Shown here: piece by piece, positions 1 through 64,000 of the stretch
Layout of the letters: every line of letters starts with the position of its first letter
How positions within the stretch are numbered: position 1 is the first letter of the stretch
Assembly: GCA_029260555.1 (NCBI GenBank)
Contig: JAJDCZ010000043.1
Location: forward strand, 43,641-107,640
Length of the DNA stretch: 64,000 nt
Source: Phycisphaerales bacterium
GTDB lineage: Bacteria > Planctomycetota > Phycisphaerae > Phycisphaerales > UBA1924
Reading direction: 5' to 3'
Made by a program: the position numbers and the translations under genes
Notes under the pieces: generated by a model
Told to the model about the DNA's origin: nothing
Database searches by the model: none
What the model saw: the letters and a program-made list of their open reading frames with translations, nothing else

Positions 1-15
1 TGTGGGTGATTGGGC

Positions 16-828
16 ATGTCTGGGGCGATAATGGATTCAGGGTTATCAGTTGCGATTGTGTGCCGGGATAATGAGCGGACGATTGGTCGGACGCTGGAGT
101 CTGTGCGCGGGCTTGCTGATGAGATTGTGGCTTTGGATTCGGGATCGGTGGACGGGACGCTGGGGATACTCAAAGAGCACGGAGTGCGGGTGATTGGCAC
201 TCAGTGGCTTGGGCATGTGGCGACCAAGCAAAAAGCACTGGAAGCGTGCAAGGGTCGGTGGGTGTTGTGCCTGGACAGTGATGAATCTGTTGAGCCTGAG
301 CTGGCAGCGGCGATCAGGGCGGTGGTTGAGGGTGAGGGGGCCGATGCAATTGGGTACAGGGTGAACCGGAAGGTGTGGTATGCGGGGCGGTTTCTGGAAC
401 ATGCTTGGCAGCCTGAGTGGAGGTTGAGGCTGATTCAGCGGGGCAAGGGGCGGTGGGGCGGGCTTGATCCACATGACAAGTTGGAGATTCTGGGTGGGGG
501 TGTGGTTGGTGATCTGAAGGGTGATCTCAGGCATGATTCGTTTGTGGACATGGCTGAGCATCTGGCAAATCAGGTTCGACATGCACAGGTGATGGCAACA
601 TCACTTGCTGGTGAGGGGAGGAAAGGGGGGTATGGAAGGTTGTTGGTGTCGCCTGGGGGGGCATTTTTGAAGCAGATGGTGCTTCGGGGGGCGTGGCGGG
701 ATGGTTGGCGTGGGTGGGCTGCAGCGGGATCGACTGCCGCGGCGACGCTGATGAAACACATTTTGCTGCTCGAACGAAGCCAAGAGGAGAAGGCCGGTGG
801 TGATGAAGGAAGGGAAAAAAGGGGGTAA
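16..828 (+). CDS. Glycosyltransferase family 2 (WaaE/KdtX-like)
   Basis: Probable cytoplasmic GT-A glycosyltransferase that moves a sugar from a nucleotide-sugar donor to a surface glycan or lipid-A core acceptor. The N-terminus has the GT2 beginning (LSVAIVCRDNERTIGRTLES), then a D-S-G-S-V-D-G-T segment and a DxD-type metal motif, LDSDES, near residue 86. The C-terminal part contains the RLIQRGKGRWGG and DPHDKLE stretches typical of the lipopolysaccharide-core GT2 subgroup. About 270 residues is normal for that subgroup. The reading frame is open from a TTG at 10; ATG 16 or ATG 31 (GGGG six bases upstream) are the likelier starts. A stop at 7-9 may belong to an upstream gene outside the window. 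Acceptor and donor cannot be read from the sequence. Confidence 0.82.
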   Translation: MSGAIMDSGLSVAIVCRDNERTIGRTLESVRGLADEIVALDSGSVDGTLGILKEHGVRVIGTQWLGHVATKQKALEACKGRWVLCLDSDESVEPELAAAIRAVVEGEGADAIGYRVNRKVWYAGRFLEHAWQPEWRLRLIQRGKGRWGGLDPHDKLEILGGGVVGDLKGDLRHDSFVDMAEHLANQVRHAQVMATSLAGEGRKGGYGRLLVSPGGAFLKQMVLRGAWRDGWRGWAAAGSTAAATLMKHILLLERSQEEKAGGDEGREKRG

Positions 829-954
829 GGGGGTGTTTGGTGCTAGGATGTCAATAGGAACTACATTGTGTGGTTGATATATTGAGACTAAAAGCAGGCG
901 GACAGTCAGCTTGAACAGGAGGCTGGGGCTGGGTTGTGAGTGCACTGGGATGAT

Positions 955-986
955 CTGCGTGAAGGGCTTGTGAGCCTTTGACGCAG
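955..986 (+). promoter_or_regulatory. Hairpin in the leader of the DEAD-box helicase gene
   Basis: Arms CTGCGT-G-AAGGGCT (955-968) and AGCCTTT-G-ACGCAG (973-986) enclose the loop TGTG. That gives 13 pairs, one of them G-T, with a single G/G mismatch. There is no T-run after it, so it is not a standard terminator. It ends 33-42 bases before the helicase start codons, so it would lie in the 5' leader. Leaders of cold-inducible helicase genes are often structured; a regulatory role here is inference. Confidence 0.45.
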
Positions 987-1021
987 TTCATCTTGTTGGC
1001 TCGCATCTCGGCTTTGGCGTG

Positions 1022-2431
1022 ATGTCGATGTCGGAACAAGAAAAAAGCGTAAGTGAAAAGAGTGTGGCTGAGGCAGATGCGGGATCTGAGATTTTTGATT
1101 CCGAGTCGACCTTTGATTCGCTTGGTCTGGGTGAAGAGGTGTTGGCGGGGATTGAGGCTGCGGGATTTGAGAGGCCGACATTTATTCAGTCCAAGCTGAT
1201 ACCGGCGATCGTGTCCAAGCGAGATGTGATTGGGCAAGCCAAGACGGGGACGGGCAAGACAGCGGCGTTTGGGTTGCCTTTGCTTGAGGTTGTGGAGAAG
1301 GGGAAGAAGTTCAGCGCGATTGTGTTGGCCCCGACTCGCGAGCTGGCGATTCAGATTCGAGATGAGATCAGTTCACTGGGCAAGAAGACGGGGCTTGGGG
1401 TGACTGCGATCTATGGCGGTCAGAAGGTGAGTGTGCAGGCCAAGAAGCTGGAGCGCGGGTCTGAGATTATTGTGGGGACGCCAGGTCGTGTGATGGACAT
1501 GATCGAGCGTGGGCTGTTGGATCTGGGGAAGATTCGTTTTGCGATTCTTGATGAAGTGGACCGGATGCTGGACATTGGGTTCAGAGAGGACATTCGCCGG
1601 ATTTTGAAGAAGTGTCCCCGTGAGCGGCAGACGATCTTTGTGTCAGCGACGCTTTCAGCGGAGATTGAGAGACTTGCCAGATCGTTCATGCATGACCCGT
1701 TGAAGGTGGTGACATCGGCGGGTTCGCTTACGGTGAGTCTGGTGGATCAGTATTATCTGGCGGTGGAGCATTGGGATAAGCGGCGGTTGCTTGGGCATCT
1801 TTTGACGCATGAGGAGCCGACGCTGACGCTGGTGTTTTGCCGAATGAAGCGGACGGTGGATCAGTTGGCGCGATATTTGAATGGGAAGAATATCGAGGCG
1901 CATGCGATTCATGGCGATCTGCCACAGAGCAAGCGGAATGCGGTGATGAAGGAGTTTCGATCTGGGAAGCTGGCGGTTTTGATTGCATCTGATCTTGCGA
2001 GCCGGGGTATTGATGTTGAGGGGATTACGCATGTGGTGAATTATGATTTGCCTGATGATGTGGAGCTGTATGTGCATCGGATCGGGCGGACAGCACGGGC
2101 GGGGCGGGGTGGTGTGGCGTGGAGCTTTGTAACACCTGAACAAGGCGGGCTTTTGACGGATATTGAGAGACTTATTAATGCGGAGGTTCCCAAGCTGAAC
2201 TATCCGGATTTTGAGCCTGGGTCATTGCCTGAGGATGTCAGGAATCAGCGGGAGCGGGATGACAGGCGGCGCAGTGAGCAGCAGAACAAGCCGAACCGAC
2301 TGGCTGTGGAAACGGACCTTCCGATTCAGAAGAAGGAAAAGGTGAGTGAGCAGCAGTTTCCGGGAGGGATTGTGCCTACGAAGCAGCCACCGAAACGGAT
2401 GTTTGGCAAGGTGCGTACACGGGGGAGGTAA
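1022..2431 (+). CDS. ATP-dependent DEAD-box RNA helicase, motif II variant DEVD
   Basis: RNA helicase likely to unwind short duplexes during ribosome assembly or mRNA turnover. Motifs in order: F-x(17)-Q type Q motif (ERPTFIQSKLIPAI), Walker A AKTGTGKT near residue 75, PTRELA, TPGR, motif II LDEVD near residue 178, SAT, then helicase domain 2 with FCRMKRT, SRGIDVEGITHVVNYDLP and HRIGRTARAGR. The C-terminus is basic and low complexity (RERDDRRRSEQQNKPNR) and ends RMFGKVRTRGR, as in RhlE-like proteins. About 469 residues. Possible starts are GTG 1019, ATG 1022 and ATG 1028. Motif II reads DEVD rather than DEAD; the metal-binding D-E pair is kept. The gene has its own 190-base leader with a hairpin. 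Confidence 0.93.
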   Translation: MSMSEQEKSVSEKSVAEADAGSEIFDSESTFDSLGLGEEVLAGIEAAGFERPTFIQSKLIPAIVSKRDVIGQAKTGTGKTAAFGLPLLEVVEKGKKFSAIVLAPTRELAIQIRDEISSLGKKTGLGVTAIYGGQKVSVQAKKLERGSEIIVGTPGRVMDMIERGLLDLGKIRFAILDEVDRMLDIGFREDIRRILKKCPRERQTIFVSATLSAEIERLARSFMHDPLKVVTSAGSLTVSLVDQYYLAVEHWDKRRLLGHLLTHEEPTLTLVFCRMKRTVDQLARYLNGKNIEAHAIHGDLPQSKRNAVMKEFRSGKLAVLIASDLASRGIDVEGITHVVNYDLPDDVELYVHRIGRTARAGRGGVAWSFVTPEQGGLLTDIERLINAEVPKLNYPDFEPGSLPEDVRNQRERDDRRRSEQQNKPNRLAVETDLPIQKKEKVSEQQFPGGIVPTKQPPKRMFGKVRTRGR

Positions 2432-2486
2432 ATACGGGTTGGTTGCGTGTCCTGGGTGAGTTTTGAGAGAGCGCCAGCAGTGGGTA

Positions 2487-4013
2487 ATGAGCATGAGTGA
2501 GCCTTTGATTGTGGGTGTGAGTGGTTTGCGGGGGATTGTGGGTGAGAGCCTGTCGTTTGATGTGGCGATGCGGTATGCAGCAGCGTTTGGGACATGGCTC
2601 AAGCGTGATGGCGAAGGCGAAACGGTGGTGGTGGGGCGGGACGGGAGACATGGGGGGCTAGCGCTACAACAGGCGGTGATGGCGGGGTTGATGGGTGTGG
2701 GGTGTGATGTGGTTGATGTGGGGGTTGTGCCTACACCTACGGTGGGGGTGGTGGCTAATGAATATGGCGCAGTGGGGGTGGTGGTGACAGCGAGTCATAA
2801 CGGTCAGGCATGGAACGGCATTAAGTGTTTGTGTCGAGATGCACAAGGGTCAGATGCGATTGATGCGTTTGTTGTTTCAGCGCCGGTGAAGGGGCGGGCT
2901 GAGGAAATTATCGGGGGGTTTGAGGGCAATGAGATTGACTGGGTGAGGGGTGAGCTGGTGGGGGAGTATGAGCAATATGAGGGTGGGTGCAAGCTTCATT
3001 TGCAGTTGGTGGGCGAGGCTGTGTTTCTGGATCTGATGGATAAGGCGGGGCGGGAGAAGATGAGCGGTTTTCGAGTTGTTCTGGATTCGCTTAATGCATC
3101 TGGATCGCGGGTTGGTGGACTGCTTTTGCATGAAGCTGTGGGGCAGGTGATTCAGTTGGGTGGCGGGGCGCTGGTGGATGAATCTTTTGGTATTTTTGAG
3201 CACGAACCAGAGCCTACAGCGGAGAATCTTGCAGGTGAAGGCGGGTTGTGTGATGTGGTGGTGGGAGCCAGGGCGGATGTTGGTTTTGCACAAGACCCGG
3301 ATGCGGATCGGCTGGCGATTGTGGATGAGACGGGGCGGTATATTGGAGAGGAGTACACGCTGGTGCTGGCAGCGGAGGCACTTTTGCAACTTCGTGAAGC
3401 AGATGGTGGGGATGAGGAGATGGAGGCAGGCAGAGGGGTGATCGTTGTGAATCTTTCGACGAGTCGAATGATTGATGATGTGGCAGCGAAGTTTGGGGTG
3501 GAGGTGGTGCGGACGCCTGTGGGTGAGGCGAATGTGGTGCAGAAGATGCGCGAGCTGGGTCGCGAGGGATTTGATGTGGTGGTGGGCGGTGAGGGCAATG
3601 GGGGGGTGATATGGCCTGGGACTGGATTGGTGCGGGATTCGCTTGCGGGGATGGGGTTGGTGCTGGGGCTGATGGCAAGTACGGGGAAGACAGTGAGTGA
3701 GCTTGCGGGTGAGGTTCCTGGTTATGCGATTATGAAGCGGAAGGTGGGGATTGATTCAAAGGAGGCTGCGGAGCCTTTGGTTGAGGCGGTGGCGGAGCAT
3801 TTTCGTGAGATGGGCCGGGTGTTGGAGGGGGCGAAGATCGAGATTGATCGGCAGGATGGAGTTCGTGTTGATCTGGTGGAGCAGAAGGCGTGGCTTCATG
3901 TTCGGGCGAGCAATACCGAGTCGATTGTGCGACTGATTGCAGAGGCGCAGACGCAAGAGGATGCAGAGGCGCTCCTGGAGATGGTGGAGGAGTTGATTCG
4001 TGAGAAGGCCTGA
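2487..4013 (+). CDS. glmM: Phosphoglucosamine / phosphohexose mutase (alpha-D-phosphohexomutase family)
   Basis: Interconverts hexose 6-phosphate and 1-phosphate, most likely glucosamine-6-phosphate for UDP-GlcNAc and cell-wall precursor supply. The phosphoserine loop TASHNG is present with Ser103 as the phosphorylated residue. The metal loop is DPDADR (Asp270, Asp272, Asp274), the sugar-specificity loop is GGEGNGGVIWP, and the C-terminal phosphate-binding loop is RASNTES. The last differs from the usual RxSxTEP by having Ser for Pro. 508 residues is slightly long for GlmM. The frame is open from a TTG at 2463, but ATG 2487 or 2493 gives the normal family N-terminus (EPLIVGVSGLRGIVGE). GlmM versus phosphomannomutase cannot be settled by eye, so the symbol is tentative. 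Confidence 0.8.
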   Translation: MSMSEPLIVGVSGLRGIVGESLSFDVAMRYAAAFGTWLKRDGEGETVVVGRDGRHGGLALQQAVMAGLMGVGCDVVDVGVVPTPTVGVVANEYGAVGVVVTASHNGQAWNGIKCLCRDAQGSDAIDAFVVSAPVKGRAEEIIGGFEGNEIDWVRGELVGEYEQYEGGCKLHLQLVGEAVFLDLMDKAGREKMSGFRVVLDSLNASGSRVGGLLLHEAVGQVIQLGGGALVDESFGIFEHEPEPTAENLAGEGGLCDVVVGARADVGFAQDPDADRLAIVDETGRYIGEEYTLVLAAEALLQLREADGGDEEMEAGRGVIVVNLSTSRMIDDVAAKFGVEVVRTPVGEANVVQKMRELGREGFDVVVGGEGNGGVIWPGTGLVRDSLAGMGLVLGLMASTGKTVSELAGEVPGYAIMKRKVGIDSKEAAEPLVEAVAEHFREMGRVLEGAKIEIDRQDGVRVDLVEQKAWLHVRASNTESIVRLIAEAQTQEDAEALLEMVEELIREKA

Positions 4014-4052
4014 GTGGGTCAGGTGCAGAGTTGCTGGGGTATACTAAAAACG

Positions 4053-4337
4053 ATGGCGATACAAAGCGAACAAATCAAGGTTGGTCAGCGGGTTCGAGTC
4101 ACACAGCAGATTCCCAGGCAATCCGGGGCGTTGCTTACGACGATCGAGGGGTGTGTTGTGGGGTTTGGTCAGGAAAAGACCGGGTCGTGGTTTGCACATA
4201 GCAAGGATCACAAGCTTTGGCTTGATCGGCTGGAGATTCGCAAGGACGATGGCGAGCTGGTGGTTTGTAATCTGGATCGGTATTCACATATTGAAGCTCT
4301 GGGGGATAGTGGGGACGGTGAGGGTGGCGGGGCGTAG
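4053..4337 (+). CDS. Small hypothetical protein, beta-rich
   Basis: A 94-residue protein of unknown function. It begins MAIQSEQIKVGQRVRVTQQI, which reads like a short SH3-like or KOW-like barrel: a VGQRVRVTQQIP strand, a central EGCVVGFGQEKTGSWFA segment and a charged WLDRLEIRKDDGELV segment. The tail DSGDGEGGGA is acidic and flexible. It has no signal peptide or membrane segment. The reading frame stays open back to a GTG at 4014, adjacent to the stop of the mutase gene, but ATG 4053 gives the better-formed N-terminus. It is the last gene before the terminator at 4363 and so probably shares a transcript with the mutase gene. Confidence 0.6.
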   Translation: MAIQSEQIKVGQRVRVTQQIPRQSGALLTTIEGCVVGFGQEKTGSWFAHSKDHKLWLDRLEIRKDDGELVVCNLDRYSHIEALGDSGDGEGGGA

Positions 4338-4362
4338 TTTGTGGTTTGAGGTGAGTTGATGG

Positions 4363-4389
4363 CCGGGCCTGAATGGGTCCGGTTTTTTT
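4363..4389 (+). terminator. Intrinsic terminator after the mutase / small-protein genes
   Basis: Stem CCGGGCC (4363-4369) pairs with GGTCCGG (4376-4382) around a six-base loop, with one G-T pair, and is followed by seven Ts (4383-4389). It separates the housekeeping genes upstream from the virion-like cassette. Confidence 0.85.
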
Positions 4390-4623
4390 GTTGGTACAGG
4401 GGTTATGCGCATGGGTGGGCGCGCACAAGGGGTGGTGTCTGAAAAAGGCGAATTTTTTTAGTTGAGTGCAGTTACACGGTTTGGGTGTTTGAGCCAGATG
4501 GTGTGGTGGGTGTTGTGCGCGCATTGGGGGTTGGGCGGGCGAGGGGTGTAAGTGTCGTGTGTGTTGCACGGGGCTGAACGAGGATGGGCGAAGGGTTGAT
4601 GCTCGCATCACAGGGGAATGGTT
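4390..4623. other. Intergenic leader of the virion-like cassette
   Basis: A 234-base stretch between the terminator and the portal gene. It holds no convincing reading frame. I see no clean -35/-10 pair; the only A/T-rich island is near 4440-4475. The cassette should have its own promoter here because the terminator isolates it from upstream transcription. Confidence 0.4.
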
Positions 4624-6114
4624 ATGTCTTATAGGCTGGAGATTTTTTCGGATGTGGGCCTGGATGAGGCACTCTTGAAACTCCTGATTGATGGGCATGA
4701 GTCAGGGGTGATTCCCAAGTTGAACAAGTGGTGGTCGTATTACAGGAATCCGCTTGGGCTGGGGAACAGAACGGTTGGAGGTGGTCAACAGGCTCAGGAG
4801 AAGGGGTTGCCTGAACGATTGACGGGTGTGAATGAATCTGGCGTGAGGCGTGAGGTTGTGATTGAAAATGACATTGCCTGGCGGTTGCACACGATGGTTG
4901 ATTTCATGTTTGGCAAGCCGGTGTTGATTGTGAGTACGGCTGAGGATGAGCAAAGGCGGCGGGTGATCGAGAAACTTCTGGATGCGGTGTGGGAAGCGTC
5001 TGGGGGTATTGGGTTGCTTCAGGACATGGCGCTTCTTGGTCATGTGTATGGGTATGTGGACCTGCTGGTTCGGGTGGAGGGGTTGGTTGAGCTTGAGGGA
5101 GACGGGATTGGGTTTGGCGATGAGTTGAGTGACGAGCGGATTCGCGAGATTGCGCGCGCGATCAGGATTGAGGTGGTGGAGCCGACGCGGTGTGTGCCTT
5201 TGGTGAACAGTCTGGATTACCGGGGGCTTGATGCGTATGTGGTTCACTTTGATCGCGAGCTGAATCAAGTTGAGCGGAGCGTGGGGGGAGTGGGGAGTGT
5301 GATTGGGAGGTTGTTGCGGGGCGGTGATGCGGGTGGGGCTCGTCGCCGGTCATCAGTGACGGAGGTCTGGTCGGGATCGGCGTGGCAGGTGTATGAGGGT
5401 GAGGAACTGGTTGGTGAGGGGTTGAACCGGTATTTGGCGGGTCATGTGCCTGTGGTGCATATCCAGAATCTATCGCAGCCGTTTCGTTATGAGGGGCTGG
5501 GCGAGGTTGAGCAGTTGGTGTGTTTGCAGGATGAGTTGAACACGAGGTTGAGCGATCGGGCGAGTCGAGTGACGATGCAGTCGTTCAAGATGTATCTGGC
5601 CCGCGGGGTGGAGGGGTTTGAGCGAGTTCCGGTGGGACCTGGTCAGGTGTGGTCGACGGACAATCCTGATGCGCGGATTGAGTCGTTTGGTGGAGATGCG
5701 GAATCGCCAAGTGAGGAGTCGCATATTCGGGAGATTCGTGAGGCGATGGACAAGGTTTCGAGTGTGCCGCCGTTGGCGAGCGGGGTGGTGAGGGCGCGGA
5801 TTGGGAACTTGTCGAGTGCGACGGCGTTGAAGGTGACGCTGATGGGGATTTTGTCAAAGACAGCGCGGAAGCGTGTGACTTATGGCAGGGGGATTGTGGG
5901 GGCGAGCGAGATGGTTTTGATGGCGCTGGATGCAGCGGGTGTGTTTCAGACGGATGTGGGAGAGCGGGGGTTGCGACTGGCTTGGCCTGATCCGTTGCCA
6001 ACAGATGAGCGGGATCAGGTGTTTGCAGCGCGGGCGAAGCAGGATCTTGGTGTGCCTGTAGAGCGGGTGCTGGCGGAGCTGGGATATGCACCGAGTGATC
6101 CCGGGGTGATGTAA
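4624..6114 (+). CDS. Phage portal protein (SPP1 gp6-like)
   Basis: Portal subunit: in phages a dodecamer at one capsid vertex that serves as the DNA entry and exit channel and nucleates capsid assembly. The N-terminal region around GVIPKLNKWWSYYRNPLGLG and ENDIAWRLHTMVDFMFGKPV is typical of SPP1-type portals. The clip/stem region reads LSQPFRYEGLGEVEQLVCLQ-DELNTRLSDRASRV. The C-terminal wing contains SSATALKVTLMGILSKTARK, strongly characteristic of the family. 496 residues is normal. ATG 4624 is preferred because AGGGG (4612-4616) lies seven bases upstream; an in-frame ATG at 4618 is too close. The gene opens the cassette, where a terminase large subunit would normally come first. Its codon use resembles the neighbouring housekeeping genes. 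Confidence 0.85.
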   Translation: MSYRLEIFSDVGLDEALLKLLIDGHESGVIPKLNKWWSYYRNPLGLGNRTVGGGQQAQEKGLPERLTGVNESGVRREVVIENDIAWRLHTMVDFMFGKPVLIVSTAEDEQRRRVIEKLLDAVWEASGGIGLLQDMALLGHVYGYVDLLVRVEGLVELEGDGIGFGDELSDERIREIARAIRIEVVEPTRCVPLVNSLDYRGLDAYVVHFDRELNQVERSVGGVGSVIGRLLRGGDAGGARRRSSVTEVWSGSAWQVYEGEELVGEGLNRYLAGHVPVVHIQNLSQPFRYEGLGEVEQLVCLQDELNTRLSDRASRVTMQSFKMYLARGVEGFERVPVGPGQVWSTDNPDARIESFGGDAESPSEESHIREIREAMDKVSSVPPLASGVVRARIGNLSSATALKVTLMGILSKTARKRVTYGRGIVGASEMVLMALDAAGVFQTDVGERGLRLAWPDPLPTDERDQVFAARAKQDLGVPVERVLAELGYAPSDPGVM

Positions 6115-6143
6115 GTGAGGCTGGTTTTAGAAAGGGGGCGATG

Positions 6144-6674
6144 ATGCCTGGTGGATTTAGTGGTGGCGGCGGAGTGGGTGGATCAGGTGAACCCAATGCG
6201 GCAGAAGCGGGCAAGGACCTGGTTGTGAGTGATGAGATTGTGTGGAGGAACCGGGCGCTTGAAGCGGAGCAGCGTGTGGAGGAGTTGGAGCAGGATCTTG
6301 GGACTTGTCGTGAGACGCTGGAGCAGGCACGCGAGACGATTGACGCTGCGGAGTTGAGCAGGCAGATTGAGCGAGAGCTTGTGAAGGCGGAAGCGATTGA
6401 TCTTGAGACAGCGATGATGCTGACAGAGGCTGCGGTTTTGGAGATGGACGAGCCTGATGTTCAGAGTGTGGTGCGAGAGCTTCGCAAGCGGAAGGCATTT
6501 TTGTTCAAAGGCTCGACAGGTGGCTCGCGGGGGCGAGGGGGCAGAGTATCGGCGATGAGCAGTGTGGTGCAGGATGGTGATGCAGAGGAGAGGGCGCTGG
6601 CAGCGTTTGCCAGGAGCAGCGGAGATCGATCGGCGTTACTCAGGTATATGAGGCTGCGCCGGAGTGGTGGATGA
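6144..6674 (+). CDS. Coiled-coil protein, probable capsid scaffold
   Basis: A 176-residue protein between portal and capsid genes, the usual place for a scaffolding protein. The glycine-rich N-terminus (FSGGGGVGGSG) is followed by a long predicted helix rich in E, Q and R at about residues 35-95 (ALEAEQRVEELEQDLGTCRE and onwards). A short charged C-terminal region ends RYMRLRRSGG; scaffold proteins often bind the capsid protein through a basic C-terminal helix. AGGGGG ends five bases before ATG 6144, so that start is preferred over ATG 6141. No protease motif is seen. The scaffold role is inferred from position and coiled-coil character. Confidence 0.55.
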   Translation: MPGGFSGGGGVGGSGEPNAAEAGKDLVVSDEIVWRNRALEAEQRVEELEQDLGTCRETLEQARETIDAAELSRQIERELVKAEAIDLETAMMLTEAAVLEMDEPDVQSVVRELRKRKAFLFKGSTGGSRGRGGRVSAMSSVVQDGDAEERALAAFARSSGDRSALLRYMRLRRSGG

Positions 6675-6732
6675 GTGTTGTTTGTGTGTGGATTGAACAA
6701 GTTGAAGTTAATGAACTGAAAAGGGGGTTCTG

Positions 6733-7905
6733 ATGGCGTTTACGGGTAAGGCGACATATGACGCGGGTGCGGGTTTGCCGGAGCTGGTTGAGGATGTTTC
6801 GGACATTGTGGGGATTGTGAGTCCGTTTGAGACGGCGCTCCTGGATCATTTTGGGGATTCCAAGCAGCCGGCGTTTGGAACGGTGCATGAATGGATTGAG
6901 GATGCGCTGCTGCCCAACTTTGATCACATCAATCAGACGGTATTTAATCCTGATCCGCAGACAGAGACGGACCTGACGATGGACAATGCGGGTCGATTCC
7001 GGGTTGGTGACCAGGTGCAGCCTGAGGGCACGGGCGAGGTGATGCTGGTGACGGCGGTGGGTGGATCGAGCATCACGGTGCAGCGCGGGTATGGAGGGAC
7101 GACAGCGGCGACGGTGGCGGACAACATGAAGCTGAACATTCTGGGTAATGCAGCGATGGAAGGCGCGAATGCTGATTCAGCCAGGTTTACGAGTCGATCG
7201 CGCAAACAGAACTACACGCAGATTTTTACAGCGACGGTGAGCGTGAGCGGTTCGATGCAGGCGTCTCGGGCATACGGGATTGCAGACGAGGTTGATTATC
7301 AGAAACAGGAACGCATGCGCGAGTTGTTGCGGGATCTGGAAAACTGCATGATCAACGGGGTTGCGCCAGTGAGTAATCAGCAGGGCTCGTCAACGGTTCG
7401 TCGATCAATGAACGGGATTATTCAGTCGATTGCGACCAATCGGTTTGTGCCTGGTGCAGGCGGGATTCCGGTGGGAGATGGCGCGGGGTCTGATGGGCTT
7501 AATGAAGCGGTGCTGAATGCGGCGCTGAGGCTGATCTGGGATCAGTCATCAGGTGGAGTGGACACGATTGTTGTGGGCGGGTTGCAGAAGCGGAAGATCA
7601 ACTCGTTTATCAGCTCGTCAAGGGCGTATGCGCCGGAGGACACAAAGTTTCAGGATCTGGTGAGTGTGTATGAGAGTGACTTTGGGGTGTGCCGGGTTGT
7701 GATGAGTCGGTGGGTGCCTGCGGATACGGTGCTTTTGATTGACAGCTCGCGTGTGCAGGCGATGCCTTTGACGGGCAGGAGCTTTGGATTCAAGAAGCTT
7801 GCATCGACGGGTGATTCAGTTGAGGGCCAGGTGGTTGGTGAGTACACGCTGGAGTTCAAGAACGAGAATGCGCATGGGCTGATTTCAGGTCTTGCAACTG
7901 CGTAA
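6733..7905 (+). CDS. Major capsid protein, SU10 / DUF5309-like (HK97 fold expected)
   Basis: 390-residue protein matching the SU10-type (DUF5309) major capsid proteins. It begins with a short arm and then DVSDIVGIVSPFETALLDHF. An inserted beta domain (GEVMLVTAVGGSSITVQRGY) is followed by SRSRKQNYTQIFTATVSVSG, EVDYQKQERMRELLRDLENC and the SSTVRRSMNGIIQSI segment. The C-terminal half ends with LEFKNENAHGLISGLA. The strong ribosome-binding site AAGGGGG lies five bases upstream, consistent with high expression. It should form the shell together with the portal and the scaffold-like protein. Encapsulins lack a portal partner, so that alternative is less likely. The frame is intact, without internal stops. 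Confidence 0.87.
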   Translation: MAFTGKATYDAGAGLPELVEDVSDIVGIVSPFETALLDHFGDSKQPAFGTVHEWIEDALLPNFDHINQTVFNPDPQTETDLTMDNAGRFRVGDQVQPEGTGEVMLVTAVGGSSITVQRGYGGTTAATVADNMKLNILGNAAMEGANADSARFTSRSRKQNYTQIFTATVSVSGSMQASRAYGIADEVDYQKQERMRELLRDLENCMINGVAPVSNQQGSSTVRRSMNGIIQSIATNRFVPGAGGIPVGDGAGSDGLNEAVLNAALRLIWDQSSGGVDTIVVGGLQKRKINSFISSSRAYAPEDTKFQDLVSVYESDFGVCRVVMSRWVPADTVLLIDSSRVQAMPLTGRSFGFKKLASTGDSVEGQVVGEYTLEFKNENAHGLISGLATA

Positions 7906-7930
7906 GAGGGTATTGGCGGCGTGGACCCGG

Positions 7931-7991
7931 GAGCCTGGGGGTGGCTCGGGGATGGCGCTTGTCGCTTGCTGGCGCGTGAGAGCGTGCCAGC
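7931..7991 (+). promoter_or_regulatory. Two intercistronic hairpins after the capsid gene
   Basis: The first hairpin is GAGCC (7931-7935) with GGCTC (7943-7947). The second is GCTGGCGCG (7968-7976) with CGTGCCAGC (7983-7991), nine pairs including one G-T and a six-base loop. Neither has a T-run. They fill the largest gap inside the cassette and could protect the capsid message from 3' decay or lower expression of the genes that follow. Confidence 0.5.
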
Positions 7992-8030
7992 GGGTTTGGA
8001 TGGAATAAAGATCATGATTGGGGGTGCGGG

Positions 8031-8675
8031 ATGTTTGTAAGTGATCGGGATTTGCTGGTGGTTGAGCCGAACTTGTTTCGGGATGTGGTGTGGGTGGGTC
8101 AGAAGCTTGGTGAATCAGCTTCGGCGACGGTTGCGGGGACGACGCTGACGATGACGGGGATAGATGTTGATCTGGATCAGTCGGGCGTTGGGGCGGGGCA
8201 TGTGGCGGTGGTGGATGGGGTGGGGTATGAGGTGATAGCTCGACTTGGGATTGACAGCGCGACGATTTCGCGGGTTCGGTTGACGGATCAGGATGCGGTG
8301 ATTGTGCCTAGCCCGGTGGCGGGGGTGCGGGCGTTTGTGATGACATTTGGGCCGATGATGGCGGTGGTGCATCGGCGGATTTTGCTGATGCTTGGGATTG
8401 ATCCTGATGGGGCGGTTGAGGATTCGTTGAGTGAGTCGAGCATTGTAAATCCAAAGGCGTTGAGATTGGTGGAGGTGTTTGGGACGCTGCACATGGTGTA
8501 TTCAGCAGCGTCGGTGCTGGGTGGGCCTGAGTCGTCATATGGTCAGCGGGCCGAGGTGTATCGGAGGCTGTTCTGCCAGGAACGAGGGCGGGTGTGGGTT
8601 CGGATGGATATTGATGGCGATGGGGTGGCGGATTCAACACGGCGGTTGAATGCTGCGATGCTGGAGCGGGGGTGA
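8031..8675 (+). CDS. Cassette protein, possible head-tail connector
   Basis: 214-residue protein directly after the capsid gene. It starts FVSDRDLLVVEPNLFRDVVW and has a beta-rich N-terminal half of about 100 residues built around short repeats of the form GTTLTMTG and VAVVDGVGYEVIARLG. The C-terminal half (FGTLHMVYSAASVLGGPESS, then YRRLFCQERGRVWVRMDIDGDG) is more helical. Its place between capsid and small tail-like genes suggests a head-completion or connector subunit, but I do not recognise the family. A GGGGGTG ribosome-binding sequence precedes ATG 8031. The stop is three bases before the next start, so translation is probably coupled. Confidence 0.5.
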   Translation: MFVSDRDLLVVEPNLFRDVVWVGQKLGESASATVAGTTLTMTGIDVDLDQSGVGAGHVAVVDGVGYEVIARLGIDSATISRVRLTDQDAVIVPSPVAGVRAFVMTFGPMMAVVHRRILLMLGIDPDGAVEDSLSESSIVNPKALRLVEVFGTLHMVYSAASVLGGPESSYGQRAEVYRRLFCQERGRVWVRMDIDGDGVADSTRRLNAAMLERG

Positions 8676-8678
8676 GCG

Positions 8679-9122
8679 ATGCTGGTGTTGAATCCGAGGC
8701 GGGTGTGGCTTGATGGCAAGCGGATTGAAAGTGTGAGTGTGATCGTGGTTGATCGCAAGGGTCAGAAGGTGGTGCTGGAGTGGTCGGACTTTGGGCCATA
8801 TGCGGTGATGGGGGATGTTGTTGAGCAGCGCGTGACGATTCGGTTGGTGCATGGGCTTGATGAAGATGCGCTGGATGTGCCAAAGCCTGGCGATGAGATG
8901 CTGCTGGAGTTTTATGTTTCAAACGGGACCAGTGAGGCGCAGCGGAGCAAGGCGTCTGCCCGTGTGGTGGTGACGGAGGTTCGTCACGAACTTTCACAGG
9001 CCAAGGGTGCTTTGCGGACGATTGTGATGGAGGCGATTGATGCGTTTGATAATGCCAGCAGTAGCGGGGCGAACGATCCGATCGTGATTGTGAATGATGC
9101 TGGCGCTGGGGTTGGGGTTTGA
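8679..9122 (+). CDS. Cassette protein of unknown function
   Basis: 147-residue mostly beta protein. It begins MLVLNPRRVWLDGKRIESVS, with VVLEWSDFGPYAVMGDVVEQ next and a VPKPGDEMLLEFYVSNGTSE stretch before an ARVVVTEVRHELSQAKGALR strand region. It ends in an A/G/V-rich tail. The small beta-barrel look and its place suggest a neck or tail-tube-like subunit, but this is inference. The start codon is three bases after the previous stop. No signal peptide or membrane helix is present. Confidence 0.5.
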   Translation: MLVLNPRRVWLDGKRIESVSVIVVDRKGQKVVLEWSDFGPYAVMGDVVEQRVTIRLVHGLDEDALDVPKPGDEMLLEFYVSNGTSEAQRSKASARVVVTEVRHELSQAKGALRTIVMEAIDAFDNASSSGANDPIVIVNDAGAGVGV

Positions 9123-9148
9123 ATGGAGCGATGCTGGGGGGATAGAAG

Positions 9149-9526
9149 ATGAGCAGTTCGTACAAGTCGCTGGATATTTTCGGGTCTGGGCCTCATCGGT
9201 TTTCGCTGGGCAAGGAGGGGCTGTATGTTGTGTCCAATGCTGCTGTGGCTGGGCCGACGGTGCCCGGGTCGTTGGCGTATGGGCTTTTGGAGCTTGATGT
9301 GGTGGTGACGGGGCGTCTGGTGGCGGCGAGTGAGGCTGCGTTGTGGACGATTCGTGATGCGGTGACGGCGTTGCTGGTGCAGCCTCAGACCGAGGGGGTT
9401 TTGGTGGATCATCACGGACGGACCTGGACGGGGATGAAGTTTATTCGCTTTGAAACGGCGGATCTGGTAGATCGAGGGCGCGTGGTGTCGGTGGGATACA
9501 CCGCGATTTTCCGGGATCAGTTGTAG
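9149..9526 (+). CDS. Cassette protein, tail-completion-like
   Basis: 125-residue protein. It starts MSSSYKSLDIFGSGPHRFSL and contains LDVVVTGRLVAASEAALWTI, RDAVTALLVQPQTEGVLVDH and RFETADLVDRGRVVSVGYTA. The pattern of a terminal beta strand, a helix of the form AALWTIRDAVTALL and a final strand pair resembles small phage tail-terminator or baseplate proteins, and length and position fit. No family is recognised with certainty. A GGGGGG-type ribosome-binding sequence lies about eight bases before ATG 9149. Confidence 0.5.
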   Translation: MSSSYKSLDIFGSGPHRFSLGKEGLYVVSNAAVAGPTVPGSLAYGLLELDVVVTGRLVAASEAALWTIRDAVTALLVQPQTEGVLVDHHGRTWTGMKFIRFETADLVDRGRVVSVGYTAIFRDQL

Positions 9527-9558
9527 TGTGGGTTTGATTGGCGTGTGGATGGGGGTGA

Positions 9559-9840
9559 ATGATGCCTGAGGTAGAGGTTGCGGGATTGGTGGCGCAGTTT
9601 GGTGTAGCGGGGTTGATTGGGTGGATGTGGCTTACAGAGCGGCGCAGTGCACTGAGTCGGGAGAAGCAGCTTAACGAGGCTCATGAGCAGGTGATTGATC
9701 AGAAGCAGGAGATCAGCGTACTGGTGGATGTGGTTAAGGCCAACACTCGGGCGGTGACCGCACTTGAAGCAGGACAAAGGCGGTTGATGGATATGATCGA
9801 GGGAAAGATGGTGCAGGTTGATCGTGTCGAGGGTGGGTGA
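9559..9840 (+). CDS. Small membrane-anchored coiled-coil protein (holin-like or anchor)
   Basis: 93-residue protein. A hydrophobic segment at about residues 8-26 (VAGLVAQFGVAGLIGWMWL) is followed by a charged helix with heptad spacing (RREKQLNEAHEQVIDQK-like) to the end. Such one-helix-plus-coil proteins occur at the end of phage structural modules, where some act as holin or spanin partners. With only one membrane segment it is not a classical two- or three-helix holin. It could instead hold particles at the membrane. ATG 9559 and ATG 9562 are both possible after GGGGGTG. It is the last gene of the cassette. Confidence 0.5.
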   Translation: MMPEVEVAGLVAQFGVAGLIGWMWLTERRSALSREKQLNEAHEQVIDQKQEISVLVDVVKANTRAVTALEAGQRRLMDMIEGKMVQVDRVEGG

Positions 9841-9903
9841 TGCGTCAAGCTAAAGTCGAGTACCATAACACAGCGATCACAAAGACCATGACAGACAAAG
9901 GCG

Positions 9904-10512
9904 ATGTGGATGAGCACCCGTTTACACAAACAACAAAGAATCATGACAGCACTTGGGAGTGTGCTGATGGTTGCAGGGCTGGCGGGTTGTGCTTCGAGTG
10001 GCTCTTCAGGAAACGAAGTTGGGTATCAAGGCTCTAACAAAAGCGGTGTTGAGCGCGGGTTGCTGGTCAGTCCGTTTGTTCCAGACTCGATTCGTGTGCA
10101 CCCTCTGACGCGGGCTGTGCGAGGTGATGGTAAGGTGGGGGGTGGGGGATGGCTGATTGTGTTGCATGTTGAGGTTGCGGATGCGTGGGGGGATCCGGTG
10201 AAGGCACTGGGATCGCTGCGTATTGAGTTGACTGATGAGACAAGCGGGCAGAGTGGGGGTGATCAGAGGCTGGTTTGGCCGATTGATCTGAGTGAGCCGG
10301 GCGCGAACTCTGCAGCGTATGACCCGGTGACGGGTGCGTATCGGATTCAGCTTGCAGGGCTTGAGGGCTGGTTTGATGGAGCTGACGGAAGTGTTGGTGG
10401 CCGATATCGACTGCGCGTTGTGTTTAAAACGATCAATGCACAGGGCAAGGTTGTGTATCTGCGCGATGATTATGGGCTGCGGGTTTCAGCAGCTCAGCTT
10501 GAGGATAAGTAA
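9904..10512 (+). CDS. Lipoprotein of unknown function
   Basis: 202-residue exported lipoprotein. The signal region runs from a short basic start to MVAGLAGC, a good lipobox with Cys29, followed by a Ser/Gly-rich spacer. The mature part is beta-rich and contains GGGWLIVLHVEVADAWGDPV, then ALGSLRIELTDETSGQSGGD and YRLRVVFKTINAQGKVVYLR, similar in style to planctomycete envelope lipoproteins. No enzyme motif is seen. It starts 63 bases after the virion-like cassette on the same strand, so it could be co-transcribed or simply adjacent. It converges closely on the amidohydrolase-like gene, with only 11 bases between the stops. Confidence 0.7.
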   Translation: MWMSTRLHKQQRIMTALGSVLMVAGLAGCASSGSSGNEVGYQGSNKSGVERGLLVSPFVPDSIRVHPLTRAVRGDGKVGGGGWLIVLHVEVADAWGDPVKALGSLRIELTDETSGQSGGDQRLVWPIDLSEPGANSAAYDPVTGAYRIQLAGLEGWFDGADGSVGGRYRLRVVFKTINAQGKVVYLRDDYGLRVSAAQLEDK

Positions 10513-10523
10513 CACGGGTGAAG

Positions 10524-11882
10524 CTAGTTGTTGTCGGGGAGCATGTTGAGCTGACGATAGCGCTCACGGTATTTTTCATTGAGTTTGGTTTGTTTGTTGG
10601 ACAGGTCAATGTATTTGCCATCGATCAGGGCGTGATTGATGTGGGTGGTGATTTGGAGGGGGTTGCCTGTGGTTACGATGAGCGTGGCGGCTTTGCCTGG
10701 TTCGATGGAGCCGAGCGTTTCGTCGATGTTGAGGATTTGCGCTGCCCAGAGTGTGATTGATTTGAGTGCGAGGGCGGGGTCCAGGCCATAGGCTGCTGCG
10801 GTGGCGGCGCTGTGGCGCAAGCCTCGTTCGTGTGCGGTTCTTTCGCCGCTGGCCAGGCACCAGCGAATGCCTGCATTCTGGAGGCGAAGGGGAAGTGTGA
10901 ACGCTTCGTCATATGGTGAGTCTGCTCGTTTGGGGAAGCGGTGGGTGCCGGTGATGATGACGGGAACATCATGTTCAATGAGGAGTGTGGCGGCTTGGGG
11001 CGCATCGCGGCCGCCGACGATGACGGGCTGGAGTTTGCGCCCGATTGCCCAGGTTACAGCGGAAGTGATCTGATCGATGTCATTTGCATTGATGAAGACG
11101 GGATTTTGAGAATCAGCGCCGGGCAGAATGTTGAGCATGGACTGATAGCGAATGTCGATGGGAGTTGCAGGATCAGCCTTGCGGGCCAGGGCGTAAAGCT
11201 CAGCAGCGTCAAAGAATGTGTTGATTTTTGCGAGGCGTTCCTTGATCTGTTTTTTTTGTTCAGATTCGGTGCGGTTCATCCACCAGTCATGAACAGGACG
11301 GACACTGGGCCAGTTGATGACCAGGCCAGCATCAGGTTTGATCGCAAGGTCTTCGGTGGTCCATCCATCCATGCGGATGATGGAGGCTCTGCCGGGGATG
11401 GTGCCTCCGGTTGGGATGACGCCGACGGTGAGGATGCCTGCGGATCTGGTGACGGGGATGACGGTTGAATCAGGATTGATGGCAACGGATGCACGAACTT
11501 CGGGTGTGAACTGACCGACTTCATCACGATCTCTGGTGGAGCGCACAGCAGCGATTTCAATAAGCCCGGTGCCTGTTATAGCACCGATGAGTCCTGGGTA
11601 GACATGCAAGCCTGAAGCCTTGATGATCTGCATGCCGGGTGCGGGTTTGAAGGAATCAGCTGAGTTATCCTGGCCGACAGCAGTGATGATGCCTTGATCG
11701 AAAGTTACGAAGCTGTTGGAGTAGTTGTCGCCTGAGATGGTGTGGATGGTGGCGCCGATAATGGCGATGGGATGATTCTGTGGCGGAGCTTTGTGCGTCA
11801 GATCTTGCGCTTGAGTGCTGATTGAAGCCAGTGAGATGAGACTGACGGTGAATGAAGCAAGGAATGTTCTGGTAATGGTCAT
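10524..11882 (-). CDS. Exported amidohydrolase-fold protein lacking the first metal motif
   Basis: 452-residue secreted or periplasmic protein with a signal peptide (TRTFLASFTVSLISLASIST, then QAQ). The amidohydrolase superfamily layout is visible: the beta-sandwich start IAIIGATIHTISG, LHVYPGLIG, and near the end GLDPALALKSITLWAAQILN, SIEPGKAATLIV and ALIDGKYIDLS. The canonical PGLID-x-HxH is changed to PGLIGAITGTG, so two metal ligands are missing and hydrolysis by the usual mechanism is doubtful. The frame is open to 11981, but the ATG at 11882 begins the signal peptide. It lies 56 bases downstream of the double-domain paralogue and probably shares its transcript. Confidence 0.78.
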   Translation of the reverse strand: MTITRTFLASFTVSLISLASISTQAQDLTHKAPPQNHPIAIIGATIHTISGDNYSNSFVTFDQGIITAVGQDNSADSFKPAPGMQIIKASGLHVYPGLIGAITGTGLIEIAAVRSTRDRDEVGQFTPEVRASVAINPDSTVIPVTRSAGILTVGVIPTGGTIPGRASIIRMDGWTTEDLAIKPDAGLVINWPSVRPVHDWWMNRTESEQKKQIKERLAKINTFFDAAELYALARKADPATPIDIRYQSMLNILPGADSQNPVFINANDIDQITSAVTWAIGRKLQPVIVGGRDAPQAATLLIEHDVPVIITGTHRFPKRADSPYDEAFTLPLRLQNAGIRWCLASGERTAHERGLRHSAATAAAYGLDPALALKSITLWAAQILNIDETLGSIEPGKAATLIVTTGNPLQITTHINHALIDGKYIDLSNKQTKLNEKYRERYRQLNMLPDNN

Positions 11883-11938
11883 GGCAGGTGGCCTGTAATT
11901 GTCAAGAGGTGTCCGGGCGAGTTGGATGGATGCTGGGA

Positions 11939-14900
11939 TCAGTGATTGATGATTGAGAGATTGGTGTCGCACTGGCTGCAATCAAGCGAATCGGTGGGTT
12001 GATTGTTGAGGTATCGCTGCATCATGGTTTTGCGGACCTGATCAGCGATGAAATATTGTTCAGGAGTTTTGTCATCGTTGGACTCGGGTTCTGTTTCTTT
12101 GTCCTCGTCGTCAGAGTCGCTCTTTGTTGGTTTCTTTTGAGCAAGGAGTTTCTGGATGATGCGTTGTCTTTCAGCGGTGATTTGCTGGCGGAAGGCGGCA
12201 TCGCGCTGGAGAGAAAAATATTCTCTGCCATCGATCCAGGTTGCGGTGCAGCGGGAGAGAGTTGAAAGCGGGTCACCAGACCAGATTGCAAGGTCTGCAT
12301 CTTTGCCGACTTCCAGGGAGCCTGCAGATTTGTCGATGCCGAGTTGAATGGCGGGGTTGATGGTGACGAATTTGAGTGCTTCAGAGGGGTTGAGCCCGCC
12401 ATAGGCGACGGCTTTGGCAGCTTCGGAGTTCATGCGTCTTGCCAGTTCATCTGAATCAGAGTTGAAGCTGACGACGACGCCGACATCGTGCATGATGGCG
12501 CCGTTGTAGGGGATGGCATCAACCACTTCAAACTTGTATGCCCACCAGTCGCTGAAGGATGAGGCTCCGATGGCGGTTTCCTTGATGATGTCAGCGACTT
12601 TGTAGCCTTCAAGAATGTGCTGAAATGTTCCGATTTTGAAACCGAAGCTCTGGGCGACTCTGGCCAGCATGAGGATTTCATCCTGTCGGTAGCTGTGGCA
12701 ATGGATGAGGCGATCGCCTGAAAGAATCTGGGCGAGGATGTCAAGTTCAAGATCACGCCGGGGTTCGTCGAGTGTTGCGATGCGCTTGTTCTGTTCTTGC
12801 GTAGTAATGCGCAGGCGGCGAATAGACTGGACAATATCTTCATACTCTGCGCGAGCTTTGGCGTATGCACGGGCCGCGGTGAAGCGGTCAAGATAAAAAG
12901 ATTCAACGCCCATGCGGGTTTGTGGGTAGCGAGTGGTGAAGCGAGAGCCCCAGTTTGATTGCTTGACATTTTCACCGAGTGCGAACTTGATGCCTGGCTT
13001 GGCGTTCTGGAAGCGCATGTCATTGGGGTTTGAGACACCCCAGCGGACTTTATGGGTTTGGCTTTGGCCACCGACGGGGTTGGCTGAGCCATGCAGGGAG
13101 TTGACGGTGGTGATGCCTCCAGCGAGCTGGCGGTACCAGTTGATGTGGTCGGGGTCGATGTCGTCAGCGATGCGGACTTCTGCGGTGGAAGCCTGGGTGC
13201 CTTCGTTGACGCCTGCAGCAAAGAGGCCGGTGTGGCTGTGAGCATCGATGAGACCCGGTGTGATGTGAGCACCGTTCAGATCGATTGTGACGGGATCGTG
13301 CTTGGTCATGACATCGATTGGGCCGGTGCCCAAGGCGATGATTTTTCCTTCTTCGATGACGATCCAGTCATTGTTGATGATGTTGTCCGGGCTGCTGGTC
13401 CAGATGGTGGCGTTGGTGAAGATAACGGTTTGCTGCTCGGGGATGGAAGGCGAAGCGTATGGGCCGAAGGGATAGCCTGGCAGGTCTTCGGGCGGGAGGT
13501 CGTCGTTATCAGCTTCATCAATATTCTGGTCAGCGGTGTTTTTGTCAGCAGCAACAATGGGCTGATCGCGTGTGGCGGTCCACTGGAAGGAATGACCATC
13601 GGGCGAGATGCCGGTGCCTATGAGTTTGTTGTTGGTGAATACGCCTGACAAGGTATATGAACCTTTGGAATCATCCTCATCGTCGATGAGAAAGCTCACG
13701 GTGTTGGCATCGAGCTTGACCTTGCGGGCTTTGCCTTTGGTTTCTTCTTCTTGAGTTTTAATGGTATTGCCATCGAACACAAGAGCCATGGAAAAGTTCT
13801 CGCCAACGCGAAGGGTCCATGCGCCATCGAGCTTTGGTCCTGGTGCCGGGTTAATTTCATAACGGCGGCCCTGGATCCAGACATCGCGGATTTTGGTGTC
13901 TTTGTCAAAGAGAGGTCCATCTGCAACGACGAGGCTTGCAGCCTTGTTGACTTCAACGGTGCCTAGCGTTTCGTCGATGCCAAGCATCTCAGCGGGGGTG
14001 ATTGTGAGCATCGCAAGAGCGTCTGGCTCACTTAGACCAACCTTGATAGCACGGCGAAGGTTGTCCATGAATGATTGTTTTTTGGGCAGCTTGCCAGTTG
14101 TGATCGCGACGGTCAGGCCTGCATCGATGAGCCTGTAGGGATTGGTGGGTGCCTGTTCCCAGGTCATCAGTGTGCGCAGGTCAACAGCATCAGCACGCCC
14201 CACGGTGGAAACATCTGGCTTTGCTGGAAAGCGCAGGGGGAGAATGATGGGGGTGTTGGTCTGGGCGATGGCATCGAGTCTGCGGAACTCCATGCCTGAG
14301 CCGAGGATGATGACAGAACGGCTGGTTTCTTTGCCTATCTCGGTAGCGCGGAGCACTTCGAGTTCATTTTTGACATCAAACACGAGAGGGAGCTTTGCGC
14401 CCGTGCTGTCAGTGAGTGTGTCCAGTGCGTTTTGGGGCAGTTGGGGGTTGCGACCATGAGCGCGAGCTTGCCACTGGGCGTCCATCAGTGTTTGCCGGAC
14501 CAGTGCGATTGCGCCCATGAGTGATGAGGGGTAAGCCTGGTCGAGGCTTGGTGATCGGCTTCCTCTTTCAAAGGCCAACGCGTGGTAGGCACGATCTTTG
14601 TAAATCACGGGTGCCTGGGCGCTGGAAGTTTCAGCGGGATCAGAAAGGGAGATAATCGCGGAGGTGCCTTTGAAGATGCCATCCCTGGGTGCAATGGCTG
14701 CAGCGACGAAACCCATTTTGCGGAGCGACTGGGCTTTGGTTTTGTCAAGGCCTGCACCAAGAAGTGCAGAGCGGCTGGGATGGACCTTGGAGTTCCAGTG
14801 TTGTGTGAGATGATCGCTATAAGGCGTGTCAGCATCAACGGGAACCCAGGCATCGATGAGACCCGGGTAGATGTGCAAGCCTGATGCGTTGTGGAGCTGA

Positions 14901-15178
14901 GCACCCGCGGGAGCTGCGGGCGGTACGCCTCCGGGCTGCCCTGCCAGCACGCTGACGATGATGCCATCGCGCATGACGACGGTGGCGTGTTCGAGAACTT
15001 CGCCCGGCGAGACATGGACAGTTGTGTTGATCAAGGCATGCCAGGATGGGTCGTTGTGCCTTGGGCCGTTCTCTGGCGAAGCCAGTGGAGAATCGCTGGT
15101 GGGCTGGGCGAAAAGGATCGAGTTGAAAGCAAAGAGTGCAATCAGCAAAGAACAATAAGATGGAAGTCGTGTTTTCAT
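11939..15178 (-). CDS. Exported double-domain amidohydrolase
   Basis: 1079-residue exported protein with a signal peptide (SYCSLLIALFAFNSILFAQ). Two amidohydrolase domains are in tandem. The first, about residues 50-500, has LHIYPGLIDAWVPVDADTPY in place of the HxH motif and is probably inactive. The second, about 570-1000, has TPGLIDAHSHTG with the HxH ligands, a further His region (LIHCHSYRQDE), GTFQHILEG and a likely catalytic Asp in VVSFNSDSDELARRM. A charged tail (KPTKSDSDDEDKETEPESND) ends the protein. It resembles imidazolonepropionase/prolidase-like exported amidohydrolases; the substrate is unknown. The divergent gene at 15331 lies 152 bases upstream. Confidence 0.83.
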   Translation of the reverse strand: MKTRLPSYCSLLIALFAFNSILFAQPTSDSPLASPENGPRHNDPSWHALINTTVHVSPGEVLEHATVVMRDGIIVSVLAGQPGGVPPAAPAGAQLHNASGLHIYPGLIDAWVPVDADTPYSDHLTQHWNSKVHPSRSALLGAGLDKTKAQSLRKMGFVAAAIAPRDGIFKGTSAIISLSDPAETSSAQAPVIYKDRAYHALAFERGSRSPSLDQAYPSSLMGAIALVRQTLMDAQWQARAHGRNPQLPQNALDTLTDSTGAKLPLVFDVKNELEVLRATEIGKETSRSVIILGSGMEFRRLDAIAQTNTPIILPLRFPAKPDVSTVGRADAVDLRTLMTWEQAPTNPYRLIDAGLTVAITTGKLPKKQSFMDNLRRAIKVGLSEPDALAMLTITPAEMLGIDETLGTVEVNKAASLVVADGPLFDKDTKIRDVWIQGRRYEINPAPGPKLDGAWTLRVGENFSMALVFDGNTIKTQEEETKGKARKVKLDANTVSFLIDDEDDSKGSYTLSGVFTNNKLIGTGISPDGHSFQWTATRDQPIVAADKNTADQNIDEADNDDLPPEDLPGYPFGPYASPSIPEQQTVIFTNATIWTSSPDNIINNDWIVIEEGKIIALGTGPIDVMTKHDPVTIDLNGAHITPGLIDAHSHTGLFAAGVNEGTQASTAEVRIADDIDPDHINWYRQLAGGITTVNSLHGSANPVGGQSQTHKVRWGVSNPNDMRFQNAKPGIKFALGENVKQSNWGSRFTTRYPQTRMGVESFYLDRFTAARAYAKARAEYEDIVQSIRRLRITTQEQNKRIATLDEPRRDLELDILAQILSGDRLIHCHSYRQDEILMLARVAQSFGFKIGTFQHILEGYKVADIIKETAIGASSFSDWWAYKFEVVDAIPYNGAIMHDVGVVVSFNSDSDELARRMNSEAAKAVAYGGLNPSEALKFVTINPAIQLGIDKSAGSLEVGKDADLAIWSGDPLSTLSRCTATWIDGREYFSLQRDAAFRQQITAERQRIIQKLLAQKKPTKSDSDDEDKETEPESNDDKTPEQYFIADQVRKTMMQRYLNNQPTDSLDCSQCDTNLSIINH

Positions 15179-15330
15179 GGTTGGTACACCGTATTCGATT
15201 TCAGAGCGTTTGTCTTAATGGACGACAAGATCCGATGTGTGTCAGGAGAGTACAAGAACGCTGGGTGTGTGCAGAAAGACCGCGCAGCAGTTGATATAAC
15301 CGGCGTGAGCACCCAAAGATTCCTGAAGTT

Positions 15331-15909
15331 ATGCTATTTAGTGGAAAAACATCGCCATATCTGCCCATTGCACAGAAGCTTGGGCTTGAGTATCAGGCGA
15401 ATGCGGATAAAGCGTTTTCTCTGGCGTGGGCGGTGCTGCCCGAGCTCCAAAAATCAGGCAGAGCCAGGCATGTGATGTTCGGCCCGGTGCAGGATCATGA
15501 TCTGACCATCTTCCAGAGTTCGTACACCGTCCAGACGGGACAGGCACCGATACAGGTTTCTCACGCGGTGTATTCTGTGCCGGTGCCGGGTTGGCCTGAC
15601 ATGCACATCACGAGGTTTCGTCGGGGATGGCTCTATGCGTTTTTTTACCGCAAAGCTCGGCGTGAGCGTGTGCTCACGGGCGATGGGCTGTTTGATGGGA
15701 GGCGTGTGGTCAAGTGTGCTGACCCGGGCTTTGCACAGGTGCTGTTGACACAGGATTTGCGATCGTTTCTATTGGAAAAAGATTCGGTTGCCTGGCGTGT
15801 GGTGGGCGAGAGGCTTTGCCTGATTTATCGTGGCAACTTGCGTGCAGATCGAATCGAAGAATCCATTCAGCGACTGTATGGTTTTGTCCAGTGTGTGCCC
15901 AATCTGTAA
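15331..15909 (+). CDS. Conserved-looking hypothetical protein
   Basis: 192-residue protein without signal peptide or membrane helix. It begins MLFSGKTSPYLPIAQKLGLE and contains HDLTIFQSSYTVQTGQAPIQ, THAVYSVPVPGWPDMHIT-type text and an aromatic-rich central segment (RFRRGWLYAFFYRK). The pattern, a short N-terminal helix followed by a beta sheet with a two-strand repeat and a final helix, resembles small planctomycete proteins that average a physical trait over a beta fold. I cannot name a family. It reads away from the amidohydrolase gene, so the 152-base gap at 15179-15330 should carry promoters for both. Confidence 0.6.
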   Translation: MLFSGKTSPYLPIAQKLGLEYQANADKAFSLAWAVLPELQKSGRARHVMFGPVQDHDLTIFQSSYTVQTGQAPIQVSHAVYSVPVPGWPDMHITRFRRGWLYAFFYRKARRERVLTGDGLFDGRRVVKCADPGFAQVLLTQDLRSFLLEKDSVAWRVVGERLCLIYRGNLRADRIEESIQRLYGFVQCVPNL

Positions 15910-15928
15910 AGGGCAGTCGGTATCGCAT

Positions 15929-15961
15929 AAAAAAAAGCTGGCACCTGTCAGGCACCAGCTT
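15929..15961 (-). terminator. Intrinsic terminator of the PEP-CTERM gene
   Basis: AAGCTGG (15935-15941) pairs with CCAGCTT (15955-15961), with an inner CCTG/CAGG pairing. On the minus strand the hairpin is followed by a run of eight Ts (the A-run at 15929-15936 on the plus strand). It therefore ends minus-strand transcripts. Confidence 0.8.
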
Positions 15962-15998
15962 GCAAATATCTCATGATGGCAGTTGAGTGAGTTTTTAC

Positions 15999-16817
15999 TC
16001 AGCGTTTTCTTCTGATCAGCGAGAGTGTACTGAGTGAAAGCAGCGAGAGTGCTGCGGGGCTGGGTACGACGGTGAGGTTATCCCAGTACAGATCGTAGTT
16101 GCCCAGACCATAGTTGTACCCCTGGATGAAGAAGCGTTTGAGGTCTTCACTTCCGGGCTGTGATACTGTGAAATCTGAGTAGAGGAAGGTGTTGTTGAGG
16201 TAGTAGTCAAAGGATGTGCCAGTGGCTTCGATGCGCAGGTTGTTCCAGGAGTCAAAGCCATTGAATGCAGCTGTGCTGAGGTTATGCCAGCCAACATTCG
16301 AGTCCCATGCGCGAGCGACAAACTGAAAGTCCTGCGTGTTGTTGGGGACATCATCAAAGGGGTCGTTGACATCAAACACAGCAAAGCCGACGATGGGATA
16401 ATTAGAGTTACCTTCAACAGGGTTGCTGTCTCTTGTCCACAAGTCTGTGCGGCGGCTGTTGCCAAGGGCGGGATTCCACGAGTTGTCGATGTATACATCA
16501 GCAGAGACTGACCAGTTTGGACCAGTAGCCTGGGTCATGTTCTGCTGTCGGCCTTGCGTGTTGTAGAAGGTGCTGGAGAAACTTGCAGGTCTGTTGGCAG
16601 CACTGTCAGCATTGGAAATGCCAAGATGCAGCACATTGCCCAGGTTGCGAGGGGTGGGATCGGGGACAGATTCAAAAGCAGCAGGCTCATAGCGATCCGT
16701 GATCCATGCAGGATTAATCGAATCAAAGGTATCCTGAACCATCTGGGCCGCTGCAGCCTGGCCAACTACGCAGATACTCATTGCAAAAAGAACAGTTCTC
16801 ACGATCGTCTCCCTCAA
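15999..16817 (-). CDS. PEP-CTERM sorting-domain protein with a LamG-like body
   Basis: 272-residue exported protein. A signal peptide (VRTVLFAMSICVVGQAAAAQ) is followed by a beta-rich body with SADVYIDNSWNPALGNSRRT and SWNNLRIEATGTSFDYYLNN, as in concanavalin-like/LamG jelly rolls that bind glycans. The C-terminus VVPSPAALSLLSLSTLSLIR ends in RRKR and fits the PEP-CTERM pattern: a P-rich motif, one hydrophobic helix and a basic end. Such proteins are processed by an exosortase and sorted to the surface or matrix; no exosortase gene is in this window. A terminator lies just downstream. Confidence 0.75.
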   Translation of the reverse strand: MRETIVRTVLFAMSICVVGQAAAAQMVQDTFDSINPAWITDRYEPAAFESVPDPTPRNLGNVLHLGISNADSAANRPASFSSTFYNTQGRQQNMTQATGPNWSVSADVYIDNSWNPALGNSRRTDLWTRDSNPVEGNSNYPIVGFAVFDVNDPFDDVPNNTQDFQFVARAWDSNVGWHNLSTAAFNGFDSWNNLRIEATGTSFDYYLNNTFLYSDFTVSQPGSEDLKRFFIQGYNYGLGNYDLYWDNLTVVPSPAALSLLSLSTLSLIRRKR

Positions 16818-17115
16818 TATGTATGATCCCTGTGAAACAAGCTGTCATGGCACGGCCTGCTGGGAAGCGACCTAGAGATCCGTGTGTTTATATTTCAGTT
16901 GCGTTAGGTGTCTTGTCTATGAGCAACTGGTGCCAATCTATCTCTCCCAGCTCTTATAGCCTACAGATTCCTGTGCTGGGGGTCAATGCTTTTACAGCAT
17001 CTTAATCATTCTGTTCCAAGTGTGAGCCAGGATGTGGAGCAAGAGGTTACAAAGTGCCTAGGGTGAGGCTCATAAGATCAGTTTGACAGTGCTGGAGTTA
17101 TCGGGAGAAGAATCC
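16818..17115. other. Divergent intergenic region
   Basis: A 298-base region between the PEP-CTERM gene (minus) and the phosphofructokinase gene (plus). No good reading frame, RNA gene or repeat is seen. Promoters in both directions are expected; TAAGAT at 17073-17078 is a possible -10 element for the plus strand, but no matching -35 is clear. Confidence 0.4.
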
Positions 17116-18318
17116 ATGACGGGTAACGCAATCATCGGACAGGCAGGCGGGCCCACAGCTGTCATCAACCAGTCTCTTGTGGGAATCGTCGAAGCACTGG
17201 CTACAAGGCAACGCGTTGGCCGTATTCTGGGCATGCGACATGGTGTGCAGGGCTTGACAGCGGGCCAGATTGTTGATCTGACAGATCTGCCCGCAGATCA
17301 GCTCAATGCGGTTGCTGACTCGCCCTCTGCAGCACTTGGCTCGACCCGCGACAAGCCTGATGAGGCTTATTGCCAGCGCATTGTGCAGGCATGTCAGAAA
17401 AATGAGATCAAGTATTTTTTCTATATCGGAGGCAATGATTCGTCAGACACCTGCCGAATCGTGAATGAACTCGCCAAAGCTTCAGGCAGCGACATGCGCT
17501 GCTTCCATGTGCCTAAAACCGTGGATAACGATCTGCCGATCAACGATCACACGCCGGGGTTCGGTTCGGCAGCTCGTTTTGTTGCGACCGCGTGCATGGC
17601 CGACTCCCGTGATAATGCTTCGATTCCGGGGATCAAGGTCAATGTCGTCATGGGTCGCAGCGCAGGGTTTTTGACCGCAGCTTCTGCCCTTGCCAGGCAA
17701 AACGAAAATGATGGACCACATCTGATTTATCTGCCTGAGGTCGCGTTTGATGAAGACCGCTTTGTGCAGGATGTTGCTCAAACTTATGACCGCCTGGGTC
17801 GATGTCAGATCGCAGTCAGCGAAGGCATCCAGGATGCATCGGGCGTTGCGATCGCAGCCAAGCTCATCAAGGGTGATACGGATGCTCATGGCAATGTTCA
17901 ACTCTCAGGCTCAGGCGCACTTGGTGATTTGCTGTCTGGTCTTCTTAAAGATCGTTTGACAACAGCAGGTTCCAAGCCGCCTCGGGTGCGGGCAGATACC
18001 TTTGGTTATCTGCAACGCTGTTGGCCTGATGCTTCGCCTGTGGATCAGTCTGAAGCAAGAGAAGCGGGTCGTTTTGCTGCGGGACTTGCTCTTGAGGGGC
18101 ATGCTGATGGTTCGGTCGCGTTGATCCGAACTTCAACGCCGGGCCCGAGCGAGAGCTATCAAGTCGAGTGTCAACGCATTGAGCTTTCTGAAGTGGCTGC
18201 CAAGACCAAACATATGTCAGATGCTTTTATCCTGGGCTACAACGATGTCTCTCGGGCGTTTGTGGACTACTGCAGGCCTCTGGTGGGCGAGCTGCCCACG
18301 CTGGCAACACTTTCGTAA
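17116..18318 (+). CDS. pfp: 6-phosphofructokinase, PPi-dependent type
   Basis: Phosphorylates fructose 6-phosphate in glycolysis, or reverses the reaction, probably with pyrophosphate. The N-terminal nucleotide/PPi loop is GQAGGPTAVINQSL. GGNDSSDTC replaces the GGDGS of ATP enzymes, with Asp at the position that favours PPi. VPKTVDNDLPINDHTPGFGS carries the catalytic TxDND. Further family text is MGRSAGFLTAASALA and the PEVAFDEDRF region. 400 residues fits the family. ATG 17116 is chosen because GGAGAAG lies a few bases upstream; an upstream TTG at 17083 has no such site. Donor preference is inferred from the motif only. Confidence 0.85.
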   Translation: MTGNAIIGQAGGPTAVINQSLVGIVEALATRQRVGRILGMRHGVQGLTAGQIVDLTDLPADQLNAVADSPSAALGSTRDKPDEAYCQRIVQACQKNEIKYFFYIGGNDSSDTCRIVNELAKASGSDMRCFHVPKTVDNDLPINDHTPGFGSAARFVATACMADSRDNASIPGIKVNVVMGRSAGFLTAASALARQNENDGPHLIYLPEVAFDEDRFVQDVAQTYDRLGRCQIAVSEGIQDASGVAIAAKLIKGDTDAHGNVQLSGSGALGDLLSGLLKDRLTTAGSKPPRVRADTFGYLQRCWPDASPVDQSEAREAGRFAAGLALEGHADGSVALIRTSTPGPSESYQVECQRIELSEVAAKTKHMSDAFILGYNDVSRAFVDYCRPLVGELPTLATLS

Positions 18319-18330
18319 ACTGTATTGATA

Positions 18331-18381
18331 AACGAGCCGCGACCGTCAGGGAGCGGTCTTGGAAACACCGCTTGCCTAACG
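18331..18381. repeat. Dispersed palindromic repeat, copy A
   Basis: Carries the core GCGACCGTCAGGGAGCGG, shared almost exactly with copy B at 23790. The second arm (ACCGCTTGCCTAACG) is degenerate. It lies between the convergent ends of the phosphofructokinase gene and the TIGR03790-like gene. Confidence 0.75.
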
Positions 18382-18417
18382 CAACATCATATATTCAGAG
18401 GTGGTCGCCGATGCGAT

Positions 18418-20577
18418 TCACACACACCCAATATTGAAAGCCTGAACAAAGAGGAAAAAGTCCAGCACATCGATATTGCCATCGTTGTTCAGATCCGCCA
18501 GCGGATGTGACAGGTTAAACAGGGCGACAAATGCGAAAAAGTCCAGCACATCCACCACGCCATTGTTATCAAGATCAGCGATGCACCCGTCTAATGGCCC
18601 GGTGGTGTACTGAATCGAAATGGTGGTGTTGGTGCTGATGCCAGAAGGAGTCGATACGCGGAAGGTGATCGAGTCCGCTCCTGATGCCCCCGCCTGAGGC
18701 GTAAGCACACGGTATGGATTGCCCGCAGCTCCCGGTGCAATGCTTGCCTGTGTGGGGCCTGTCACGACGGTATAACTGGCTGAGGAAGGATCATCCACAA
18801 ACGATGCTGGAAACTCGATCACAAATGATCTGTTGTCAAACACGGTGCGCTCATAGGAATATGTGACCGGCACAGGACCTGTGGGTGCAGCGGTGACGAA
18901 GGCAATATCCAGGTCGATCGGCATCGCTATCGCGGTTCGGCCATCGGCAAAGGTCACGCGGGAGGAGACTTTTACAGGCCCCGCTCCCAGATTCTGACCA
19001 AAGACCGTCAAGGTGTCGCTGGCATTGGTCGTTGTAGCAACGATTCTGCCGTTGTGTAACAGATCAATGCGCTGAACCGCAGCACCAGTAGCAGCCACGC
19101 TCAGATCAAAGGCTGTATCAAGATCGCCCACAGCAACATTTGGTGAAAGGCTGAGGCTCAGATTCTGGTTGTTGACCATCATGGACCCAACCCACAGCCC
19201 GGGTGTTTCCATGGTTGAATCGTCATTGGCAATCACGCGCAGTTCATGGTGTCCATCAGCCAGCTGTGTGGTATCAATCTGAAACGGGATGCCTGAAGCA
19301 AGCGTCTGATCCAGTACGCCATCGATCAGGAGATCAACCGTGTTGATGGCTGCACCGGGATTGGTTGTTGTGGCCGAGGGCGTGATGGTGATGATTCCTG
19401 ATACGGTTCCTGCAGGTGCATCAGGCACTGTCACTGCGGGGATGTGTGCGAAGGGGCGAGTCAGGGGATCGCCATAGAGCAACATCTGGAAGGGAAGGAA
19501 GCTCGCAGAGCGGAAGTAGGCTTCGCCCAGTGTCATGCCCAGGAAGTAGTTTCGGTGGATATGGGCTCTGGGGAACTTGCCCGCGTAGTTGCAAGGCTCT
19601 TCGACAGCACCCAGCGAGCCACTGGCCCCCTTGGTGATCCACTGACTCATCTTGGTTTGTGAATCCGTCGCAAAGTTGCCTGCAAAGCTGGTCAGATGAT
19701 CACCAAACGAACCGGGCAGCAGTGTAAATGAGCCACCAACGATGTCAGGTGTCGCCCAGCCTGTCATGATGCCCAGGCAATCGGGCTGTCCATCAGGGAG
19801 TACCGCCATCAGGTGAGAGGCACCGCCTCCCAGGGCGTTGATGTTTGCGGTGATGGAGGGATACGCAGGGTCACGAGGCCCAGAGCGGTTTACATCGGTG
19901 GTTTCCATGAAGTAGAAGGTGCCTGCAGGGCGTGTGCCATCGACCAGCGTGCTGCGATCGATCAGATCGAGCATTTCCTGAACCGTGTTGCCTCGTTGCC
20001 CGGGATAACCCAGAAGCCCTCCAATGTAGTACCTTCGTGCTGCGGTGCTGGTGCTGGGTGAGCCTTGGAAGTATCTGGTCTGTGAACTGAAGCGAGCGGG
20101 ATTCTGGCTGAGGCTGAAGAACCCGTTGGGTTTACCAACGCTGACACCTGCGAGAATCTCGTCTTGCACACGCGAGATTGTAAATGCTGATGAGATGGCA
20201 AAGTGGTTGACCGAGACACAACCATCGGTGACAAGGCCGCTGGCGGGGAGTCGAAACAACCCGGTGGGCATGAGCACAACGAAATCTGCATGATCTGCGA
20301 TGTTTCTGTAATCAAGTGTGCCGATGAGTGCTGGGGCATTGCTCATGGTGAAGTTCGTGTAGTTCTGGGTGTGAGGCTCAAGATAGAGCAGGTTCGCATC
20401 TGGAATGTTGCGAGCCGCTTTGTAGTAGTTGGCCAGATACATCGAATCGCTGCGTGTGGGATCAACCACCACCACGGCGCGTGTGCCATCTGCAGAAAGC
20501 TGAGCCAGACCGGGGTTTGCCAGGCCGAGTCCAACCAGCAACCCAAGCACTGATCGTTTAATTACAGATTCAACCAT
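18418..20577 (-). CDS. Exported TIGR03790-like protein with C-terminal dockerin-type tag
   Basis: 719-residue exported protein. A signal peptide (RSVLGLLVGLGLANPGLAQL) leads into the TIGR03790-like region of about 350 residues with VVVVDPTRSDSMYLANYYKA, HADFVVLMPTGLFRLP, YYIGGLLGYPGQRGNTVQEM and NYFLGMTLGEAYFRSA. Beta-sandwich modules follow (about residues 360-650). The end has two copies of a calcium-loop/helix unit (ADLDNNGVVDVLDFFAFVAL and ADLNNDGNIDVLDFFLFVQA), the Phycisphaerae-type dockerin-like tag. ATG 20577 is chosen because GGAGGC lies eight bases before it; the frame is open further upstream. Function is unknown; a surface location is likely. Confidence 0.78.
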   Translation of the reverse strand: MVESVIKRSVLGLLVGLGLANPGLAQLSADGTRAVVVVDPTRSDSMYLANYYKAARNIPDANLLYLEPHTQNYTNFTMSNAPALIGTLDYRNIADHADFVVLMPTGLFRLPASGLVTDGCVSVNHFAISSAFTISRVQDEILAGVSVGKPNGFFSLSQNPARFSSQTRYFQGSPSTSTAARRYYIGGLLGYPGQRGNTVQEMLDLIDRSTLVDGTRPAGTFYFMETTDVNRSGPRDPAYPSITANINALGGGASHLMAVLPDGQPDCLGIMTGWATPDIVGGSFTLLPGSFGDHLTSFAGNFATDSQTKMSQWITKGASGSLGAVEEPCNYAGKFPRAHIHRNYFLGMTLGEAYFRSASFLPFQMLLYGDPLTRPFAHIPAVTVPDAPAGTVSGIITITPSATTTNPGAAINTVDLLIDGVLDQTLASGIPFQIDTTQLADGHHELRVIANDDSTMETPGLWVGSMMVNNQNLSLSLSPNVAVGDLDTAFDLSVAATGAAVQRIDLLHNGRIVATTTNASDTLTVFGQNLGAGPVKVSSRVTFADGRTAIAMPIDLDIAFVTAAPTGPVPVTYSYERTVFDNRSFVIEFPASFVDDPSSASYTVVTGPTQASIAPGAAGNPYRVLTPQAGASGADSITFRVSTPSGISTNTTISIQYTTGPLDGCIADLDNNGVVDVLDFFAFVALFNLSHPLADLNNDGNIDVLDFFLFVQAFNIGCV

Positions 20578-20916
20578 CGTCTTTTCGCCTCCGTATAAAC
20601 CGCTTTGAGTAGCCCCGCACCAGCAGACACAACCACCAATACGCAGTGCATCTCGCCTCTGCTCCCTAAATAATGGCACCAGAGTACGCCCGACGCAAGC
20701 ATCTTGTCATGATATTGAGAGGGTTTGCAGTCCGAGAAGTACCTTTTGGGTCCAATCGACCACCACAAACAACACAATCCACCCGTTCGCCCTGGTAACA
20801 CGGGCAGGTCTCTGGTCCACACCAAGGCTGAATCGCACGCTTGGTGCGTCAGCTGTCCGGTTTTCAGGGGTGCATCGCTGAGCACCCTCGGTCAGCTCGC
20901 TGGAGGCACCCCCCGT
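20578..20916. other. Divergent intergenic region
   Basis: 339 bases between the TIGR03790-like gene (minus) and the STAS-like gene (plus). An open frame runs through most of it in phase with the STAS gene but lacks a good start and family text, so I treat it as non-coding. No repeat or RNA gene is seen. Confidence 0.4.
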
Positions 20917-21306
20917 ATGAGCATTGCGTTTGACCATACCGCTGTGGACTCACTTTTTACATCAACGCAGGCAGACCATGCTGTGATCGCACGCGTGAAG
21001 TGCAGCAACATCCGTGAGAGACAGGCTTCGGTGCTGGAAGAGGGGCTTGGCGAACTGGCGCGGTCAAATCAGGGATGCGTGGTGCTGTGCGTTGATCAAA
21101 TCCAGAGCGCTACCACAAGCTGGATTTCATCGCTGATAGAACTCAGTGATGTCTGCAAGGCGATGGGAGGCTTCCTGGAGATCACCGGCATGAGTCAGGC
21201 TGGCCCTGCGTTTGTGCATGTCATGGAGCTGTGCGGAGCAGCGGGCAAACTGCGCATGTCAGATGCCAGAATCCCCCTCCTTCCCAGCGCGCGCAAAGCC
21301 GGCTGA
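20917..21306 (+). CDS. STAS-like domain protein
   Basis: 129-residue cytoplasmic protein. The segment GCVVLCVDQIQSATTSWISS followed by LIELSDVCKAMGGFLEITGM has the strand-helix rhythm of STAS domains, as found in anti-sigma-factor antagonists. The usual D-S-S-G motif at the phosphorylated serine is replaced by SATTSWIS, so switch behaviour is uncertain. ATG 20917 is chosen because GGAGG (20902-20906) lies ten bases upstream; the open frame begins at 20725. No anti-sigma kinase or phosphatase gene is adjacent. It converges on the symporter gene. Confidence 0.55.
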   Translation: MSIAFDHTAVDSLFTSTQADHAVIARVKCSNIRERQASVLEEGLGELARSNQGCVVLCVDQIQSATTSWISSLIELSDVCKAMGGFLEITGMSQAGPAFVHVMELCGAAGKLRMSDARIPLLPSARKAG

Positions 21307-21361
21307 TCTCTCTTCACCTATTTGTACACACCAGACACTTACGCTTGGTAATCAGGTGTCA

Positions 21362-22909
21362 TTACGCTTCAGGAGTGCTGGGTTCATCTTCAGACTCGGG
21401 GTCATGGGCGTGTGCCCAGGAGAGGTCTGATTGAGCGATGGCTATTCGTTTTTGCCCCGACTTGTCCAGCAGACTGACAACGACAATAAACAATGCTGAC
21501 ACAGCAAACGATGGCGCAAGAACATCCAGATTGTCGAAATATTCTCCAACGACGGGAATTTTGGTGACGCCGAACTTGAAGATGGGTACGCTGAGAAACC
21601 CTGACACCATGCCAACCTTGGCGCCCAGTGCTGTCATTCTGGGCCATGTCAAAGAGAGAATGATGGTCGGGCAGAATGTTGCAGCGATTCCTGACCAGCC
21701 GAAGATTATAAACCAGAAGAGGCCTTCAGACCGCAGTGGCGTGAACAGGGCAAGCCCCATCGCCAGTGCAAACGCAATCAGTGCCAGTGAGATGGTTACG
21801 CCTCGGCACAGTCGAACCATCGATTTTTCATTCAGCGTTTTACTTCGTGTCTTTTGATAATAATCCCGAACCACAGCACTGGATGCAACCACCAGCAGCG
21901 AATCGACCGTTGACATGATCGCTGAAAGGACACACGCAATGTAAAGCCCCGCAACAAACGGGTGCAGCATGGTGTTGACCATCATCGGGAGCACATCTTC
22001 TGAGCTAGCACCCAGATCGCCGGTCAAAGCTGCGCGTCCGACTATGCCCGCCAGCACCGCAGATGTATCTGCAAGGAGCGTCCAGAGCAGCGCCACCGCA
22101 GCACCGCGTTTAATCTCATTTTCACTTTTAAGCGCAATGAAACGCACAAAGACCTGAGGCGAACCCAGAAAACCAATACCGATCGCGACCAGCCCCACCA
22201 GCTCAACAACCCGCATGGTCGTCAAGTTGCCTGCACCGATCAGTGATAAATGCCCGGGATAGTTTTCCCGCAAAGACTCAAGCACCGGCACATCCATATA
22301 CGCCAGGCCGATCAAAGGCAGCGCCACCAGCCCCAGCAGCATCAATGAGCCTTGGAACACATCAGACCAGACCACAGCAATAAACCCGCCTGTGGTGATG
22401 TAAACCATCACCACCCCAAAGCCCACCGCAGCACCTACGAAATAGTCCCAGTGCAGAAACTGCTCAAACGCGACGCCCGATGCGTGGATCTGAGCACTGA
22501 CATAAACGGGCACGAAGATCGCAAGCGTTCCCGCAGCGATGAGTCGAAGCCAGTGCCCGGTATCGCCAAATCGCGATTCGAGATAATCAGGAATAGTGAT
22601 CGAGTCGTACCGATCCGTCAGCCTCTTAAAGGGCCGACTCAACCAGAGCCAGGCTAGCCCAACACCGAGCATCTCGCCCAACACAATCCAGAGCCCCTTG
22701 AGCCCGAAGGCTGCTCCAAAGCCCGTCAACCCGATCAAGAGCCATGCTGATTCACCCGTTGCTCTTGATGAGAAGGCGACGGACAAAAAACCCATTCGTT
22801 TGCCGCCTGCGAAGTAGTCTCGCAGATCCTTGGTTCGGCGTGATGCAATCACGCCCAGCGTAATTAACGCGAAAAAGTAAAAGAATACTGCCAGAACCTT
22901 GAAATCCAT
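21362..22909 (-). CDS. Sodium/solute symporter (SSS family)
   Basis: 515-residue inner-membrane transporter using the sodium gradient. It starts FKVLAVFFYFFALITLGVIA and shows about thirteen hydrophobic segments. SSS family text includes RRTKDLRDYFAGGKRMGFLS, GESAWLLIGLTGFGAAFGLK and YDSITIPDYLESRFGDTG. Later text, LYIACVLSAIMSTVDSLLVV, matches the sodium-site region. The charged C-terminus is DPESEDEPSTPEA. ATG 22909 is chosen because AGGAG lies six bases upstream. The solute cannot be read; proline/pantothenate/sugar-type members share this text. The gene diverges from the nucleosidase-like gene, with 113 bases between starts. Confidence 0.87.
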   Translation of the reverse strand: MDFKVLAVFFYFFALITLGVIASRRTKDLRDYFAGGKRMGFLSVAFSSRATGESAWLLIGLTGFGAAFGLKGLWIVLGEMLGVGLAWLWLSRPFKRLTDRYDSITIPDYLESRFGDTGHWLRLIAAGTLAIFVPVYVSAQIHASGVAFEQFLHWDYFVGAAVGFGVVMVYITTGGFIAVVWSDVFQGSLMLLGLVALPLIGLAYMDVPVLESLRENYPGHLSLIGAGNLTTMRVVELVGLVAIGIGFLGSPQVFVRFIALKSENEIKRGAAVALLWTLLADTSAVLAGIVGRAALTGDLGASSEDVLPMMVNTMLHPFVAGLYIACVLSAIMSTVDSLLVVASSAVVRDYYQKTRSKTLNEKSMVRLCRGVTISLALIAFALAMGLALFTPLRSEGLFWFIIFGWSGIAATFCPTIILSLTWPRMTALGAKVGMVSGFLSVPIFKFGVTKIPVVGEYFDNLDVLAPSFAVSALFIVVVSLLDKSGQKRIAIAQSDLSWAHAHDPESEDEPSTPEA

Positions 22910-23022
22910 GAACAACTCCTGAAGCTTTTTGATTCTTGCTCTTGCTGAACCGAGAGTGTACACGAAGTTCAGGTGTCAGCATCTGGCCTTGCCTTGCAAC
23001 ACGGTGTACGGTTCGGTGCATC

Positions 23023-23778
23023 ATGATTAATCACATCTGCATCATCTTTGCCATGGGAGCCGAGGCTGAGCCTGCAATCAGCAAACTGAGCCTGCCTGAG
23101 CCTCAGGCGGTCTTTGGTGACCACCTTCCCATGCGTGCCAGCACCGGCCAAAGAGGCTCTGCACAGCTCTCTATCGTCCTGTTTGGCACCGATGACAGGC
23201 ACAGCGTTGATCACATCGGCACCGAAGCAGCATCGCTCACTACGCATCTGGCGGTGGAGCGATTCAAACCGAACCTTGTCATCAGTGCAGGCACCGCGGG
23301 CGGCTTTGCTTCTCGCGGAGCAGCCATCGGCGATGTCTACCTCGCCTGCGACCGCTTTGTGTATCACGATCGCCGCGTCAACATCCCCGGCTTTGATCGC
23401 TCAACCCAAGGCCAATACCCCGCGATGAATGTCACGGGTCTGGCTGAAGCACTGCAGTTGAAACAGGGTCTTATTTCTACAGGCAGCGCTCTGGACATGC
23501 ACGATGAGGATGCGCAAGCAATGCACGATCAGGGCGCAACCATTAAGGAGATGGAAGCCGCTGCGGTGCGATGGGTCGCGGGTTTGCACAACACGCCCAT
23601 GACCGCGCTCAAAGCCGTCACCGATCTGGTCGACAGCCCCCACCCAGCCCACGAACAGTTTCTCAAAAACCTCGCGCAGGCCAGTCATAATCTCACGCAT
23701 GAACTGGTGCGTGTCATAGATACCTGTGCAGGCAAATTCATCGAAGACCTCGCAAACAGATCAGCACTTGTGGACTAG
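23023..23778 (+). CDS. MTA/SAH nucleosidase-like enzyme
   Basis: 251-residue cytoplasmic enzyme likely to split methylthioadenosine (or adenosylhomocysteine) in methionine salvage. The purine phosphorylase-like fold shows the start ICIIFAMGAEAEPAISKL, VISAGTAGGFASRGAAIGDV, IKEMEAAAVRWVAGLHNTP and the late catalytic Asp in LKAVTDLVDSPHPA. MEAAAVRWVA and the KAVTDLVD text recall plant-type MTA nucleosidases more than E. coli Pfs. ATG 23023 is chosen because it opens the fold; the frame is open from 22936. The enzyme could act together with the cystathionine enzymes at 59.4-62.0 kb, but they are far apart. Confidence 0.72.
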   Translation: MINHICIIFAMGAEAEPAISKLSLPEPQAVFGDHLPMRASTGQRGSAQLSIVLFGTDDRHSVDHIGTEAASLTTHLAVERFKPNLVISAGTAGGFASRGAAIGDVYLACDRFVYHDRRVNIPGFDRSTQGQYPAMNVTGLAEALQLKQGLISTGSALDMHDEDAQAMHDQGATIKEMEAAAVRWVAGLHNTPMTALKAVTDLVDSPHPAHEQFLKNLAQASHNLTHELVRVIDTCAGKFIEDLANRSALVD

Positions 23779-23789
23779 ATTATTTTCTG

Positions 23790-23865
23790 ACGAGCCGCGA
23801 CCGTGAGGGAGCGGTTGACCTGGACATTAAAACTTGAAGATCACGCCCTGACGGCAGTGGCTCGT
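23790..23865. repeat. Dispersed palindromic repeat, copy B
   Basis: The left arm begins ACGAGCC and holds GCGACCGTGAGGGAGCGG; the right arm (about 23843-23865) contains GCCCTGACGGCAGTGGCTCG, giving an imperfect stem with a loop of about 25-30 bases. It lies between the convergent nucleosidase-like and DUF1028/VCBS genes. Confidence 0.8.
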
Positions 23866-23882
23866 TCATTGTCAGACATGGA

Positions 23883-26228
23883 CTAAAACGCATTGCTCAG
23901 GACGAAAAAGTCCAGCACATCTATGGCGCCATCGCCATTGAGATCCGCTGCGGGGTCATTGGCAACAAACAGCACAATAAAATGAAAGAAGTCAAGAACA
24001 TCAAAGATGCCATCGTTGTTGAGGTCCAGAGCTGAATCCATCATGACGAGTTGCGCTTCAGGCATGAGCGTGACAGGTCGAACACCATCGTCTGCAATGA
24101 TGCTGAACAGATCGGTTCCAGTCTGGTTTCCTGCGGTGATGATCACACTGAACTGGCCATTGCCGAGGTCCGTGACGGGGCCGATCTGACTCAAACCCGC
24201 TGAGCCCGGTGCGTGTGTCACGCTGAGCTGTGTGGGCACAGTCGCGGGCAGGTTCTGCCAGTCCTTGAGTGTGATGGTCAGTGTTGATTGAGCTGCACCA
24301 TCAGCAGGAACGCGCAACAGGTTCATGATTGCTGTTGAGCGGAGAGCATCGGGATGATCAGCAAGATCGCTGCGCCACTGGTCAAACAGATCATGAAGCT
24401 GGAAAACCGGGTCGGGTTCTGCAGCAGATTGAAAAGCGATATTGAAGTTCATGAAGTAATCACCAGTTGCGCACCCGATGCCATTGTTGAAGGTGCCATC
24501 ACCCTGATTGGCGACCAGCACGATGCTCCGTGAAGCGCGCATCGTGACTGCAAGGTCAAGTGAGCCGTTGTTGTTGAGATCTTCAAGAACCACGCCGCTG
24601 TTGCCCAGTCCTGAGGCATAGGCACCTGTTTCAACATAGTTGCCCACGCCATCACCAGAAAGCACAGTGAACTCGCGCGAGAAACCTTCGGTGACCACGA
24701 TATCAAGGTTGCCATCACCATCAACATCGCCGGTCGTCAAGGTCTGAGGCTGATCGAATACCTGAATGTCCTGCTGAAGGAATCCCGGGTCGATTTGCTT
24801 GAAGATGGTCAGCATGTTGGCATTGGGTATCGTGATGGCGATGTCATCGCGGCCGTCTCCGGAAAGGTCGGTACAAATGATGTCATTGGGGCGATCAGCA
24901 AGCACGAGTGGTGCTGTGATCAAAAAATTGCCCGTGCCATCATTGAGTAGTGGAATCGCCAGGTTCGTAAACTGAACAATAGTGACAAGATCAGGGAATC
25001 CGTCGTCGTTGATATCGCCGGAACAGATGCGAGTGGGAGCTGTGCCGCCGCTGACGGTTTGTGAAAGCGTGAAGTTTCCTGTGCCATCATTGAGCAGGAT
25101 GGAGACATCGTTGGTGGCTCTGTTGGCACAGGCGATATCCAGGCCGTTGACCCCATCAAAGTCGGCAAGTGTGACTGCAAAGGGTTGATCACCCACAGGG
25201 AACTGGACAAAGGGTGCAAACGAGCCATCAGCTTGTCCAGCGTGTACCGAGACAGTGTCCGCAGCGGTGTTCGCCGTGATGATGTCGATGATGTTGTCGC
25301 CGGTGACATCCGCCAGTTCAAGCCCCCGAACGCCATCTCCAGCAGGAATACTTTGTGCAGGATCAAAGAACAGGAATGGGCTGTTGGCATTGGTTGCGTT
25401 GATTAAAAGGGAGATTGTGTCTCCATTGGGGTTGCTGACAACGAGGTCTTTTTTGCCATCATTGTTGATGTCGTGTGATCGAAGCCACCACGATCCATTG
25501 CCGGTGCGATAGACGCTGTTGCAGCCATCGATATCGCCGGTGCGTGCAACGAGCATGTAGGCAATGTGTGCTGACTTGTTGAAGTTGCCGTTGTTGGGGG
25601 GTGAGCCACAACTGTCGGGTGCTCCACCTGAGCACGAGCACCGTCCGTCGCCGCCAAAGAATCGAGCCGCTTCCATGGCTGCCATGAGTTTGGCAGGCAG
25701 ATCACCGGGGGTGTTGATGATGGCTTGTACGGCATTTTCAACGACGGGTGAACCCGCCAGAACATTGCCTTGAACCGCGTAATAGATCGGTCCGGCATGT
25801 CCGGTCTGGCCACCAGCCCATGAGCCAGCACCTGAGCCAGAGAATGTTGCTGTGCCACCCATGACATCGATGATGCCGTACTGTCGTGACTGATGAGCAC
25901 CGTCAAATGATTCCAGATCAGCAACGATCTGCACAGGATCAATGCCTGCCAGCAGAGCATCGCGAATGAACACGCGGTTTTGCCCGGTGTTGTCCACCGC
26001 AGACTGGGCGGTGCCAGCTCCGATCCCGGTCAACAGCACAGGGGTGTTGTCGCGAAGGTTAAAGCTGGTCAGACAGGTCGCAGATCCCACAGCGATCTCG
26101 CCGGTGCGAATATCCATAATGAGAATCGACCAGGTGGCATGAGCAGATGATGCAACTCCCAATGCAGCAACAAGGCCAAGGCAACCCAGTGCTTTTCGGG
26201 TACAAAAAGACAAAGCAGTTTGAATCAT
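23883..26228 (-). CDS. Exported DUF1028 / VCBS-repeat protein with dockerin-type tag
   Basis: 781-residue exported protein. The signal peptide is around LGCLGLVAALGVASSAHA. Residues about 33-220 match DUF1028 (ATWSILIMDIRTGEIAVGSA, VENAVQAIINTPGDLPAKLM). A six- to seven-bladed FG-GAP/VCBS region follows, with repeated DINNDGKKDLVVSNPNGDTI-like units and calcium-loop text such as DVDGDGNLDIVVTEG. A beta-sandwich then leads to the duplicated tag (DLNNDGIFDVLDFFHFIVLF, DLNGDGAIDVLDFFVLSNAF). DUF1028 proteins belong to an Ntn-hydrolase-like group of unknown activity. Probably surface-anchored through the tag; the cognate receptor is not in the window. Confidence 0.82.
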   Translation of the reverse strand: MIQTALSFCTRKALGCLGLVAALGVASSAHATWSILIMDIRTGEIAVGSATCLTSFNLRDNTPVLLTGIGAGTAQSAVDNTGQNRVFIRDALLAGIDPVQIVADLESFDGAHQSRQYGIIDVMGGTATFSGSGAGSWAGGQTGHAGPIYYAVQGNVLAGSPVVENAVQAIINTPGDLPAKLMAAMEAARFFGGDGRCSCSGGAPDSCGSPPNNGNFNKSAHIAYMLVARTGDIDGCNSVYRTGNGSWWLRSHDINNDGKKDLVVSNPNGDTISLLINATNANSPFLFFDPAQSIPAGDGVRGLELADVTGDNIIDIITANTAADTVSVHAGQADGSFAPFVQFPVGDQPFAVTLADFDGVNGLDIACANRATNDVSILLNDGTGNFTLSQTVSGGTAPTRICSGDINDDGFPDLVTIVQFTNLAIPLLNDGTGNFLITAPLVLADRPNDIICTDLSGDGRDDIAITIPNANMLTIFKQIDPGFLQQDIQVFDQPQTLTTGDVDGDGNLDIVVTEGFSREFTVLSGDGVGNYVETGAYASGLGNSGVVLEDLNNNGSLDLAVTMRASRSIVLVANQGDGTFNNGIGCATGDYFMNFNIAFQSAAEPDPVFQLHDLFDQWRSDLADHPDALRSTAIMNLLRVPADGAAQSTLTITLKDWQNLPATVPTQLSVTHAPGSAGLSQIGPVTDLGNGQFSVIITAGNQTGTDLFSIIADDGVRPVTLMPEAQLVMMDSALDLNNDGIFDVLDFFHFIVLFVANDPAADLNGDGAIDVLDFFVLSNAF

Positions 26229-26541
26229 GACAAAACCTCTCTCAAATTATGAGCACGGCCGGGTCCAGCCCTCGTCTGAACAGCTATCACCACAATGACC
26301 CTCGCCTGAGTACAAAGCTAACCGAAGAAACCGGTAAAAAGAAGGAAATATTCCCAAAGACTGGAATAATTCTGTAATTGGGGTTAGATATCCTTACAAA
26401 ACCAGAAATCGCTGGTCCGAGAGAATGAACAAGCGGGTTGACAGGTGGTGAGCGGAGTCTATCATCTGTCCCTCATAGCTGACTGCTGTGGGGGGTCTTG
26501 CTATTGCTCGGAGCGTTTCAGGGATATGATGCTCTGATAGA
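26229..26541. other. Intergenic region before the tRNA-Thr / tuf unit
   Basis: 313 bases that hold the promoter at 26438-26465 and A/T-rich text at 26310-26400. No open frame or repeat is seen. The left part should also hold the promoter of the divergent DUF1028/VCBS gene. Confidence 0.5.
26438..26465 (+). promoter_or_regulatory. Sigma-70-type promoter of the tRNA-Thr / tuf unit
   Basis: TTGACA at 26438-26443 is an exact -35 element. TATCAT at 26460-26465 matches the -10 consensus in five of six places, and the spacer is 16 bases. It sits 76 bases before tRNA-Thr. Confidence 0.75.
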
Positions 26542-26613
26542 TGCCTCTGTAGCTCAGTGGTAGAGCGCACCCTTGGTAAGGGTGAGGTCGAGGGTTCGAC
26601 TCCCTCCAGCGGC
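26542..26613 (+). tRNA. tRNA-Thr (anticodon GGT)
   Basis: The full cloverleaf is readable: acceptor GCCTCTG with CAGCGGC, D-arm GCTC/GAGC, anticodon stem CACCC/GGGTG with loop TTGGTAA (anticodon GGT), T-arm GAGGG/CCCTC with loop TTCGACT. The discriminator is T; CCA is not encoded. Acceptor position 4-69 is a T-C mismatch where related tRNA-Thr genes have G-C. Confidence 0.9.
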
Positions 26614-26789
26614 TGTATCTGCTTTGTTGATCGGCCTGGTGGGAATGCTCAGGTTCGTTGATCAACAGCCCGCACGGGGGCGTACCCCGGGTCGGTTTAT
26701 GCAGTGGGAAATTGTTTGAAGCGCGCGATGATCGGGCCCCGTGTCGACTCGCTCGTGAAAGAGAAAATACACGGTGGAGGTTTTGCGTC

Positions 26790-27992
26790 ATGGCCAAGGG
26801 TGTGTTTGAAAGAACCAAACCGCATGTCAATGTGGGCACGATCGGTCACATCGATCACGGCAAGTCCACACTAACCGCTGCCATGAGTGCACGCTCAGCA
26901 GTTAAGTTTGGTGGTGAAATCAAGTCTTACGCCGATATCACCAAAGGTGGTACTGTGCGTGACTCGTCGAAAACTGTCACAATCCACTCGTCTCATACCG
27001 AGTACGAAACAGACAACCGTCACTATGCCCATGTGGACTGCCCGGGCCACGCGGACTTCGTGAAAAACATGATTACTGGTGCGGCCCAGATGGACGGCGC
27101 CATTCTTGTGGTGTCTGCAGCGGACGGCCCCATGCCTCAGACTCGTGAGCATGTGCTGCTCGCTCGTCAGGTGGGTGTGCCTTTCATCGTTGTGTTCCTC
27201 AACAAGGTCGACCTGGTAGACGATGAGGAACTGCTCGAACTCGTTGAGCTTGAAGTTCGTGAACTGCTCAGCAAGTACGACTTCCCCGGCGATGACCTGC
27301 CCGTGATCCGTGGCCAGTCCAAAGCCGCCATGGAAGACCCCCATGATGATGCAGCCTGTGCCCCCATCGATGAACTGTTCGAAGCCATCGACAGTTACAT
27401 CCCCGAGCCCGAGCGCGAGTCTGACAAGCCCTTCCTCATGTCCGTGGAAGATGTCTTCTCGATCAAAGGCCGAGGCACCGTGGCAACCGGTCGTATCGAG
27501 CGTGGTGTGATGAAAGTCGGCGACCCCTGCGAAATCGTGGGTCTCAAAGAAGAACCCGACAAGTCCGTCGTCACGGGTGTTGAAATGTTCAACAAGACCC
27601 TCGACGAAGGCATGGCTGGCGACAATGTGGGTATCTTGCTGCGTGGCGTTGAAAAGGGTGACATCGAACGCGGGCAGGTTGTCTGCAAGCCCGGCTCGAT
27701 CAAGCCTCACACCAAGTTCAAAGGCCAGGTCTACATCCTGTCCAAGGACGAAGGTGGTCGCCATACACCATTCTTCACAGGGTATCGTCCCCAGTTCTAC
27801 TTCCGTACCACCGATGTGACAGGGTCATGTACCCTTGTGGGCGGTGCTGAAATGTGCATGCCTGGCGACAACATCGAGATGGAAATTGACCTGATGGGCA
27901 AGCCCGTCGCCATGGAAGAAGGCCTGCGCTTCGCTGTCCGCGAAGGTGGCCGAACCATTGGCTCAGGCGTGGTCATTGAGATCCTCGAGTAG
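26790..27992 (+). CDS. tuf: Elongation factor Tu
   Basis: GTPase that delivers aminoacyl-tRNA to the ribosome. 400 residues, start [20 protein letters not shown]. GTPase motifs are G1 GHIDHGKS (Ser for the common Thr), G3 DCPGHADF and G4 NKVD (NKCD in most bacteria). The switch-I region reads [18 protein letters not shown] instead of the usual RGITINTSH text. As far as I remember, Rhodopirellula and relatives also have a KTVTI form, so this looks like a lineage trait. Domains 2 and 3 are intact, with [13 protein letters not shown] and [16 protein letters not shown] (26776-26780) lies nine bases before ATG 26790. It is the first protein gene of the tRNA-Thr/nusG unit. Confidence 0.97.
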
Positions 27993-28023
27993 TTTTCGAC
28001 GATCTTGTCAGATAAAACAATAT

Positions 28024-28051
28024 CAGCCTGGCGGTGAAAATCGCCGGGCTG
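28024..28051 (+). promoter_or_regulatory. Hairpin between tuf and rpmG
   Basis: CAGCCTGGCG (28024-28033) pairs with CGCCGGGCTG (28042-28051), ten pairs with one T-G, eight-base loop. Only three Ts follow, so it is at most a partial terminator and could set the high tuf to low rpmG ratio. Confidence 0.5.
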
Positions 28052-28134
28052 ACTTTCAGAATCACGACCGGTGGGGAACTGGTCCAAACCCGATGCTCAT
28101 CTTGCATGGTGTTGCATGAAAGGGGAATCGACAG

Positions 28135-28317
28135 ATGGCTAAGAAAAAAGCAAATGCACGCGAGTTCGTGTGGCTTCAGTGCACTGAGTGTGGCGACCTG
28201 AACTACCGGACATCAATCAATGTCAAAGGTGGCATTTCCGAGAAGGTGAAAGAAGGGCTTTCCAAATACTCGCCCAGACTCAGAAAACACACGCTTCACA
28301 AGATCAAACGCAAGTAA
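28135..28317 (+). CDS. rpmG: Ribosomal protein bL33
   Basis: 60-residue basic protein of the large ribosomal subunit near the E site. It starts [20 protein letters not shown] and ends [13 protein letters not shown]. The first zinc-ribbon pair CxxC is present (QCTEC), but the second pair seen in zinc-binding bL33 forms is missing, so a complete zinc site is unlikely. AAAGGGGA precedes ATG 28135 by nine bases. It lies between tuf and tRNA-Trp, the classical bacterial order. Confidence 0.88.
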
Positions 28318-28344
28318 GCTGCGCTTTATCCAAGGCAGCAACAG

Positions 28345-28418
28345 ACGGCAGTAGCTCAATTTGGTAGAGCAGCGGATTCCAAATCCGCAGGTTGAGGGTT
28401 CGAGTCCTTCCTGCCGTG
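28345..28418 (+). tRNA. tRNA-Trp (anticodon CCA)
   Basis: Acceptor ACGGCAG pairs fully with CTGCCGT; D-arm GCTC/GAGC; anticodon stem GCGGA/TCCGC with loop TTCCAAA (anticodon CCA); T-arm GAGGG/CCTTC with one G-T pair. Discriminator G, no encoded CCA. It lies between rpmG and secE as in many bacteria. Confidence 0.93.
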
Positions 28419-28502
28419 CTTCGTCACGCTCGCCCGTTGAGTTTAAGCACTCATGCTGGGCTCATCAGCGGGCACAGATTCGGGCAAAAAGAGGTTTCTA
28501 CC

Positions 28503-29192
28503 ATGGCCTTTGGAATATACAAACTTGGACAGGGCTACTGGGTCCGCGTCATGACCGCAGTAGGAATCGGGATTCTGCTTCTGGCAGCCATGGCGTGGGT
28601 GTGGGGGCAAGCCGCTCTGATCCCACTTCCCAACAAAGGCTGGAGTTTCACCGCCTCAGGTGTCACCAATACGCTCACAGCGGGCACTCAGATTCAGCTC
28701 ATGGGCGAGCCCGGCGAAAACCAGAGCGGTCCCCAGCCTGTTGGTACCGCGATGATCGAAGAATACACCTCCGCCAATACCTCCAGCGGCAAACTGGTGC
28801 TCAACGACATCAAACTTGATCAGGACACGCGGCCTGACGAGATCCAGACAATCCGTGTCGAAACAGACAGTGCCGCATCGGTCGTTCGCATCTCCAACAG
28901 CCAGCCCATTCCGATTCTGGACCAGCTGTATGTTCAGGCAGCGTCGGTGGGGCTGATGATGTTCTTCGGTGCTGTCGTGATCTTCTACTTCGTCGGTGTG
29001 CGTCGTCAAACCGTTGATTTTCTCATCTCAACCGATGGCGAAATGAAAAAGGTCAACTGGTCTTCTCGCAAGGAAGTAATGGGCTCGACATGGGTCGTAC
29101 TCGGTGCATGCATCTTTCTCACGATCGTTCTGTTTGCTATTGACTTTGGGTTTTCAAACTTCTTCAAAGCCGTCGGCGTACTGGATAACTGA
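28503..29192 (+). CDS. secE: Preprotein translocase subunit SecE with N-terminal extension
   Basis: Essential stabilising subunit of the SecYEG channel. Only the last 60 residues or so are the common SecE core: VDFLISTDGEMKKVNWSSRK, then EVMGSTWVVLGACIFLTIVL as the conserved membrane helix. In front lies a 165-residue extension with one membrane helix near residue 17 (VMTAVGIGILLLAAMAWVWG), a polar loop of about 100 residues (GWSFTASGVTNTLTAGTQIQ) and a second helix near residue 145 (ASVGLMMFFGAVVIFYFVGV). 229 residues compares with about 60-130 in most bacteria. ATG 28503 is preceded by AGAGG. The open frame before it runs into tRNA-Trp and is not coding. Confidence 0.85.
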   Translation: MAFGIYKLGQGYWVRVMTAVGIGILLLAAMAWVWGQAALIPLPNKGWSFTASGVTNTLTAGTQIQLMGEPGENQSGPQPVGTAMIEEYTSANTSSGKLVLNDIKLDQDTRPDEIQTIRVETDSAASVVRISNSQPIPILDQLYVQAASVGLMMFFGAVVIFYFVGVRRQTVDFLISTDGEMKKVNWSSRKEVMGSTWVVLGACIFLTIVLFAIDFGFSNFFKAVGVLDN

Positions 29193-29303
29193 CTCTTTCG
29201 TTTTTGTGATAACAACCCGCAGCTGTGTGAACACCCATAGCAGACCGCCCCGGCAATAACCCCTGGGCAAGCATGAAAAACAATGAGCCGGAGGCTACTC
29301 GCC

Positions 29304-29969
29304 ATGACCGATCAAAAAAAAGATACATCCGACCAGACCACCGCTGAAGTGATGGATGGCACACCCAACGAGGTGCAGGACACCATCGCTGAAGAAGAAG
29401 AAATCTGCCGTGATGGTATGAACTGGTTTGTCCTCAGGGTCGCTTCCAACAAGGAAAACATGGTCCGCACCACGCTGCTGCGCAAGGTCGAGATCGAAGG
29501 CCTGGAAAATCGTGTCGGACGCATCCTCGTGCCCACAGAAAAAACCAAAACCATCAAAGGCGGCAAACAGCGCATCACCGAAACCAAGCTCTACCCCGGC
29601 TATGTGTTCGTTGAAATGCGGCTCGAAGATGACGGTCGAATCCCGCAGGATGTGTTCTTCCTCATCAAGGAAACCACCGGCGTGGGAGATTTCGTAGGCA
29701 CTGCTGGTCGCCCCACACCCATACAAGAGCACGAAATCGAAAAAATGCTCCTGGACTCGCGCAAGCCCGAAGATCAGCCCACCATCAAGCTCGTCTTCGC
29801 AAAAGGCGAAGCGGTCAATATCAAGGAAGGCCCATTCGAAGGCTACGAAGGCACCGTCGACGAACTTCTGCCAGACAAAGGGCTGGTTCGCGTCCTTGTT
29901 ACCATCTTTGGTCGCCAGGCCCCCATCGAACTGGAAGAATGGCAAATCGCCAAAGCAGACGAAGACTGA
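29304..29969 (+). CDS. nusG: Transcription termination/antitermination factor NusG
   Basis: RNA polymerase-bound factor that affects elongation and couples to ribosomes or Rho. An acidic N-terminal stretch of about 35 residues (DTIAEEEEICRDG) precedes the NGN domain (MNWFVLRVASNKENMVRTTL, TKLYPGYVFVEMRLEDDGRI). The C-terminal KOW domain is clear: FAKGEAVNIKEGPFEGYEGT, then VRVLVTIFGRQAPIELEEWQ. 221 residues. GGAGG (29290-29294) lies nine bases before ATG 29304, which is preferred over ATG 29283. The gene is followed directly by a strong terminator. Confidence 0.95.
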   Translation: MTDQKKDTSDQTTAEVMDGTPNEVQDTIAEEEEICRDGMNWFVLRVASNKENMVRTTLLRKVEIEGLENRVGRILVPTEKTKTIKGGKQRITETKLYPGYVFVEMRLEDDGRIPQDVFFLIKETTGVGDFVGTAGRPTPIQEHEIEKMLLDSRKPEDQPTIKLVFAKGEAVNIKEGPFEGYEGTVDELLPDKGLVRVLVTIFGRQAPIELEEWQIAKADED

Positions 29970-30006
29970 TCGTTCATCAGCTCGCACACATTTGAGCCAG
30001 CCTCGC

Positions 30007-30036
30007 ACAACAACCTGTATGGGTTGTTGTTTTTTT
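30007..30036 (+). terminator. Intrinsic terminator after nusG
   Basis: ACAACAACC (30007-30015) pairs perfectly with GGTTGTTGT (30022-30030), with a six-base loop and seven Ts (30030-30036). It ends the tuf-nusG unit; no rplK/rplA genes follow. Confidence 0.93.
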
Positions 30037-30131
30037 GGTGTGAATTTCCTGTTGCAAGCTCAAACCTGCCCGCAGCTATGCGGTACTCTTTAGAGTGCTG
30101 ATCAGCCTTGTTGAATCACGGAAGGGATTCC

Positions 30132-33100
30132 ATGTCCGAAAACGAAGATTTCTGGGGCAAGCCCGAAAAGCAACGCCGCAAGGAAGAAAAGAAGAGGCTT
30201 GCTGAGAAACGCAAAAAGCTTCAAGGCTCACCCAAACCAGCCAAGGGGAATAAGAAACCTGTCGCCAGCAAGCCCGCAGATTCAACCTGGCTCGAACAGC
30301 AGGCTGCCCCCACAACCAAACGCACCATGCCAAAGTGGGCAAAGCTCTCCATCTATGCAGTCATCCTGCTCTTTGTCGTTGGTATTTTTATTGCGATTCT
30401 GGGGCCGACGCTGGCAGCCCCCATCGTCCGCTCAAAGCTTGAAGCAAAGATCTCAAGCCAGATTCAAGGCCACGCTGAAATTTCCTCTGCCACACTCTCG
30501 TGGAGAGGTCAGCAAACACTCAAATCAGTCAAGCTGATTGATGCCAGGAACAATGTCGTTGCCAGACTTGATCTCACAATCACTAAAGGCATCGTGCCTC
30601 TGGTGCTGGGTTCAAAGGATCTGGGAACCATCACCATCTCAGGCTGGGCCAAGGCAAAGACCAACCCCGATGGCTCAAACACACTGGCCATGGCACTCAA
30701 GCCATCAACCAGCAACACCTCCTCTACCAAATCAACAAAGACCCCTGCCAAAGCTTCTCGCATTCCCGAAGGGTTAAAAGCAAAGATCATGCTCAATGAT
30801 CTGCAACTTTCCTTTGAAGACCAATCAGCCCCAGGCAAGACGCTCAGCATTGAAAAGCTCACTGGCACAATCAAACTTGAGCCTGCAGGGACTGCGATTG
30901 TTGATATCACTGCTCAAACTGTTGTTGCAGATACACCAGCTTCGGATCAGGGCGATGTGACTCTTAAAGTGGTGTTGAGCAGTATGCTTGCGCCGGGCCG
31001 AAACCTTCAGCTCAACAAAACCCGCGTCGAAGGCTCGCTCACGCTCAACAACATCCCCACGACTCTGGCTGACACATTGCTGGGCATGAATCAAAAACTC
31101 GGTTCGATACTGGGTCAGCGCACAAGTTTGCAGGTCAATATCCAGGGCACCCTCGATCAGGCTGATGCATCGCTCAGCTTCAAAAGCCCGCACGCAACAG
31201 CAAAGCTCAAACTCCGATCCAATGGCAGCACCATCCGCCTGCCCGAGCCCGCCATCGCCTCGCTTGATTCTCAGGCTTCGCGCGCCCTCTTGCCCATCAT
31301 CAAGCAGCTAACAAGTCCTGAATCAGGCTTCACACTGACAAACGAGCCTGGCATCACACTCCAGCTCAACAGGTTGAATCTGTCGATTCCACAAGATGGC
31401 AAAGCCTGGGATTTCAAAGACGCAGCCATCGCTTTTTCCATAGACCTTGACGCCATCGATGCCAGTTTCAAATCGCCCCGTCAAACCACCGCTTCTGATG
31501 CCAGGCTCACGACAGAACCCATCCGCATGTTCGTCACCAGCGATCGTCTGTCTGAAGGCGTGCAAGGCCGCCTGTGGACCAGCGTCACGATCAACGACTC
31601 CAAAGCAGGCTCGCTTGATATCACATTGAACGCGACAGACCTGCTTGATAATCAAGGCGTGCCTCATCAAACAGGCCCCGGCAAAGCTCAAGTCACGCTC
31701 ACGCTGGACAAACTAGCTGCTCAGGTCGTTCAGCCTTTCGTCACCCAGGCAGGCATCGACTGGGAAAAAGAAGTCGGCTCTTCTCTGACCACCACCCTGA
31801 ACGCAGAACTGATCGAGCCTCTGGCATCAGGTGATTTGCCGGACGATGGTCAACTTTTAATCAATGTCAAAGCATCAAACCTCAACGCCCAAGGCACGCT
31901 CAACCTGCAAGATGGCGTTCTTACACAATCCAGCGATAAACTCACGCTGACAATCAAATCCATTGGCCCCACCATGAACAGGCTGAGCCAGGGAAGAACA
32001 CGTATCACCAAGGGAGGTGCTGCCACCCTCGCCTTCAGCAAACTCTCAGCAAACCTTAACCAGATCATTTCACAGCCTCTCGACCTGAGCTCTCTTTCAA
32101 CAGCCTTCACACTCTCGCTGACCAACATGACAGGCCAGCTTGACATGGGCGATGGCACCACGCAACAGCTCAAACCTTTCACAGCTGAAGATGCCCAACT
32201 GGTGGTCAACGCAACCAGCCTTTTACAAAAAATCACCATCCAAGGCTCCATGCTCACCACGGTTCAAGATGCCTCAACGGGCGATGCCACCATCGACCTC
32301 ACACTCACCGACCTGCTCACACCGATTGGCTCACTTTCTAAAGAACCCACAATCCGAGGCTCAACCAAACTCACAGGCTTTGCAAGCTCACTGCTTCATC
32401 CATTCCTCGCACCCATGGGGCTGGACCCGTCTATCGACTTCGGCCCCACCGTCTCGCTGCAGCTTGATGCAATACCCGCACCCCAGAACCAGAGCACCCA
32501 GCTTGACCTGAAGGTGGCTTCCGAGCGATTTGATATCACCGGCAAGCTGCGCATCGAAGACCAGGCTCTGACCACCACCACCAAAGGTCTGACACTTCGT
32601 GTGATTCAGGCTGGCCCGCTGTTTCAAAGGCTTGTTGCAGATCGTTTCAACTTGAAAGCAGGAAAGTTCGGCAACACCTCCGTTACACTCAATGATCTGC
32701 TTCTTCCACTCTCTGCAATGGGTGATATAAGTCAGGCCTCTCTCTCCTTGAATTTTTCAGGCGGCAATTATTCTCTGACAAACAAAGCTGCAGACGCGAC
32801 CACTGAGCCTTTGAATATCACGAGTTTCAATGTGGCTGCAGCATTGCGCCCCGGCAAACCCGCCCAGATCAAAATCGACTCTCAGCTTGCACACGCAGGC
32901 CACCCCTTTGCTGTGACAGGCCAACTTGTGATTGACAATCTGTTTTCATCTGCAACAAACGCTGACACAAAAAACAAACCCAGCTTTGATCTGTCACACG
33001 CCAGCCCCACAGGCTCCGTGGCGATCACAGATATCCCCGCCACACTGATCATCCTGGCAGCACGGTCTTCGTCAGACATGGACACTGACGCTCTGGCCCA

Positions 33101-35219
33101 AGCTCTGACAGAACTGCTCGGCACGGATGTTTCTATCACACTCAAAGCACAGGCAGCCACCAGCAACAGCTCAAAAATTTCTCTTGCCTTCGCTTCTGAA
33201 AAACTCAATACGGCGATTTACACCACGCTCACAGACAGTCGTCTTACTTCAATGCCTTTGAGTATAAAGATTCCGATCACGCCTCAAGCTGTCGATGCGC
33301 TGACCCGGGCTTTTCAACCCGGTTCTGATCAAAGGCTTGCACTACAAAGTAAAACAGCACTCAATCTCAAGCTATCAAAAGCCAGCTTTGATTTTAGCAC
33401 AGGCGACAGGGTCAGCCCCGAAGCAAGCCTTACCCTTGCGAACAAAGCCATCTTCAAGCTCCCGCAAAACCAACACGCGGTCGGTTTGTCCAACCTGAAA
33501 GTTACAGGCAGGCTTCCGCCTGCGACCAGTACGAACGGGTCTCTTGTGACCACCATTATTGATGAAGATGCCCAGCCCATTGCTCAAATCCAAGGCTCAT
33601 TCAAGCGCACCGCCCTCTCATCTCCGCCAACCGGCTCCCTTAAGATTTCCAAGGTCGATATCCAGGCCTTTGACGATGCACTGGCCAATCATGGCGCACT
33701 CGTTTCCATGCTCGGCAGCTCTGGAAACATCAACCTAACCATCACACCAGATGGTGCCAACAAAACATCGGCACTCAGCGCCACCATCAGAACCGATCGC
33801 CTGCAAACCACTCAAAAAATCACAGGCACGCTTCAGCCTGATCGTTTCACACTCTCTGAGCCTGTCGACATCGCCTGGAATGTCAATCCCGTTGATGCGT
33901 CACGACTGGCCTTTGGGAACAAAACCCGTGCTGCTCGCTTTGAAGGCGAACTGGCAGCTTCCATCACAATCGATCGCTTTGCCATCGGCCTGGGCGATCT
34001 TGGGCTGCTCCACCCCAGCGTGTTTGATCTTGATGCAACAGCAAACATTCCCAATCTATCGATCGTTGGGTCAGACAATCTGTCTTCGCGATATCAGCAG
34101 GTCAAGGCACATCTGGCAAAGGGACAAGATGCAGGCCTGATTACACTCTCTGCGGATCTGCCTTCTGCAACAACCCCGGGCACAGACGATGGCAAGCTCA
34201 GGCTCAAGCTCAGCAATCTGGCTAATGAAAAGGGCACGCTCACGCTCGATCAGGCTGTGGTTGATGTTGATCTCACACTGCCTGAAGTGTCTTCTGCCAT
34301 TCCCGATGCCCTCACCACCCGCGACGGCCTTACTGTTGACTTGCTTGGTCCAACGCTCAGCGTGGGCTTTAAAGCACAAAGCCTTTCATCGACCAGCGAT
34401 TCAGGTTTGATCCAGGCAGGTCTCGTCTCGCCTCGGGCGACCGCTGCTCTGGCAGGTCACATCATCTCGCGCACAAGTGATCCCAGCCATCCCAGACCTG
34501 TCTTTGTTGCTCAAGGGCCGGTCGATATTCAGTTCAATGAAATCACACCCGAACTTGCTGCCCGCTTCATCCCCGTCATGCCTCTTCTGGGCCGGGTCGA
34601 AAAACGACTCGACGATACCCCCGCACAACTCCAGGCTACCGGCCCCGATGGCGCAGGGGGCATCACCCTGCCCATGGCCAAAAACAACGAAGACCTCCAC
34701 GGCGATGTCGTACTTAATCTCTCGGGCATCCGCTTTGAACAAAGCGCAGCTTTCAGCGACATCATCAAATCAGATGAAAATCAGGTCTACGAAACCAACT
34801 CGATCGAGCGATTGCTGATCCGCTTTCGCGATGGCGTAGCAACCTATGACCGCGTGAAAATTCCCGTGGGCGACTGGGTCTTTCAAAGCCAAGGCGTGCG
34901 CATTGATCTGGTCACCGGGAAGTACGAAGTTATCACATGGGCTCCGCTTGAATCACTCTCACAAAACGCGCTCAACGATATCCTTGGAGGCTTGACCAGC
35001 ACCATCGGAAAAGCCATCGGTCTGGACAAAGGTGCAAACCCCCTCACCATGATCCCCATACGAACCACCGGCACCATCGGAGGCAAAAGCTCTACAAAGC
35101 CCGCGATGGACATCATCGTCAACGAAAACATCCTCGGCACCGTCTTTAAACCCGTCGACCTTCTGGAAAAACTCGGCAAAAATGTTCTCGACCAACTCTT
35201 TGGCCCCGGCAAAAAATAA
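30132..35219 (+). CDS. Giant AsmA/TamB-like envelope protein
   Basis: 1695 residues. The first 70 residues are basic and charged (KQRRKEEKKRLAEKRKKLQG). One membrane helix follows near residue 77 (LSIYAVILLFVVGIFIAILG). The rest is a long beta-rich periplasmic body. The beginning of the body (RSKLEAKISSQIQGHAEISS and LKSVKLIDARNNVVARLDLT) has the AsmA-like pattern. The body repeats strand units with Ser/Thr-rich text, and the C-terminal part contains RFRDGVATYDRVKIPVGDWV. Proteins of this clan form long grooves that carry lipids between membranes. A membrane anchor plus a bridge role in the planctomycete envelope is inference. AAGGGA precedes ATG 30132. It follows the nusG terminator, so it has its own promoter. 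Confidence 0.72.
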   Translation: MSENEDFWGKPEKQRRKEEKKRLAEKRKKLQGSPKPAKGNKKPVASKPADSTWLEQQAAPTTKRTMPKWAKLSIYAVILLFVVGIFIAILGPTLAAPIVRSKLEAKISSQIQGHAEISSATLSWRGQQTLKSVKLIDARNNVVARLDLTITKGIVPLVLGSKDLGTITISGWAKAKTNPDGSNTLAMALKPSTSNTSSTKSTKTPAKASRIPEGLKAKIMLNDLQLSFEDQSAPGKTLSIEKLTGTIKLEPAGTAIVDITAQTVVADTPASDQGDVTLKVVLSSMLAPGRNLQLNKTRVEGSLTLNNIPTTLADTLLGMNQKLGSILGQRTSLQVNIQGTLDQADASLSFKSPHATAKLKLRSNGSTIRLPEPAIASLDSQASRALLPIIKQLTSPESGFTLTNEPGITLQLNRLNLSIPQDGKAWDFKDAAIAFSIDLDAIDASFKSPRQTTASDARLTTEPIRMFVTSDRLSEGVQGRLWTSVTINDSKAGSLDITLNATDLLDNQGVPHQTGPGKAQVTLTLDKLAAQVVQPFVTQAGIDWEKEVGSSLTTTLNAELIEPLASGDLPDDGQLLINVKASNLNAQGTLNLQDGVLTQSSDKLTLTIKSIGPTMNRLSQGRTRITKGGAATLAFSKLSANLNQIISQPLDLSSLSTAFTLSLTNMTGQLDMGDGTTQQLKPFTAEDAQLVVNATSLLQKITIQGSMLTTVQDASTGDATIDLTLTDLLTPIGSLSKEPTIRGSTKLTGFASSLLHPFLAPMGLDPSIDFGPTVSLQLDAIPAPQNQSTQLDLKVASERFDITGKLRIEDQALTTTTKGLTLRVIQAGPLFQRLVADRFNLKAGKFGNTSVTLNDLLLPLSAMGDISQASLSLNFSGGNYSLTNKAADATTEPLNITSFNVAAALRPGKPAQIKIDSQLAHAGHPFAVTGQLVIDNLFSSATNADTKNKPSFDLSHASPTGSVAITDIPATLIILAARSSSDMDTDALAQALTELLGTDVSITLKAQAATSNSSKISLAFASEKLNTAIYTTLTDSRLTSMPLSIKIPITPQAVDALTRAFQPGSDQRLALQSKTALNLKLSKASFDFSTGDRVSPEASLTLANKAIFKLPQNQHAVGLSNLKVTGRLPPATSTNGSLVTTIIDEDAQPIAQIQGSFKRTALSSPPTGSLKISKVDIQAFDDALANHGALVSMLGSSGNINLTITPDGANKTSALSATIRTDRLQTTQKITGTLQPDRFTLSEPVDIAWNVNPVDASRLAFGNKTRAARFEGELAASITIDRFAIGLGDLGLLHPSVFDLDATANIPNLSIVGSDNLSSRYQQVKAHLAKGQDAGLITLSADLPSATTPGTDDGKLRLKLSNLANEKGTLTLDQAVVDVDLTLPEVSSAIPDALTTRDGLTVDLLGPTLSVGFKAQSLSSTSDSGLIQAGLVSPRATAALAGHIISRTSDPSHPRPVFVAQGPVDIQFNEITPELAARFIPVMPLLGRVEKRLDDTPAQLQATGPDGAGGITLPMAKNNEDLHGDVVLNLSGIRFEQSAAFSDIIKSDENQVYETNSIERLLIRFRDGVATYDRVKIPVGDWVFQSQGVRIDLVTGKYEVITWAPLESLSQNALNDILGGLTSTIGKAIGLDKGANPLTMIPIRTTGTIGGKSSTKPAMDIIVNENILGTVFKPVDLLEKLGKNVLDQLFGPGKK

Positions 35220-35234
35220 CCCGCCAAGAGCTGT

Positions 35235-36446
35235 TCAATCCCCATCCACACCAAGCACAAAACACTTTTCATTCCAAAGCTTTTCAAACCGCTCAATCAA
35301 AGGCGAAACATCCGGCAAACTCGTCCCGCACGCCACCAAAAGCTCCACCAGCGAGTGATAATCCTCCACCGCGATATGTTCCTGACCAACCCGGGGCTGA
35401 CCCTCGTTGGTGCCCGCCTGCACCGCGTCAAGATCAGCCATGTTGTGATAGTTGCCCAGAGGCAGACAGATACAAGTCGATTCATATCCAAATGCGTGAT
35501 ACGCCGATGCTTCACACGCCCCCCCAGCCATCAACTTGCGCTGCCATTTCCATTTGGGTGATTCTGAAAGCTTCTGCGTTGCTCGCACCGAGGCAGGACC
35601 ACCCGCCAGCGCTTCTGCACACTTGGCAACCGCGCCCGTCAGCGACGGGCTGAACACACTAAGTCGATCTCCCACGCGAACAATCGGGCCGCCTCCGATG
35701 GGCGAATCGGCAAATGACCTGCTGTTTTCAAGGGCAATCACGCGCGCATCACTGGGCATCGTCTTCCCTCTGCACGCACCAATCGCCCCCACAAAACCTA
35801 TTTCCTCCGCCAGCGTCAAAAGTACACGCACAGCAGGGCCATCACCCTGCGCGCTTTGTGACAAAACATCCAGAGCGCCCAGTGCTGCAGCTACAGCAGC
35901 CAGATCATCACATGCATTGGTGTATAAAATCCCCGCCTCAACCCGCACTGGGCCGAGTACCCATGTGCACACATCGCCAAGACAAACCAAACTTGTATCC
36001 TGCTCCGTCTCGATCAGATACCGTTTGAAAGGCTCATCAGGTGCTTCAAGCTTTTCAACCACACACCCCGTGATAACCTGCTCAGCAGTATGAATCTCAA
36101 CTGCAGCGTTGTCAAAGTACCCCTCCATCACGCCGCCTCGAAACGATGCTTCCACAGCTCCGGGCGACAAAATCCGCTCGACAACAAACGCAGGATGATC
36201 CAGATGCCCCGTGAAATAAACAGGCCTTTCCGTCTTGCACTCATCAACCCGTGCAATGGTCAGGTTCCCAGCGTCATCACTGGTCATGCACAGATGGTCC
36301 CGCTCAGCCACCCAGGCTTTGACCCACTGGATCACGCGCCCTTCACACCCTGCTGCGGTGGGAATCTGCGTCAGCTCCTTGAGCCATTGCAGGTGGTCAC
36401 TGCGTGCTTGGGTTGAAACGATCGATGAGTTTTGTTGAGTGTTCAT
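35235..36446 (-). CDS. M42-like metallopeptidase-fold hydrolase
   Basis: 403-residue cytoplasmic hydrolase of the M20/M42/M28 clan. Possible two-zinc ligands are visible in order: GHLDHPAF (HxD), NACDDLAAVAAALGAL (bridging Asp), AEEIGFVGAIGACRG (catalytic Glu and a Glu ligand), VIALENSRSF (usual Asp is Glu) and CLPLGNYHN (His). This order matches M42 aminopeptidases or the deblocking type, though one ligand differs. ATG 36446 overlaps the stop of the M20D gene in an ATGA arrangement, so the two are translationally coupled. Substrate unknown. Confidence 0.7.
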   Translation of the reverse strand: MNTQQNSSIVSTQARSDHLQWLKELTQIPTAAGCEGRVIQWVKAWVAERDHLCMTSDDAGNLTIARVDECKTERPVYFTGHLDHPAFVVERILSPGAVEASFRGGVMEGYFDNAAVEIHTAEQVITGCVVEKLEAPDEPFKRYLIETEQDTSLVCLGDVCTWVLGPVRVEAGILYTNACDDLAAVAAALGALDVLSQSAQGDGPAVRVLLTLAEEIGFVGAIGACRGKTMPSDARVIALENSRSFADSPIGGGPIVRVGDRLSVFSPSLTGAVAKCAEALAGGPASVRATQKLSESPKWKWQRKLMAGGACEASAYHAFGYESTCICLPLGNYHNMADLDAVQAGTNEGQPRVGQEHIAVEDYHSLVELLVACGTSLPDVSPLIERFEKLWNEKCFVLGVDGD

Positions 36447-37648
36447 ATCTTTGTCAGCGCCAGTCTGCACATCATCTCGATCCCCGGCCCGATGGCATCG
36501 TCATTAAAATCAAACCCGGGCTGATGCAGCATCGCCATGCTCTGTGCCCCTCTGGGCACAAGCCCAAGATAAAAAAAGCACGCGGGCACATGGTTGCCAT
36601 AGTAAGCAAAGTCTTCGCCACCCATCGTCGGATGCTCAATAAGCTGGGTTTTCTCTGCACCCACAACGCTCCTGGCAACACCCAGAACCAGCTCTGCCAG
36701 CTCAGCATCGTTGCGTGTGACAGGATACCCATCATGCCAGTCAATACTCGCCTGACACCCCATCGCCCGAGCGATCTGATGAACGATCTCAAACAGCCGG
36801 TCCTTCATCAGTGTGCGCGTTGCTGGGCTCAGCGAGCGCATCGTTCCAGCGATCGTTGCAACATCGGGAATAATGTTGTGCGCAGACCCCGCGCTAAACT
36901 GACTCACCGTACACACCGCAGCTTCTTGAGGCATCACCTCCCGTGATACCAGACTCTGCAAGGCGCACACAATCTGTGATGCTGCCAGAATCGGATCTTT
37001 GCACAAATGTGGGTATGCAGCATGGCCGCCGGTGCCCTGGATCTCAATATCAAACTCATCAGTCGCTGCCAGCAAAGGCCCGGGCCTTGTCCCCACTGTC
37101 CCTGCTTCAAGCGTCGGCCATCCATGCAAGCCAAAGACCCGTCCCACCGTATCTCCAACCCCGCCCCCATCCTTGCCCAGAAGGGCACCGTCTTCGCACA
37201 TCTTTTCGCCGCCCGCTCCGCCTTCTTCTGCGGGTTGAAAGATCAGCGTAACGGGGTTGGGTCTTTCCTCAAGTTTCATCAACACTCGGGCAGCACCCAG
37301 TAAAATCGTCGTATGCCCATCGTGCCCACACGCGTGCATCACGCCAGGCATTGTTGAGGCATACGCCTTGCCTGTTGATTCAACAATCGGCAGCGCATCC
37401 ATATCCGCCCGAAGCCCCACACCCTGCTTCGCTTGCCCATCGGTTGCGGGAATATATCCCACTACCCCTGTACCTCGCGCCAACCCGGCGCGATATTCAA
37501 TGCCAAGTGCATCGAGCTCTTCACAAATCCGCTTGCTGGTGCGATGCTCCTGGAACATCAGCTCAGGGTGTGCATGAAGATCATGTCGAATCGCAACCAG
37601 CCCCGCTATCTCAGCCTCGATTGTTCTGCGTAATAACTCATTATCCAT
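36443..37648 (-). CDS. M20D-family amidohydrolase (hippurate / N-acyl-amino-acid hydrolase type)
   Basis: 401-residue hydrolase that would remove acyl groups from amino acids. The ligand order is typical: MHACGHDGHTTILLGAARVL with the C-G-H-D-G-H motif, IFQPAEEGGAGGEKM with the catalytic Glu pair, the lid-domain text IQGTGGHAAYPHLCKDP, TMRSLSPATRTLMKDR and the C-terminal HPTMGGEDFAYYGNHVPAC. No signal peptide. The downstream M42-like gene starts inside the stop codon, so both are made from one message. Possibly both salvage peptides or acylated amino acids. Confidence 0.87.
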   Translation of the reverse strand: MDNELLRRTIEAEIAGLVAIRHDLHAHPELMFQEHRTSKRICEELDALGIEYRAGLARGTGVVGYIPATDGQAKQGVGLRADMDALPIVESTGKAYASTMPGVMHACGHDGHTTILLGAARVLMKLEERPNPVTLIFQPAEEGGAGGEKMCEDGALLGKDGGGVGDTVGRVFGLHGWPTLEAGTVGTRPGPLLAATDEFDIEIQGTGGHAAYPHLCKDPILAASQIVCALQSLVSREVMPQEAAVCTVSQFSAGSAHNIIPDVATIAGTMRSLSPATRTLMKDRLFEIVHQIARAMGCQASIDWHDGYPVTRNDAELAELVLGVARSVVGAEKTQLIEHPTMGGEDFAYYGNHVPACFFYLGLVPRGAQSMAMLHQPGFDFNDDAIGPGIEMMCRLALTKI

Positions 37649-37686
37649 AGACTGAGTCTACGCAGCTGACAGCTCAACCTGCCAGA

Positions 37687-38757
37687 TCAATCAAGCCCGA
37701 ATGTTCGCACCGAGATCGCCATCGCGTCGTCAAGCGAGTCTGCCACCCGCTCCAGATCAACTTGCATCGTGGCTTTGGGCATCGGATAGGCTTCAAGCCT
37801 CAGCTCAGGCCTGACGGGAAAGTTGTGTGAATCGCTTTCTGCAATCAGCGTTTCCACCTCTTCTGAGAGCAGAAACCGCACCAGCATTTCGCCATTGTCA
37901 GCGTTAGGCCCGCCCGCCACCAGCGCCACCGTGTTAGGCAAAATCAACGCGCCCGTACTCAGCCAAGGCCCATCAGCATCATCACGCATTGCTTCATACG
38001 CAATCTCGACGGGCCAGTTGTTGCGCTTTGCGACCCACACATCATCCGTGTCTGTCAGCCCGATGTCGATCTCGCCATGGGCAATGCCCCGCACCACCGC
38101 AGAGTTTGAGGTATAGATCCGAAGCCCATTGGAGCGCATCTGCTCAAGCCAGCTCTCAAGCCCTTCACTTCCCCACGCTTGCATGAGCGCGGCCATATGA
38201 CTTTGTGTGGTGCCAAAACGCGGGTCTGCCATCCCCACCCGCCCCTTGAACCGCGCCTGGGTCAGCTCCCCCAGCGTTTGGGGAACTTCATTACGCTCCA
38301 GCCGGGCTGTGCTCCAGGCAAAGGCCCGTGCCCGCAGGGCAAACCCTGCCCAGCGTCCCTGCTGATCACCAGGTCCAGATGCTGCATCAACCAGACCCGG
38401 CGACTGCATATCCATCGGTGCAAACACGCCCGCCCTTGTCAGCTCAATCGTTCGGCTCGGCTCACTGGACCACCATACATCCGCCCGAGGCTCATCCTTT
38501 TCCATGAGCAGCCGTTGAGCAAGCCCCGTCGTCTTTGTCGCTTCCGTATCCGTGATCACACGCACCTGAATGCCCGTCTGAGCTTCAAAGAGTTCAACCA
38601 CCTGATTCAAGAGATACCCGTCCGCGCTGGAATACAGCACAACCTGTTCACTGGTCTTCGTAGCATCACGATCACTGCACGCACTTGCAATCAGAACCAG
38701 CAACAAACCAAGACTGCCCACAGCCAGACGAGACAAGGAACGCTTGTAATCAATCAT
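37687..38757 (-). CDS. Extracellular solute-binding lipoprotein (iron-type ABC)
   Basis: 356-residue lipoprotein. The signal LAVGSLGLLLVLIASAC has a lipobox around IASAC. The mature part shows the type-II binding-protein pattern (EQVVLYSSADGYLLNQVVEL, FEAQTGIQVRVITDTEATKT, ADVWWSSEPSRTIELTRAGV), as in Fe3+- or thiamine-type ABC substrate-binding proteins. No permease or ATPase gene is nearby, so the partners must be elsewhere. ATG 38757 lies inside the end of the upstream coiled-coil gene (8-base overlap), suggesting coupling. Confidence 0.82.
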   Translation of the reverse strand: MIDYKRSLSRLAVGSLGLLLVLIASACSDRDATKTSEQVVLYSSADGYLLNQVVELFEAQTGIQVRVITDTEATKTTGLAQRLLMEKDEPRADVWWSSEPSRTIELTRAGVFAPMDMQSPGLVDAASGPGDQQGRWAGFALRARAFAWSTARLERNEVPQTLGELTQARFKGRVGMADPRFGTTQSHMAALMQAWGSEGLESWLEQMRSNGLRIYTSNSAVVRGIAHGEIDIGLTDTDDVWVAKRNNWPVEIAYEAMRDDADGPWLSTGALILPNTVALVAGGPNADNGEMLVRFLLSEEVETLIAESDSHNFPVRPELRLEAYPMPKATMQVDLERVADSLDDAMAISVRTFGLD

Positions 38758-40507
38758 CCTTTGAGTCGGCCTCGCTCTTGGTTTTCTTGTTGCTGTCAGT
38801 CTTTGACTCACCAGTCTTCTTCTTCGCCTGTTGTTTGAGCCTGCCAAAGTAATGCTTGATCGCCTGGTGATACTCCGGGTCCACGCGCATGGTTTCGATC
38901 GCATCCGCAGCCGCTTCAGCAGCCGTGGTCACACTCTGATCAAAGGTTGCCGTCGATACACCCTGAATCTGCTGGCCATAGGTCAGCCGTTGACCGATGA
39001 TGGGGCCTTGCCCGGTTTTGGTCGGGCTTTTGACGCGCTTGGTCTTGAATGCAGATTTTTCACCCGGGGCTGTTGAGCCCATACCTCGGCCCGACCCGCC
39101 GCCCCCGCCGCCCATGGAAAAATCGCGGCCGTCGCCCTCTTGAAACTCTGAAAAACCGCCACTTCCCGGGTTCCCCGCCAGATCCGACATCTGCCTGAGC
39201 GCTTCATCCAGGAGTGCATCCAGCGCTTCCATCTCCATCGCCATCATCTCAAGCTCGCTGAGCTTGTCCCCCGCATCAGCAATTGCCTGCATCATCTCAG
39301 AGCTCATCGCCTGGCTATCCATCTGCTCAGCCATCTCCCCCAGCGTTTTTGCCAGACTTTCCATCTGGTCACTCATCATCTGCTGAGACTGGGCCATCTC
39401 CATGAGCTTCTGCTTTTGTTCATCGCTCAACCCCTGCATCTTTTCAAGTGCCTTTTTCAAGGCTTCAGGATCACGGGCCAGTTGTTGAGCCGCATCCTGG
39501 TCAAGCCCAGCATCTTTGAGCGCCTTTTCAATAGCCCCCGAACGCTCAGCAGCCTTCTTCATCTGCTCCTTGAGAGATTGAAGTTGCTTTTTAAGCTGCT
39601 CACGCTCATCACTGCTCAACGATTGATCCGAAAGTTTTTTGGCAAGATCATTGAGCGACTTCTGGGCTCCACTGAAGTTGCCCCGGGCAAGATCCCGACT
39701 GAACTCACTCAAAGGCCCCGGCCCGGGTTGGCGCAACTGACGCAGCGAATCCTTGAGAGCCTTGAGTTCCTTGCCCTTCAATCCCCGCTTGAGTTGCTCC
39801 GCCCGATCCTTCACATCCGTGAGCTTTCGCAAGGCACTCCGCCGAATGTCTGACGCCGTAGCCCCTTGCAGCTTGAAAGGATCGCGAGAACCCTCATCAC
39901 TCTGATCAGGCTCAAGCCCCGCACGCTCCATCATCTTCTTGAGCGCTTCGTTCTTTTCAGATACTTCAACCTTGGCCTGCTCAATGGCCTGCTTTTTTTC
40001 AGTTTCCTGATTCTTCCGAGCCAGCATCCCTGTCAGATCAAAGTTTGGCATCGCCAGCCAGAGAACCGCCAGCACACCCGCAGCGGCAATCGGCATCGGC
40101 CAAAGTCTGGGCACCTCGAGCGGAAGTGCCGATCGCACATGCACTCGCTGGGCCCGCTCCTGGGCAGACTGCACCGCAGCCTGCGACCAGCTGTCCTTGT
40201 GATCAGCCACGCACAACGCGGTCGAAAGCGATTCTTTCAGATCCGCCCGCGCATCAACGATCCGCGCCAGCTCCACGCCTTTGTGTCGCTTGAGCCATGT
40301 CCACACAGCCGTGGTCATGACACACCCTGCCCCAATCCCATACATAATCACAGGCCAGGGAAAAGCCAGACCCAGAGATCGCTCCACGACGACCAAAAGC
40401 GACAACAGCGCGAGTCCAACTGTCAATACAGCTGTGCCTCGGGCAATCAGCGACATTAACATCAACCTGCGACCAGCTTGTGCAAGCACCCGTTGGATCT
40501 GTCCCAT
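38750..40507 (-). CDS. Membrane-anchored coiled-coil protein, DUF4175-like
   Basis: 585-residue protein. Two N-terminal membrane helices (RGTAVLTVGLALLSLLVVVE and WPVIMYGIGAGCVMTTAVWT) and a third near residue 140 (LWPMPIAAAGVLAVLWLAM) precede a long charged region with many EKMQGL, DEQKQKL and KKQLQSLKEQMKKA heptads. A Gly-rich spacer (SMGGGGGGSGRGMGS) comes before a final helical segment near ADAIETMRVDPEYHQAIKHY. The tail is strongly charged (KKKTGESKTDSNKKTKSEAD). This layout matches DUF4175-type membrane proteins. Role unknown; the DXP-type sequence text gives no enzyme. ATG 40507 is chosen for spacing; ATGs at 40528 and 40540 are alternatives. Confidence 0.65.
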   Translation of the reverse strand: MGQIQRVLAQAGRRLMLMSLIARGTAVLTVGLALLSLLVVVERSLGLAFPWPVIMYGIGAGCVMTTAVWTWLKRHKGVELARIVDARADLKESLSTALCVADHKDSWSQAAVQSAQERAQRVHVRSALPLEVPRLWPMPIAAAGVLAVLWLAMPNFDLTGMLARKNQETEKKQAIEQAKVEVSEKNEALKKMMERAGLEPDQSDEGSRDPFKLQGATASDIRRSALRKLTDVKDRAEQLKRGLKGKELKALKDSLRQLRQPGPGPLSEFSRDLARGNFSGAQKSLNDLAKKLSDQSLSSDEREQLKKQLQSLKEQMKKAAERSGAIEKALKDAGLDQDAAQQLARDPEALKKALEKMQGLSDEQKQKLMEMAQSQQMMSDQMESLAKTLGEMAEQMDSQAMSSEMMQAIADAGDKLSELEMMAMEMEALDALLDEALRQMSDLAGNPGSGGFSEFQEGDGRDFSMGGGGGGSGRGMGSTAPGEKSAFKTKRVKSPTKTGQGPIIGQRLTYGQQIQGVSTATFDQSVTTAAEAAADAIETMRVDPEYHQAIKHYFGRLKQQAKKKTGESKTDSNKKTKSEADSKDD

Positions 40508-40659
40508 CGCGGAGCCTTTCCTGTGCATATGAGTACGCATACAGCGTATTATGACGCTGATTCAGACTATTGTAGTTAAACGCCTCAACTGATCATTGGT
40601 TCGGCTCTTTAGGCCTGTGATTGCCAGGATAACCGTTCTTTGTCACAATCAGGCGACCC

Positions 40660-42039
40660 ATGAGCACCCAAGCATACACCAAAGATCCTCAGCCTGCCAG
40701 AAGATCACGCTTTGCACGCGGGCTTGCTGCCCTCAGCACATGGTATCGCATCGATGCGATCGATCGCTCTGCTCTGCAAAGGACATTTGATCATCAGCAT
40801 CAACGCAACGAACTGAGTACACGCATCCATCTGGCTCTGGCCATGCTTTTTCTCGCTGGTCTTGCAGGCCCCACCAGCATCACCGAAGTGGCAGGCATCC
40901 CGCTCATGGCGTGTGCGCTTATTCGTCTGAACTATTCATGGCGAACCATGCCTTACATTTTTCGTCAGCCCACCATGAATCTCACAGGCCTGCTGGCACT
41001 CTGGCTGGGCCTGGGGCTTGTGCGCTCGCATAATCTTCATGACGCAATAGACGATATCGCCTTCTTGCGCTGGGCCTGGGTCATCCCGGCACTCTGGCCC
41101 GTCATGGACCGCAAGAAATGGCTCGTCGGCGCATTGTGCACCGGTTTCCTGATCGGCAACATGAGTCAGCTCAGCCACGCTCTTGGTTCAGCCTTGAACA
41201 TCGACTGGCTCACATGGAACCGTCTGCCCAATCGCAACAGCGGCTGGTGGGATCCTGTCGTTGGCGGCTCAATGCTCACAGCAGCCCTCGGCCTGCACCT
41301 TCACGCAGCATTCAATACCAACACCAGACCAAAGATCCGCATCCTCGCCATCACAGGCATGCTCGTCACACTGCTTGGCATCTTCGCAACAGGCACACGC
41401 GGCGCCTGGCTCGCAGCCATAGCACTCATCACACTCGTAGCGGCAGCGTCACTCTGGTCTGCACGCACCAGTTTGACTGGTCAACCCAAACGCGTGCTTA
41501 CAGGATGCGCACTTGCAGCAGCTGTTATCGCTACGGTCTGGTTCACAGCTGGCAACACCATCACCACGCGCGTGCAGGAAACCAGACATGAACTGACCCG
41601 GGCTTTTGAAAATAACGACTACTCCACATTCACAGGCTCAAGAATAATGATGAACCAGTGGGCCGCTCGTGCGTTCGTTCAGCACCCGGTCCTCGGCGTC
41701 GGCCCGGGCAACTACAAGCCTTGGGTTCAAGAGCAACTGCAAAGCCAGAACATTGATCCATCAACCCGGTCCATCCATGACCATGCCCACAGCGCTTATC
41801 TGCACCTTGCTGCAACCGTAGGTACGCCGGGGCTGATCTTTGCAGGATTGATCGTATTTTTTGGTCTCAAACGCACAAAGCCGGGTGCTGGCTACATAAA
41901 CGCCCCGGCACTGGCTCTCCTGGGCTTGCTTCTGGCGGGTGCCTTTGACACCATCCAGGCAAACGCGCAAACCTCTGCACTCTTGATGACACTTCTTGCA
42001 CTGAATCAAGCTGTTCAGCCCACCTCTGAAGATGGGTAA
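40660..42039 (+). CDS. O-antigen ligase / polymerase-like membrane protein (Wzy_C)
   Basis: 459-residue polytopic membrane protein with about ten to twelve helices. The family motifs are visible: FATGTRGAWLAAIALITLVA in the central helix and, in the long periplasmic loop near residue 330, VQHPVLGVGPGNYKPWVQEQ and SIHDHAHSAYLHLAATVGTP. The His/Tyr text of the latter matches WaaL/Wzy-type ligases that join glycan to lipid or protein. The N-terminal 50 residues are basic and soluble. It lies 60 bases ahead of the hopanoid cyclase gene on the same strand. Ligase versus polymerase cannot be told apart by eye. Confidence 0.8.
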   Translation: MSTQAYTKDPQPARRSRFARGLAALSTWYRIDAIDRSALQRTFDHQHQRNELSTRIHLALAMLFLAGLAGPTSITEVAGIPLMACALIRLNYSWRTMPYIFRQPTMNLTGLLALWLGLGLVRSHNLHDAIDDIAFLRWAWVIPALWPVMDRKKWLVGALCTGFLIGNMSQLSHALGSALNIDWLTWNRLPNRNSGWWDPVVGGSMLTAALGLHLHAAFNTNTRPKIRILAITGMLVTLLGIFATGTRGAWLAAIALITLVAAASLWSARTSLTGQPKRVLTGCALAAAVIATVWFTAGNTITTRVQETRHELTRAFENNDYSTFTGSRIMMNQWAARAFVQHPVLGVGPGNYKPWVQEQLQSQNIDPSTRSIHDHAHSAYLHLAATVGTPGLIFAGLIVFFGLKRTKPGAGYINAPALALLGLLLAGAFDTIQANAQTSALLMTLLALNQAVQPTSEDG

Positions 42040-42099
42040 TCTGGCACAGCAAGCGAGCTTGTTTCCTTTCTCCTATCCTCTGCATCAGGAGCGAGTGCC

Positions 42100-44235
42100 T
42101 TGACCACATTGCAACCAACAACTCAGAGTCGACCACAGTTGAGTCTTGATGAGCATCTGGATGATGCGATTGATCGCGCTGTTGATGCTCTTTTTGAAAA
42201 ACAGCACACAACCAGGCCTTGGGAAGCACAGCTTCGTGATCAAGCTGACAGCAACGAGCAAGGCTCACACTGGTGCGCTGAACTTGAAGGCGATTCCATC
42301 CTTTCCAGCGAATACCTGCTGATGAAATGGGCACTGGATCAGGCCAATGACAACCCTGCAGCACTCTCGCGCATCTTCAACCATCTGAAAATGACGCGCA
42401 GGTCTGATGGCACCTGGGGGCAATATCCCGATTCGCCGCCGGATGTCTCAGCGACGGTCAAGGCGTATGTCTGCTACAAGCTCATGGGATATCACAAGTG
42501 TGATTCTGAGATGGTCCAGACCAGAGAGGTGATTCACGCATTAGGTGGCGCTGAAGCCATCAACACTTTTTCAATGTTTTACCTGGCGTGTCTTGGGCTT
42601 GTGGACTGGGACGCATGCCCAGCGATTCCGCCTGAGATTGTGTTTCTGCCCAGATGGTTTCCGTTTCATCTGGACAAAGTCAGCGCCTGGACGCGCACCA
42701 TGATCCTGCCTTTGGCGATTTGCACAGCATTGCGCCCCGTTCAACCCGTTCCCATCGACATCGATGAACTCTTTATCAATCAGGCAAACAAAAACAAACT
42801 CAACCAGCCCTGGCAAACTGAGAACCCTGCAGATTTACGCAATGTGTTTCTCGGTGTTGATCGAATGCTTAAAAAAGCTCAACGATTTGGGTTGGTTCCG
42901 TGCAGAAACAAGGCCATTGATGCTGCCAGACGCTGGATTCTGGCACGCACCCACCCGGCAACAACCGAAGGCCTGGGTGCCATATTTCCGCCTATGGTAT
43001 ATCTGCAGATCGCGTTTCATGCACTGGGCTATGAGCGCACAGACCCGGTCATGCAGCAGGCTGAGGCTCAACTCGAAGCGTTCTTTATCGACATGCCTCA
43101 AGAGGACAAAGCGAAGAATCATATTCGGATTCAGCCTTGCTTCAGCCCAGTGTGGGATACGGGGATCGCGCTGTATGCACTGACTGAAGCGGGGTTAACT
43201 GCACAAACAGACGACCGCATAGCTCGCGCGTGTGACTGGCTTCGCGACAAGCAGGTTACAAGGCAAGGCGACTGGGCCAACAACCTGCGTGATGAAGACA
43301 AGTCCATTGTGCTGGGCGAGGATGCAGCGGCGTGGAGCTTTGAGTATCGCAATGACTGGTACCCGGATGTTGATGACACCGCCATGATCGCCAAGGCGCT
43401 CTGGCGCGCGGGTGATCGAGCGGGTCAAAGCATCAACAAGCAGACCGCTGTTAAGGCCTTTCGATGGATCCGCGCCATGCAGAATGACGATGGCGGGTGG
43501 GCAGCGTTTGATCGCACCAAACATCGGCCCTGGATGGAACTGGTGCCTTTTGCAGACCACAACGCCATGCAGGACCCCTCGTGCCCGGATATCACAGGCA
43601 GGACCATCGAATCGCTTGTAACCTGTGGGCTCAGGCGGGATCACCCGACTATCGGGAAGGCGGTTCGGTACATTCTGGATCGACAAGAGGCTGAGGGATG
43701 CTGGTTTGGGCGGTGGGGAGTGAACTACATCTATGGCACATGGCAGGCCGTGGGGGGGTTGAACGCTGCGGGCCTTGACCAGTCACACCCGCAACTTGCC
43801 AAAACCGTCGCTTGGCTGCGGTCGATTCAAAATGAGGATGGCGGGTTTGGCGAAAGCGCCAACTCGTATCTGAATCGATCACTGATGGGAGCAGGTCCAA
43901 GCACAGCGAGTCAGACAGCGTGGGCTGTGACAACGCTTCTGTATCTGGTTGAGCCGGGTGATCAAGCGGTGCAGCGCGCGATTCAATGGCTGATTGATTA
44001 TCAGTTGGTTGAGGACAAACAGCCTTACCGTGCAGCGAAGGCGATCAGCGGAAAAACGCTTCCCGGTACGGAAGATTTTGCAGATATGGACTGGATGGAT
44101 GATCTGGCGGGTGGCTATGCGGAACATTTTTACACGGGCACGGGGTTTCCCAAGGTTTTTTACCTCAGATACCACCTGTATCGGCACTATTTTCCGCTGA
44201 TGGCACTTGCAAGGTACAGAAACCTGTCACGATGA
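42100..44235 (+). CDS. shc: Squalene-hopene cyclase
   Basis: 711-residue membrane-associated cyclase converting squalene to hopene for hopanoid membrane lipids. The catalytic DxDD motif is PDVDDTA at residues 423-426. QW-type repeats are visible (KMTRRSDGTWGQYPD, MQNDDGGWAAFDRT, IQNEDGGFGESANS), with RWGVNYIYGTWQAVGGLNAA and TASQTAWAVTTLL. TTG 42100 is the likely start: AGGAG (42087-42091) lies eight bases upstream and no ATG gives the full family N-terminus. It overlaps the end of the convergent HIT gene by nine bases. No other hopanoid gene (squalene synthases, hpnH) is in the window. Confidence 0.93.
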   Translation: MTTLQPTTQSRPQLSLDEHLDDAIDRAVDALFEKQHTTRPWEAQLRDQADSNEQGSHWCAELEGDSILSSEYLLMKWALDQANDNPAALSRIFNHLKMTRRSDGTWGQYPDSPPDVSATVKAYVCYKLMGYHKCDSEMVQTREVIHALGGAEAINTFSMFYLACLGLVDWDACPAIPPEIVFLPRWFPFHLDKVSAWTRTMILPLAICTALRPVQPVPIDIDELFINQANKNKLNQPWQTENPADLRNVFLGVDRMLKKAQRFGLVPCRNKAIDAARRWILARTHPATTEGLGAIFPPMVYLQIAFHALGYERTDPVMQQAEAQLEAFFIDMPQEDKAKNHIRIQPCFSPVWDTGIALYALTEAGLTAQTDDRIARACDWLRDKQVTRQGDWANNLRDEDKSIVLGEDAAAWSFEYRNDWYPDVDDTAMIAKALWRAGDRAGQSINKQTAVKAFRWIRAMQNDDGGWAAFDRTKHRPWMELVPFADHNAMQDPSCPDITGRTIESLVTCGLRRDHPTIGKAVRYILDRQEAEGCWFGRWGVNYIYGTWQAVGGLNAAGLDQSHPQLAKTVAWLRSIQNEDGGFGESANSYLNRSLMGAGPSTASQTAWAVTTLLYLVEPGDQAVQRAIQWLIDYQLVEDKQPYRAAKAISGKTLPGTEDFADMDWMDDLAGGYAEHFYTGTGFPKVFYLRYHLYRHYFPLMALARYRNLSR

Positions 44236-44805
44236 GATTTTTTTCCAGACCTGACGATATCGTTTGTCCATGGCTTCAAGGCTCATGGGTATGACGCGGA
44301 TCTGACCCACGGTTGTGATGAAGTTGGTATCGCTGGCCCACCGCGGAACCAGGTGGACATGCAGGTGGTCCGGGACGCCTGCGCCTGCAGCCTGTCCCTG
44401 ATTGATGCCGAGGTTGATGCCTTGGCAATTGAGGGTATTTTCCATGAGGTCGGTTGCCAGTTCGACGAGTTTCCAGAGGCCGGCGCGCTCCGCGGGCAGG
44501 TAATCGAGCAGGCGGGGTTTGGGTGTGCCCAGCGCGATGAGCAGGTGGCCATTGGAATAGGGATGGGCATTGAGAAGGATCATGCCTGAGCCAGTGCGGA
44601 CGATGACATGGTTTTTTTCATCGTCCCTGGGGGTGGTCCAATAAGCGTTAAGAAATGAACTTGCTGGTGGATTGTTGCCAGAGTGGGGCACTGGTTTGCC
44701 CAGAGATTCGATGTAGGCAAGGCGCCAGGGAGCTTGGAGGGCATTAGGCCCCATGTTTGAGGGGGGGTTTTTATCAGGCGGAGGTGAAGGATTTGCATCG
44801 GTCAT
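44227..44805 (-). CDS. HIT-family nucleotide hydrolase (Ap4A phosphorylase type)
   Basis: 192-residue cytoplasmic protein. The HIT motif is VPDHLHVHLVPRW with the His triad, preceded by ILLNAHPYSNGHLLIALGTP and NLGINQGQAAGAGVP. The Pro/Asn-rich N-terminal 25 residues are flexible. Members hydrolyse or phosphorolyse dinucleoside polyphosphates or nucleoside phosphoramidates; the text resembles Ap4A phosphorylases of the actinobacterial kind. The gene is convergent to the cyclase gene and shares nine bases with it. It diverges from the CBS-domain gene. Confidence 0.88.
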   Translation of the reverse strand: MTDANPSPPPDKNPPSNMGPNALQAPWRLAYIESLGKPVPHSGNNPPASSFLNAYWTTPRDDEKNHVIVRTGSGMILLNAHPYSNGHLLIALGTPKPRLLDYLPAERAGLWKLVELATDLMENTLNCQGINLGINQGQAAGAGVPDHLHVHLVPRWASDTNFITTVGQIRVIPMSLEAMDKRYRQVWKKISS

Positions 44806-44873
44806 AGCTAAGCCAAGGCTCGATCGGGTCGATAATCCAGAAGGGAATCACTGTAGCTGTGGAGAAATATCCA

Positions 44874-45311
44874 ATGTTTATCAAAGAGATCATGACTCGG
44901 GATGTGGTGACGGTGGATATGGATGACACGCTGGTGTTGATCCGCGAGGTCTTTGACCTCAAGCCGTTCCATCATGTGCTGGTCACAGAGATGGGCAGGC
45001 TGGTGGGTGTGATATCTGACCGTGATTTGCTTAAGAACATCAGTCCGTTTGTAGGCAAGTTTTCCGAGCGCACGCAAGATCTTGCCAGTTTGAGAAAAAA
45101 AGCGCATCAGATCATGTCAAGAGCCCCGGTGACGGTGCTTGAAACGACACCCATTCCTGAAGCATCCGCCAAAATGCTCAAATCGGGCATTTCCTGCCTG
45201 CCTGTGGTCGATGAGAAGGGATTTGTGCGAGGTATTGTGACTTGGCGTGACATGCTCAAATGGTGCTATGAAGCTGGGTGTCGACTGCCAGGTGATTTTA
45301 AAGCAGCCTGA
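44874..45311 (+). CDS. CBS-domain pair protein
   Basis: 145-residue protein made of two CBS domains, MFIKEIMTRDVVTVDMDDTL then FHHVLVTEMGRLVGVISDRD, and APVTVLETTPIPEASAKMLK then ISCLPVVDEKGFVRGIVTWR. Such stand-alone Bateman modules bind adenine nucleotides or SAM and regulate a partner. The joining segment SERTQDLASLRKKAHQIMSR links the two. ATG 44874 is chosen since GGAG lies nine bases upstream; a GTG at 44859 is possible. Partner unknown. Confidence 0.85.
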   Translation: MFIKEIMTRDVVTVDMDDTLVLIREVFDLKPFHHVLVTEMGRLVGVISDRDLLKNISPFVGKFSERTQDLASLRKKAHQIMSRAPVTVLETTPIPEASAKMLKSGISCLPVVDEKGFVRGIVTWRDMLKWCYEAGCRLPGDFKAA

Positions 45312-45413
45312 GAAATCGATTCCTCAGCTATCAAGCTTTGCAACGGTGTACCCCGGAAATCTGGGCGGGGCTGTGTCTGGGAATAAAAACCTTCCTGTGG
45401 GGGGTCGACTACA

Positions 45414-45448
45414 CTCCTTGCTCAAACCACAAGGTTTTGAGCAAGGAG
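45414..45448 (+). promoter_or_regulatory. Perfect hairpin sequestering the pepA ribosome-binding site
   Basis: CTCCTTGCTCAAA (45414-45426) pairs with TTTGAGCAAGGAG (45436-45448), 13 pairs without mismatch and a nine-base loop. The 3' arm ends in AGGAG, the Shine-Dalgarno sequence seven bases before the pepA ATG, so the site is fully paired when folded. An alternative is a DNA operator for a dimeric regulator. Confidence 0.75.
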
Positions 45449-45455
45449 TTTTACC

Positions 45456-46934
45456 ATGTTTGATACAGTGCGCGTTGCGACGAGAGGCCGACCTGAGACA
45501 TTGATCGTTGGCCGATTCAAGGATGAGGAGATGGACAAAGCGACGAGATCGCGTGATGTCGAAGGCTCAATCGCACGGGCATTTAAACGAGCTGAGTGCA
45601 CAGGGGCAGCGGGCGAGGTGACACCGGTGTTCCCATCCAAGGGGTTCAGCAGGGTGTTGATTGTAGGGCTTGGCAAGCGCAAGGGGTTTGATGGGGGTTC
45701 GCTTCGTGCCGCTGCGGGTGCTGTGGGGCGCGCTCTGGCAGGGACGGGAGGCGGGGGCGTTGAGATCGACTTGGCAGGATTGATGAGCAAGGCGCGTGTG
45801 GATGCAGCCCGGGCGGGTCAGTGCTTTGGCGAGGGGATGGGGTTGATCGCCTGGACCTATGACACGCTCAAAGGCACAACATCCAAAGCAAAAGATCGTG
45901 AGAAGTTGACACTTCAATCAGGCGATGGGGCGTTTTCCAAAGGCATGAAGCGCGGGCTTGCGTTGGCAGAGGGATCAAATCTGGCAAGGACGCTGAGCCA
46001 GACGCCTCCGAATATCGCAACGCCTGCATGGATGGCAAGCCAGGCGCGCAAACTGGCAAAGAAGACGGGGCTGAAATGTACGGTGTACAAGGGTGCTCAA
46101 CTGGAACAGCACAAGCTGACGGGGTTGATCAATGTGGGCAAGGCATCTGAGAATGGTGCGTGTCTGATTCGTCTTGAGTACACGCCCCCAAGAGGGAGCA
46201 AGGGTCAGAAGCCGACGGTGCTGGTGGGCAAGACGGTGACATATGACACGGGCGGGTTGAGTCTGAAGGTCAACAACGGGATGAAGGGGATGAAGCGGGA
46301 CAAGGATGGCGGGTGTGGCGTGTTGGGGGCGATGCACAACATTGCCACGGTGGTGAAGCCGGGCTTTCCGGTGGTGGGGATTCTTGTGGCTGCGGAAAAC
46401 TCCATCTCGAACAACGCCTATCGCCCGGATGATGTGATCGCCTATCCCAATGGTGTGACGGTCGAAGTGACCAATACGGATGCAGAAGGACGGCTTGTGC
46501 TGGCGGATGGGTTGATCTGGGCGTGCAGGAAGGAAAAGGCTGCCCGGGTTCTTGAGTTTTCGACGCTGACAGGCGGGATTGTGGTGGCGCTGGGTTCGCA
46601 TCATGCGGGGCTATATTGTGATGACAAGAAGCTCCGTGAGAGTGTTCAGCGGGCTGCAGAAGCATCCGGCGAGCCGGTATGGCACATGCCTCTGGTGAAG
46701 GGGCATCGGGACATGATGAAGAGCCCGGTTGCAGACATTCTCAACTCGGCTCCGATCCGCGAGTGCCATGGCACGCAGGGACCAGCATTTTTGAGCTATT
46801 TTGTGGATGAGGGTGTGCCTTTTGCTCATGTGGATATTGCGGGCATGCATGCGTTTACCGAAGATCGCGGGCCGTATATCGCTGGGCCTACAGGGTTTGG
46901 AGCAAGGCTGGCAGCGGAGATTCTGGGGGCGTAG
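45456..46934 (+). CDS. pepA: Leucyl aminopeptidase (M17)
   Basis: 492-residue cytosolic hexameric aminopeptidase that removes N-terminal residues in peptide turnover. The signature NTDAEGRL is present (VEVTNTDAEGRLVLADGLIW). Two-zinc ligands and catalytic Lys lie in KTVTYDTGGLSLKVNNGMKG, RDKDGGCGVLGAM and the signature; the catalytic Arg is in NTDAEGR. The N-terminal regulatory domain (about 160 residues) is present and alanine/glycine-rich. The gene is set apart from the CBS-domain gene by 144 bases that include the hairpin over its ribosome-binding site. Confidence 0.93.
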   Translation: MFDTVRVATRGRPETLIVGRFKDEEMDKATRSRDVEGSIARAFKRAECTGAAGEVTPVFPSKGFSRVLIVGLGKRKGFDGGSLRAAAGAVGRALAGTGGGGVEIDLAGLMSKARVDAARAGQCFGEGMGLIAWTYDTLKGTTSKAKDREKLTLQSGDGAFSKGMKRGLALAEGSNLARTLSQTPPNIATPAWMASQARKLAKKTGLKCTVYKGAQLEQHKLTGLINVGKASENGACLIRLEYTPPRGSKGQKPTVLVGKTVTYDTGGLSLKVNNGMKGMKRDKDGGCGVLGAMHNIATVVKPGFPVVGILVAAENSISNNAYRPDDVIAYPNGVTVEVTNTDAEGRLVLADGLIWACRKEKAARVLEFSTLTGGIVVALGSHHAGLYCDDKKLRESVQRAAEASGEPVWHMPLVKGHRDMMKSPVADILNSAPIRECHGTQGPAFLSYFVDEGVPFAHVDIAGMHAFTEDRGPYIAGPTGFGARLAAEILGA

Positions 46935-47091
46935 CCCTCTGAACGCGACACATCGTTCAAGAAGAAGCGGCTTTGATGCCGATTTGGGCTGAACGAGTGG
47001 GTTTGTAAATCGTAACAATCAGCAAAGTAATCCAAAGCAGCAACTTGTGATTGAGCAATCCTTATGAGTGTTCAATGAAGGGGAATGACCA

Positions 47092-47874
47092 ATGATGAGA
47101 ACAGCCAATCCAACACTTAAACCGTTCAGCGAGCCCATGCGATGGGCGGATCTTGATCAGGCTGAGGCCCGTGTGACATCAATGACCATGCAGGGCACTG
47201 CGGTCAAGACGGGTATTCTGCTGGCCGTGTGTGCAGCTTCAGCGGTGATTTCGTTTGGCTGGGCTTCGACCGGATCTGCAATGGCAACGCCTGCGCTTTG
47301 GGGCGGGCTGGCTGTGGGGCTGATTCTGGCGTTGGCAATATCGTTCAAGCCTCGCATGGCTCCATTTCTGGCGCCGTTGTATGCTGTGGCAGAAGGGGGG
47401 TTGCTGGGGGTTATTTCGTTTTATGCAGCGCAGTTTGTCGGGAGCAAGACCGGCGGCGGCACAGACATGAATGTCATCTTCCAGGCTGTGACGCTGACCT
47501 TTGGCATCATGGCAGCCATGCTCATCGGCTATGCCAGTGGCGTACTTCGGCTGGGCAGCGTGGCAAAGAAAATGGTCATCGGAGCAACCGCAGGCATCGC
47601 GCTGACCTATTTGCTCAGCATGATGCTTCCCATGTTTGGCGTTCGGATTCCCGGGATCTTTGGCTCAGGACCAATTGGCATCGGATTCAGCCTGTTTGTG
47701 ATCGTGCTGGCATCGCTCAACCTCTCGCTGGACTTTGAGCTGATCCAGAAAGGGGTGCAATCTCAAGCACCCAAGTTCATGGAGTGGTACGGCGGCTTTG
47801 CACTGCTGACGACGCTGGTGTGGCTTTACATCGAGATTCTCAGGCTGCTGATGAAGCTTGCCAATCGGGATTAG
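47092..47874 (+). CDS. Bax inhibitor-1 / YccA-like membrane protein
   Basis: 260-residue membrane protein with about seven helices, of the TMBIM/BI-1 family in the form YccA/DUF (ends in KLANRD). Family text: the early soluble segment DLDQAEARVTSMTMQGTAVK, FLAPLYAVAEGGLLGVISFY, IMAAMLIGYASGVLRLGSVA, FSLFVIVLASLNLSLDFELI and the final MEWYGGFALLTTLVWLYIEI. Members modulate membrane-protein turnover or calcium leak. AAGGGGA precedes ATG 47092 by seven bases. No operon partner on this strand is close. Confidence 0.88.
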   Translation: MMRTANPTLKPFSEPMRWADLDQAEARVTSMTMQGTAVKTGILLAVCAASAVISFGWASTGSAMATPALWGGLAVGLILALAISFKPRMAPFLAPLYAVAEGGLLGVISFYAAQFVGSKTGGGTDMNVIFQAVTLTFGIMAAMLIGYASGVLRLGSVAKKMVIGATAGIALTYLLSMMLPMFGVRIPGIFGSGPIGIGFSLFVIVLASLNLSLDFELIQKGVQSQAPKFMEWYGGFALLTTLVWLYIEILRLLMKLANRD

Positions 47875-47918
47875 GCCGATAGCCTCGAGCACTACGACCT
47901 TGTGGGCACAGCTTGTTA

Positions 47919-48944
47919 TTAGAAGCTGTTGGCTTTGACATTGACGGTGTTGTTGCCGGTGAGGCTGAAGTATCGGTCGCCCCAGAGTCTGAGCCTGACG
48001 GTTTCCAGGACGGTTGTGGTTTGGACATGTCCATCGACAAAGGCAAAGTTGGCGGCGTGGTTGAGGTGGTGTCTTCCCACAGCGTTAAGTCTTGAGCGTG
48101 TATCAACGATGGGGTGGCTGGAGACGCGGTTAAAGCGTGAGATGTCGGATTTTCGTGGATAGACAAAGTGGGCCATGGAGTCGTCGTTGGGTTCGTTGTA
48201 GATATCGACGCCTCGGGCGATGCCGAGGAAGGGGTCGAGGGAGCGGTGGCTTTTGATTCGGCCATTGGAGCTGGTGGTGAGAGATTGCCAGGCATTTTTA
48301 TCGTCGTAAAACTCGGTGGCGAGGATGGTTTTGGTGGGTCCCATGCGTGACTGATCGACCATGCCTGAGCGCACGAACTGGTTGCCTCTGGGGGTGGTGG
48401 AGTTGAGTTTGTTTCTTGGGAACAGGGCAGCATTTCCGGTGTATGCGATGCGTTTGGCTTGACGGTCCTGGGGCAGGGGAGCGGGCGCGGGAGCGCCGAC
48501 ATCATTGAGTTGGCCCGGTTCCCAGTCGTCAAAGTTGGAGCCCGGGTTTGTGCGTGGGGCGCCGCCACTGGTTACGCCTGGGCATGTAAAGAGGCCTTCG
48601 GGGATGCCTGTGCCATCTTTGATATCTGCGTAGAGGGCGAATGACCAGTGGATATATCCATTGGCGGGCATGGGGTTTCCATCGCGCTGGTCCTGGACGG
48701 TCCAGATGCCGGTGTTCTGATCATTGCCATAGACATAGGACATGGGGTACATGTCGTTGTCGTTGACATACTGGGCGACGGTTTGGGAGATGGAGCGGAG
48801 GTTAGTGCCACAAACGACCTGTCTGCCGGTGGCGCGAGCGTGTCCGAGTGCTGGCAGGAGTATTCCTATAAGGACAGCGATGATGGCGATGACGACGAGA
48901 AGTTCGATGAGTGTGAAACCGATTCGAGTGATTGAACGATTCAT
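47919..48944 (-). CDS. Prepilin-type protein (DUF1559-like pseudopilin)
   Basis: 341-residue exported protein. The type-IV prepilin signal is clear: RSITRIG, cleavage, then FTLIELLVVIAIIAVLIGIL. The body begins LLPALGHARATGRQVVCGTN and ends with NHAANFAFVDGHVQTTTVLE, close to the H-x(9)-DG motif of the large planctomycete pseudopilin family. The minor-pilin or surface role in those organisms is not settled. ATG 48944 is the start at the signal; the frame is open to 49112. A terminator separates it from the beta-solenoid gene upstream. Confidence 0.87.
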   Translation of the reverse strand: MNRSITRIGFTLIELLVVIAIIAVLIGILLPALGHARATGRQVVCGTNLRSISQTVAQYVNDNDMYPMSYVYGNDQNTGIWTVQDQRDGNPMPANGYIHWSFALYADIKDGTGIPEGLFTCPGVTSGGAPRTNPGSNFDDWEPGQLNDVGAPAPAPLPQDRQAKRIAYTGNAALFPRNKLNSTTPRGNQFVRSGMVDQSRMGPTKTILATEFYDDKNAWQSLTTSSNGRIKSHRSLDPFLGIARGVDIYNEPNDDSMAHFVYPRKSDISRFNRVSSHPIVDTRSRLNAVGRHHLNHAANFAFVDGHVQTTTVLETVRLRLWGDRYFSLTGNNTVNVKANSF

Positions 48945-49059
48945 AACCGAGGTCTTTCTCGTGGAGGTGCTCAGTGTGATCCGAGGCAAGAGACTTGGAG
49001 CTGATCGACGCGGGTGTCCAGTGAACTTTGTCAGTAGCTTCACAAAACGGATGACGAAA

Positions 49060-49090
49060 GGATCGGGATGCCAGTTGAGCATCCCGATCC
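49060..49090 (-). terminator. Terminator between the beta-solenoid and pseudopilin genes
   Basis: GGATCGGGATG (49060-49070) pairs perfectly with CATCCCGATCC (49080-49090), eleven pairs and a nine-base loop. On the minus strand only TTTC follows at once, so the T-run is weak, but the stem is strong. Confidence 0.65.
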
Positions 49091-49126
49091 GAATCAAGAG
49101 AGTGGCAAGCACTCAGGAGGTCAGGT

Positions 49127-51049
49127 TTACGGGCAGCCGTTGTTGAACATGAAGATGAAGGAGAAGAAGTCGAGTACATCGACGATGCCGTCGCTATTGA
49201 AATCAACAATCATGTCGCCTGAGTTGAAGGCACTGATAAAGGCAAAGAAGTCGAGCACATCGACGATGCCGTCATCGTTGAGGTCAACAGGGCAGTAGGT
49301 CGCAGGCAGGGTAAGAGTGAGAAAGACACGAGTAGGTGCATAAGTGACGATGACATTGGGTGGGAGGGTCGTAAAGGCGAAGGTGCCAAAGACCGAGCCT
49401 GCGTTGATGATGTCAAAGGTCATGCTCGCAGTGGGGATAAAGGCGGGATCAAATACGACATTAAGCGTACCAGCCAGCGTCGCTGAGCCTGTGGTCGAGA
49501 TGAGGCCCGAACCCGCTGCAGTGATGTTGACATTGAGTGTTGAGGTTGCTGATTGCGTATAAGAGGCTGCTGTGATGGAAGAGCCATCAGCGATATCGAT
49601 GGTGGCGGGGCTGAAGCTGCCGCTGGTCAGGCCTGAGGTGAGGTTGAGCTGGGAGCCGACGCCTGAAGCGATGAGATGGCCTGAGCCTCCAAAGCCAGCA
49701 CCGATGATCATGGAAAATGCGTTGACATGGGCACCATTCTGGATGGAGAGTGTGCCGGTGCCTCGGTTTCCAACGAAGAGGACATCGTTGTCGGTCCATG
49801 TTGTACCAAGACCAGTCAAGGTTGCGTTGCCAACGGAAATGGGTCCCTCATCGCCAATTTTGGCTCGCGTGCTCGTGATGATGGCACCGTTTGAAGCGGT
49901 GAGCGTTCCATTGCCAAAGTTTCCTAGCGCGAGTGTGCCTGCGTTCCAGGTTGCGTTATTGACGGTGACAGTGCCCGAGCTGCCAAGCAGATGACCCGCA
50001 AACGAGTTGAGTGAGGAGAGGGTGGCGCCATTGGTGAGAGATACGGTGGATACTCCTTCTCGTCCCAGGAAGATATCAGTCGTGATGGTATATGAGGCAC
50101 CCGGACCAGCGAGAGAGAGCGTACCGATCGAGCCTGGTGCTTTTCCGACATGAGCGATATTTGCGGTCATGGTGGCGTTGTTGGAGATGGTGAGCGAGCC
50201 GACGCCGAAGTTTCCAACGACATTATCTTCAAGGAGCGTGATGCGTGAGCCTGTGCCTGAGACCAGGACATCTGAGCTGAGAGATTCGATTTCATCACCG
50301 ATGACCATTCTTCGGGCTGAAGCGGTGGCCTGACTCAAGAGAGAGAGGTGGCCGTTGCCTGAGTTGCCGACGACGAAAGTATCAGGAGTGGTGACAGCAG
50401 AGCCAAGGCCGCTGACGGAAATCGTGCCATCAGAGCCGATGCCATTGCCCAGCATGAGAAAGACGCCCGCAGAGGCAGTCGCGCCGCCGGTGAGGGTCAT
50501 TTCGCCGATGCCTTTATCACCGACGATAAACTCGCCTCCGGTGTCGATACTGGTTCCGGGCGAGAGTGTGACGCGTCCGGTTGTTAAAGATGATGAACCA
50601 AAGCGAACATCATTCATGGAGAGGGTATTGGGGATTTGAATGGAGCCGTTGAGGATCGTGAGTTGACCGATCTGTCCAGCGAGGCCGCGACCGACGAGAA
50701 GTCTGTCAAAGATTGTGAGATTGTTGTTGTTGAGATTGAGAATGAGCGCAGAGTTTCTGACGCGAAGTTCAGCGACCTGAGTGGGTGCAAAGATGGAAAC
50801 GGAGCCTCCGAGGTCATCAAAGGTTGCGATATCAAAGGCTTGGGGTGGGCCTACCGCACCGGGAGGGGGAAGAGAGACCCAGTTGTAGGGGCCTGTCCAG
50901 TTGAAGCCATCACCCAGAGCATCCCAGACGCGTTCGGTGTTTGACCTTTGGGCGGGGATATCTTTGTACTGAGCCTGAGCTGCGACAGGGCAGAGCACGG
51001 TTGCGGTCGCCAGCAAGGCGCCAAGAGTTCGAGTATTAAAAACCTTCAT
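49127..51049 (-). CDS. Exported beta-solenoid protein with dockerin-type tag
   Basis: 640-residue exported protein. A signal peptide (LGALLATATVLCPVAAQAQ) is followed by many degenerate repeats of about 40-50 residues with GNFGVGSLTISNNATMTAN, GNFGNGTLTASNGAIITSTR, GNRGTGTLSIQNGAHVNAFS and GNSGNGHLSLLSQATASARR. These match right-handed beta-helix/T5SS-like passenger patterns. The C-terminus has the duplicated tag (DLNDDGIVDVLDFFAFISAF and DFNSDGIVDVLDFFSFIFMF, then NNGCP). No autotransporter barrel is present, so export must be by Sec and another outer-surface route. Divergent to the glycan cluster. Confidence 0.8.
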   Translation of the reverse strand: MKVFNTRTLGALLATATVLCPVAAQAQYKDIPAQRSNTERVWDALGDGFNWTGPYNWVSLPPPGAVGPPQAFDIATFDDLGGSVSIFAPTQVAELRVRNSALILNLNNNNLTIFDRLLVGRGLAGQIGQLTILNGSIQIPNTLSMNDVRFGSSSLTTGRVTLSPGTSIDTGGEFIVGDKGIGEMTLTGGATASAGVFLMLGNGIGSDGTISVSGLGSAVTTPDTFVVGNSGNGHLSLLSQATASARRMVIGDEIESLSSDVLVSGTGSRITLLEDNVVGNFGVGSLTISNNATMTANIAHVGKAPGSIGTLSLAGPGASYTITTDIFLGREGVSTVSLTNGATLSSLNSFAGHLLGSSGTVTVNNATWNAGTLALGNFGNGTLTASNGAIITSTRAKIGDEGPISVGNATLTGLGTTWTDNDVLFVGNRGTGTLSIQNGAHVNAFSMIIGAGFGGSGHLIASGVGSQLNLTSGLTSGSFSPATIDIADGSSITAASYTQSATSTLNVNITAAGSGLISTTGSATLAGTLNVVFDPAFIPTASMTFDIINAGSVFGTFAFTTLPPNVIVTYAPTRVFLTLTLPATYCPVDLNDDGIVDVLDFFAFISAFNSGDMIVDFNSDGIVDVLDFFSFIFMFNNGCP

Positions 51050-51360
51050 GTTAGAGCGTCTCCAGTTGAAGAGTTTGGCGCCAGCCTTGGCTTATTTAAA
51101 CATATTGGTACACAGCACCAAGCAATCAGCCCGAGCAATCAGTTGCAAGGATGATCCTTATTTCCACCGCTTCACGCCATGTGCAGACTCACCATCTGCC
51201 AAGGAACAAGAGAGATTTTCTTTTATACAGATACAACAAATACAGACATTTACACAATCTTTAGAAAAATGGCACAGATTAGCCATTGGAGGTATCTGCT
51301 CAAGGGCTGTCTGCTCATTCTTGATATCGCGAGCAAGAAGTTTGCAATTGTGAGGCCTGA
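51050..51360. other. Divergent intergenic region before the glycan cluster
   Basis: 311 bases, more A/T-rich than neighbours. On the minus strand TTGGTG, 16 bases, TTAAAT (about 51093-51123) is a weak candidate promoter for the beta-solenoid gene. No plus-strand promoter stands out. No open frame of note, repeat or RNA gene is seen. Confidence 0.4.
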
Positions 51361-52620
51361 GTGAACATAGATTCATCCAACCCGGTAACGATCAACACGC
51401 GCCCGATGGCGTTTGTGGGGAGGAATGGCCGAAGCAGCCATAGCCCGAGAATAGCGATGTATTCGCACGATACGCAGGGGCTGGGGCATATCAGACGAAA
51501 CTTGTTGATCGCACGCTGTTTGTGCAACCGTGGTGCTAACCCGACGATCCTGCTTCTGTCAGGAATCCGTGAAGCAGCCTCATTCAAAATGCCCAGGGGG
51601 GTTGATTGTCTGACGATTCCTTCTCTGGGCAAGGATATCAATGGCGGGTATCACTCCAGAAAGCTTGATATCTCGCTGGACGATTTGATGCAGATTCGCA
51701 CCAAGACCATCCAGGCCGCTCTTGATTCTTTCGCACCGGATATTTTGATCGTGGACAAGGTGCCCAGCGGTGCATTTGACGAACTTTTGCCCAGTCTGCC
51801 CGAGTTGCGTAAGCGAGGCACAAAAATCGTGCTGGGGCTTCGTGAGATTCTGGATGATCCTGAAGTGGTGCGGGCTGAATGGGAAAAGACCAATGCCCAG
51901 CAGGTTCTACGCGATTACTACGATCAAATTTGGATCTATGGCGACCCGACGATCTTTCGAGCGTCAGACGAATACGCTCTGGCTGCGGATCTGCAAAGCA
52001 AGGTTCGCTATACAGGATATCTCAACCCGCTGTTTGACCATGAACAAAGCGATGTGTCCTCCAGCAACAGCAACGGCAAGGCAAAGTCTGTTCTTTGTGT
52101 TGTGGGCGGCGGCCGAGACGGGGTTCAGCTTGCCGAGTCGTTTGTGCGTGCGCCACTGCCTGAGGGGGTGCGGGGAACGCTTATTACGGGGCCTTTGATG
52201 CCTCAGTTTGAGCGTGATCGTCTGCATGAGCAGGTTGATGGAGATCCAATGCGCAGCGTGGTCGAGTTTGTGACCAACCCCTTGCCATATTTACAAGAGG
52301 CTGATTCAGTCATTGCAATGGCGGGGTACAACACGGTGTGCGAGATTATTGCGATGCGCAAGAGGGCGCTTCTGGTGCCTCGGATGATGCCTCGAACAGA
52401 GCAGTTGATTCGTGCGCAATGCATGGCTGACCAGGGCGTGGTGGACATGCTTGATCCAGACCAGCTTTGCGCTCGTGAACTGGGGCGCTGGATTGGCGAG
52501 CATGACACCCGTGAGAGGCTGTTCGATGTGATCGACATGAATGGGACGACTCGTTTGCCGGGGCTGGTCAGGGAACTGCTGGGCAGGCCCAAGGCGGAGG
52601 TTGTATCGCATGTCATTTGA
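51361..52620 (+). CDS. Predicted glycosyltransferase (COG4671 / MurG-like GT28 fold)
   Basis: 419-residue cytoplasmic GT-B enzyme. It begins (after about 20 loose residues) RIAMYSHDTQGLGHIRRNLL, the recognisable COG4671 start, then LIVDKVPSGAFDELLPSLPE, GDPTIFRASDEYA and, in domain 2, ALLVPRMMPRTEQLIRAQCM. Family members are often found with other glycosyltransferases and exporters. The start is GTG 51361 with GAGG a few bases upstream; ATG 51406 would remove part of the loose N-terminus but has no site. First gene of the six-gene cluster; its stop overlaps the next start by eleven bases. Confidence 0.78.
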   Translation: MNIDSSNPVTINTRPMAFVGRNGRSSHSPRIAMYSHDTQGLGHIRRNLLIARCLCNRGANPTILLLSGIREAASFKMPRGVDCLTIPSLGKDINGGYHSRKLDISLDDLMQIRTKTIQAALDSFAPDILIVDKVPSGAFDELLPSLPELRKRGTKIVLGLREILDDPEVVRAEWEKTNAQQVLRDYYDQIWIYGDPTIFRASDEYALAADLQSKVRYTGYLNPLFDHEQSDVSSSNSNGKAKSVLCVVGGGRDGVQLAESFVRAPLPEGVRGTLITGPLMPQFERDRLHEQVDGDPMRSVVEFVTNPLPYLQEADSVIAMAGYNTVCEIIAMRKRALLVPRMMPRTEQLIRAQCMADQGVVDMLDPDQLCARELGRWIGEHDTRERLFDVIDMNGTTRLPGLVRELLGRPKAEVVSHVI

Positions 52621-53857
52621 GGGCAACGATCTACCGGGTGAGCCTCAGGGGACGCGGGTGGGGTATGTGCTGAAGATGTATCCAAGACTTTCTGAGACAT
52701 TCATTGTCAACGAGATACTGGCGCATGAAGCAGCGGGGATGGACATTGATATATTCTCGCTTCGGGCACCGATTGATGGCAGATTTCATGAAGCCCTGGC
52801 TCGGGTTAAGGCGCTGGTGAGCTATATCCCCTATGAACCCAAGCGGGTTCAGAGCATGTGGAACACGCTGAGGGAACTGGGGCAGATCTTTGATGTTCAG
52901 CTTGGTGACTATGCAGATGTTGCAAGTGCCAATGATTTTCATCAGGCTGCGTGCGTGGCGATTATGGCAAAGGAACGGGGGACCACGCATCTGCATGCAC
53001 ACTTTGGTTCGGTATCGACGACGATTGCGATGATTGCGAGCCGAATGAGTGGGATTCCATTTTCGTTTACTGCCCACGCCAAGGATATTTTTCATGAGAG
53101 CGTGGAGCATGCTGATTTATCAGCCAAGTTGAGTCGTGCAGCTCATGTGGTGACGGTGAGTGATTACAACCATGGGTATCTGCAAGATACTTTTAGTCGT
53201 GCTGCGGACAGTGTGGTGCGGATCTATAACGGGCTTGATCTTGCGGAGTTTTCATATGCAGATCCGGTTGAGCGCGAGCCTTTGATTCTGGGTGTGGGGC
53301 GGCTGGTGGAGAAGAAGGGTTTTTCGGATCTGGTTGATGCCATGGTAATCATCCGCGAGCGGGCACCGGAACTTCGGTGTGAGATTGTGGGTACAGGGCC
53401 GATGGCTGGGCCTTTGCGTGAGCAGATTCAAAGGCTCGGGCTTGAGGATAGCGTCTCATTGATGGGTTCAAGACCTCGGGCGGAGGTAATCGAGCATGTA
53501 CGCCGGGCATCGGTGCTTGCTGCGCCTTGTATTGTTGGGGCAGATGGCAATCGAGACGGGTTGCCTACGGTGTTGCTTGAAGCGATGGCGCTGGGCACGC
53601 CTTGCGTTTCGACGCCTGTGACGGGGATTCCTGAAGCGATAGAACATGGCGTGACGGGTCTGATGGTTGAGCCTGGAGATGTCCAATCGCTGGCTGAACA
53701 GTTGTTGCGTGTGTGCGCATCAGCGGAGTTGAAGTTGAGTCTGGCAAACTCAGCCCGTCAGCGGATAGTCGAGCTGTTTGATATTCATGTGAACACACGG
53801 GTGATGCGAGAGCGGTGCTTTGCGGGTTCGTGTGCTGGTCTGAATGGTACGATCTGA
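52610..53857 (+). CDS. Glycosyltransferase family 4 (GT-B)
   Basis: 415-residue glycosyltransferase. The start EGNDLPGEPQGTRVGYVLKM leads to YPRLSETFIVNEILAHEAAG, the typical GT4 beginning. Further text: THLHAHFGSVSTTIAMIASR, FSFTAHAKDIFHESVEHADL and, in the donor domain, LILGVGRLVEKKGFSDLVDA and EAMALGTPCVSTPVTGIPEA with the E-x7-E motif. Start ATG 52610 with GGAGG (52596-52600) nine bases upstream, inside the previous gene's end. Probable job: adds a sugar to a growing surface glycan. Confidence 0.92.
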   Translation: MSFEGNDLPGEPQGTRVGYVLKMYPRLSETFIVNEILAHEAAGMDIDIFSLRAPIDGRFHEALARVKALVSYIPYEPKRVQSMWNTLRELGQIFDVQLGDYADVASANDFHQAACVAIMAKERGTTHLHAHFGSVSTTIAMIASRMSGIPFSFTAHAKDIFHESVEHADLSAKLSRAAHVVTVSDYNHGYLQDTFSRAADSVVRIYNGLDLAEFSYADPVEREPLILGVGRLVEKKGFSDLVDAMVIIRERAPELRCEIVGTGPMAGPLREQIQRLGLEDSVSLMGSRPRAEVIEHVRRASVLAAPCIVGADGNRDGLPTVLLEAMALGTPCVSTPVTGIPEAIEHGVTGLMVEPGDVQSLAEQLLRVCASAELKLSLANSARQRIVELFDIHVNTRVMRERCFAGSCAGLNGTI

Positions 53858-55023
53858 TGCGAGCGGCGTATGTCTGCATGGATCCGGGGATACCCGTGTT
53901 TGGCACCAAGGGGTGCTCGATCCATGTTCAGGAGATCCTAAGGCAGATGATCCTGCGGGGGATGGAAGTTGATCTTTACACACTCAGGCTCGGTGGCACT
54001 GCAGCAGGTATGCTCAGTGATGTGCAGATCCATGTTCTAGAATTGGAAAAGCACCCAGGCCCTGCAGCCCGGGAACGCGCACTGCTTGAGATGAACGAAA
54101 AGCTTATAGAGCAGATGCGTGCAGAGCCGGGGTATGATCTTGTGTATCAAAGGCACGCACTGTGGAGCTATGCCGCGATGGAATACGCTCAGCAGGTCGG
54201 CGCGCCAGGCGTGCTGGAGGTGAATGCACCCTTGATTCAAGAGCAGCTCAAATATCGCACGCTGATGGATGTGCCCGGTGCGCAAGAAGCACGCGACCGG
54301 GCTTACAAAGCAGCACGCAGAATCACGGTTGTTTCATCAGAGCTTGCAGAGCAGATCACGCCTGAGGCAGACCTGCAGAAGATCATCGTCGCGCCCAATG
54401 GTGTTAACCCGGAGCGGTTTGCTCAAATGCCTGTGAGCACTGATGGGCTTTTGACTCTGGGGTTTGTTGGCACACTAAAGCCTTGGCATGGCGTGGAAGT
54501 GTTGATTCAGGCGTTTGCATTTGCAGCTCAGTCAGTGCCTGATTTGAAGTTGGTCTTGATCGGCGATGGTCCTCAGCGTGAGGAACTCGAAGCACTCGCC
54601 AGGCGGTTTGACATTGGTGATTCTGTAGAGTTTACGGGAGCAGTATTGCCAGAAGAGATCCCGGAGCATTTGTCGCGTGTTCATGTTGCTGTGGCGCCGT
54701 ATCCTGAGTTGGAGGGGTTTTATTTTTCGCCACTGAAGGTGTTGGAATACATGGCTGCGGGATGCGGAGTGATTGCCAGCGACATTGGTCAGATCCGGGG
54801 TCTGATTCGTGACAAGGAGAACGGGCTTTTGGTCAGGCCCGGGAGTGTTTCAGATCTGACCAGAGCGATCTTGCTGTGTTGTGACGAGAAGCCTTTGTGT
54901 GGCACATTGGGGAGGCAGGCTCGGATTGATGTGACAGGCGGGCACACATGGAAGCATGTGCTTGACCGCACGCTTTGTGGGTTGTTTGATGAACCGGCGG
55001 TGCGTCCTGGTGCAGATTTGTGA
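53857..55023 (+). CDS. Glycosyltransferase family 4 (GT-B)
   Basis: 388-residue glycosyltransferase. Start RAAYVCMDPGIPVFGTKGCS followed by IHVQEILRQMILRGMEVDLY. Acceptor-side text includes YDLVYQRHALWSYAAMEYAQ; the donor half has TLGFVGTLKPWHGVEVLIQA and LKVLEYMAAGCGVIASDIGQ with the E-x7-E-like region. ATG 53857 shares its A with the TGA stop of the preceding gene, so coupling is likely. It differs enough from its neighbour to act at another step. Confidence 0.92.
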   Translation: MRAAYVCMDPGIPVFGTKGCSIHVQEILRQMILRGMEVDLYTLRLGGTAAGMLSDVQIHVLELEKHPGPAARERALLEMNEKLIEQMRAEPGYDLVYQRHALWSYAAMEYAQQVGAPGVLEVNAPLIQEQLKYRTLMDVPGAQEARDRAYKAARRITVVSSELAEQITPEADLQKIIVAPNGVNPERFAQMPVSTDGLLTLGFVGTLKPWHGVEVLIQAFAFAAQSVPDLKLVLIGDGPQREELEALARRFDIGDSVEFTGAVLPEEIPEHLSRVHVAVAPYPELEGFYFSPLKVLEYMAAGCGVIASDIGQIRGLIRDKENGLLVRPGSVSDLTRAILLCCDEKPLCGTLGRQARIDVTGGHTWKHVLDRTLCGLFDEPAVRPGADL

Positions 55024-56864
55024 TGGGCGGGCACAAGACAAAAACTGAAGTGGATGGGCATGGGGGAGCGCTTGGAAGTCTGAAGCGGATTCTGGTGCGG
55101 TTTTGGCCTCAGATTCGATCTCAGATGGGATTGATCGTGGGAGCTTCGGTAGCGCTGGTTGGTCAGACGATTTTTCGCACGCTTGAGCCTTGGCCTTTGA
55201 AGTTTGTGTTTGATCGTGTGATTCGAGAAACACCCAAGAATTCAGATAGTTGGTTTTCGACGGTCGATCCCGCGTATTTGTTGCCGATGTGTGCGCTGGC
55301 GCTGGTGGTGATCGCGTCGCTGCGGGCGTTGTCGTCGTATCTGAGCACTGTGGGGCTTGCGCTTGCTGGCAATCGTATTTTGACGAGCGTGCGCGGCGAG
55401 ATGTTTTCGCATTTGCAAAGCTTGTCGCTTGGTTTTCATGACAAGGCGCGGACGGGAGATTTGCTGACGCGGGTGGTTGGTGACATTGGCAGGCTGCAGG
55501 AAGTATCGGTGACAGCGATGTTGCCTCTGGTTGCAAATACGCTGACCTTTGTTGTGATGTTTGTTGTGATGTTCACGATGAACTGGAAGTTGGCGCTGGT
55601 AGCGCTCATGACGGTGCCTTTGTTTCTTGTTTCAACGCGGGTGCTGGGCGGGCGGATTCGATCCGCAGCACGCAAGCAGCGCAAGCAGGAAGGTGCAATG
55701 GGCGCGACCGCTGCGGAGGCTCTGGGGGCGATTCGCGTGGTGCAGTCACTTTCGCTTGAAAGCATCCAGAGCAAGGCCTTCCAGAAAGAGAATGCTGCCA
55801 GCCTCAAAGAAGGCGTGCGCACACGGAGGTTATCTGCAAGACTTGAGCGAACAGTGGATGTCATTGTATCTATCGCCCACGCGGGGGTGTTGTGGTATGG
55901 CGCGACACTTGTGCTTGCTCAAGAGCTGTCCGTGGGTGACTTGATCGTGTTCCTTGCGTATTTACGCAGCGCGCTCAAGCCCATGCGTGACCTTGCCAAA
56001 TACACGGGTCGAATCGCCAAGGCGCTGGCATCAGGCGAGCGCGTGGTGGAGATCTTGAATACTGAACCTGAAGTTGAAGATGCTCCAGACGCGGTCCCCG
56101 CACCAGCGACGATTGGTGAACTGGTATTTCACAATTTGAGTTATTCGTATGTGCAGGGGGTGTATGCGATTCGTGATGTGTCTCTGGAACTTCGCAAGGG
56201 GGAGGTTGTCTGGCTGCGTGGCGATTCTGGTGCGGGCAAGTCAACGCTGATTAGTCTGCTGCTTCGGCTTCATGATCCATGTCAGGGGCGAGTTGAGATT
56301 GATGGCGAGGATATTCGCAAATACACGGTGCGGTCGTATCGGTCTTTGGTGTCGCTTGTGCCTCAGGATGTGGTGTTGTTCGGGGTCAGCGTGGTTGAGA
56401 ACATTGCTTATGGCAACCCGTCAGCGACGCCAGAGCAGATTCAAGAAGCTGCGCAGATTGCCAGGGCGGACAGCTTTATTCGTGAGTTGCCCGAGGGTTA
56501 CGAAACGGTTCTGGGTGAGCGAGGCGCGACGCTATCTGGGGGCCAAAGGCAGCGGATTGCCATTGCCAGGGCGATTGTGCGGGGGTCGCCGGTGTTGGTG
56601 CTGGATGAGCCTTCAACGGGGCTTGATGAGCAGAGCCGGGTGCAGATTCGTCGGGCGATTGATGATCTTCGCGAGGAGCGGATTGTGCTGGTGATCGCGC
56701 ATGATGAAGATGCGGTGCGGGATGTTGATCGTGTTGTGACCATAGATCAGGGTAAGCTGATTGCAGATTCTGCCTTGGAGCCTGAGAAGCGGGACGATTT
56801 GACGGGGCAGCGTTCACCCGGGACGGATCCGGGTGGAAAGATGGATGATGCTGTCAAAAGCTGA
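55023..56864 (+). CDS. ABC transporter, fused permease and ATPase (exporter)
   Basis: 613-residue half-transporter of the MsbA/exporter type. Permease part of six helices (about residues 20-330: LIVGASVALVGQTIFRTLEP, LVANTLTFVVMFVVMFTMNW). ATPase part: Walker A RGDSGAGKSTLISLLLRL, Q-loop LVPQDVVLFG, signature LSGGQRQRIAIARAI, Walker B VLVLDEPSTGLD and the H-loop VIAHDEDA. The domain order and EAA-free permease are those of lipid or glycolipid exporters. ATG 55023 overlaps the previous stop (TGATG). It probably exports the glycan intermediate or a glycolipid made by the cluster. Confidence 0.93.
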   Translation: MGGHKTKTEVDGHGGALGSLKRILVRFWPQIRSQMGLIVGASVALVGQTIFRTLEPWPLKFVFDRVIRETPKNSDSWFSTVDPAYLLPMCALALVVIASLRALSSYLSTVGLALAGNRILTSVRGEMFSHLQSLSLGFHDKARTGDLLTRVVGDIGRLQEVSVTAMLPLVANTLTFVVMFVVMFTMNWKLALVALMTVPLFLVSTRVLGGRIRSAARKQRKQEGAMGATAAEALGAIRVVQSLSLESIQSKAFQKENAASLKEGVRTRRLSARLERTVDVIVSIAHAGVLWYGATLVLAQELSVGDLIVFLAYLRSALKPMRDLAKYTGRIAKALASGERVVEILNTEPEVEDAPDAVPAPATIGELVFHNLSYSYVQGVYAIRDVSLELRKGEVVWLRGDSGAGKSTLISLLLRLHDPCQGRVEIDGEDIRKYTVRSYRSLVSLVPQDVVLFGVSVVENIAYGNPSATPEQIQEAAQIARADSFIRELPEGYETVLGERGATLSGGQRQRIAIARAIVRGSPVLVLDEPSTGLDEQSRVQIRRAIDDLREERIVLVIAHDEDAVRDVDRVVTIDQGKLIADSALEPEKRDDLTGQRSPGTDPGGKMDDAVKS

Positions 56865-58134
56865 CCAACTCGTGGTTGACCGTGATCGTGGGTTGCCGGG
56901 CCTTGGCGTGGTGCTGAACGACGAGGCGGTCGGTGCGTTGTTGGCTGAGCGAATGGGGATCAGTGCTTCTGGTTTGCGGGGGGTGTATGTACGATACAAG
57001 CCGGGCGTGAGCTGTATGGTGGGGTATGAGTTGCAAGGTGCTGAGGGTCATGTTCAGCGTTTTTATGCACGGGCACATCGGCTTCAAGACCAGAACAAGA
57101 TTGTCAAGGAGCGTCGGGCTGTGGGCGTGGTGGGCAGTTCTGATGTGGGTCGGATTGTGCTTGAAGACCAGGCGGTGGTGGTGTTTGTTTTTCCACGGGA
57201 TCATGAGCTTTTATCCATCGAAAAGTTGATCAGCCCGCCAGAGCATGACTGGCGCAAACGGGTGTTCAAAAAAGACCGTTCGTTTGATGATGCCAAGGCG
57301 AGGGTGCTGCGCTACAAACCTGAGCGCAGGTTGGTGGTTGAGCTTTGCAGCACTAAGGCACGGTCGGTGGTCAAGTGCTATCGCCCAGCAGACTTTGACC
57401 TCGCTTATGGCAACGCGTGTTTTATTGAGCAGGCTGGGGGGATAGGGCGTGGGGAGGTAATAACGCCCAGGTTGCTGGGGCGGTCGATGAGGCACAAAAT
57501 GATGGCGTTTTCCTGGGTCAAAGGCAAAGCGATGCAGGAACTGCTGGAGCAACGCAATCGCGCGATGCTAGAAGAACTGGGCAGCGTGCTGAGCAGCTTG
57601 CACAAGATGCCAGGCAATCTGGATGTATGTTGGGAGCCTGCAACGGAGATTGGTGCGATGGAAAGTGCATGCTCACTGCTGGCATGGCTTGATCCAGAGC
57701 TGGGCGATCAATCTTGGGAGCTGTCAGCGAAGCTCAGCGCAATGCTGAGCAGCAAGACCTGGGCGCGCCAGCCGATTCATGGCGACATGAGTGCAGATCA
57801 GATTCTCGTGGGAGATGAGGGGTTGTGTGTCCTGGACTTTGATCGAGCGTGCATGGGGCCTGCAGAGCGAGACTTGGGTTCGTTCTGGGCATGGCAACTG
57901 GCTTATGCGTCTTACAGCCAAGATTCTGATCATACAGGGCAGGAGATCAAGGCGCTGTGTGCTGGGTATGAGAAGGGTGGTGGAGAGCTTGATCGTGAGG
58001 GTGTGAAGCTTTTTGCAGCTGTGGGTTTGGTGCAGCGGGCGCTTGAGCCGTTCCGCAGGCGGAGTGTGGGCTGGAATTATGATGCTGGGCAGCTTTTAGA
58101 GCGGGCAAGGAAGCTGATCGACAATGTCGCCTGA
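56845..58134 (+). CDS. Aminoglycoside-phosphotransferase-like kinase, Asn-to-Gln variant
   Basis: 429-residue cytoplasmic protein. The C-terminal half has the APH/choline kinase catalytic text IHGDMSADQILVGDEGLC and VLDFDRACMGPAERDLGSFW: His-Gly-Asp and a D-F-D metal motif, but Gln where the family has Asn. The N-terminal half (about 200 residues) is not the usual APH lobe and contains VRYKPGVSCMVGYELQG and VLRYKPERRLVVELCSTKAR. The overlap with the ABC gene is 20 bases. Could phosphorylate a sugar or lipid in the cluster; the start may be GTG 56833 or ATG 56848. Confidence 0.68.
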   Translation: MMLSKADQLVVDRDRGLPGLGVVLNDEAVGALLAERMGISASGLRGVYVRYKPGVSCMVGYELQGAEGHVQRFYARAHRLQDQNKIVKERRAVGVVGSSDVGRIVLEDQAVVVFVFPRDHELLSIEKLISPPEHDWRKRVFKKDRSFDDAKARVLRYKPERRLVVELCSTKARSVVKCYRPADFDLAYGNACFIEQAGGIGRGEVITPRLLGRSMRHKMMAFSWVKGKAMQELLEQRNRAMLEELGSVLSSLHKMPGNLDVCWEPATEIGAMESACSLLAWLDPELGDQSWELSAKLSAMLSSKTWARQPIHGDMSADQILVGDEGLCVLDFDRACMGPAERDLGSFWAWQLAYASYSQDSDHTGQEIKALCAGYEKGGGELDREGVKLFAAVGLVQRALEPFRRRSVGWNYDAGQLLERARKLIDNVA

Positions 58135-59245
58135 GATTTTCAGCCAGCTTGAATGTTTGCCGTGGGGGTTGAAGCTCAAACGGGCGTCGATCCGATCGCA
58201 AGGCCATGTGCTTCTTGAGTATGCTGGACCTGGGGATAGTGTGATTCCGGGTCAATGGTTTGCAGATGAGACATCGCTTACAAAGGTTGTACAAAAGACG
58301 GGTCAGGATGCCCGGATTGTGCAAACTCAAAGCGGGCTTGGAGTTTTGCTTCAGCCAGGCGGGGCGGATCGCAGACTCAAAGCCTTGAGCGGTCTTGCCA
58401 GGCAGGTAGGTTACACGCTTGTGGTGCATGTGCCCGAGCGAAGAGCCGTGCTGCGCCAGGTTTGTGATGATGGTGTTCGGTTCGTGAAGATGGTGCCCGT
58501 ACAGAAATACGCTGCATTTGTTGAGCGATGGGTGATTGGTAAAGCTGCTGCAGCTGAGGGGTTTCAGACACCCGAGTTGGTGGGTCTGGATGATTCGCTA
58601 GGCACGCTGAGCATGTCAGAGCTGGGTGAAGGGGTTGGGGGAAGCACGCTATACGATTGTCTGGATGGGGCTGAGACTGAAGCGTGGTTTGCCAGGGTGG
58701 GCGAGGCGCTTGGCTGTCTGCATCGGGCAAGTGGGCTGGGTGAAATGAGCACGCACGATGCCCAGGCTGAGGCTGAGCTGGTCAAAGGCGTGACAGCAAG
58801 AGCAATTTCAATGGTGGCGTGTGATCCTCATCAGTTGTCAGAGATGAGCCGTCGCGTGGTTGGGGAGTTGCAGGAGAATGAGGGGGCATTGGGGATCGTT
58901 CATCGCGATTTTTATGACAAGCAGATTGTGCTGGGCAGCGGCAATCAGCTGGGTCTTCTGGATTTTGATACGAGTGCGCACGGTGAGCCGGAGCTGGATA
59001 TTGCCAACATGCTCGTGCACATGGAGCTTCGAGTGCATCAGGGATACTGGGAAAAGGCGCGTGCCTTGGGGGCTATGAGACGGTTTCTTGCTGGTTATGG
59101 CCAGTGTGGAAAGGCAAGGGTGCTGATCTATGCCCGGGCAACCCGGGTTCGGCTGGCGTGTCTTTATGCACTTCGACCCAGGTGGAGGCACATTCCAGCC
59201 TTGCTGGTGGAGCAGGACCTGGTTTCTGGAGTGGTGCAGGGCTGA
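58124..59245 (+). CDS. APH-like kinase, second copy, Asn-to-Gln variant
   Basis: 373-residue protein with the same plan as the gene before it: a non-standard N-terminal half (RQVCDDGVRFVKMVPVQKYA) and a kinase C-terminal half with IVHRDFYDKQIVLGSGNQLG and LLDFDTSAHGEPELDIANML. His-Arg-Asp replaces His-Gly-Asp and Gln again takes the Asn place. The start overlaps the previous stop by eleven bases. The two kinases are distant paralogues and might act one after another or as a pair. Last gene of the cluster. Confidence 0.68.
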   Translation: MSPEIFSQLECLPWGLKLKRASIRSQGHVLLEYAGPGDSVIPGQWFADETSLTKVVQKTGQDARIVQTQSGLGVLLQPGGADRRLKALSGLARQVGYTLVVHVPERRAVLRQVCDDGVRFVKMVPVQKYAAFVERWVIGKAAAAEGFQTPELVGLDDSLGTLSMSELGEGVGGSTLYDCLDGAETEAWFARVGEALGCLHRASGLGEMSTHDAQAEAELVKGVTARAISMVACDPHQLSEMSRRVVGELQENEGALGIVHRDFYDKQIVLGSGNQLGLLDFDTSAHGEPELDIANMLVHMELRVHQGYWEKARALGAMRRFLAGYGQCGKARVLIYARATRVRLACLYALRPRWRHIPALLVEQDLVSGVVQG

Positions 59246-59295
59246 TTGAGCGGTTATCAGGCGTAGATGATGTTGGCTGGGTGGTTGCCGACCTG

Positions 59296-59326
59296 TTGCG
59301 TACTGGACGCTACACTTGGGTATAAC
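59296..59326 (+). promoter_or_regulatory. Possible promoter of the cystathionine beta-synthase gene
   Basis: TTGCGT (59296-59301) and TATAAC (59321-59326) are separated by 19 bases. The -10 is good and the -35 moderate; spacing is a little long. It lies 52 bases before ATG 59378. Confidence 0.4.
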
Positions 59327-59377
59327 GCGCCAAAAGCCTGATGCTGAATCAATGGGTCTGCACGGGCGGGGTGCCTG

Positions 59378-60772
59378 ATGCAAAGAGGGTTGGTTGTGCA
59401 GACTTGTAAAAATATTCTGGAAGCGATCGGGAACACGCCACTGGTTCAACTCAACAAGGTGGTGGAGCCAGGGGCTGCAGAGGTGCTGGTCAAGTGCGAG
59501 TTCATGAACCCCGCTGGGGCGATCAAGGATCGCATGGCCAGCTACATCATTGAGCAGGCGGAAAAAGATGGCAGGCTCAAGCCTGGCGGTACGATCATCG
59601 AAAACACCAGCGGCAACACGGGCATGGGGCTTGCCATGGCTGCTGCGGTCAAAGGCTACAAGTGCATCTTTACGCTGCCAGACAAGATGTCGCAAGAAAA
59701 GATCGATTCGATGAAGGCGTTTGGCGCAGAGGTGATTGTCACGCCTACGGATGTGCATGGCGATTCGCCGGAGCATTATGTAAATGTCGCCAAGCGCATT
59801 GCAGAAGAAACGCCCGGTTCGTTTTATGTCAATCAGTACCACTGTGAGGAAAACATCGACGCACACTACCACTCCACAGCCCCTGAAATCTATGCTCAGA
59901 CCGATGATGGCAAGTTTGATGTGTTCGTTGCAGGAACAGGCACCGGAGGCACCGTGTCGGGCGTTGGGCGCTTCATGAAAGAACACGCACCCCATGTCAA
60001 AATCGTTGGCGTAGATCCACTGGGATCGGTGCATTACCACTATTTCTACACCAAGACCATGCCTACGCCTCATGTTTATGCAGTTGAAGGCGTGGGCGAA
60101 GACATCCTTTGCAATGCGCTGGACTTTTCTGTAGTCGACGAGATGAGACAGGTTAACGATCGTGAATCGTTCGCCATGGCTCGCAGGCTGGTGCGAGAAG
60201 AGGGGCTTTTCTGTGGTGGGTCTTCGGGTTCGATTGCTCATGTCGCGTGCAAGATTGCCAAAGAAATTGGGCCTGGCAAGAGGGTGGTGTGTGTGCTGCC
60301 AGACTCTGGGGGAAGGTACATTTCCAAACACTTGTCTGATGCCTGGATGCAGGATCATGGTTTTCTGGAGCAGGGAAGTGAGCTTGGGTTTGTCGATGAT
60401 CTCTTGACGATGTTGAATCGGCCTGTAATTACTGCAGGTGTGACAGATACGGTGGGGACGATCATCGGGCTGTTCCGCGAGCATGGTGTCTCGCAGGTGC
60501 CTTTGCTTGATGATTCGGGCAAGCCTGTGAAGATTGTGCATGAAGTGGATGTGCTGCGAGGGCTTCACGATGGAGGCATGACCCCCGCATCACCCGTTGC
60601 CAATGTGGCTCATGACATTGCAGGGCTTATCTATCCCAAGGCTCGCATCGAAGAGCTGTATCATATCTTTGAGACTGATCTTGTTGCGGTGGTGCTGGAC
60701 GGCGCAAAGCTCAAGGGCATCATCAGCAAGATTGACCTGATTGAGTATCTATCCAGGAAAAAATCAGGCTGA
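59378..60772 (+). CDS. Cystathionine beta-synthase (with CBS-domain pair)
   Basis: 464-residue PLP enzyme joining homocysteine and serine to cystathionine, or acting as cysteine synthase. PLP-fold text: SEAIGNTPLVQLNKVV-type start (EAIGNTPLVQLNKVVEPGAA), NPAGAIKDRMASYIIEQAEK with the PLP lysine, IENTSGNTGMGLAMAAA and FVAGTGTGGTVSGVGRFMKE. A C-terminal Bateman module (about residues 340-460: VITAGVTDTVGTIIGLFREH, YHIFETDLVAVVLDGAKLKG) is as in animal-type CBS, suggesting allosteric control. The start is ATG 59378 or GTG 59396. The gamma-lyase gene follows 79 bases later. Confidence 0.88.
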   Translation: MQRGLVVQTCKNILEAIGNTPLVQLNKVVEPGAAEVLVKCEFMNPAGAIKDRMASYIIEQAEKDGRLKPGGTIIENTSGNTGMGLAMAAAVKGYKCIFTLPDKMSQEKIDSMKAFGAEVIVTPTDVHGDSPEHYVNVAKRIAEETPGSFYVNQYHCEENIDAHYHSTAPEIYAQTDDGKFDVFVAGTGTGGTVSGVGRFMKEHAPHVKIVGVDPLGSVHYHYFYTKTMPTPHVYAVEGVGEDILCNALDFSVVDEMRQVNDRESFAMARRLVREEGLFCGGSSGSIAHVACKIAKEIGPGKRVVCVLPDSGGRYISKHLSDAWMQDHGFLEQGSELGFVDDLLTMLNRPVITAGVTDTVGTIIGLFREHGVSQVPLLDDSGKPVKIVHEVDVLRGLHDGGMTPASPVANVAHDIAGLIYPKARIEELYHIFETDLVAVVLDGAKLKGIISKIDLIEYLSRKKSG

Positions 60773-60812
60773 TCCGGTTTCAAGCTGAAATATATAGAAC
60801 TAGAGGTTGTTT

Positions 60813-60830
60813 GATCTCGCGTGCGAGGTC
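60813..60830 (+). promoter_or_regulatory. Short hairpin between the two transsulfuration genes
   Basis: GATCTCGC (60813-60820) pairs with GCGAGGTC (60823-60830), one T-G pair, followed by GTTTTAAT. A weak terminator or processing stem. Confidence 0.35.
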
Positions 60831-60851
60831 GTTTTAATGTAAGGATGAGTT

Positions 60852-62021
60852 ATGAGTCGTGATTTGACGAATGCGGGATTTAATACCCGGTGTGTCCATG
60901 CTGGCCAAAGCCCTGACCCCTCTACCGGAGCGGTTTCTACGCCGGTCTATCTGACATCGACTTACGCTCAGCCCAGCCCCGGCGTGTTCAAGGGCGACTA
61001 CGACTATTCGCGATCTGCCAACCCCACACGGACCGCCTATGAAGCCAACATCGCTTCTCTGGAAGATGCCAAACACGGGCTGGCGTTTTCTTCTGGCGTT
61101 GCATCACTCAGCGCGGTGATCCATCTGCTCTCTTCGGGCGATCATGTGGTGCTTTGTGATGATGTCTATGGCGGAACATACCGCGTATTCAAGATGATCT
61201 TTGATCAACTCGGCATCACCAGCAGCCGGGTTGATATGACTGATCACGATGCGACCGAAGCAGCGATGACCGACAAGACTCGGCTAGTCTGGCTGGAGAC
61301 GCCGACGAATCCCACGCTCAAGATCATTAATATTAAGGAGATCGCCAGGATCGCCCATGCGCATAACGCGCTTCTTGCAGTAGACAACACCTTTGCCTCG
61401 CCTGTACTTCAACATCCGCTTGCGCTGGGTGCTGATGTTGTGAGCCATTCGTCGACCAAGTACATCGGAGGCCATGCTGATGTGGTCGGAGGCGTACTGG
61501 TGGCGAACGACACGGAGCTTTACACCAGACTTCGGTTTGTGCAGAACGCGGTGGGCGCGGTGCCCGGGCCTATGGATTGTTTTTTACTGTTGCGATCGAC
61601 CAAGACGCTGGGTCTTCGGGTGCATCGTCAGTGCGAGAGTGCTGCAACAATCGCATCGCACTTTGAAGGCCACGCCAAGCTTGAAAAGGTGATCTATCCC
61701 GGGCTGAAGAGCCATCCTCAGCACGAACTTGCCAGCGAGCAGATGCCAGGTTTTGGCGCGATGCTTTCGATTGTGCTCAAAGGAGGGCTCGATGCTGCAC
61801 GGACCTTTCTTGAGAATGTCGAGCTATTCACGCTGGCAGAGTCACTGGGCGGCGTTGAGAGTCTTGTGGAGTTACCTGCCATCATGACGCATGCAACTGT
61901 TCCCGCTGAAGAACGCGCCAAGCTGGGCATATCTGACGGGCTGGTGCGTTTGAGTGTGGGCATCGAAGATGTAGCAGATCAGATCGCTGATATTCAACGG
62001 GCGCTGGATGCGGTCGGTTGA
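60852..62021 (+). CDS. Cystathionine gamma-lyase / gamma-synthase
   Basis: 389-residue PLP enzyme of the Cys/Met metabolism family. Family text: FNTRCVHAGQSPDPSTGAVS, PVYLTSTYAQPSPG, YDYSRSANPTRTAYE, LETPTNPTLKIINIKEI and the PLP lysine in SHSSTKYIGGHADVVGGVLV. The end includes LSVGIEDVADQIADIQRALD. Next to a cystathionine beta-synthase it most likely acts as gamma-lyase, completing homocysteine to cysteine flow. AAGGATGAG precedes ATG 60852. Confidence 0.92.
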   Translation: MSRDLTNAGFNTRCVHAGQSPDPSTGAVSTPVYLTSTYAQPSPGVFKGDYDYSRSANPTRTAYEANIASLEDAKHGLAFSSGVASLSAVIHLLSSGDHVVLCDDVYGGTYRVFKMIFDQLGITSSRVDMTDHDATEAAMTDKTRLVWLETPTNPTLKIINIKEIARIAHAHNALLAVDNTFASPVLQHPLALGADVVSHSSTKYIGGHADVVGGVLVANDTELYTRLRFVQNAVGAVPGPMDCFLLLRSTKTLGLRVHRQCESAATIASHFEGHAKLEKVIYPGLKSHPQHELASEQMPGFGAMLSIVLKGGLDAARTFLENVELFTLAESLGGVESLVELPAIMTHATVPAEERAKLGISDGLVRLSVGIEDVADQIADIQRALDAVG

Positions 62022-62051
62022 TTCATCGGGTGGGTTTCAGGGACGAACACA

Positions 62052-63011
62052 ATGCGTGTTTTTCCCATAGAGTTGTATATGAGTCGTTTGTCCCAAAGCA
62101 AGGCAAGAGACAAGATGCGCATCGTTGCAGCAGTTACGCGCTCAGGGTTTCGACGCTATCCGCGTGAGCTGGCGCGTTCTCTCCAAAAGCCAACCAGATG
62201 CCGGGCACTTTCAAACCCCGTCTCCAGCCCGAGCCTAGATGGTATCCACGAGCACGATCTGGCCTTCAGTTGGCTGGGCCATGCCAGTGTGCTCTTTCGC
62301 CAGGGCGGCATGAACATCCTGGCTGATCCCGTGTTTTCTCAGCGTATCGGTTTGCGTGTTGGCCCCTGGACACTGGGACCAGAGCGGCTCAGCTCCGCAC
62401 CAGCGTTGCCTGAACACCTGCCTGCGATCGACCTGATTCTCATCACACACGCTCACTTTGATCATCTGGACAAGCCCACGCTGGATCGACTTGCACGCCA
62501 GCAGACTGTCGTCGTCACCGCTCGGCGGACACGCAGGCTCATCCCCCGAGGCTTCGGTGCTGTGATCGAAATGGACTGGGATCAACAGCGAGAAATCCAG
62601 GGCGTCAACATCACCTGCATTCAGCCTCAGCACTGGGGCGCCCGGGCGGGGGTTGATCGCAACCGTGGGTTCAACAGCTACGCGATTGAATCAGACGATC
62701 ATCGCGTGCTGATCGCAGGAGACACCGCCGCCACGGATGTGTTTGCAAACATTGACCCGGTGGATGTCGCAGCCTTTGGAATCGGTGCATATGACCCCTG
62801 GGAACATCAACACGCCACGCCCGAGCAGGTGTGGCAGATGTTCTGCCAGATGCAGGCGGGTGCTCTCTTTCCGATTCATCATTCAACATTCGAGCTGAGC
62901 GATGAAGCGGTTGATGAACCCATGCAAAGACTCCTGGCAGCAGCACGCGATGAAAGCCACCGGATCGTAGAGTCAACCCAAGGCGAGCTTTGGTCACCGC
63001 CACGCGGCTAG
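62052..63011 (+). CDS. Metallo-beta-lactamase-fold hydrolase (UlaG / NAPE-PLD-like)
   Basis: 319-residue protein. The MBL motif THAHFDHLDKPTLDRLA has the HxHxDH ligands. The start of the fold is FSWLGHASVLFRQGGMNILA, then DPVFSQRIGLRVGPWTLGPE. Later ligands lie in CIQPQHWGARAG, VLIAGDTAATD and LFPIHHSTFELSDEA. The text closely fits NAPE-PLD/UlaG-type lipid or phosphoester hydrolases. About 65 loose residues precede the fold; ATG 62052 has AGGGA eight bases upstream, ATG 62079 is possible. Substrate unknown. Confidence 0.87.
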   Translation: MRVFPIELYMSRLSQSKARDKMRIVAAVTRSGFRRYPRELARSLQKPTRCRALSNPVSSPSLDGIHEHDLAFSWLGHASVLFRQGGMNILADPVFSQRIGLRVGPWTLGPERLSSAPALPEHLPAIDLILITHAHFDHLDKPTLDRLARQQTVVVTARRTRRLIPRGFGAVIEMDWDQQREIQGVNITCIQPQHWGARAGVDRNRGFNSYAIESDDHRVLIAGDTAATDVFANIDPVDVAAFGIGAYDPWEHQHATPEQVWQMFCQMQAGALFPIHHSTFELSDEAVDEPMQRLLAAARDESHRIVESTQGELWSPPRG

Positions 63012-63049
63012 AACAAAACTCCTGAATAGTTGTGCCCACCGAGTTTCTT

Positions 63050-63127
63050 AACCAACCGCGCCCGTGAGGGAGCGGTTGGTTTGGATCTTAAAGATGAAGA
63101 CCGCTTCCTCACGGGAACGGCTCGTTA
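63050..63127. repeat. Dispersed palindromic repeat, copy C
   Basis: The left arm holds CCCGTGAGGGAGCGGTTGG; the right arm ACCGCTTCCTCACGGGAACG is almost its exact complement, giving the best stem of the three copies. It lies between the convergent MBL-fold and lipoprotein genes. Confidence 0.82.
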
Positions 63128-63181
63128 AAGAGTGCTCTCTTTCCCGTTTGTTTTTACGATTCCTGCTTCAGTACCAGCATC

Positions 63182-63712
63182 TCAATCAGTGATCCATGCA
63201 AGTTCCGCGAGTGCATCTGCCAGACGCTTCATTGCGGGGTCTTGGGTACTTCCCGGGTTTGATGTCAGGGTTCGACGCTGGCCATTGGATGCGATGGAAA
63301 GCACCGCACCGGAACCAAGGGGTTCGTAAAGCTCCGCGTTGCCAATGGTGCTGAGCGACGCGTTTTGGCCCGCAGCTGCAGCAAGGGTCCAGATCTCTTG
63401 AACCTGCTCCGGTGAAAGCTGGCGCGTGCGAGGTGGAAACAGTGCTGCACTCACCCCGGGACCAACACCCACGCGAAGCACCGCATCTGCTTCAAGCACA
63501 AAGCGGGCTGGACGAAGAGCCTTGGGCAGTTGGTCGGGCTGCACGCCTTGAGCAGCGTAGATAGTCAGCCCCAGAACAAAGTCCGCGGGCGGCTCAGTCT
63601 GACTCAGTGAAGCCTGGAACCGATCTTCAGAACCAGCACAGCCTGCAAACTGGCCCAGAGCCAGACCCAGTGCGATGAAAGCGAATGTAAACGAACAGCG
63701 TGATCGTGTCAT
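63182..63712 (-). CDS. Lipoprotein of unknown function
   Basis: 176-residue lipoprotein. The signal FTFAFIALGLALGQFAGC has a lipobox with Cys25. The mature part includes EPPADFVLGLTIYAAQGVQP and ARFVLEADAVLRVGVGPGVS, then SPEQVQEIWTLAAAAGQNAS and a final helical segment MKRLADALAELAWITD. No enzyme motif is seen. It is convergent to the MBL-fold gene; repeat copy C lies between. Confidence 0.72.
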   Translation of the reverse strand: MTRSRCSFTFAFIALGLALGQFAGCAGSEDRFQASLSQTEPPADFVLGLTIYAAQGVQPDQLPKALRPARFVLEADAVLRVGVGPGVSAALFPPRTRQLSPEQVQEIWTLAAAAGQNASLSTIGNAELYEPLGSGAVLSIASNGQRRTLTSNPGSTQDPAMKRLADALAELAWITD

Positions 63713-63786
63713 GGGGTGAGTCTAGGTTCTTTTGCGAGTGTGGGTTTATCTCAATGAGGCTTGCATGCTGGGTGCTCAGCTTTCGC

Positions 63787-64000
63787 TTACTGCCCAATCA
63801 GCTGCCTCAACAGTGCCAGGTCATCTGTTGAATGCCTTTCGTTCACCATGAGTGCCTGAACCTCATTGCCATTCACCACTGACCTGGTCGCACCAGATTG
63901 CGAGTCGATATCGCACGACAGCACCACAACATCGCCAGCTCTGAGTTTGGGCGAGCGATACCAGCGTACATCTCGTGACGATGCAAAACGAATCGCGAGC
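63787..64000 (-). CDS. Partial gene, 5' end beyond the window
   Basis: On the minus strand an open frame enters at the right edge and ends at TAA (63787-63789). At least 70 codons are present, reading ...SPKLRAGDVVVLSCDIDSQS... and ...QALMVNERHSTDDLALLRQL.... The text looks like a real C-terminus with a beta barrel-like strand (RAGDVVVLSCD) and a final helix. No family is recognised. It reads towards the lipoprotein gene, 74 bases away, so the two may share a transcript. Confidence 0.6.
   Translation of the reverse strand, partial: LAIRFASSRDVRWYRSPKLRAGDVVVLSCDIDSQSGATRSVVNGNEVQALMVNERHSTDDLALLRQLIGQ

Follow-up and report, generated by a model that had tools for sequence, protein, structure and literature searches.

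A vertically inherited capsid cassette and an unlinked terminase operon in Phycisphaerales as a probable gene transfer agent

Gene transfer agents (GTAs) are defined, in the sections of Kogay et al. (2022, PMC9662315) relied on here, as caudovirus-derived proteins forming particles that resemble tailed phages, entirely endogenised in the genome of the host, frequently at more than one locus, and inherited mostly vertically in co-diversification with their hosts; the particles hold mostly random host DNA, which they deliver to other cells, and packaging of the agent's entire genome either does not happen or is impossible. The same sections place two of the three classified groups in Alphaproteobacteria and one in spirochaetes, with genes that are not homologous between groups or too divergent for BLASTP, and mention functional GTAs also in a sulfate-reducing deltaproteobacterium and in a methanogen. 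Among the literature matches listed, whose coverage excludes most subscription journals and all preprints, none describes a GTA from Planctomycetota or Phycisphaerae.

The locus described here belongs to a Phycisphaerales bacterium of the GTDB lineage UBA1924 (GCA_029260555.1, JAJDCZ010000043.1:43,641-107,640, forward strand); the whole 64,000-nt stretch analysed is referred to as the window, and its contig as C43. The preliminary description of this DNA pictured seven packed, intact genes with base use like that of the neighbouring genes, and this is what we find: seven intact ORFs stand head to tail at 4618-9840 (+), with a GC content of 0.56-0.58 versus 0.55-0.57 upstream and no break in composition. 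The features are the following, the starts given by the codon-usage gene caller being approximate:

4053..4337, +, conserved small gene frequently found ahead of the portal, perhaps a host gene, 94 aa
4361..4384, +, terminator-like hairpin ahead of the cassette, by pattern match only
4618..6114, +, gene 1, portal protein (SPP1 gp6-like), 498 aa
6141..6674, +, gene 2, scaffold-like coiled protein, 177 aa
6733..7905, +, gene 3, major capsid protein of SU10 type, 390 aa
8031..8675, +, gene 4, probable head-tail adaptor, by position only, 214 aa
8679..9122, +, gene 5, tail-tube-like by predicted fold, 147 aa
9149..9526, +, gene 6, Dit-like distal tail (tail-tip) protein by predicted fold, 125 aa
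9559..9840, +, gene 7, N-terminal hydrophobic segment and coil, holin-like from PHROG matches of relatives, 93 aa
9943..10512, +, lipoprotein, likely the eighth cassette gene, with an upstream ATG at 9904

Concerning the head genes, the SPP1-type portal (PF05133, E 5e-10; phrog_64, E 5e-14) and the SU10-type capsid protein (PF17236, E 8e-84; phrog_1328, E 2e-72) are as originally proposed, and the scaffold-like character of gene 2, found by tblastn in 61 of 81 loci including the window's own, has a match behind it, although a weak one (PF06810, E 4e-5, under the Pfam cut-off; phrog_194, E 0.006). Among solved structures the capsid profile reaches 9ny2, 9in6 and 7z45, the last of which we take to be phage SU10, and at E 0.01 no RcGTA chain is among those reached in this comparison of sequences rather than folds; the portal gave nothing useful in a PDB search. 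The three small proteins previously taken for connector or tail components divide, since genes 5 and 6 have predicted folds of tail type but gene 4, detected in 74 of 81 loci by tblastn, has no informative Pfam or PHROG match and meets mainly short calcium-binding motifs among PDB sequences, where gene 5 likewise finds nothing useful by sequence.

The claim that the cassette carries no lysis gene is doubtful, as gene 7 resembles phrog_1625 and phrog_2429 in several relatives (8 and 6 of 31 members, respectively, best E 3e-5), which are presumably BhlA/UviB holin-like families, and three of the 31 members match the Rz-like spanin phrog_89. The lipoprotein gene, formerly read as the downstream boundary, is probably an eighth gene instead, because in 34 of the 47 loci that extend far enough to show it, it lies no more than 1 kb downstream of gene 7. 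At the other end, a hairpin does exist where a terminator had been placed (at 4363), but it is weak evidence of a boundary, because the region holds fewer terminator-like sites than its shuffles (2 observed, 4.5 expected). The 94-aa gene before it is matched by tblastn in 35 of 81 loci, counting that of the window, and has no informative family in Pfam or PHROG.

Of 150 genomes in the family, 135 carry the capsid gene, usually as a single match, as do 104 of the 107 of good quality. The distribution of this gene in the class is patchy, with 172 of 397 sampled species having it and 225 lacking it, and in a sample of the phylum it is found in 52 of 392 genomes. A comparison of gene order and flanks with other genomes had been proposed as a check: among the genes detected, all 80 loci are colinear, whereas the flanks are shared in part only, pgm lying upstream in 23 of 52 loci by neighbourhood counts that leave out genes overlooked by the caller.

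The preliminary description saw no terminase or packaging genes and no repressor, which stands for the window but not for the genome. The search it suggested for an unlinked terminase was made genome-wide with phrog_2; it gave no match on C43 and located a large subunit on another contig (G000:C50:71322-72812), in an operon ordered HTH protein, ABC-ATPase/GNAT and terminase, and divergent from a CI/LexA-type repressor that adjoins the terminase across relatives. Walker A, Walker B and the nuclease aspartates do not vary among the 37 distinct terminases, for which a PDB search returned nothing useful. The repressor combines an HTH with Peptidase_S24 (PF01381 and PF00717) and also matches lambda CI; its A-G site, Ser and Lys, which we take to be the self-cleavage motif residues, are present in all 10 aligned sequences. 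By domains and residues it thus falls into the LexA/CI-type self-cleaving (S24) class, with cleavage predicted. Between the repressor and HTH genes the palindrome GTTC-N10-GAAC occurs in 7 of 13 genomes versus 0.8 expected, a motif first noticed in some of those same genomes. Ahead of the portal gene it is not enriched (6 of 59 loci versus 3.1 expected, none with a 10-base gap), so that no operator common to the cassette and terminase loci was found there.

The terminase is found in 140 of 150 family genomes, so that, both genes being near-universal there, their co-occurrence within the family carries little signal. It extends class-wide: 163 species have both genes, 9 the capsid only, 35 the terminase only and 190 neither, and outside the family these numbers are 119, 9, 35 and 190, with thresholds of E 1e-3 for the capsid and 1e-10 for the terminase and with Fisher values that treat the species as if they were independent, which they are not; some of the 35 terminase-only genomes rest on weak E-values. 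In the 38 family genomes that have both listed matches on one contig, the starts of the two genes are separated by 12-350 kb (median 60), and the single-contig genomes G036, G066, G106 and G108 carry both. Outside the family, the starts are within 11 kb in 6 of 27 listed same-contig genomes, with about 1 kb between the two genes in G231.

Trees of capsid, terminase and RpoB for 29 genomes of the family (G037, in which RpoB was not found, was left out) show no supported conflict: of the 13 splits with support in each of the two gene trees, RpoB also supports 12 for the capsid and 10 for the terminase. Distances correlate with those of RpoB at 0.56 for the capsid (0 of 2000 permutations) and 0.37 for the terminase (3 of 2000). 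The dN/dS calculation per gene, likewise proposed beforehand, was restricted to pairs whose proteins are 70% identical or more and whose dS falls between 0.1 and 2, and gave medians of 0.155-0.235 across the cassette genes, far below 1 for every gene, which fits maintenance by selection (portal 0.164, 34 pairs; gene 4, 0.155; gene 7, 0.165, 22 pairs; lipoprotein 0.159, 16 pairs; terminase 0.196, 20 pairs after removal of duplicates).

Hence, the three features of a GTA that can be tested by sequence are all present. Portal, SU10 capsid and terminase are caudovirus-derived by protein similarity, with tail-tube and Dit folds predicted; the genes are endogenised at more than one locus, the cassette and the terminase operon being on different contigs; and inheritance in the family is vertical. 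Incomplete packaging of the agent's own genome is likely, because its genes are split over distant loci. Since the capsid gene occurs in so many species of the class, the terminase sits elsewhere in the genome and both follow the host tree, we consider, with a probability of roughly 0.68, that the cassette and the unlinked terminase operon constitute a gene transfer agent, i.e. a phage-derived, chromosome-fixed and host-inherited system predicted to carry packaged host DNA into related cells. The domesticated GTA-like particle kept by selection, as envisaged at the outset, is thereby supported by gene order, dN/dS, the unlinked terminase and the agreement of capsid and terminase trees with RpoB.

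Such an agent would be set off by DNA damage, through RecA-aided self-cleavage of the repressor beside the terminase, a step suggested by its conserved A-G, Ser and Lys residues and the operator-like palindrome. This would free the divergent operon in the order given above, whose HTH protein is a candidate activator of the structural cassette. Portal, scaffold and SU10-type capsid protein would build a procapsid, into which the terminase would pump host DNA by way of the portal, probably with no preference for sequence; the head would be closed by gene 4, genes 5 and 6, going by their predicted folds, would supply a short tail, and the holin-like gene 7 together with the lipoprotein could release the particle. 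If true, this would be a further GTA domestication, class-wide in Planctomycetota and kept across many families, and a likely route of gene exchange for a phylum with little known genetics. A more general point is that a capsid cassette lacking a terminase need not be a remnant, because the packaging enzyme may sit elsewhere in the genome, where phylogenetic co-occurrence can find it.

Not every copy is intact. In 17 of the 135 family genomes that have it, the capsid gene is split, and in those examined the interruption is a serine-integrase element carrying a capsid gene of its own. This element, of about 10.5-11 kb, encodes a serine integrase, a primase, a protease-capsid fusion, a sigma factor-like protein and a methyltransferase, with no portal or terminase recognised among its scanned genes, and is possibly a parasite of the particle, in which case it offers a testable example of parasitism on a domesticated particle. 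Besides, in L077 the portal, the scaffold and the N-terminus of the capsid are missing, the capsid gene of L165 is frameshifted, and a few capsid genes contain an internal stop. These damaged copies, the patchy distribution, the partly shared flanks, the lack of palindrome enrichment before the portal and the relatives in predicted viral contigs described below count against a GTA, as does the fact that neither tape measure, fibre nor endolysin was seen to be linked to the cassette, with one tape-measure family as the target of the search. A wider scheme, which we put forward tentatively and hold to be rather doubtful, is that Phycisphaerae and some relatives possess an ancient, independently domesticated GTA divided into a cassette of structural genes and a packaging operon under SOS control, with a dedicated capsid-encoding parasite that inserts into the capsid gene by its serine integrase, shuts down or replaces the shell, and borrows portal, terminase and tail to spread.

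A domesticated DNA-packaging particle might also have a purpose other than gene transfer, for instance to kill relatives, to provoke lysis for the public good or to store DNA. Beside the cassette in its own family neither a fibre nor a tape measure is seen, the latter as judged from the TP901-type family PF10145, which in a whole-genome search has no match on C43, in line with the original statement about tape measures. Longer tail operons with lectin-like proteins do occur in other families (weak database names for other tail proteins there were disregarded), so that delivery here could be weak or lost. The genome holds two PF10145 matches elsewhere, inside two prophage-like regions whose tape-measure ORFs the gene caller had left uncalled; these were not assigned to the cassette, as they adjoin capsids of another family (phrog_4523, E 2e-73 and 4e-73), in one case with the major tail protein phrog_1407. 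Such a use of the particle is nonetheless improbable, given that the portal, motif-intact terminase, tail-tube and Dit-like genes all have dN/dS far below 1.

Recurrent prophages, or remnants of them, from a single phage group infecting Phycisphaerae would account for the phage-like components, for the longer versions with more tail genes in other families and for a terminase that can adjoin the capsid, as in G231. In its favour are also a few relatives in predicted viral contigs: 6 of 2.9 million contain one with the capsid as alignment query, three at full length with 56-62% identity and three at 39-46%. Against it, the capsid relatives in phage records (311, all below 60%) are no more than remote, with 24.5-32.3% identity in the 20 listed. 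A prophage would be expected to show recent mobility and to have an integrase and packaging genes beside its head genes; C43 has no match to the large terminase (phrog_2), inheritance is vertical, and the original report of no integrase agrees with the lack of any match on the contig to tyrosine integrases (PF00589) or large serine recombinases (PF07508) in the whole-genome search. Near-universality in the family, a constant order in 80 loci, RpoB-congruent trees at two loci and low dN/dS make this origin very unlikely, and a recent or decaying prophage is rejected by the conservation, tree congruence and dN/dS. Of similarly slight probability is a defective prophage that is passed on vertically and retained to give immunity to related phages or satellites. 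The conserved CI-type repressor next to the terminase and the mobile elements targeting the capsid gene would speak for it, but immunity would not need joint selection on portal, scaffold, tail and terminase. Finally, an empty capsid or a nanocompartment with cellular cargo, options admitted in the preliminary description, could explain why no part is detected more widely than the capsid (its cluster has 82 loci and those of the remaining six genes 57-75, with some loci coming from the same genome), but hardly any weight is left to them, with portal, tail-type proteins and the packaging ATPase conserved together with the capsid and no recurring cargo gene recognised in the neighbour-gene clusters.

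Read as a gene transfer agent, the system can be set beside those already known. With SU10-like tailed phages it has the capsid family PF17236 in common, at the remote identities of the 20 listed among 311; those phages are free, whereas here the genes are chromosomal, split between loci in the family and co-inherited with the host. Compared with RcGTA, whose terminase sits in its main cluster, the terminase of this family is separated from portal and capsid and has a CI/LexA-type repressor and an ABC/GNAT ATPase as neighbours, and the profile searches suggest that the capsid lineage is probably a different one. RcGTA and RcGTA-like elements (Rhodogtaviriformidae, Alphaproteobacteria) resemble it in their caudovirus-derived parts, chromosomal location, often at multiple loci, and host-congruent inheritance, as described by Kogay et al. 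(PMC9662315). Bartonella BaGTA and Brachyspira BhGTA are alike in being independent domestications of tailed phages, and are set apart here by host, belonging to other phyla than this planctomycete, rather than by sequence comparison. The element inside the capsid gene recalls satellites of the cf-PICI type, which are capsid-encoding phage satellites, in carrying its own capsid, a serine integrase and a primase; its target, however, would be a domesticated particle and not a phage.

The seven-gene capsid cassette (portal, scaffold-like, SU10-type capsid, gene 4, tail-tube-like gene 5, Dit-like gene 6 and holin-like gene 7) is a conserved system rather than a remnant. A search of genome contigs with the capsid protein gave 97 relatives, 80 of which were kept, titled Planctomycetota or Phycisphaer- apart from one Planctomycetaceae and two records with cyanobacterial names that are taken to be mislabelled. 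The order of the detected same-strand cassette genes, sought in other Phycisphaerae as the preliminary description proposed, is kept in 80/80 loci, and tblastn finds all seven genes in 34 of the 48 loci roomy enough for the entire cassette and with an unsplit capsid gene. Instead of the single-strain presence that would speak against domestication, the capsid gene occurs in 135/150 genomes of the family UBA1924 (104/107 of good quality; 68/74 genera), in 172/397 genomes of the class and in 52/392 of a phylum sample, 23 of them outside the class, most of the genomes compared being metagenome assemblies. Most family genomes show one capsid match; second matches, among those listed, are pieces of split or broken genes, or a distant paralogue at 31-34%. 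Among the full-length matches listed, identity declines with kinship, from about 56-74% in the family to 53-64% elsewhere in the class and 49-55% in most phylum-level matches. Damaged cassettes are also seen: L077 is without portal, scaffold and capsid N-terminus, and L165 has a frameshifted capsid gene.

The proposed upkeep by selection is borne out by dN/dS (Nei-Gojobori, on pairs sharing 70% or more protein identity), with medians of 0.155-0.235 for the cassette genes. All medians are far below 1, and the highest pairwise value in cassette genes, lipoprotein and terminase does not exceed 0.52.

Median dN/dS per gene
Portal: 0.164, 34 pairs
Scaffold: 0.235, 13 pairs
Capsid: 0.200, 355 pairs
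Gene 4: 0.155, 19 pairs
Gene 5: 0.234, 12 pairs
Gene 6: 0.196, 18 pairs
Gene 7: 0.165, 22 pairs, one duplicate removed
Lipoprotein: 0.159, 16 pairs
Terminase: 0.196, 20 pairs, duplicates removed

The cassette had been described as lacking packaging genes, which holds for the window's contig but not for the genome: the search for an unlinked large terminase subunit (family phrog_2) found one strong match on contig C50 (E 1e-16), with a marginal second match on C3. At this C50 locus, L084, the gene order is terminase, ABC-ATPase and HTH protein, divergent from a repressor, next to a gene we take to be nuoG.

Genes of the terminase locus (L084)
9320-10813, terminase, 497 aa, PF17289
11075-12421, ABC-ATPase with GNAT-like part, 448 aa, between HTH gene and terminase
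HTH protein, 121 aa, sigma region 4-like domain
Repressor, divergent, 306 aa, HTH_3 and Peptidase_S24

The terminase is present in 140/150 family genomes (102/107 of good quality). Among relatives with long contigs, the HTH gene lies near it in 11/12 stretches, and HTH and repressor matches occur together in 9/12. Identical Walker A, Walker B and nuclease aspartate residues occur in 37/37 distinct terminases, and the repressor A-G, Ser and Lys are kept in 10/10 sequences. Cysteines 244, 250, 253 and 259 (L084 numbering), kept in all 37 distinct terminases, could be metal ligands. The ABC-ATPase/GNAT protein is a single gene in some genomes and two genes in others.

A palindrome, GTTC-N10-GAAC, lies between repressor and HTH gene in 7/13 genomes versus 0.8 expected (shuffles, all gaps tried, the motif having been first spotted in some of those same genomes). 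Sites of this type are not enriched before the portal gene (6/59 versus 3.1 expected, none with N10), so the repressor's likely target is its own operon. The HTH protein would be the natural candidate for switching on the structural cassette.

In 38 family genomes the listed capsid and terminase matches fall on one contig, with 12-350 kb (median 60 kb) between the gene starts; 27 such genomes elsewhere in the class show distances of 2.5 kb-1.1 Mb, 6 of these within 11 kb. In the closest pair (G231:C106:9956-13576, another family) about 1 kb separates the genes, an arrangement that is perhaps ancestral. Both loci are found in the single-contig genomes G036, G066, G106 and G108; G036 has a split and G106 a frameshifted capsid gene. 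Across the class (cut-offs E 1e-3 for capsid, 1e-10 for terminase), 163 of 397 genomes have both genes, 9 capsid only, 35 terminase only and 190 neither; with the family removed, the counts are 119, 9, 35 and 190.

Maximum likelihood trees of 29 family genomes in which capsid, terminase and RpoB were all found (G037, without RpoB match, was left out) contain 13, 13 and 14 splits at bootstrap of at least 95, respectively, sharing 12 (capsid-RpoB), 10 (terminase-RpoB) and 10 (capsid-terminase), with no conflicting supported split among them. Distance correlations are 0.56 for capsid-RpoB (0/2000 permutations as high), 0.39 for capsid-terminase (none as high) and 0.37 for terminase-RpoB (three as high). 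Therefore, the two loci, far apart, both track the host within the family.

As far as collections show, the cassette is no circulating phage. Among 50,697 phage records 311 capsid relatives were found, all below 60% identity (24.5-32.3% in the best 20 of the 311), and single-sequence scans of 2.9 million predicted viral contigs gave no capsid or terminase relative and one portal relative. A more sensitive alignment scan of the viral contigs gave six relatives, three full-length ones at 56-62% and another three at 39-46%. The one examined of these contigs listed as viral, IMGVR_UViG_3300031673_016560 (L229 and L232), bears the longer cassette, and may be a chromosomal piece because apparent type I restriction and radical-SAM genes lie upstream. 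The nearby terminase or integrase that would point to a prophage was not found: on the window's contig neither the terminase nor the tyrosine integrase and large serine recombinase families gave a match, both of the latter being present elsewhere in the genome.

Since 34/47 loci with room to show it have the lipoprotein gene no more than 1 kb from gene 7, this gene probably belongs to the cassette. Shared flanks were recovered in part: upstream of the portal, 23/52 loci have pgm, and downstream of gene 7, 28/47 have an amidohydrolase, so the chromosomal slot is common to only part of the family. Positions 1-15000 of the window have a strong excess of G over C on the + strand (skew up to 0.48), and the skew drops to -0.24 around 32-34 kb.

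Among the genes recurring with the cassette in the family, none was recognised as a tape measure or fibre gene. In other families, 7/16 loci examined by eye (L166, L167, L171, L174, L175, L177, L179) have a longer operon with extra tail-like genes after the portal-scaffold-capsid-gene 4 block, with lectin-like (Laminin_G_3) proteins in both of those scanned; hence the family's cassette is either a reduced form or has further parts kept elsewhere.

The capsid gene is split in 17/135 family genomes, the main match beginning at residue 45-57. An N-terminal piece lies elsewhere in at least 13 of the 17; in at least seven it shares contig and strand with the main match and sits upstream of it by about 10.5-11 kb.

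Loci with an inserted element of about 10.5-11 kb (capsid gene, around residues 54-57)
L158, about 2860-13780
L159
L160

G308 (L176) probably carries the same kind of insertion. The L158 and L159 flanks can be joined at several candidate 2-base cores close to W-I-E-D (positions 54-57 in the capsid protein of the window), giving capsid frames of about 390 residues; joining those of L160 gave no long capsid frame. The L158 element encodes a large serine integrase (phrog_95, E 5e-90), a primase-helicase, a sigma factor-like protein, a methyltransferase and its own capsid, a protease-capsid fusion (phrog_4523, E 9e-69); no portal or terminase was recognised in it. The element seems to be mobile, perhaps a satellite, with the particle's capsid gene as attachment site. 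Related protease-capsid genes occur at nine loci, among which at least two pairs represent one contig each. The genome also has two related prophage-like regions, L188 (G000:C3:184000-203900) and L190 (C7:88000-102562), with TP901-type tape measures and phrog_4523-type capsids of the same family as the element's (37% identity, one compared), apparently separate from the cassette.

In PMC9662315 the definition of gene transfer agents rests on six features. The three that sequence can test are found in the cassette and terminase system, and the other three are experimental; the system is therefore likely, though not proven, to be a gene transfer agent.
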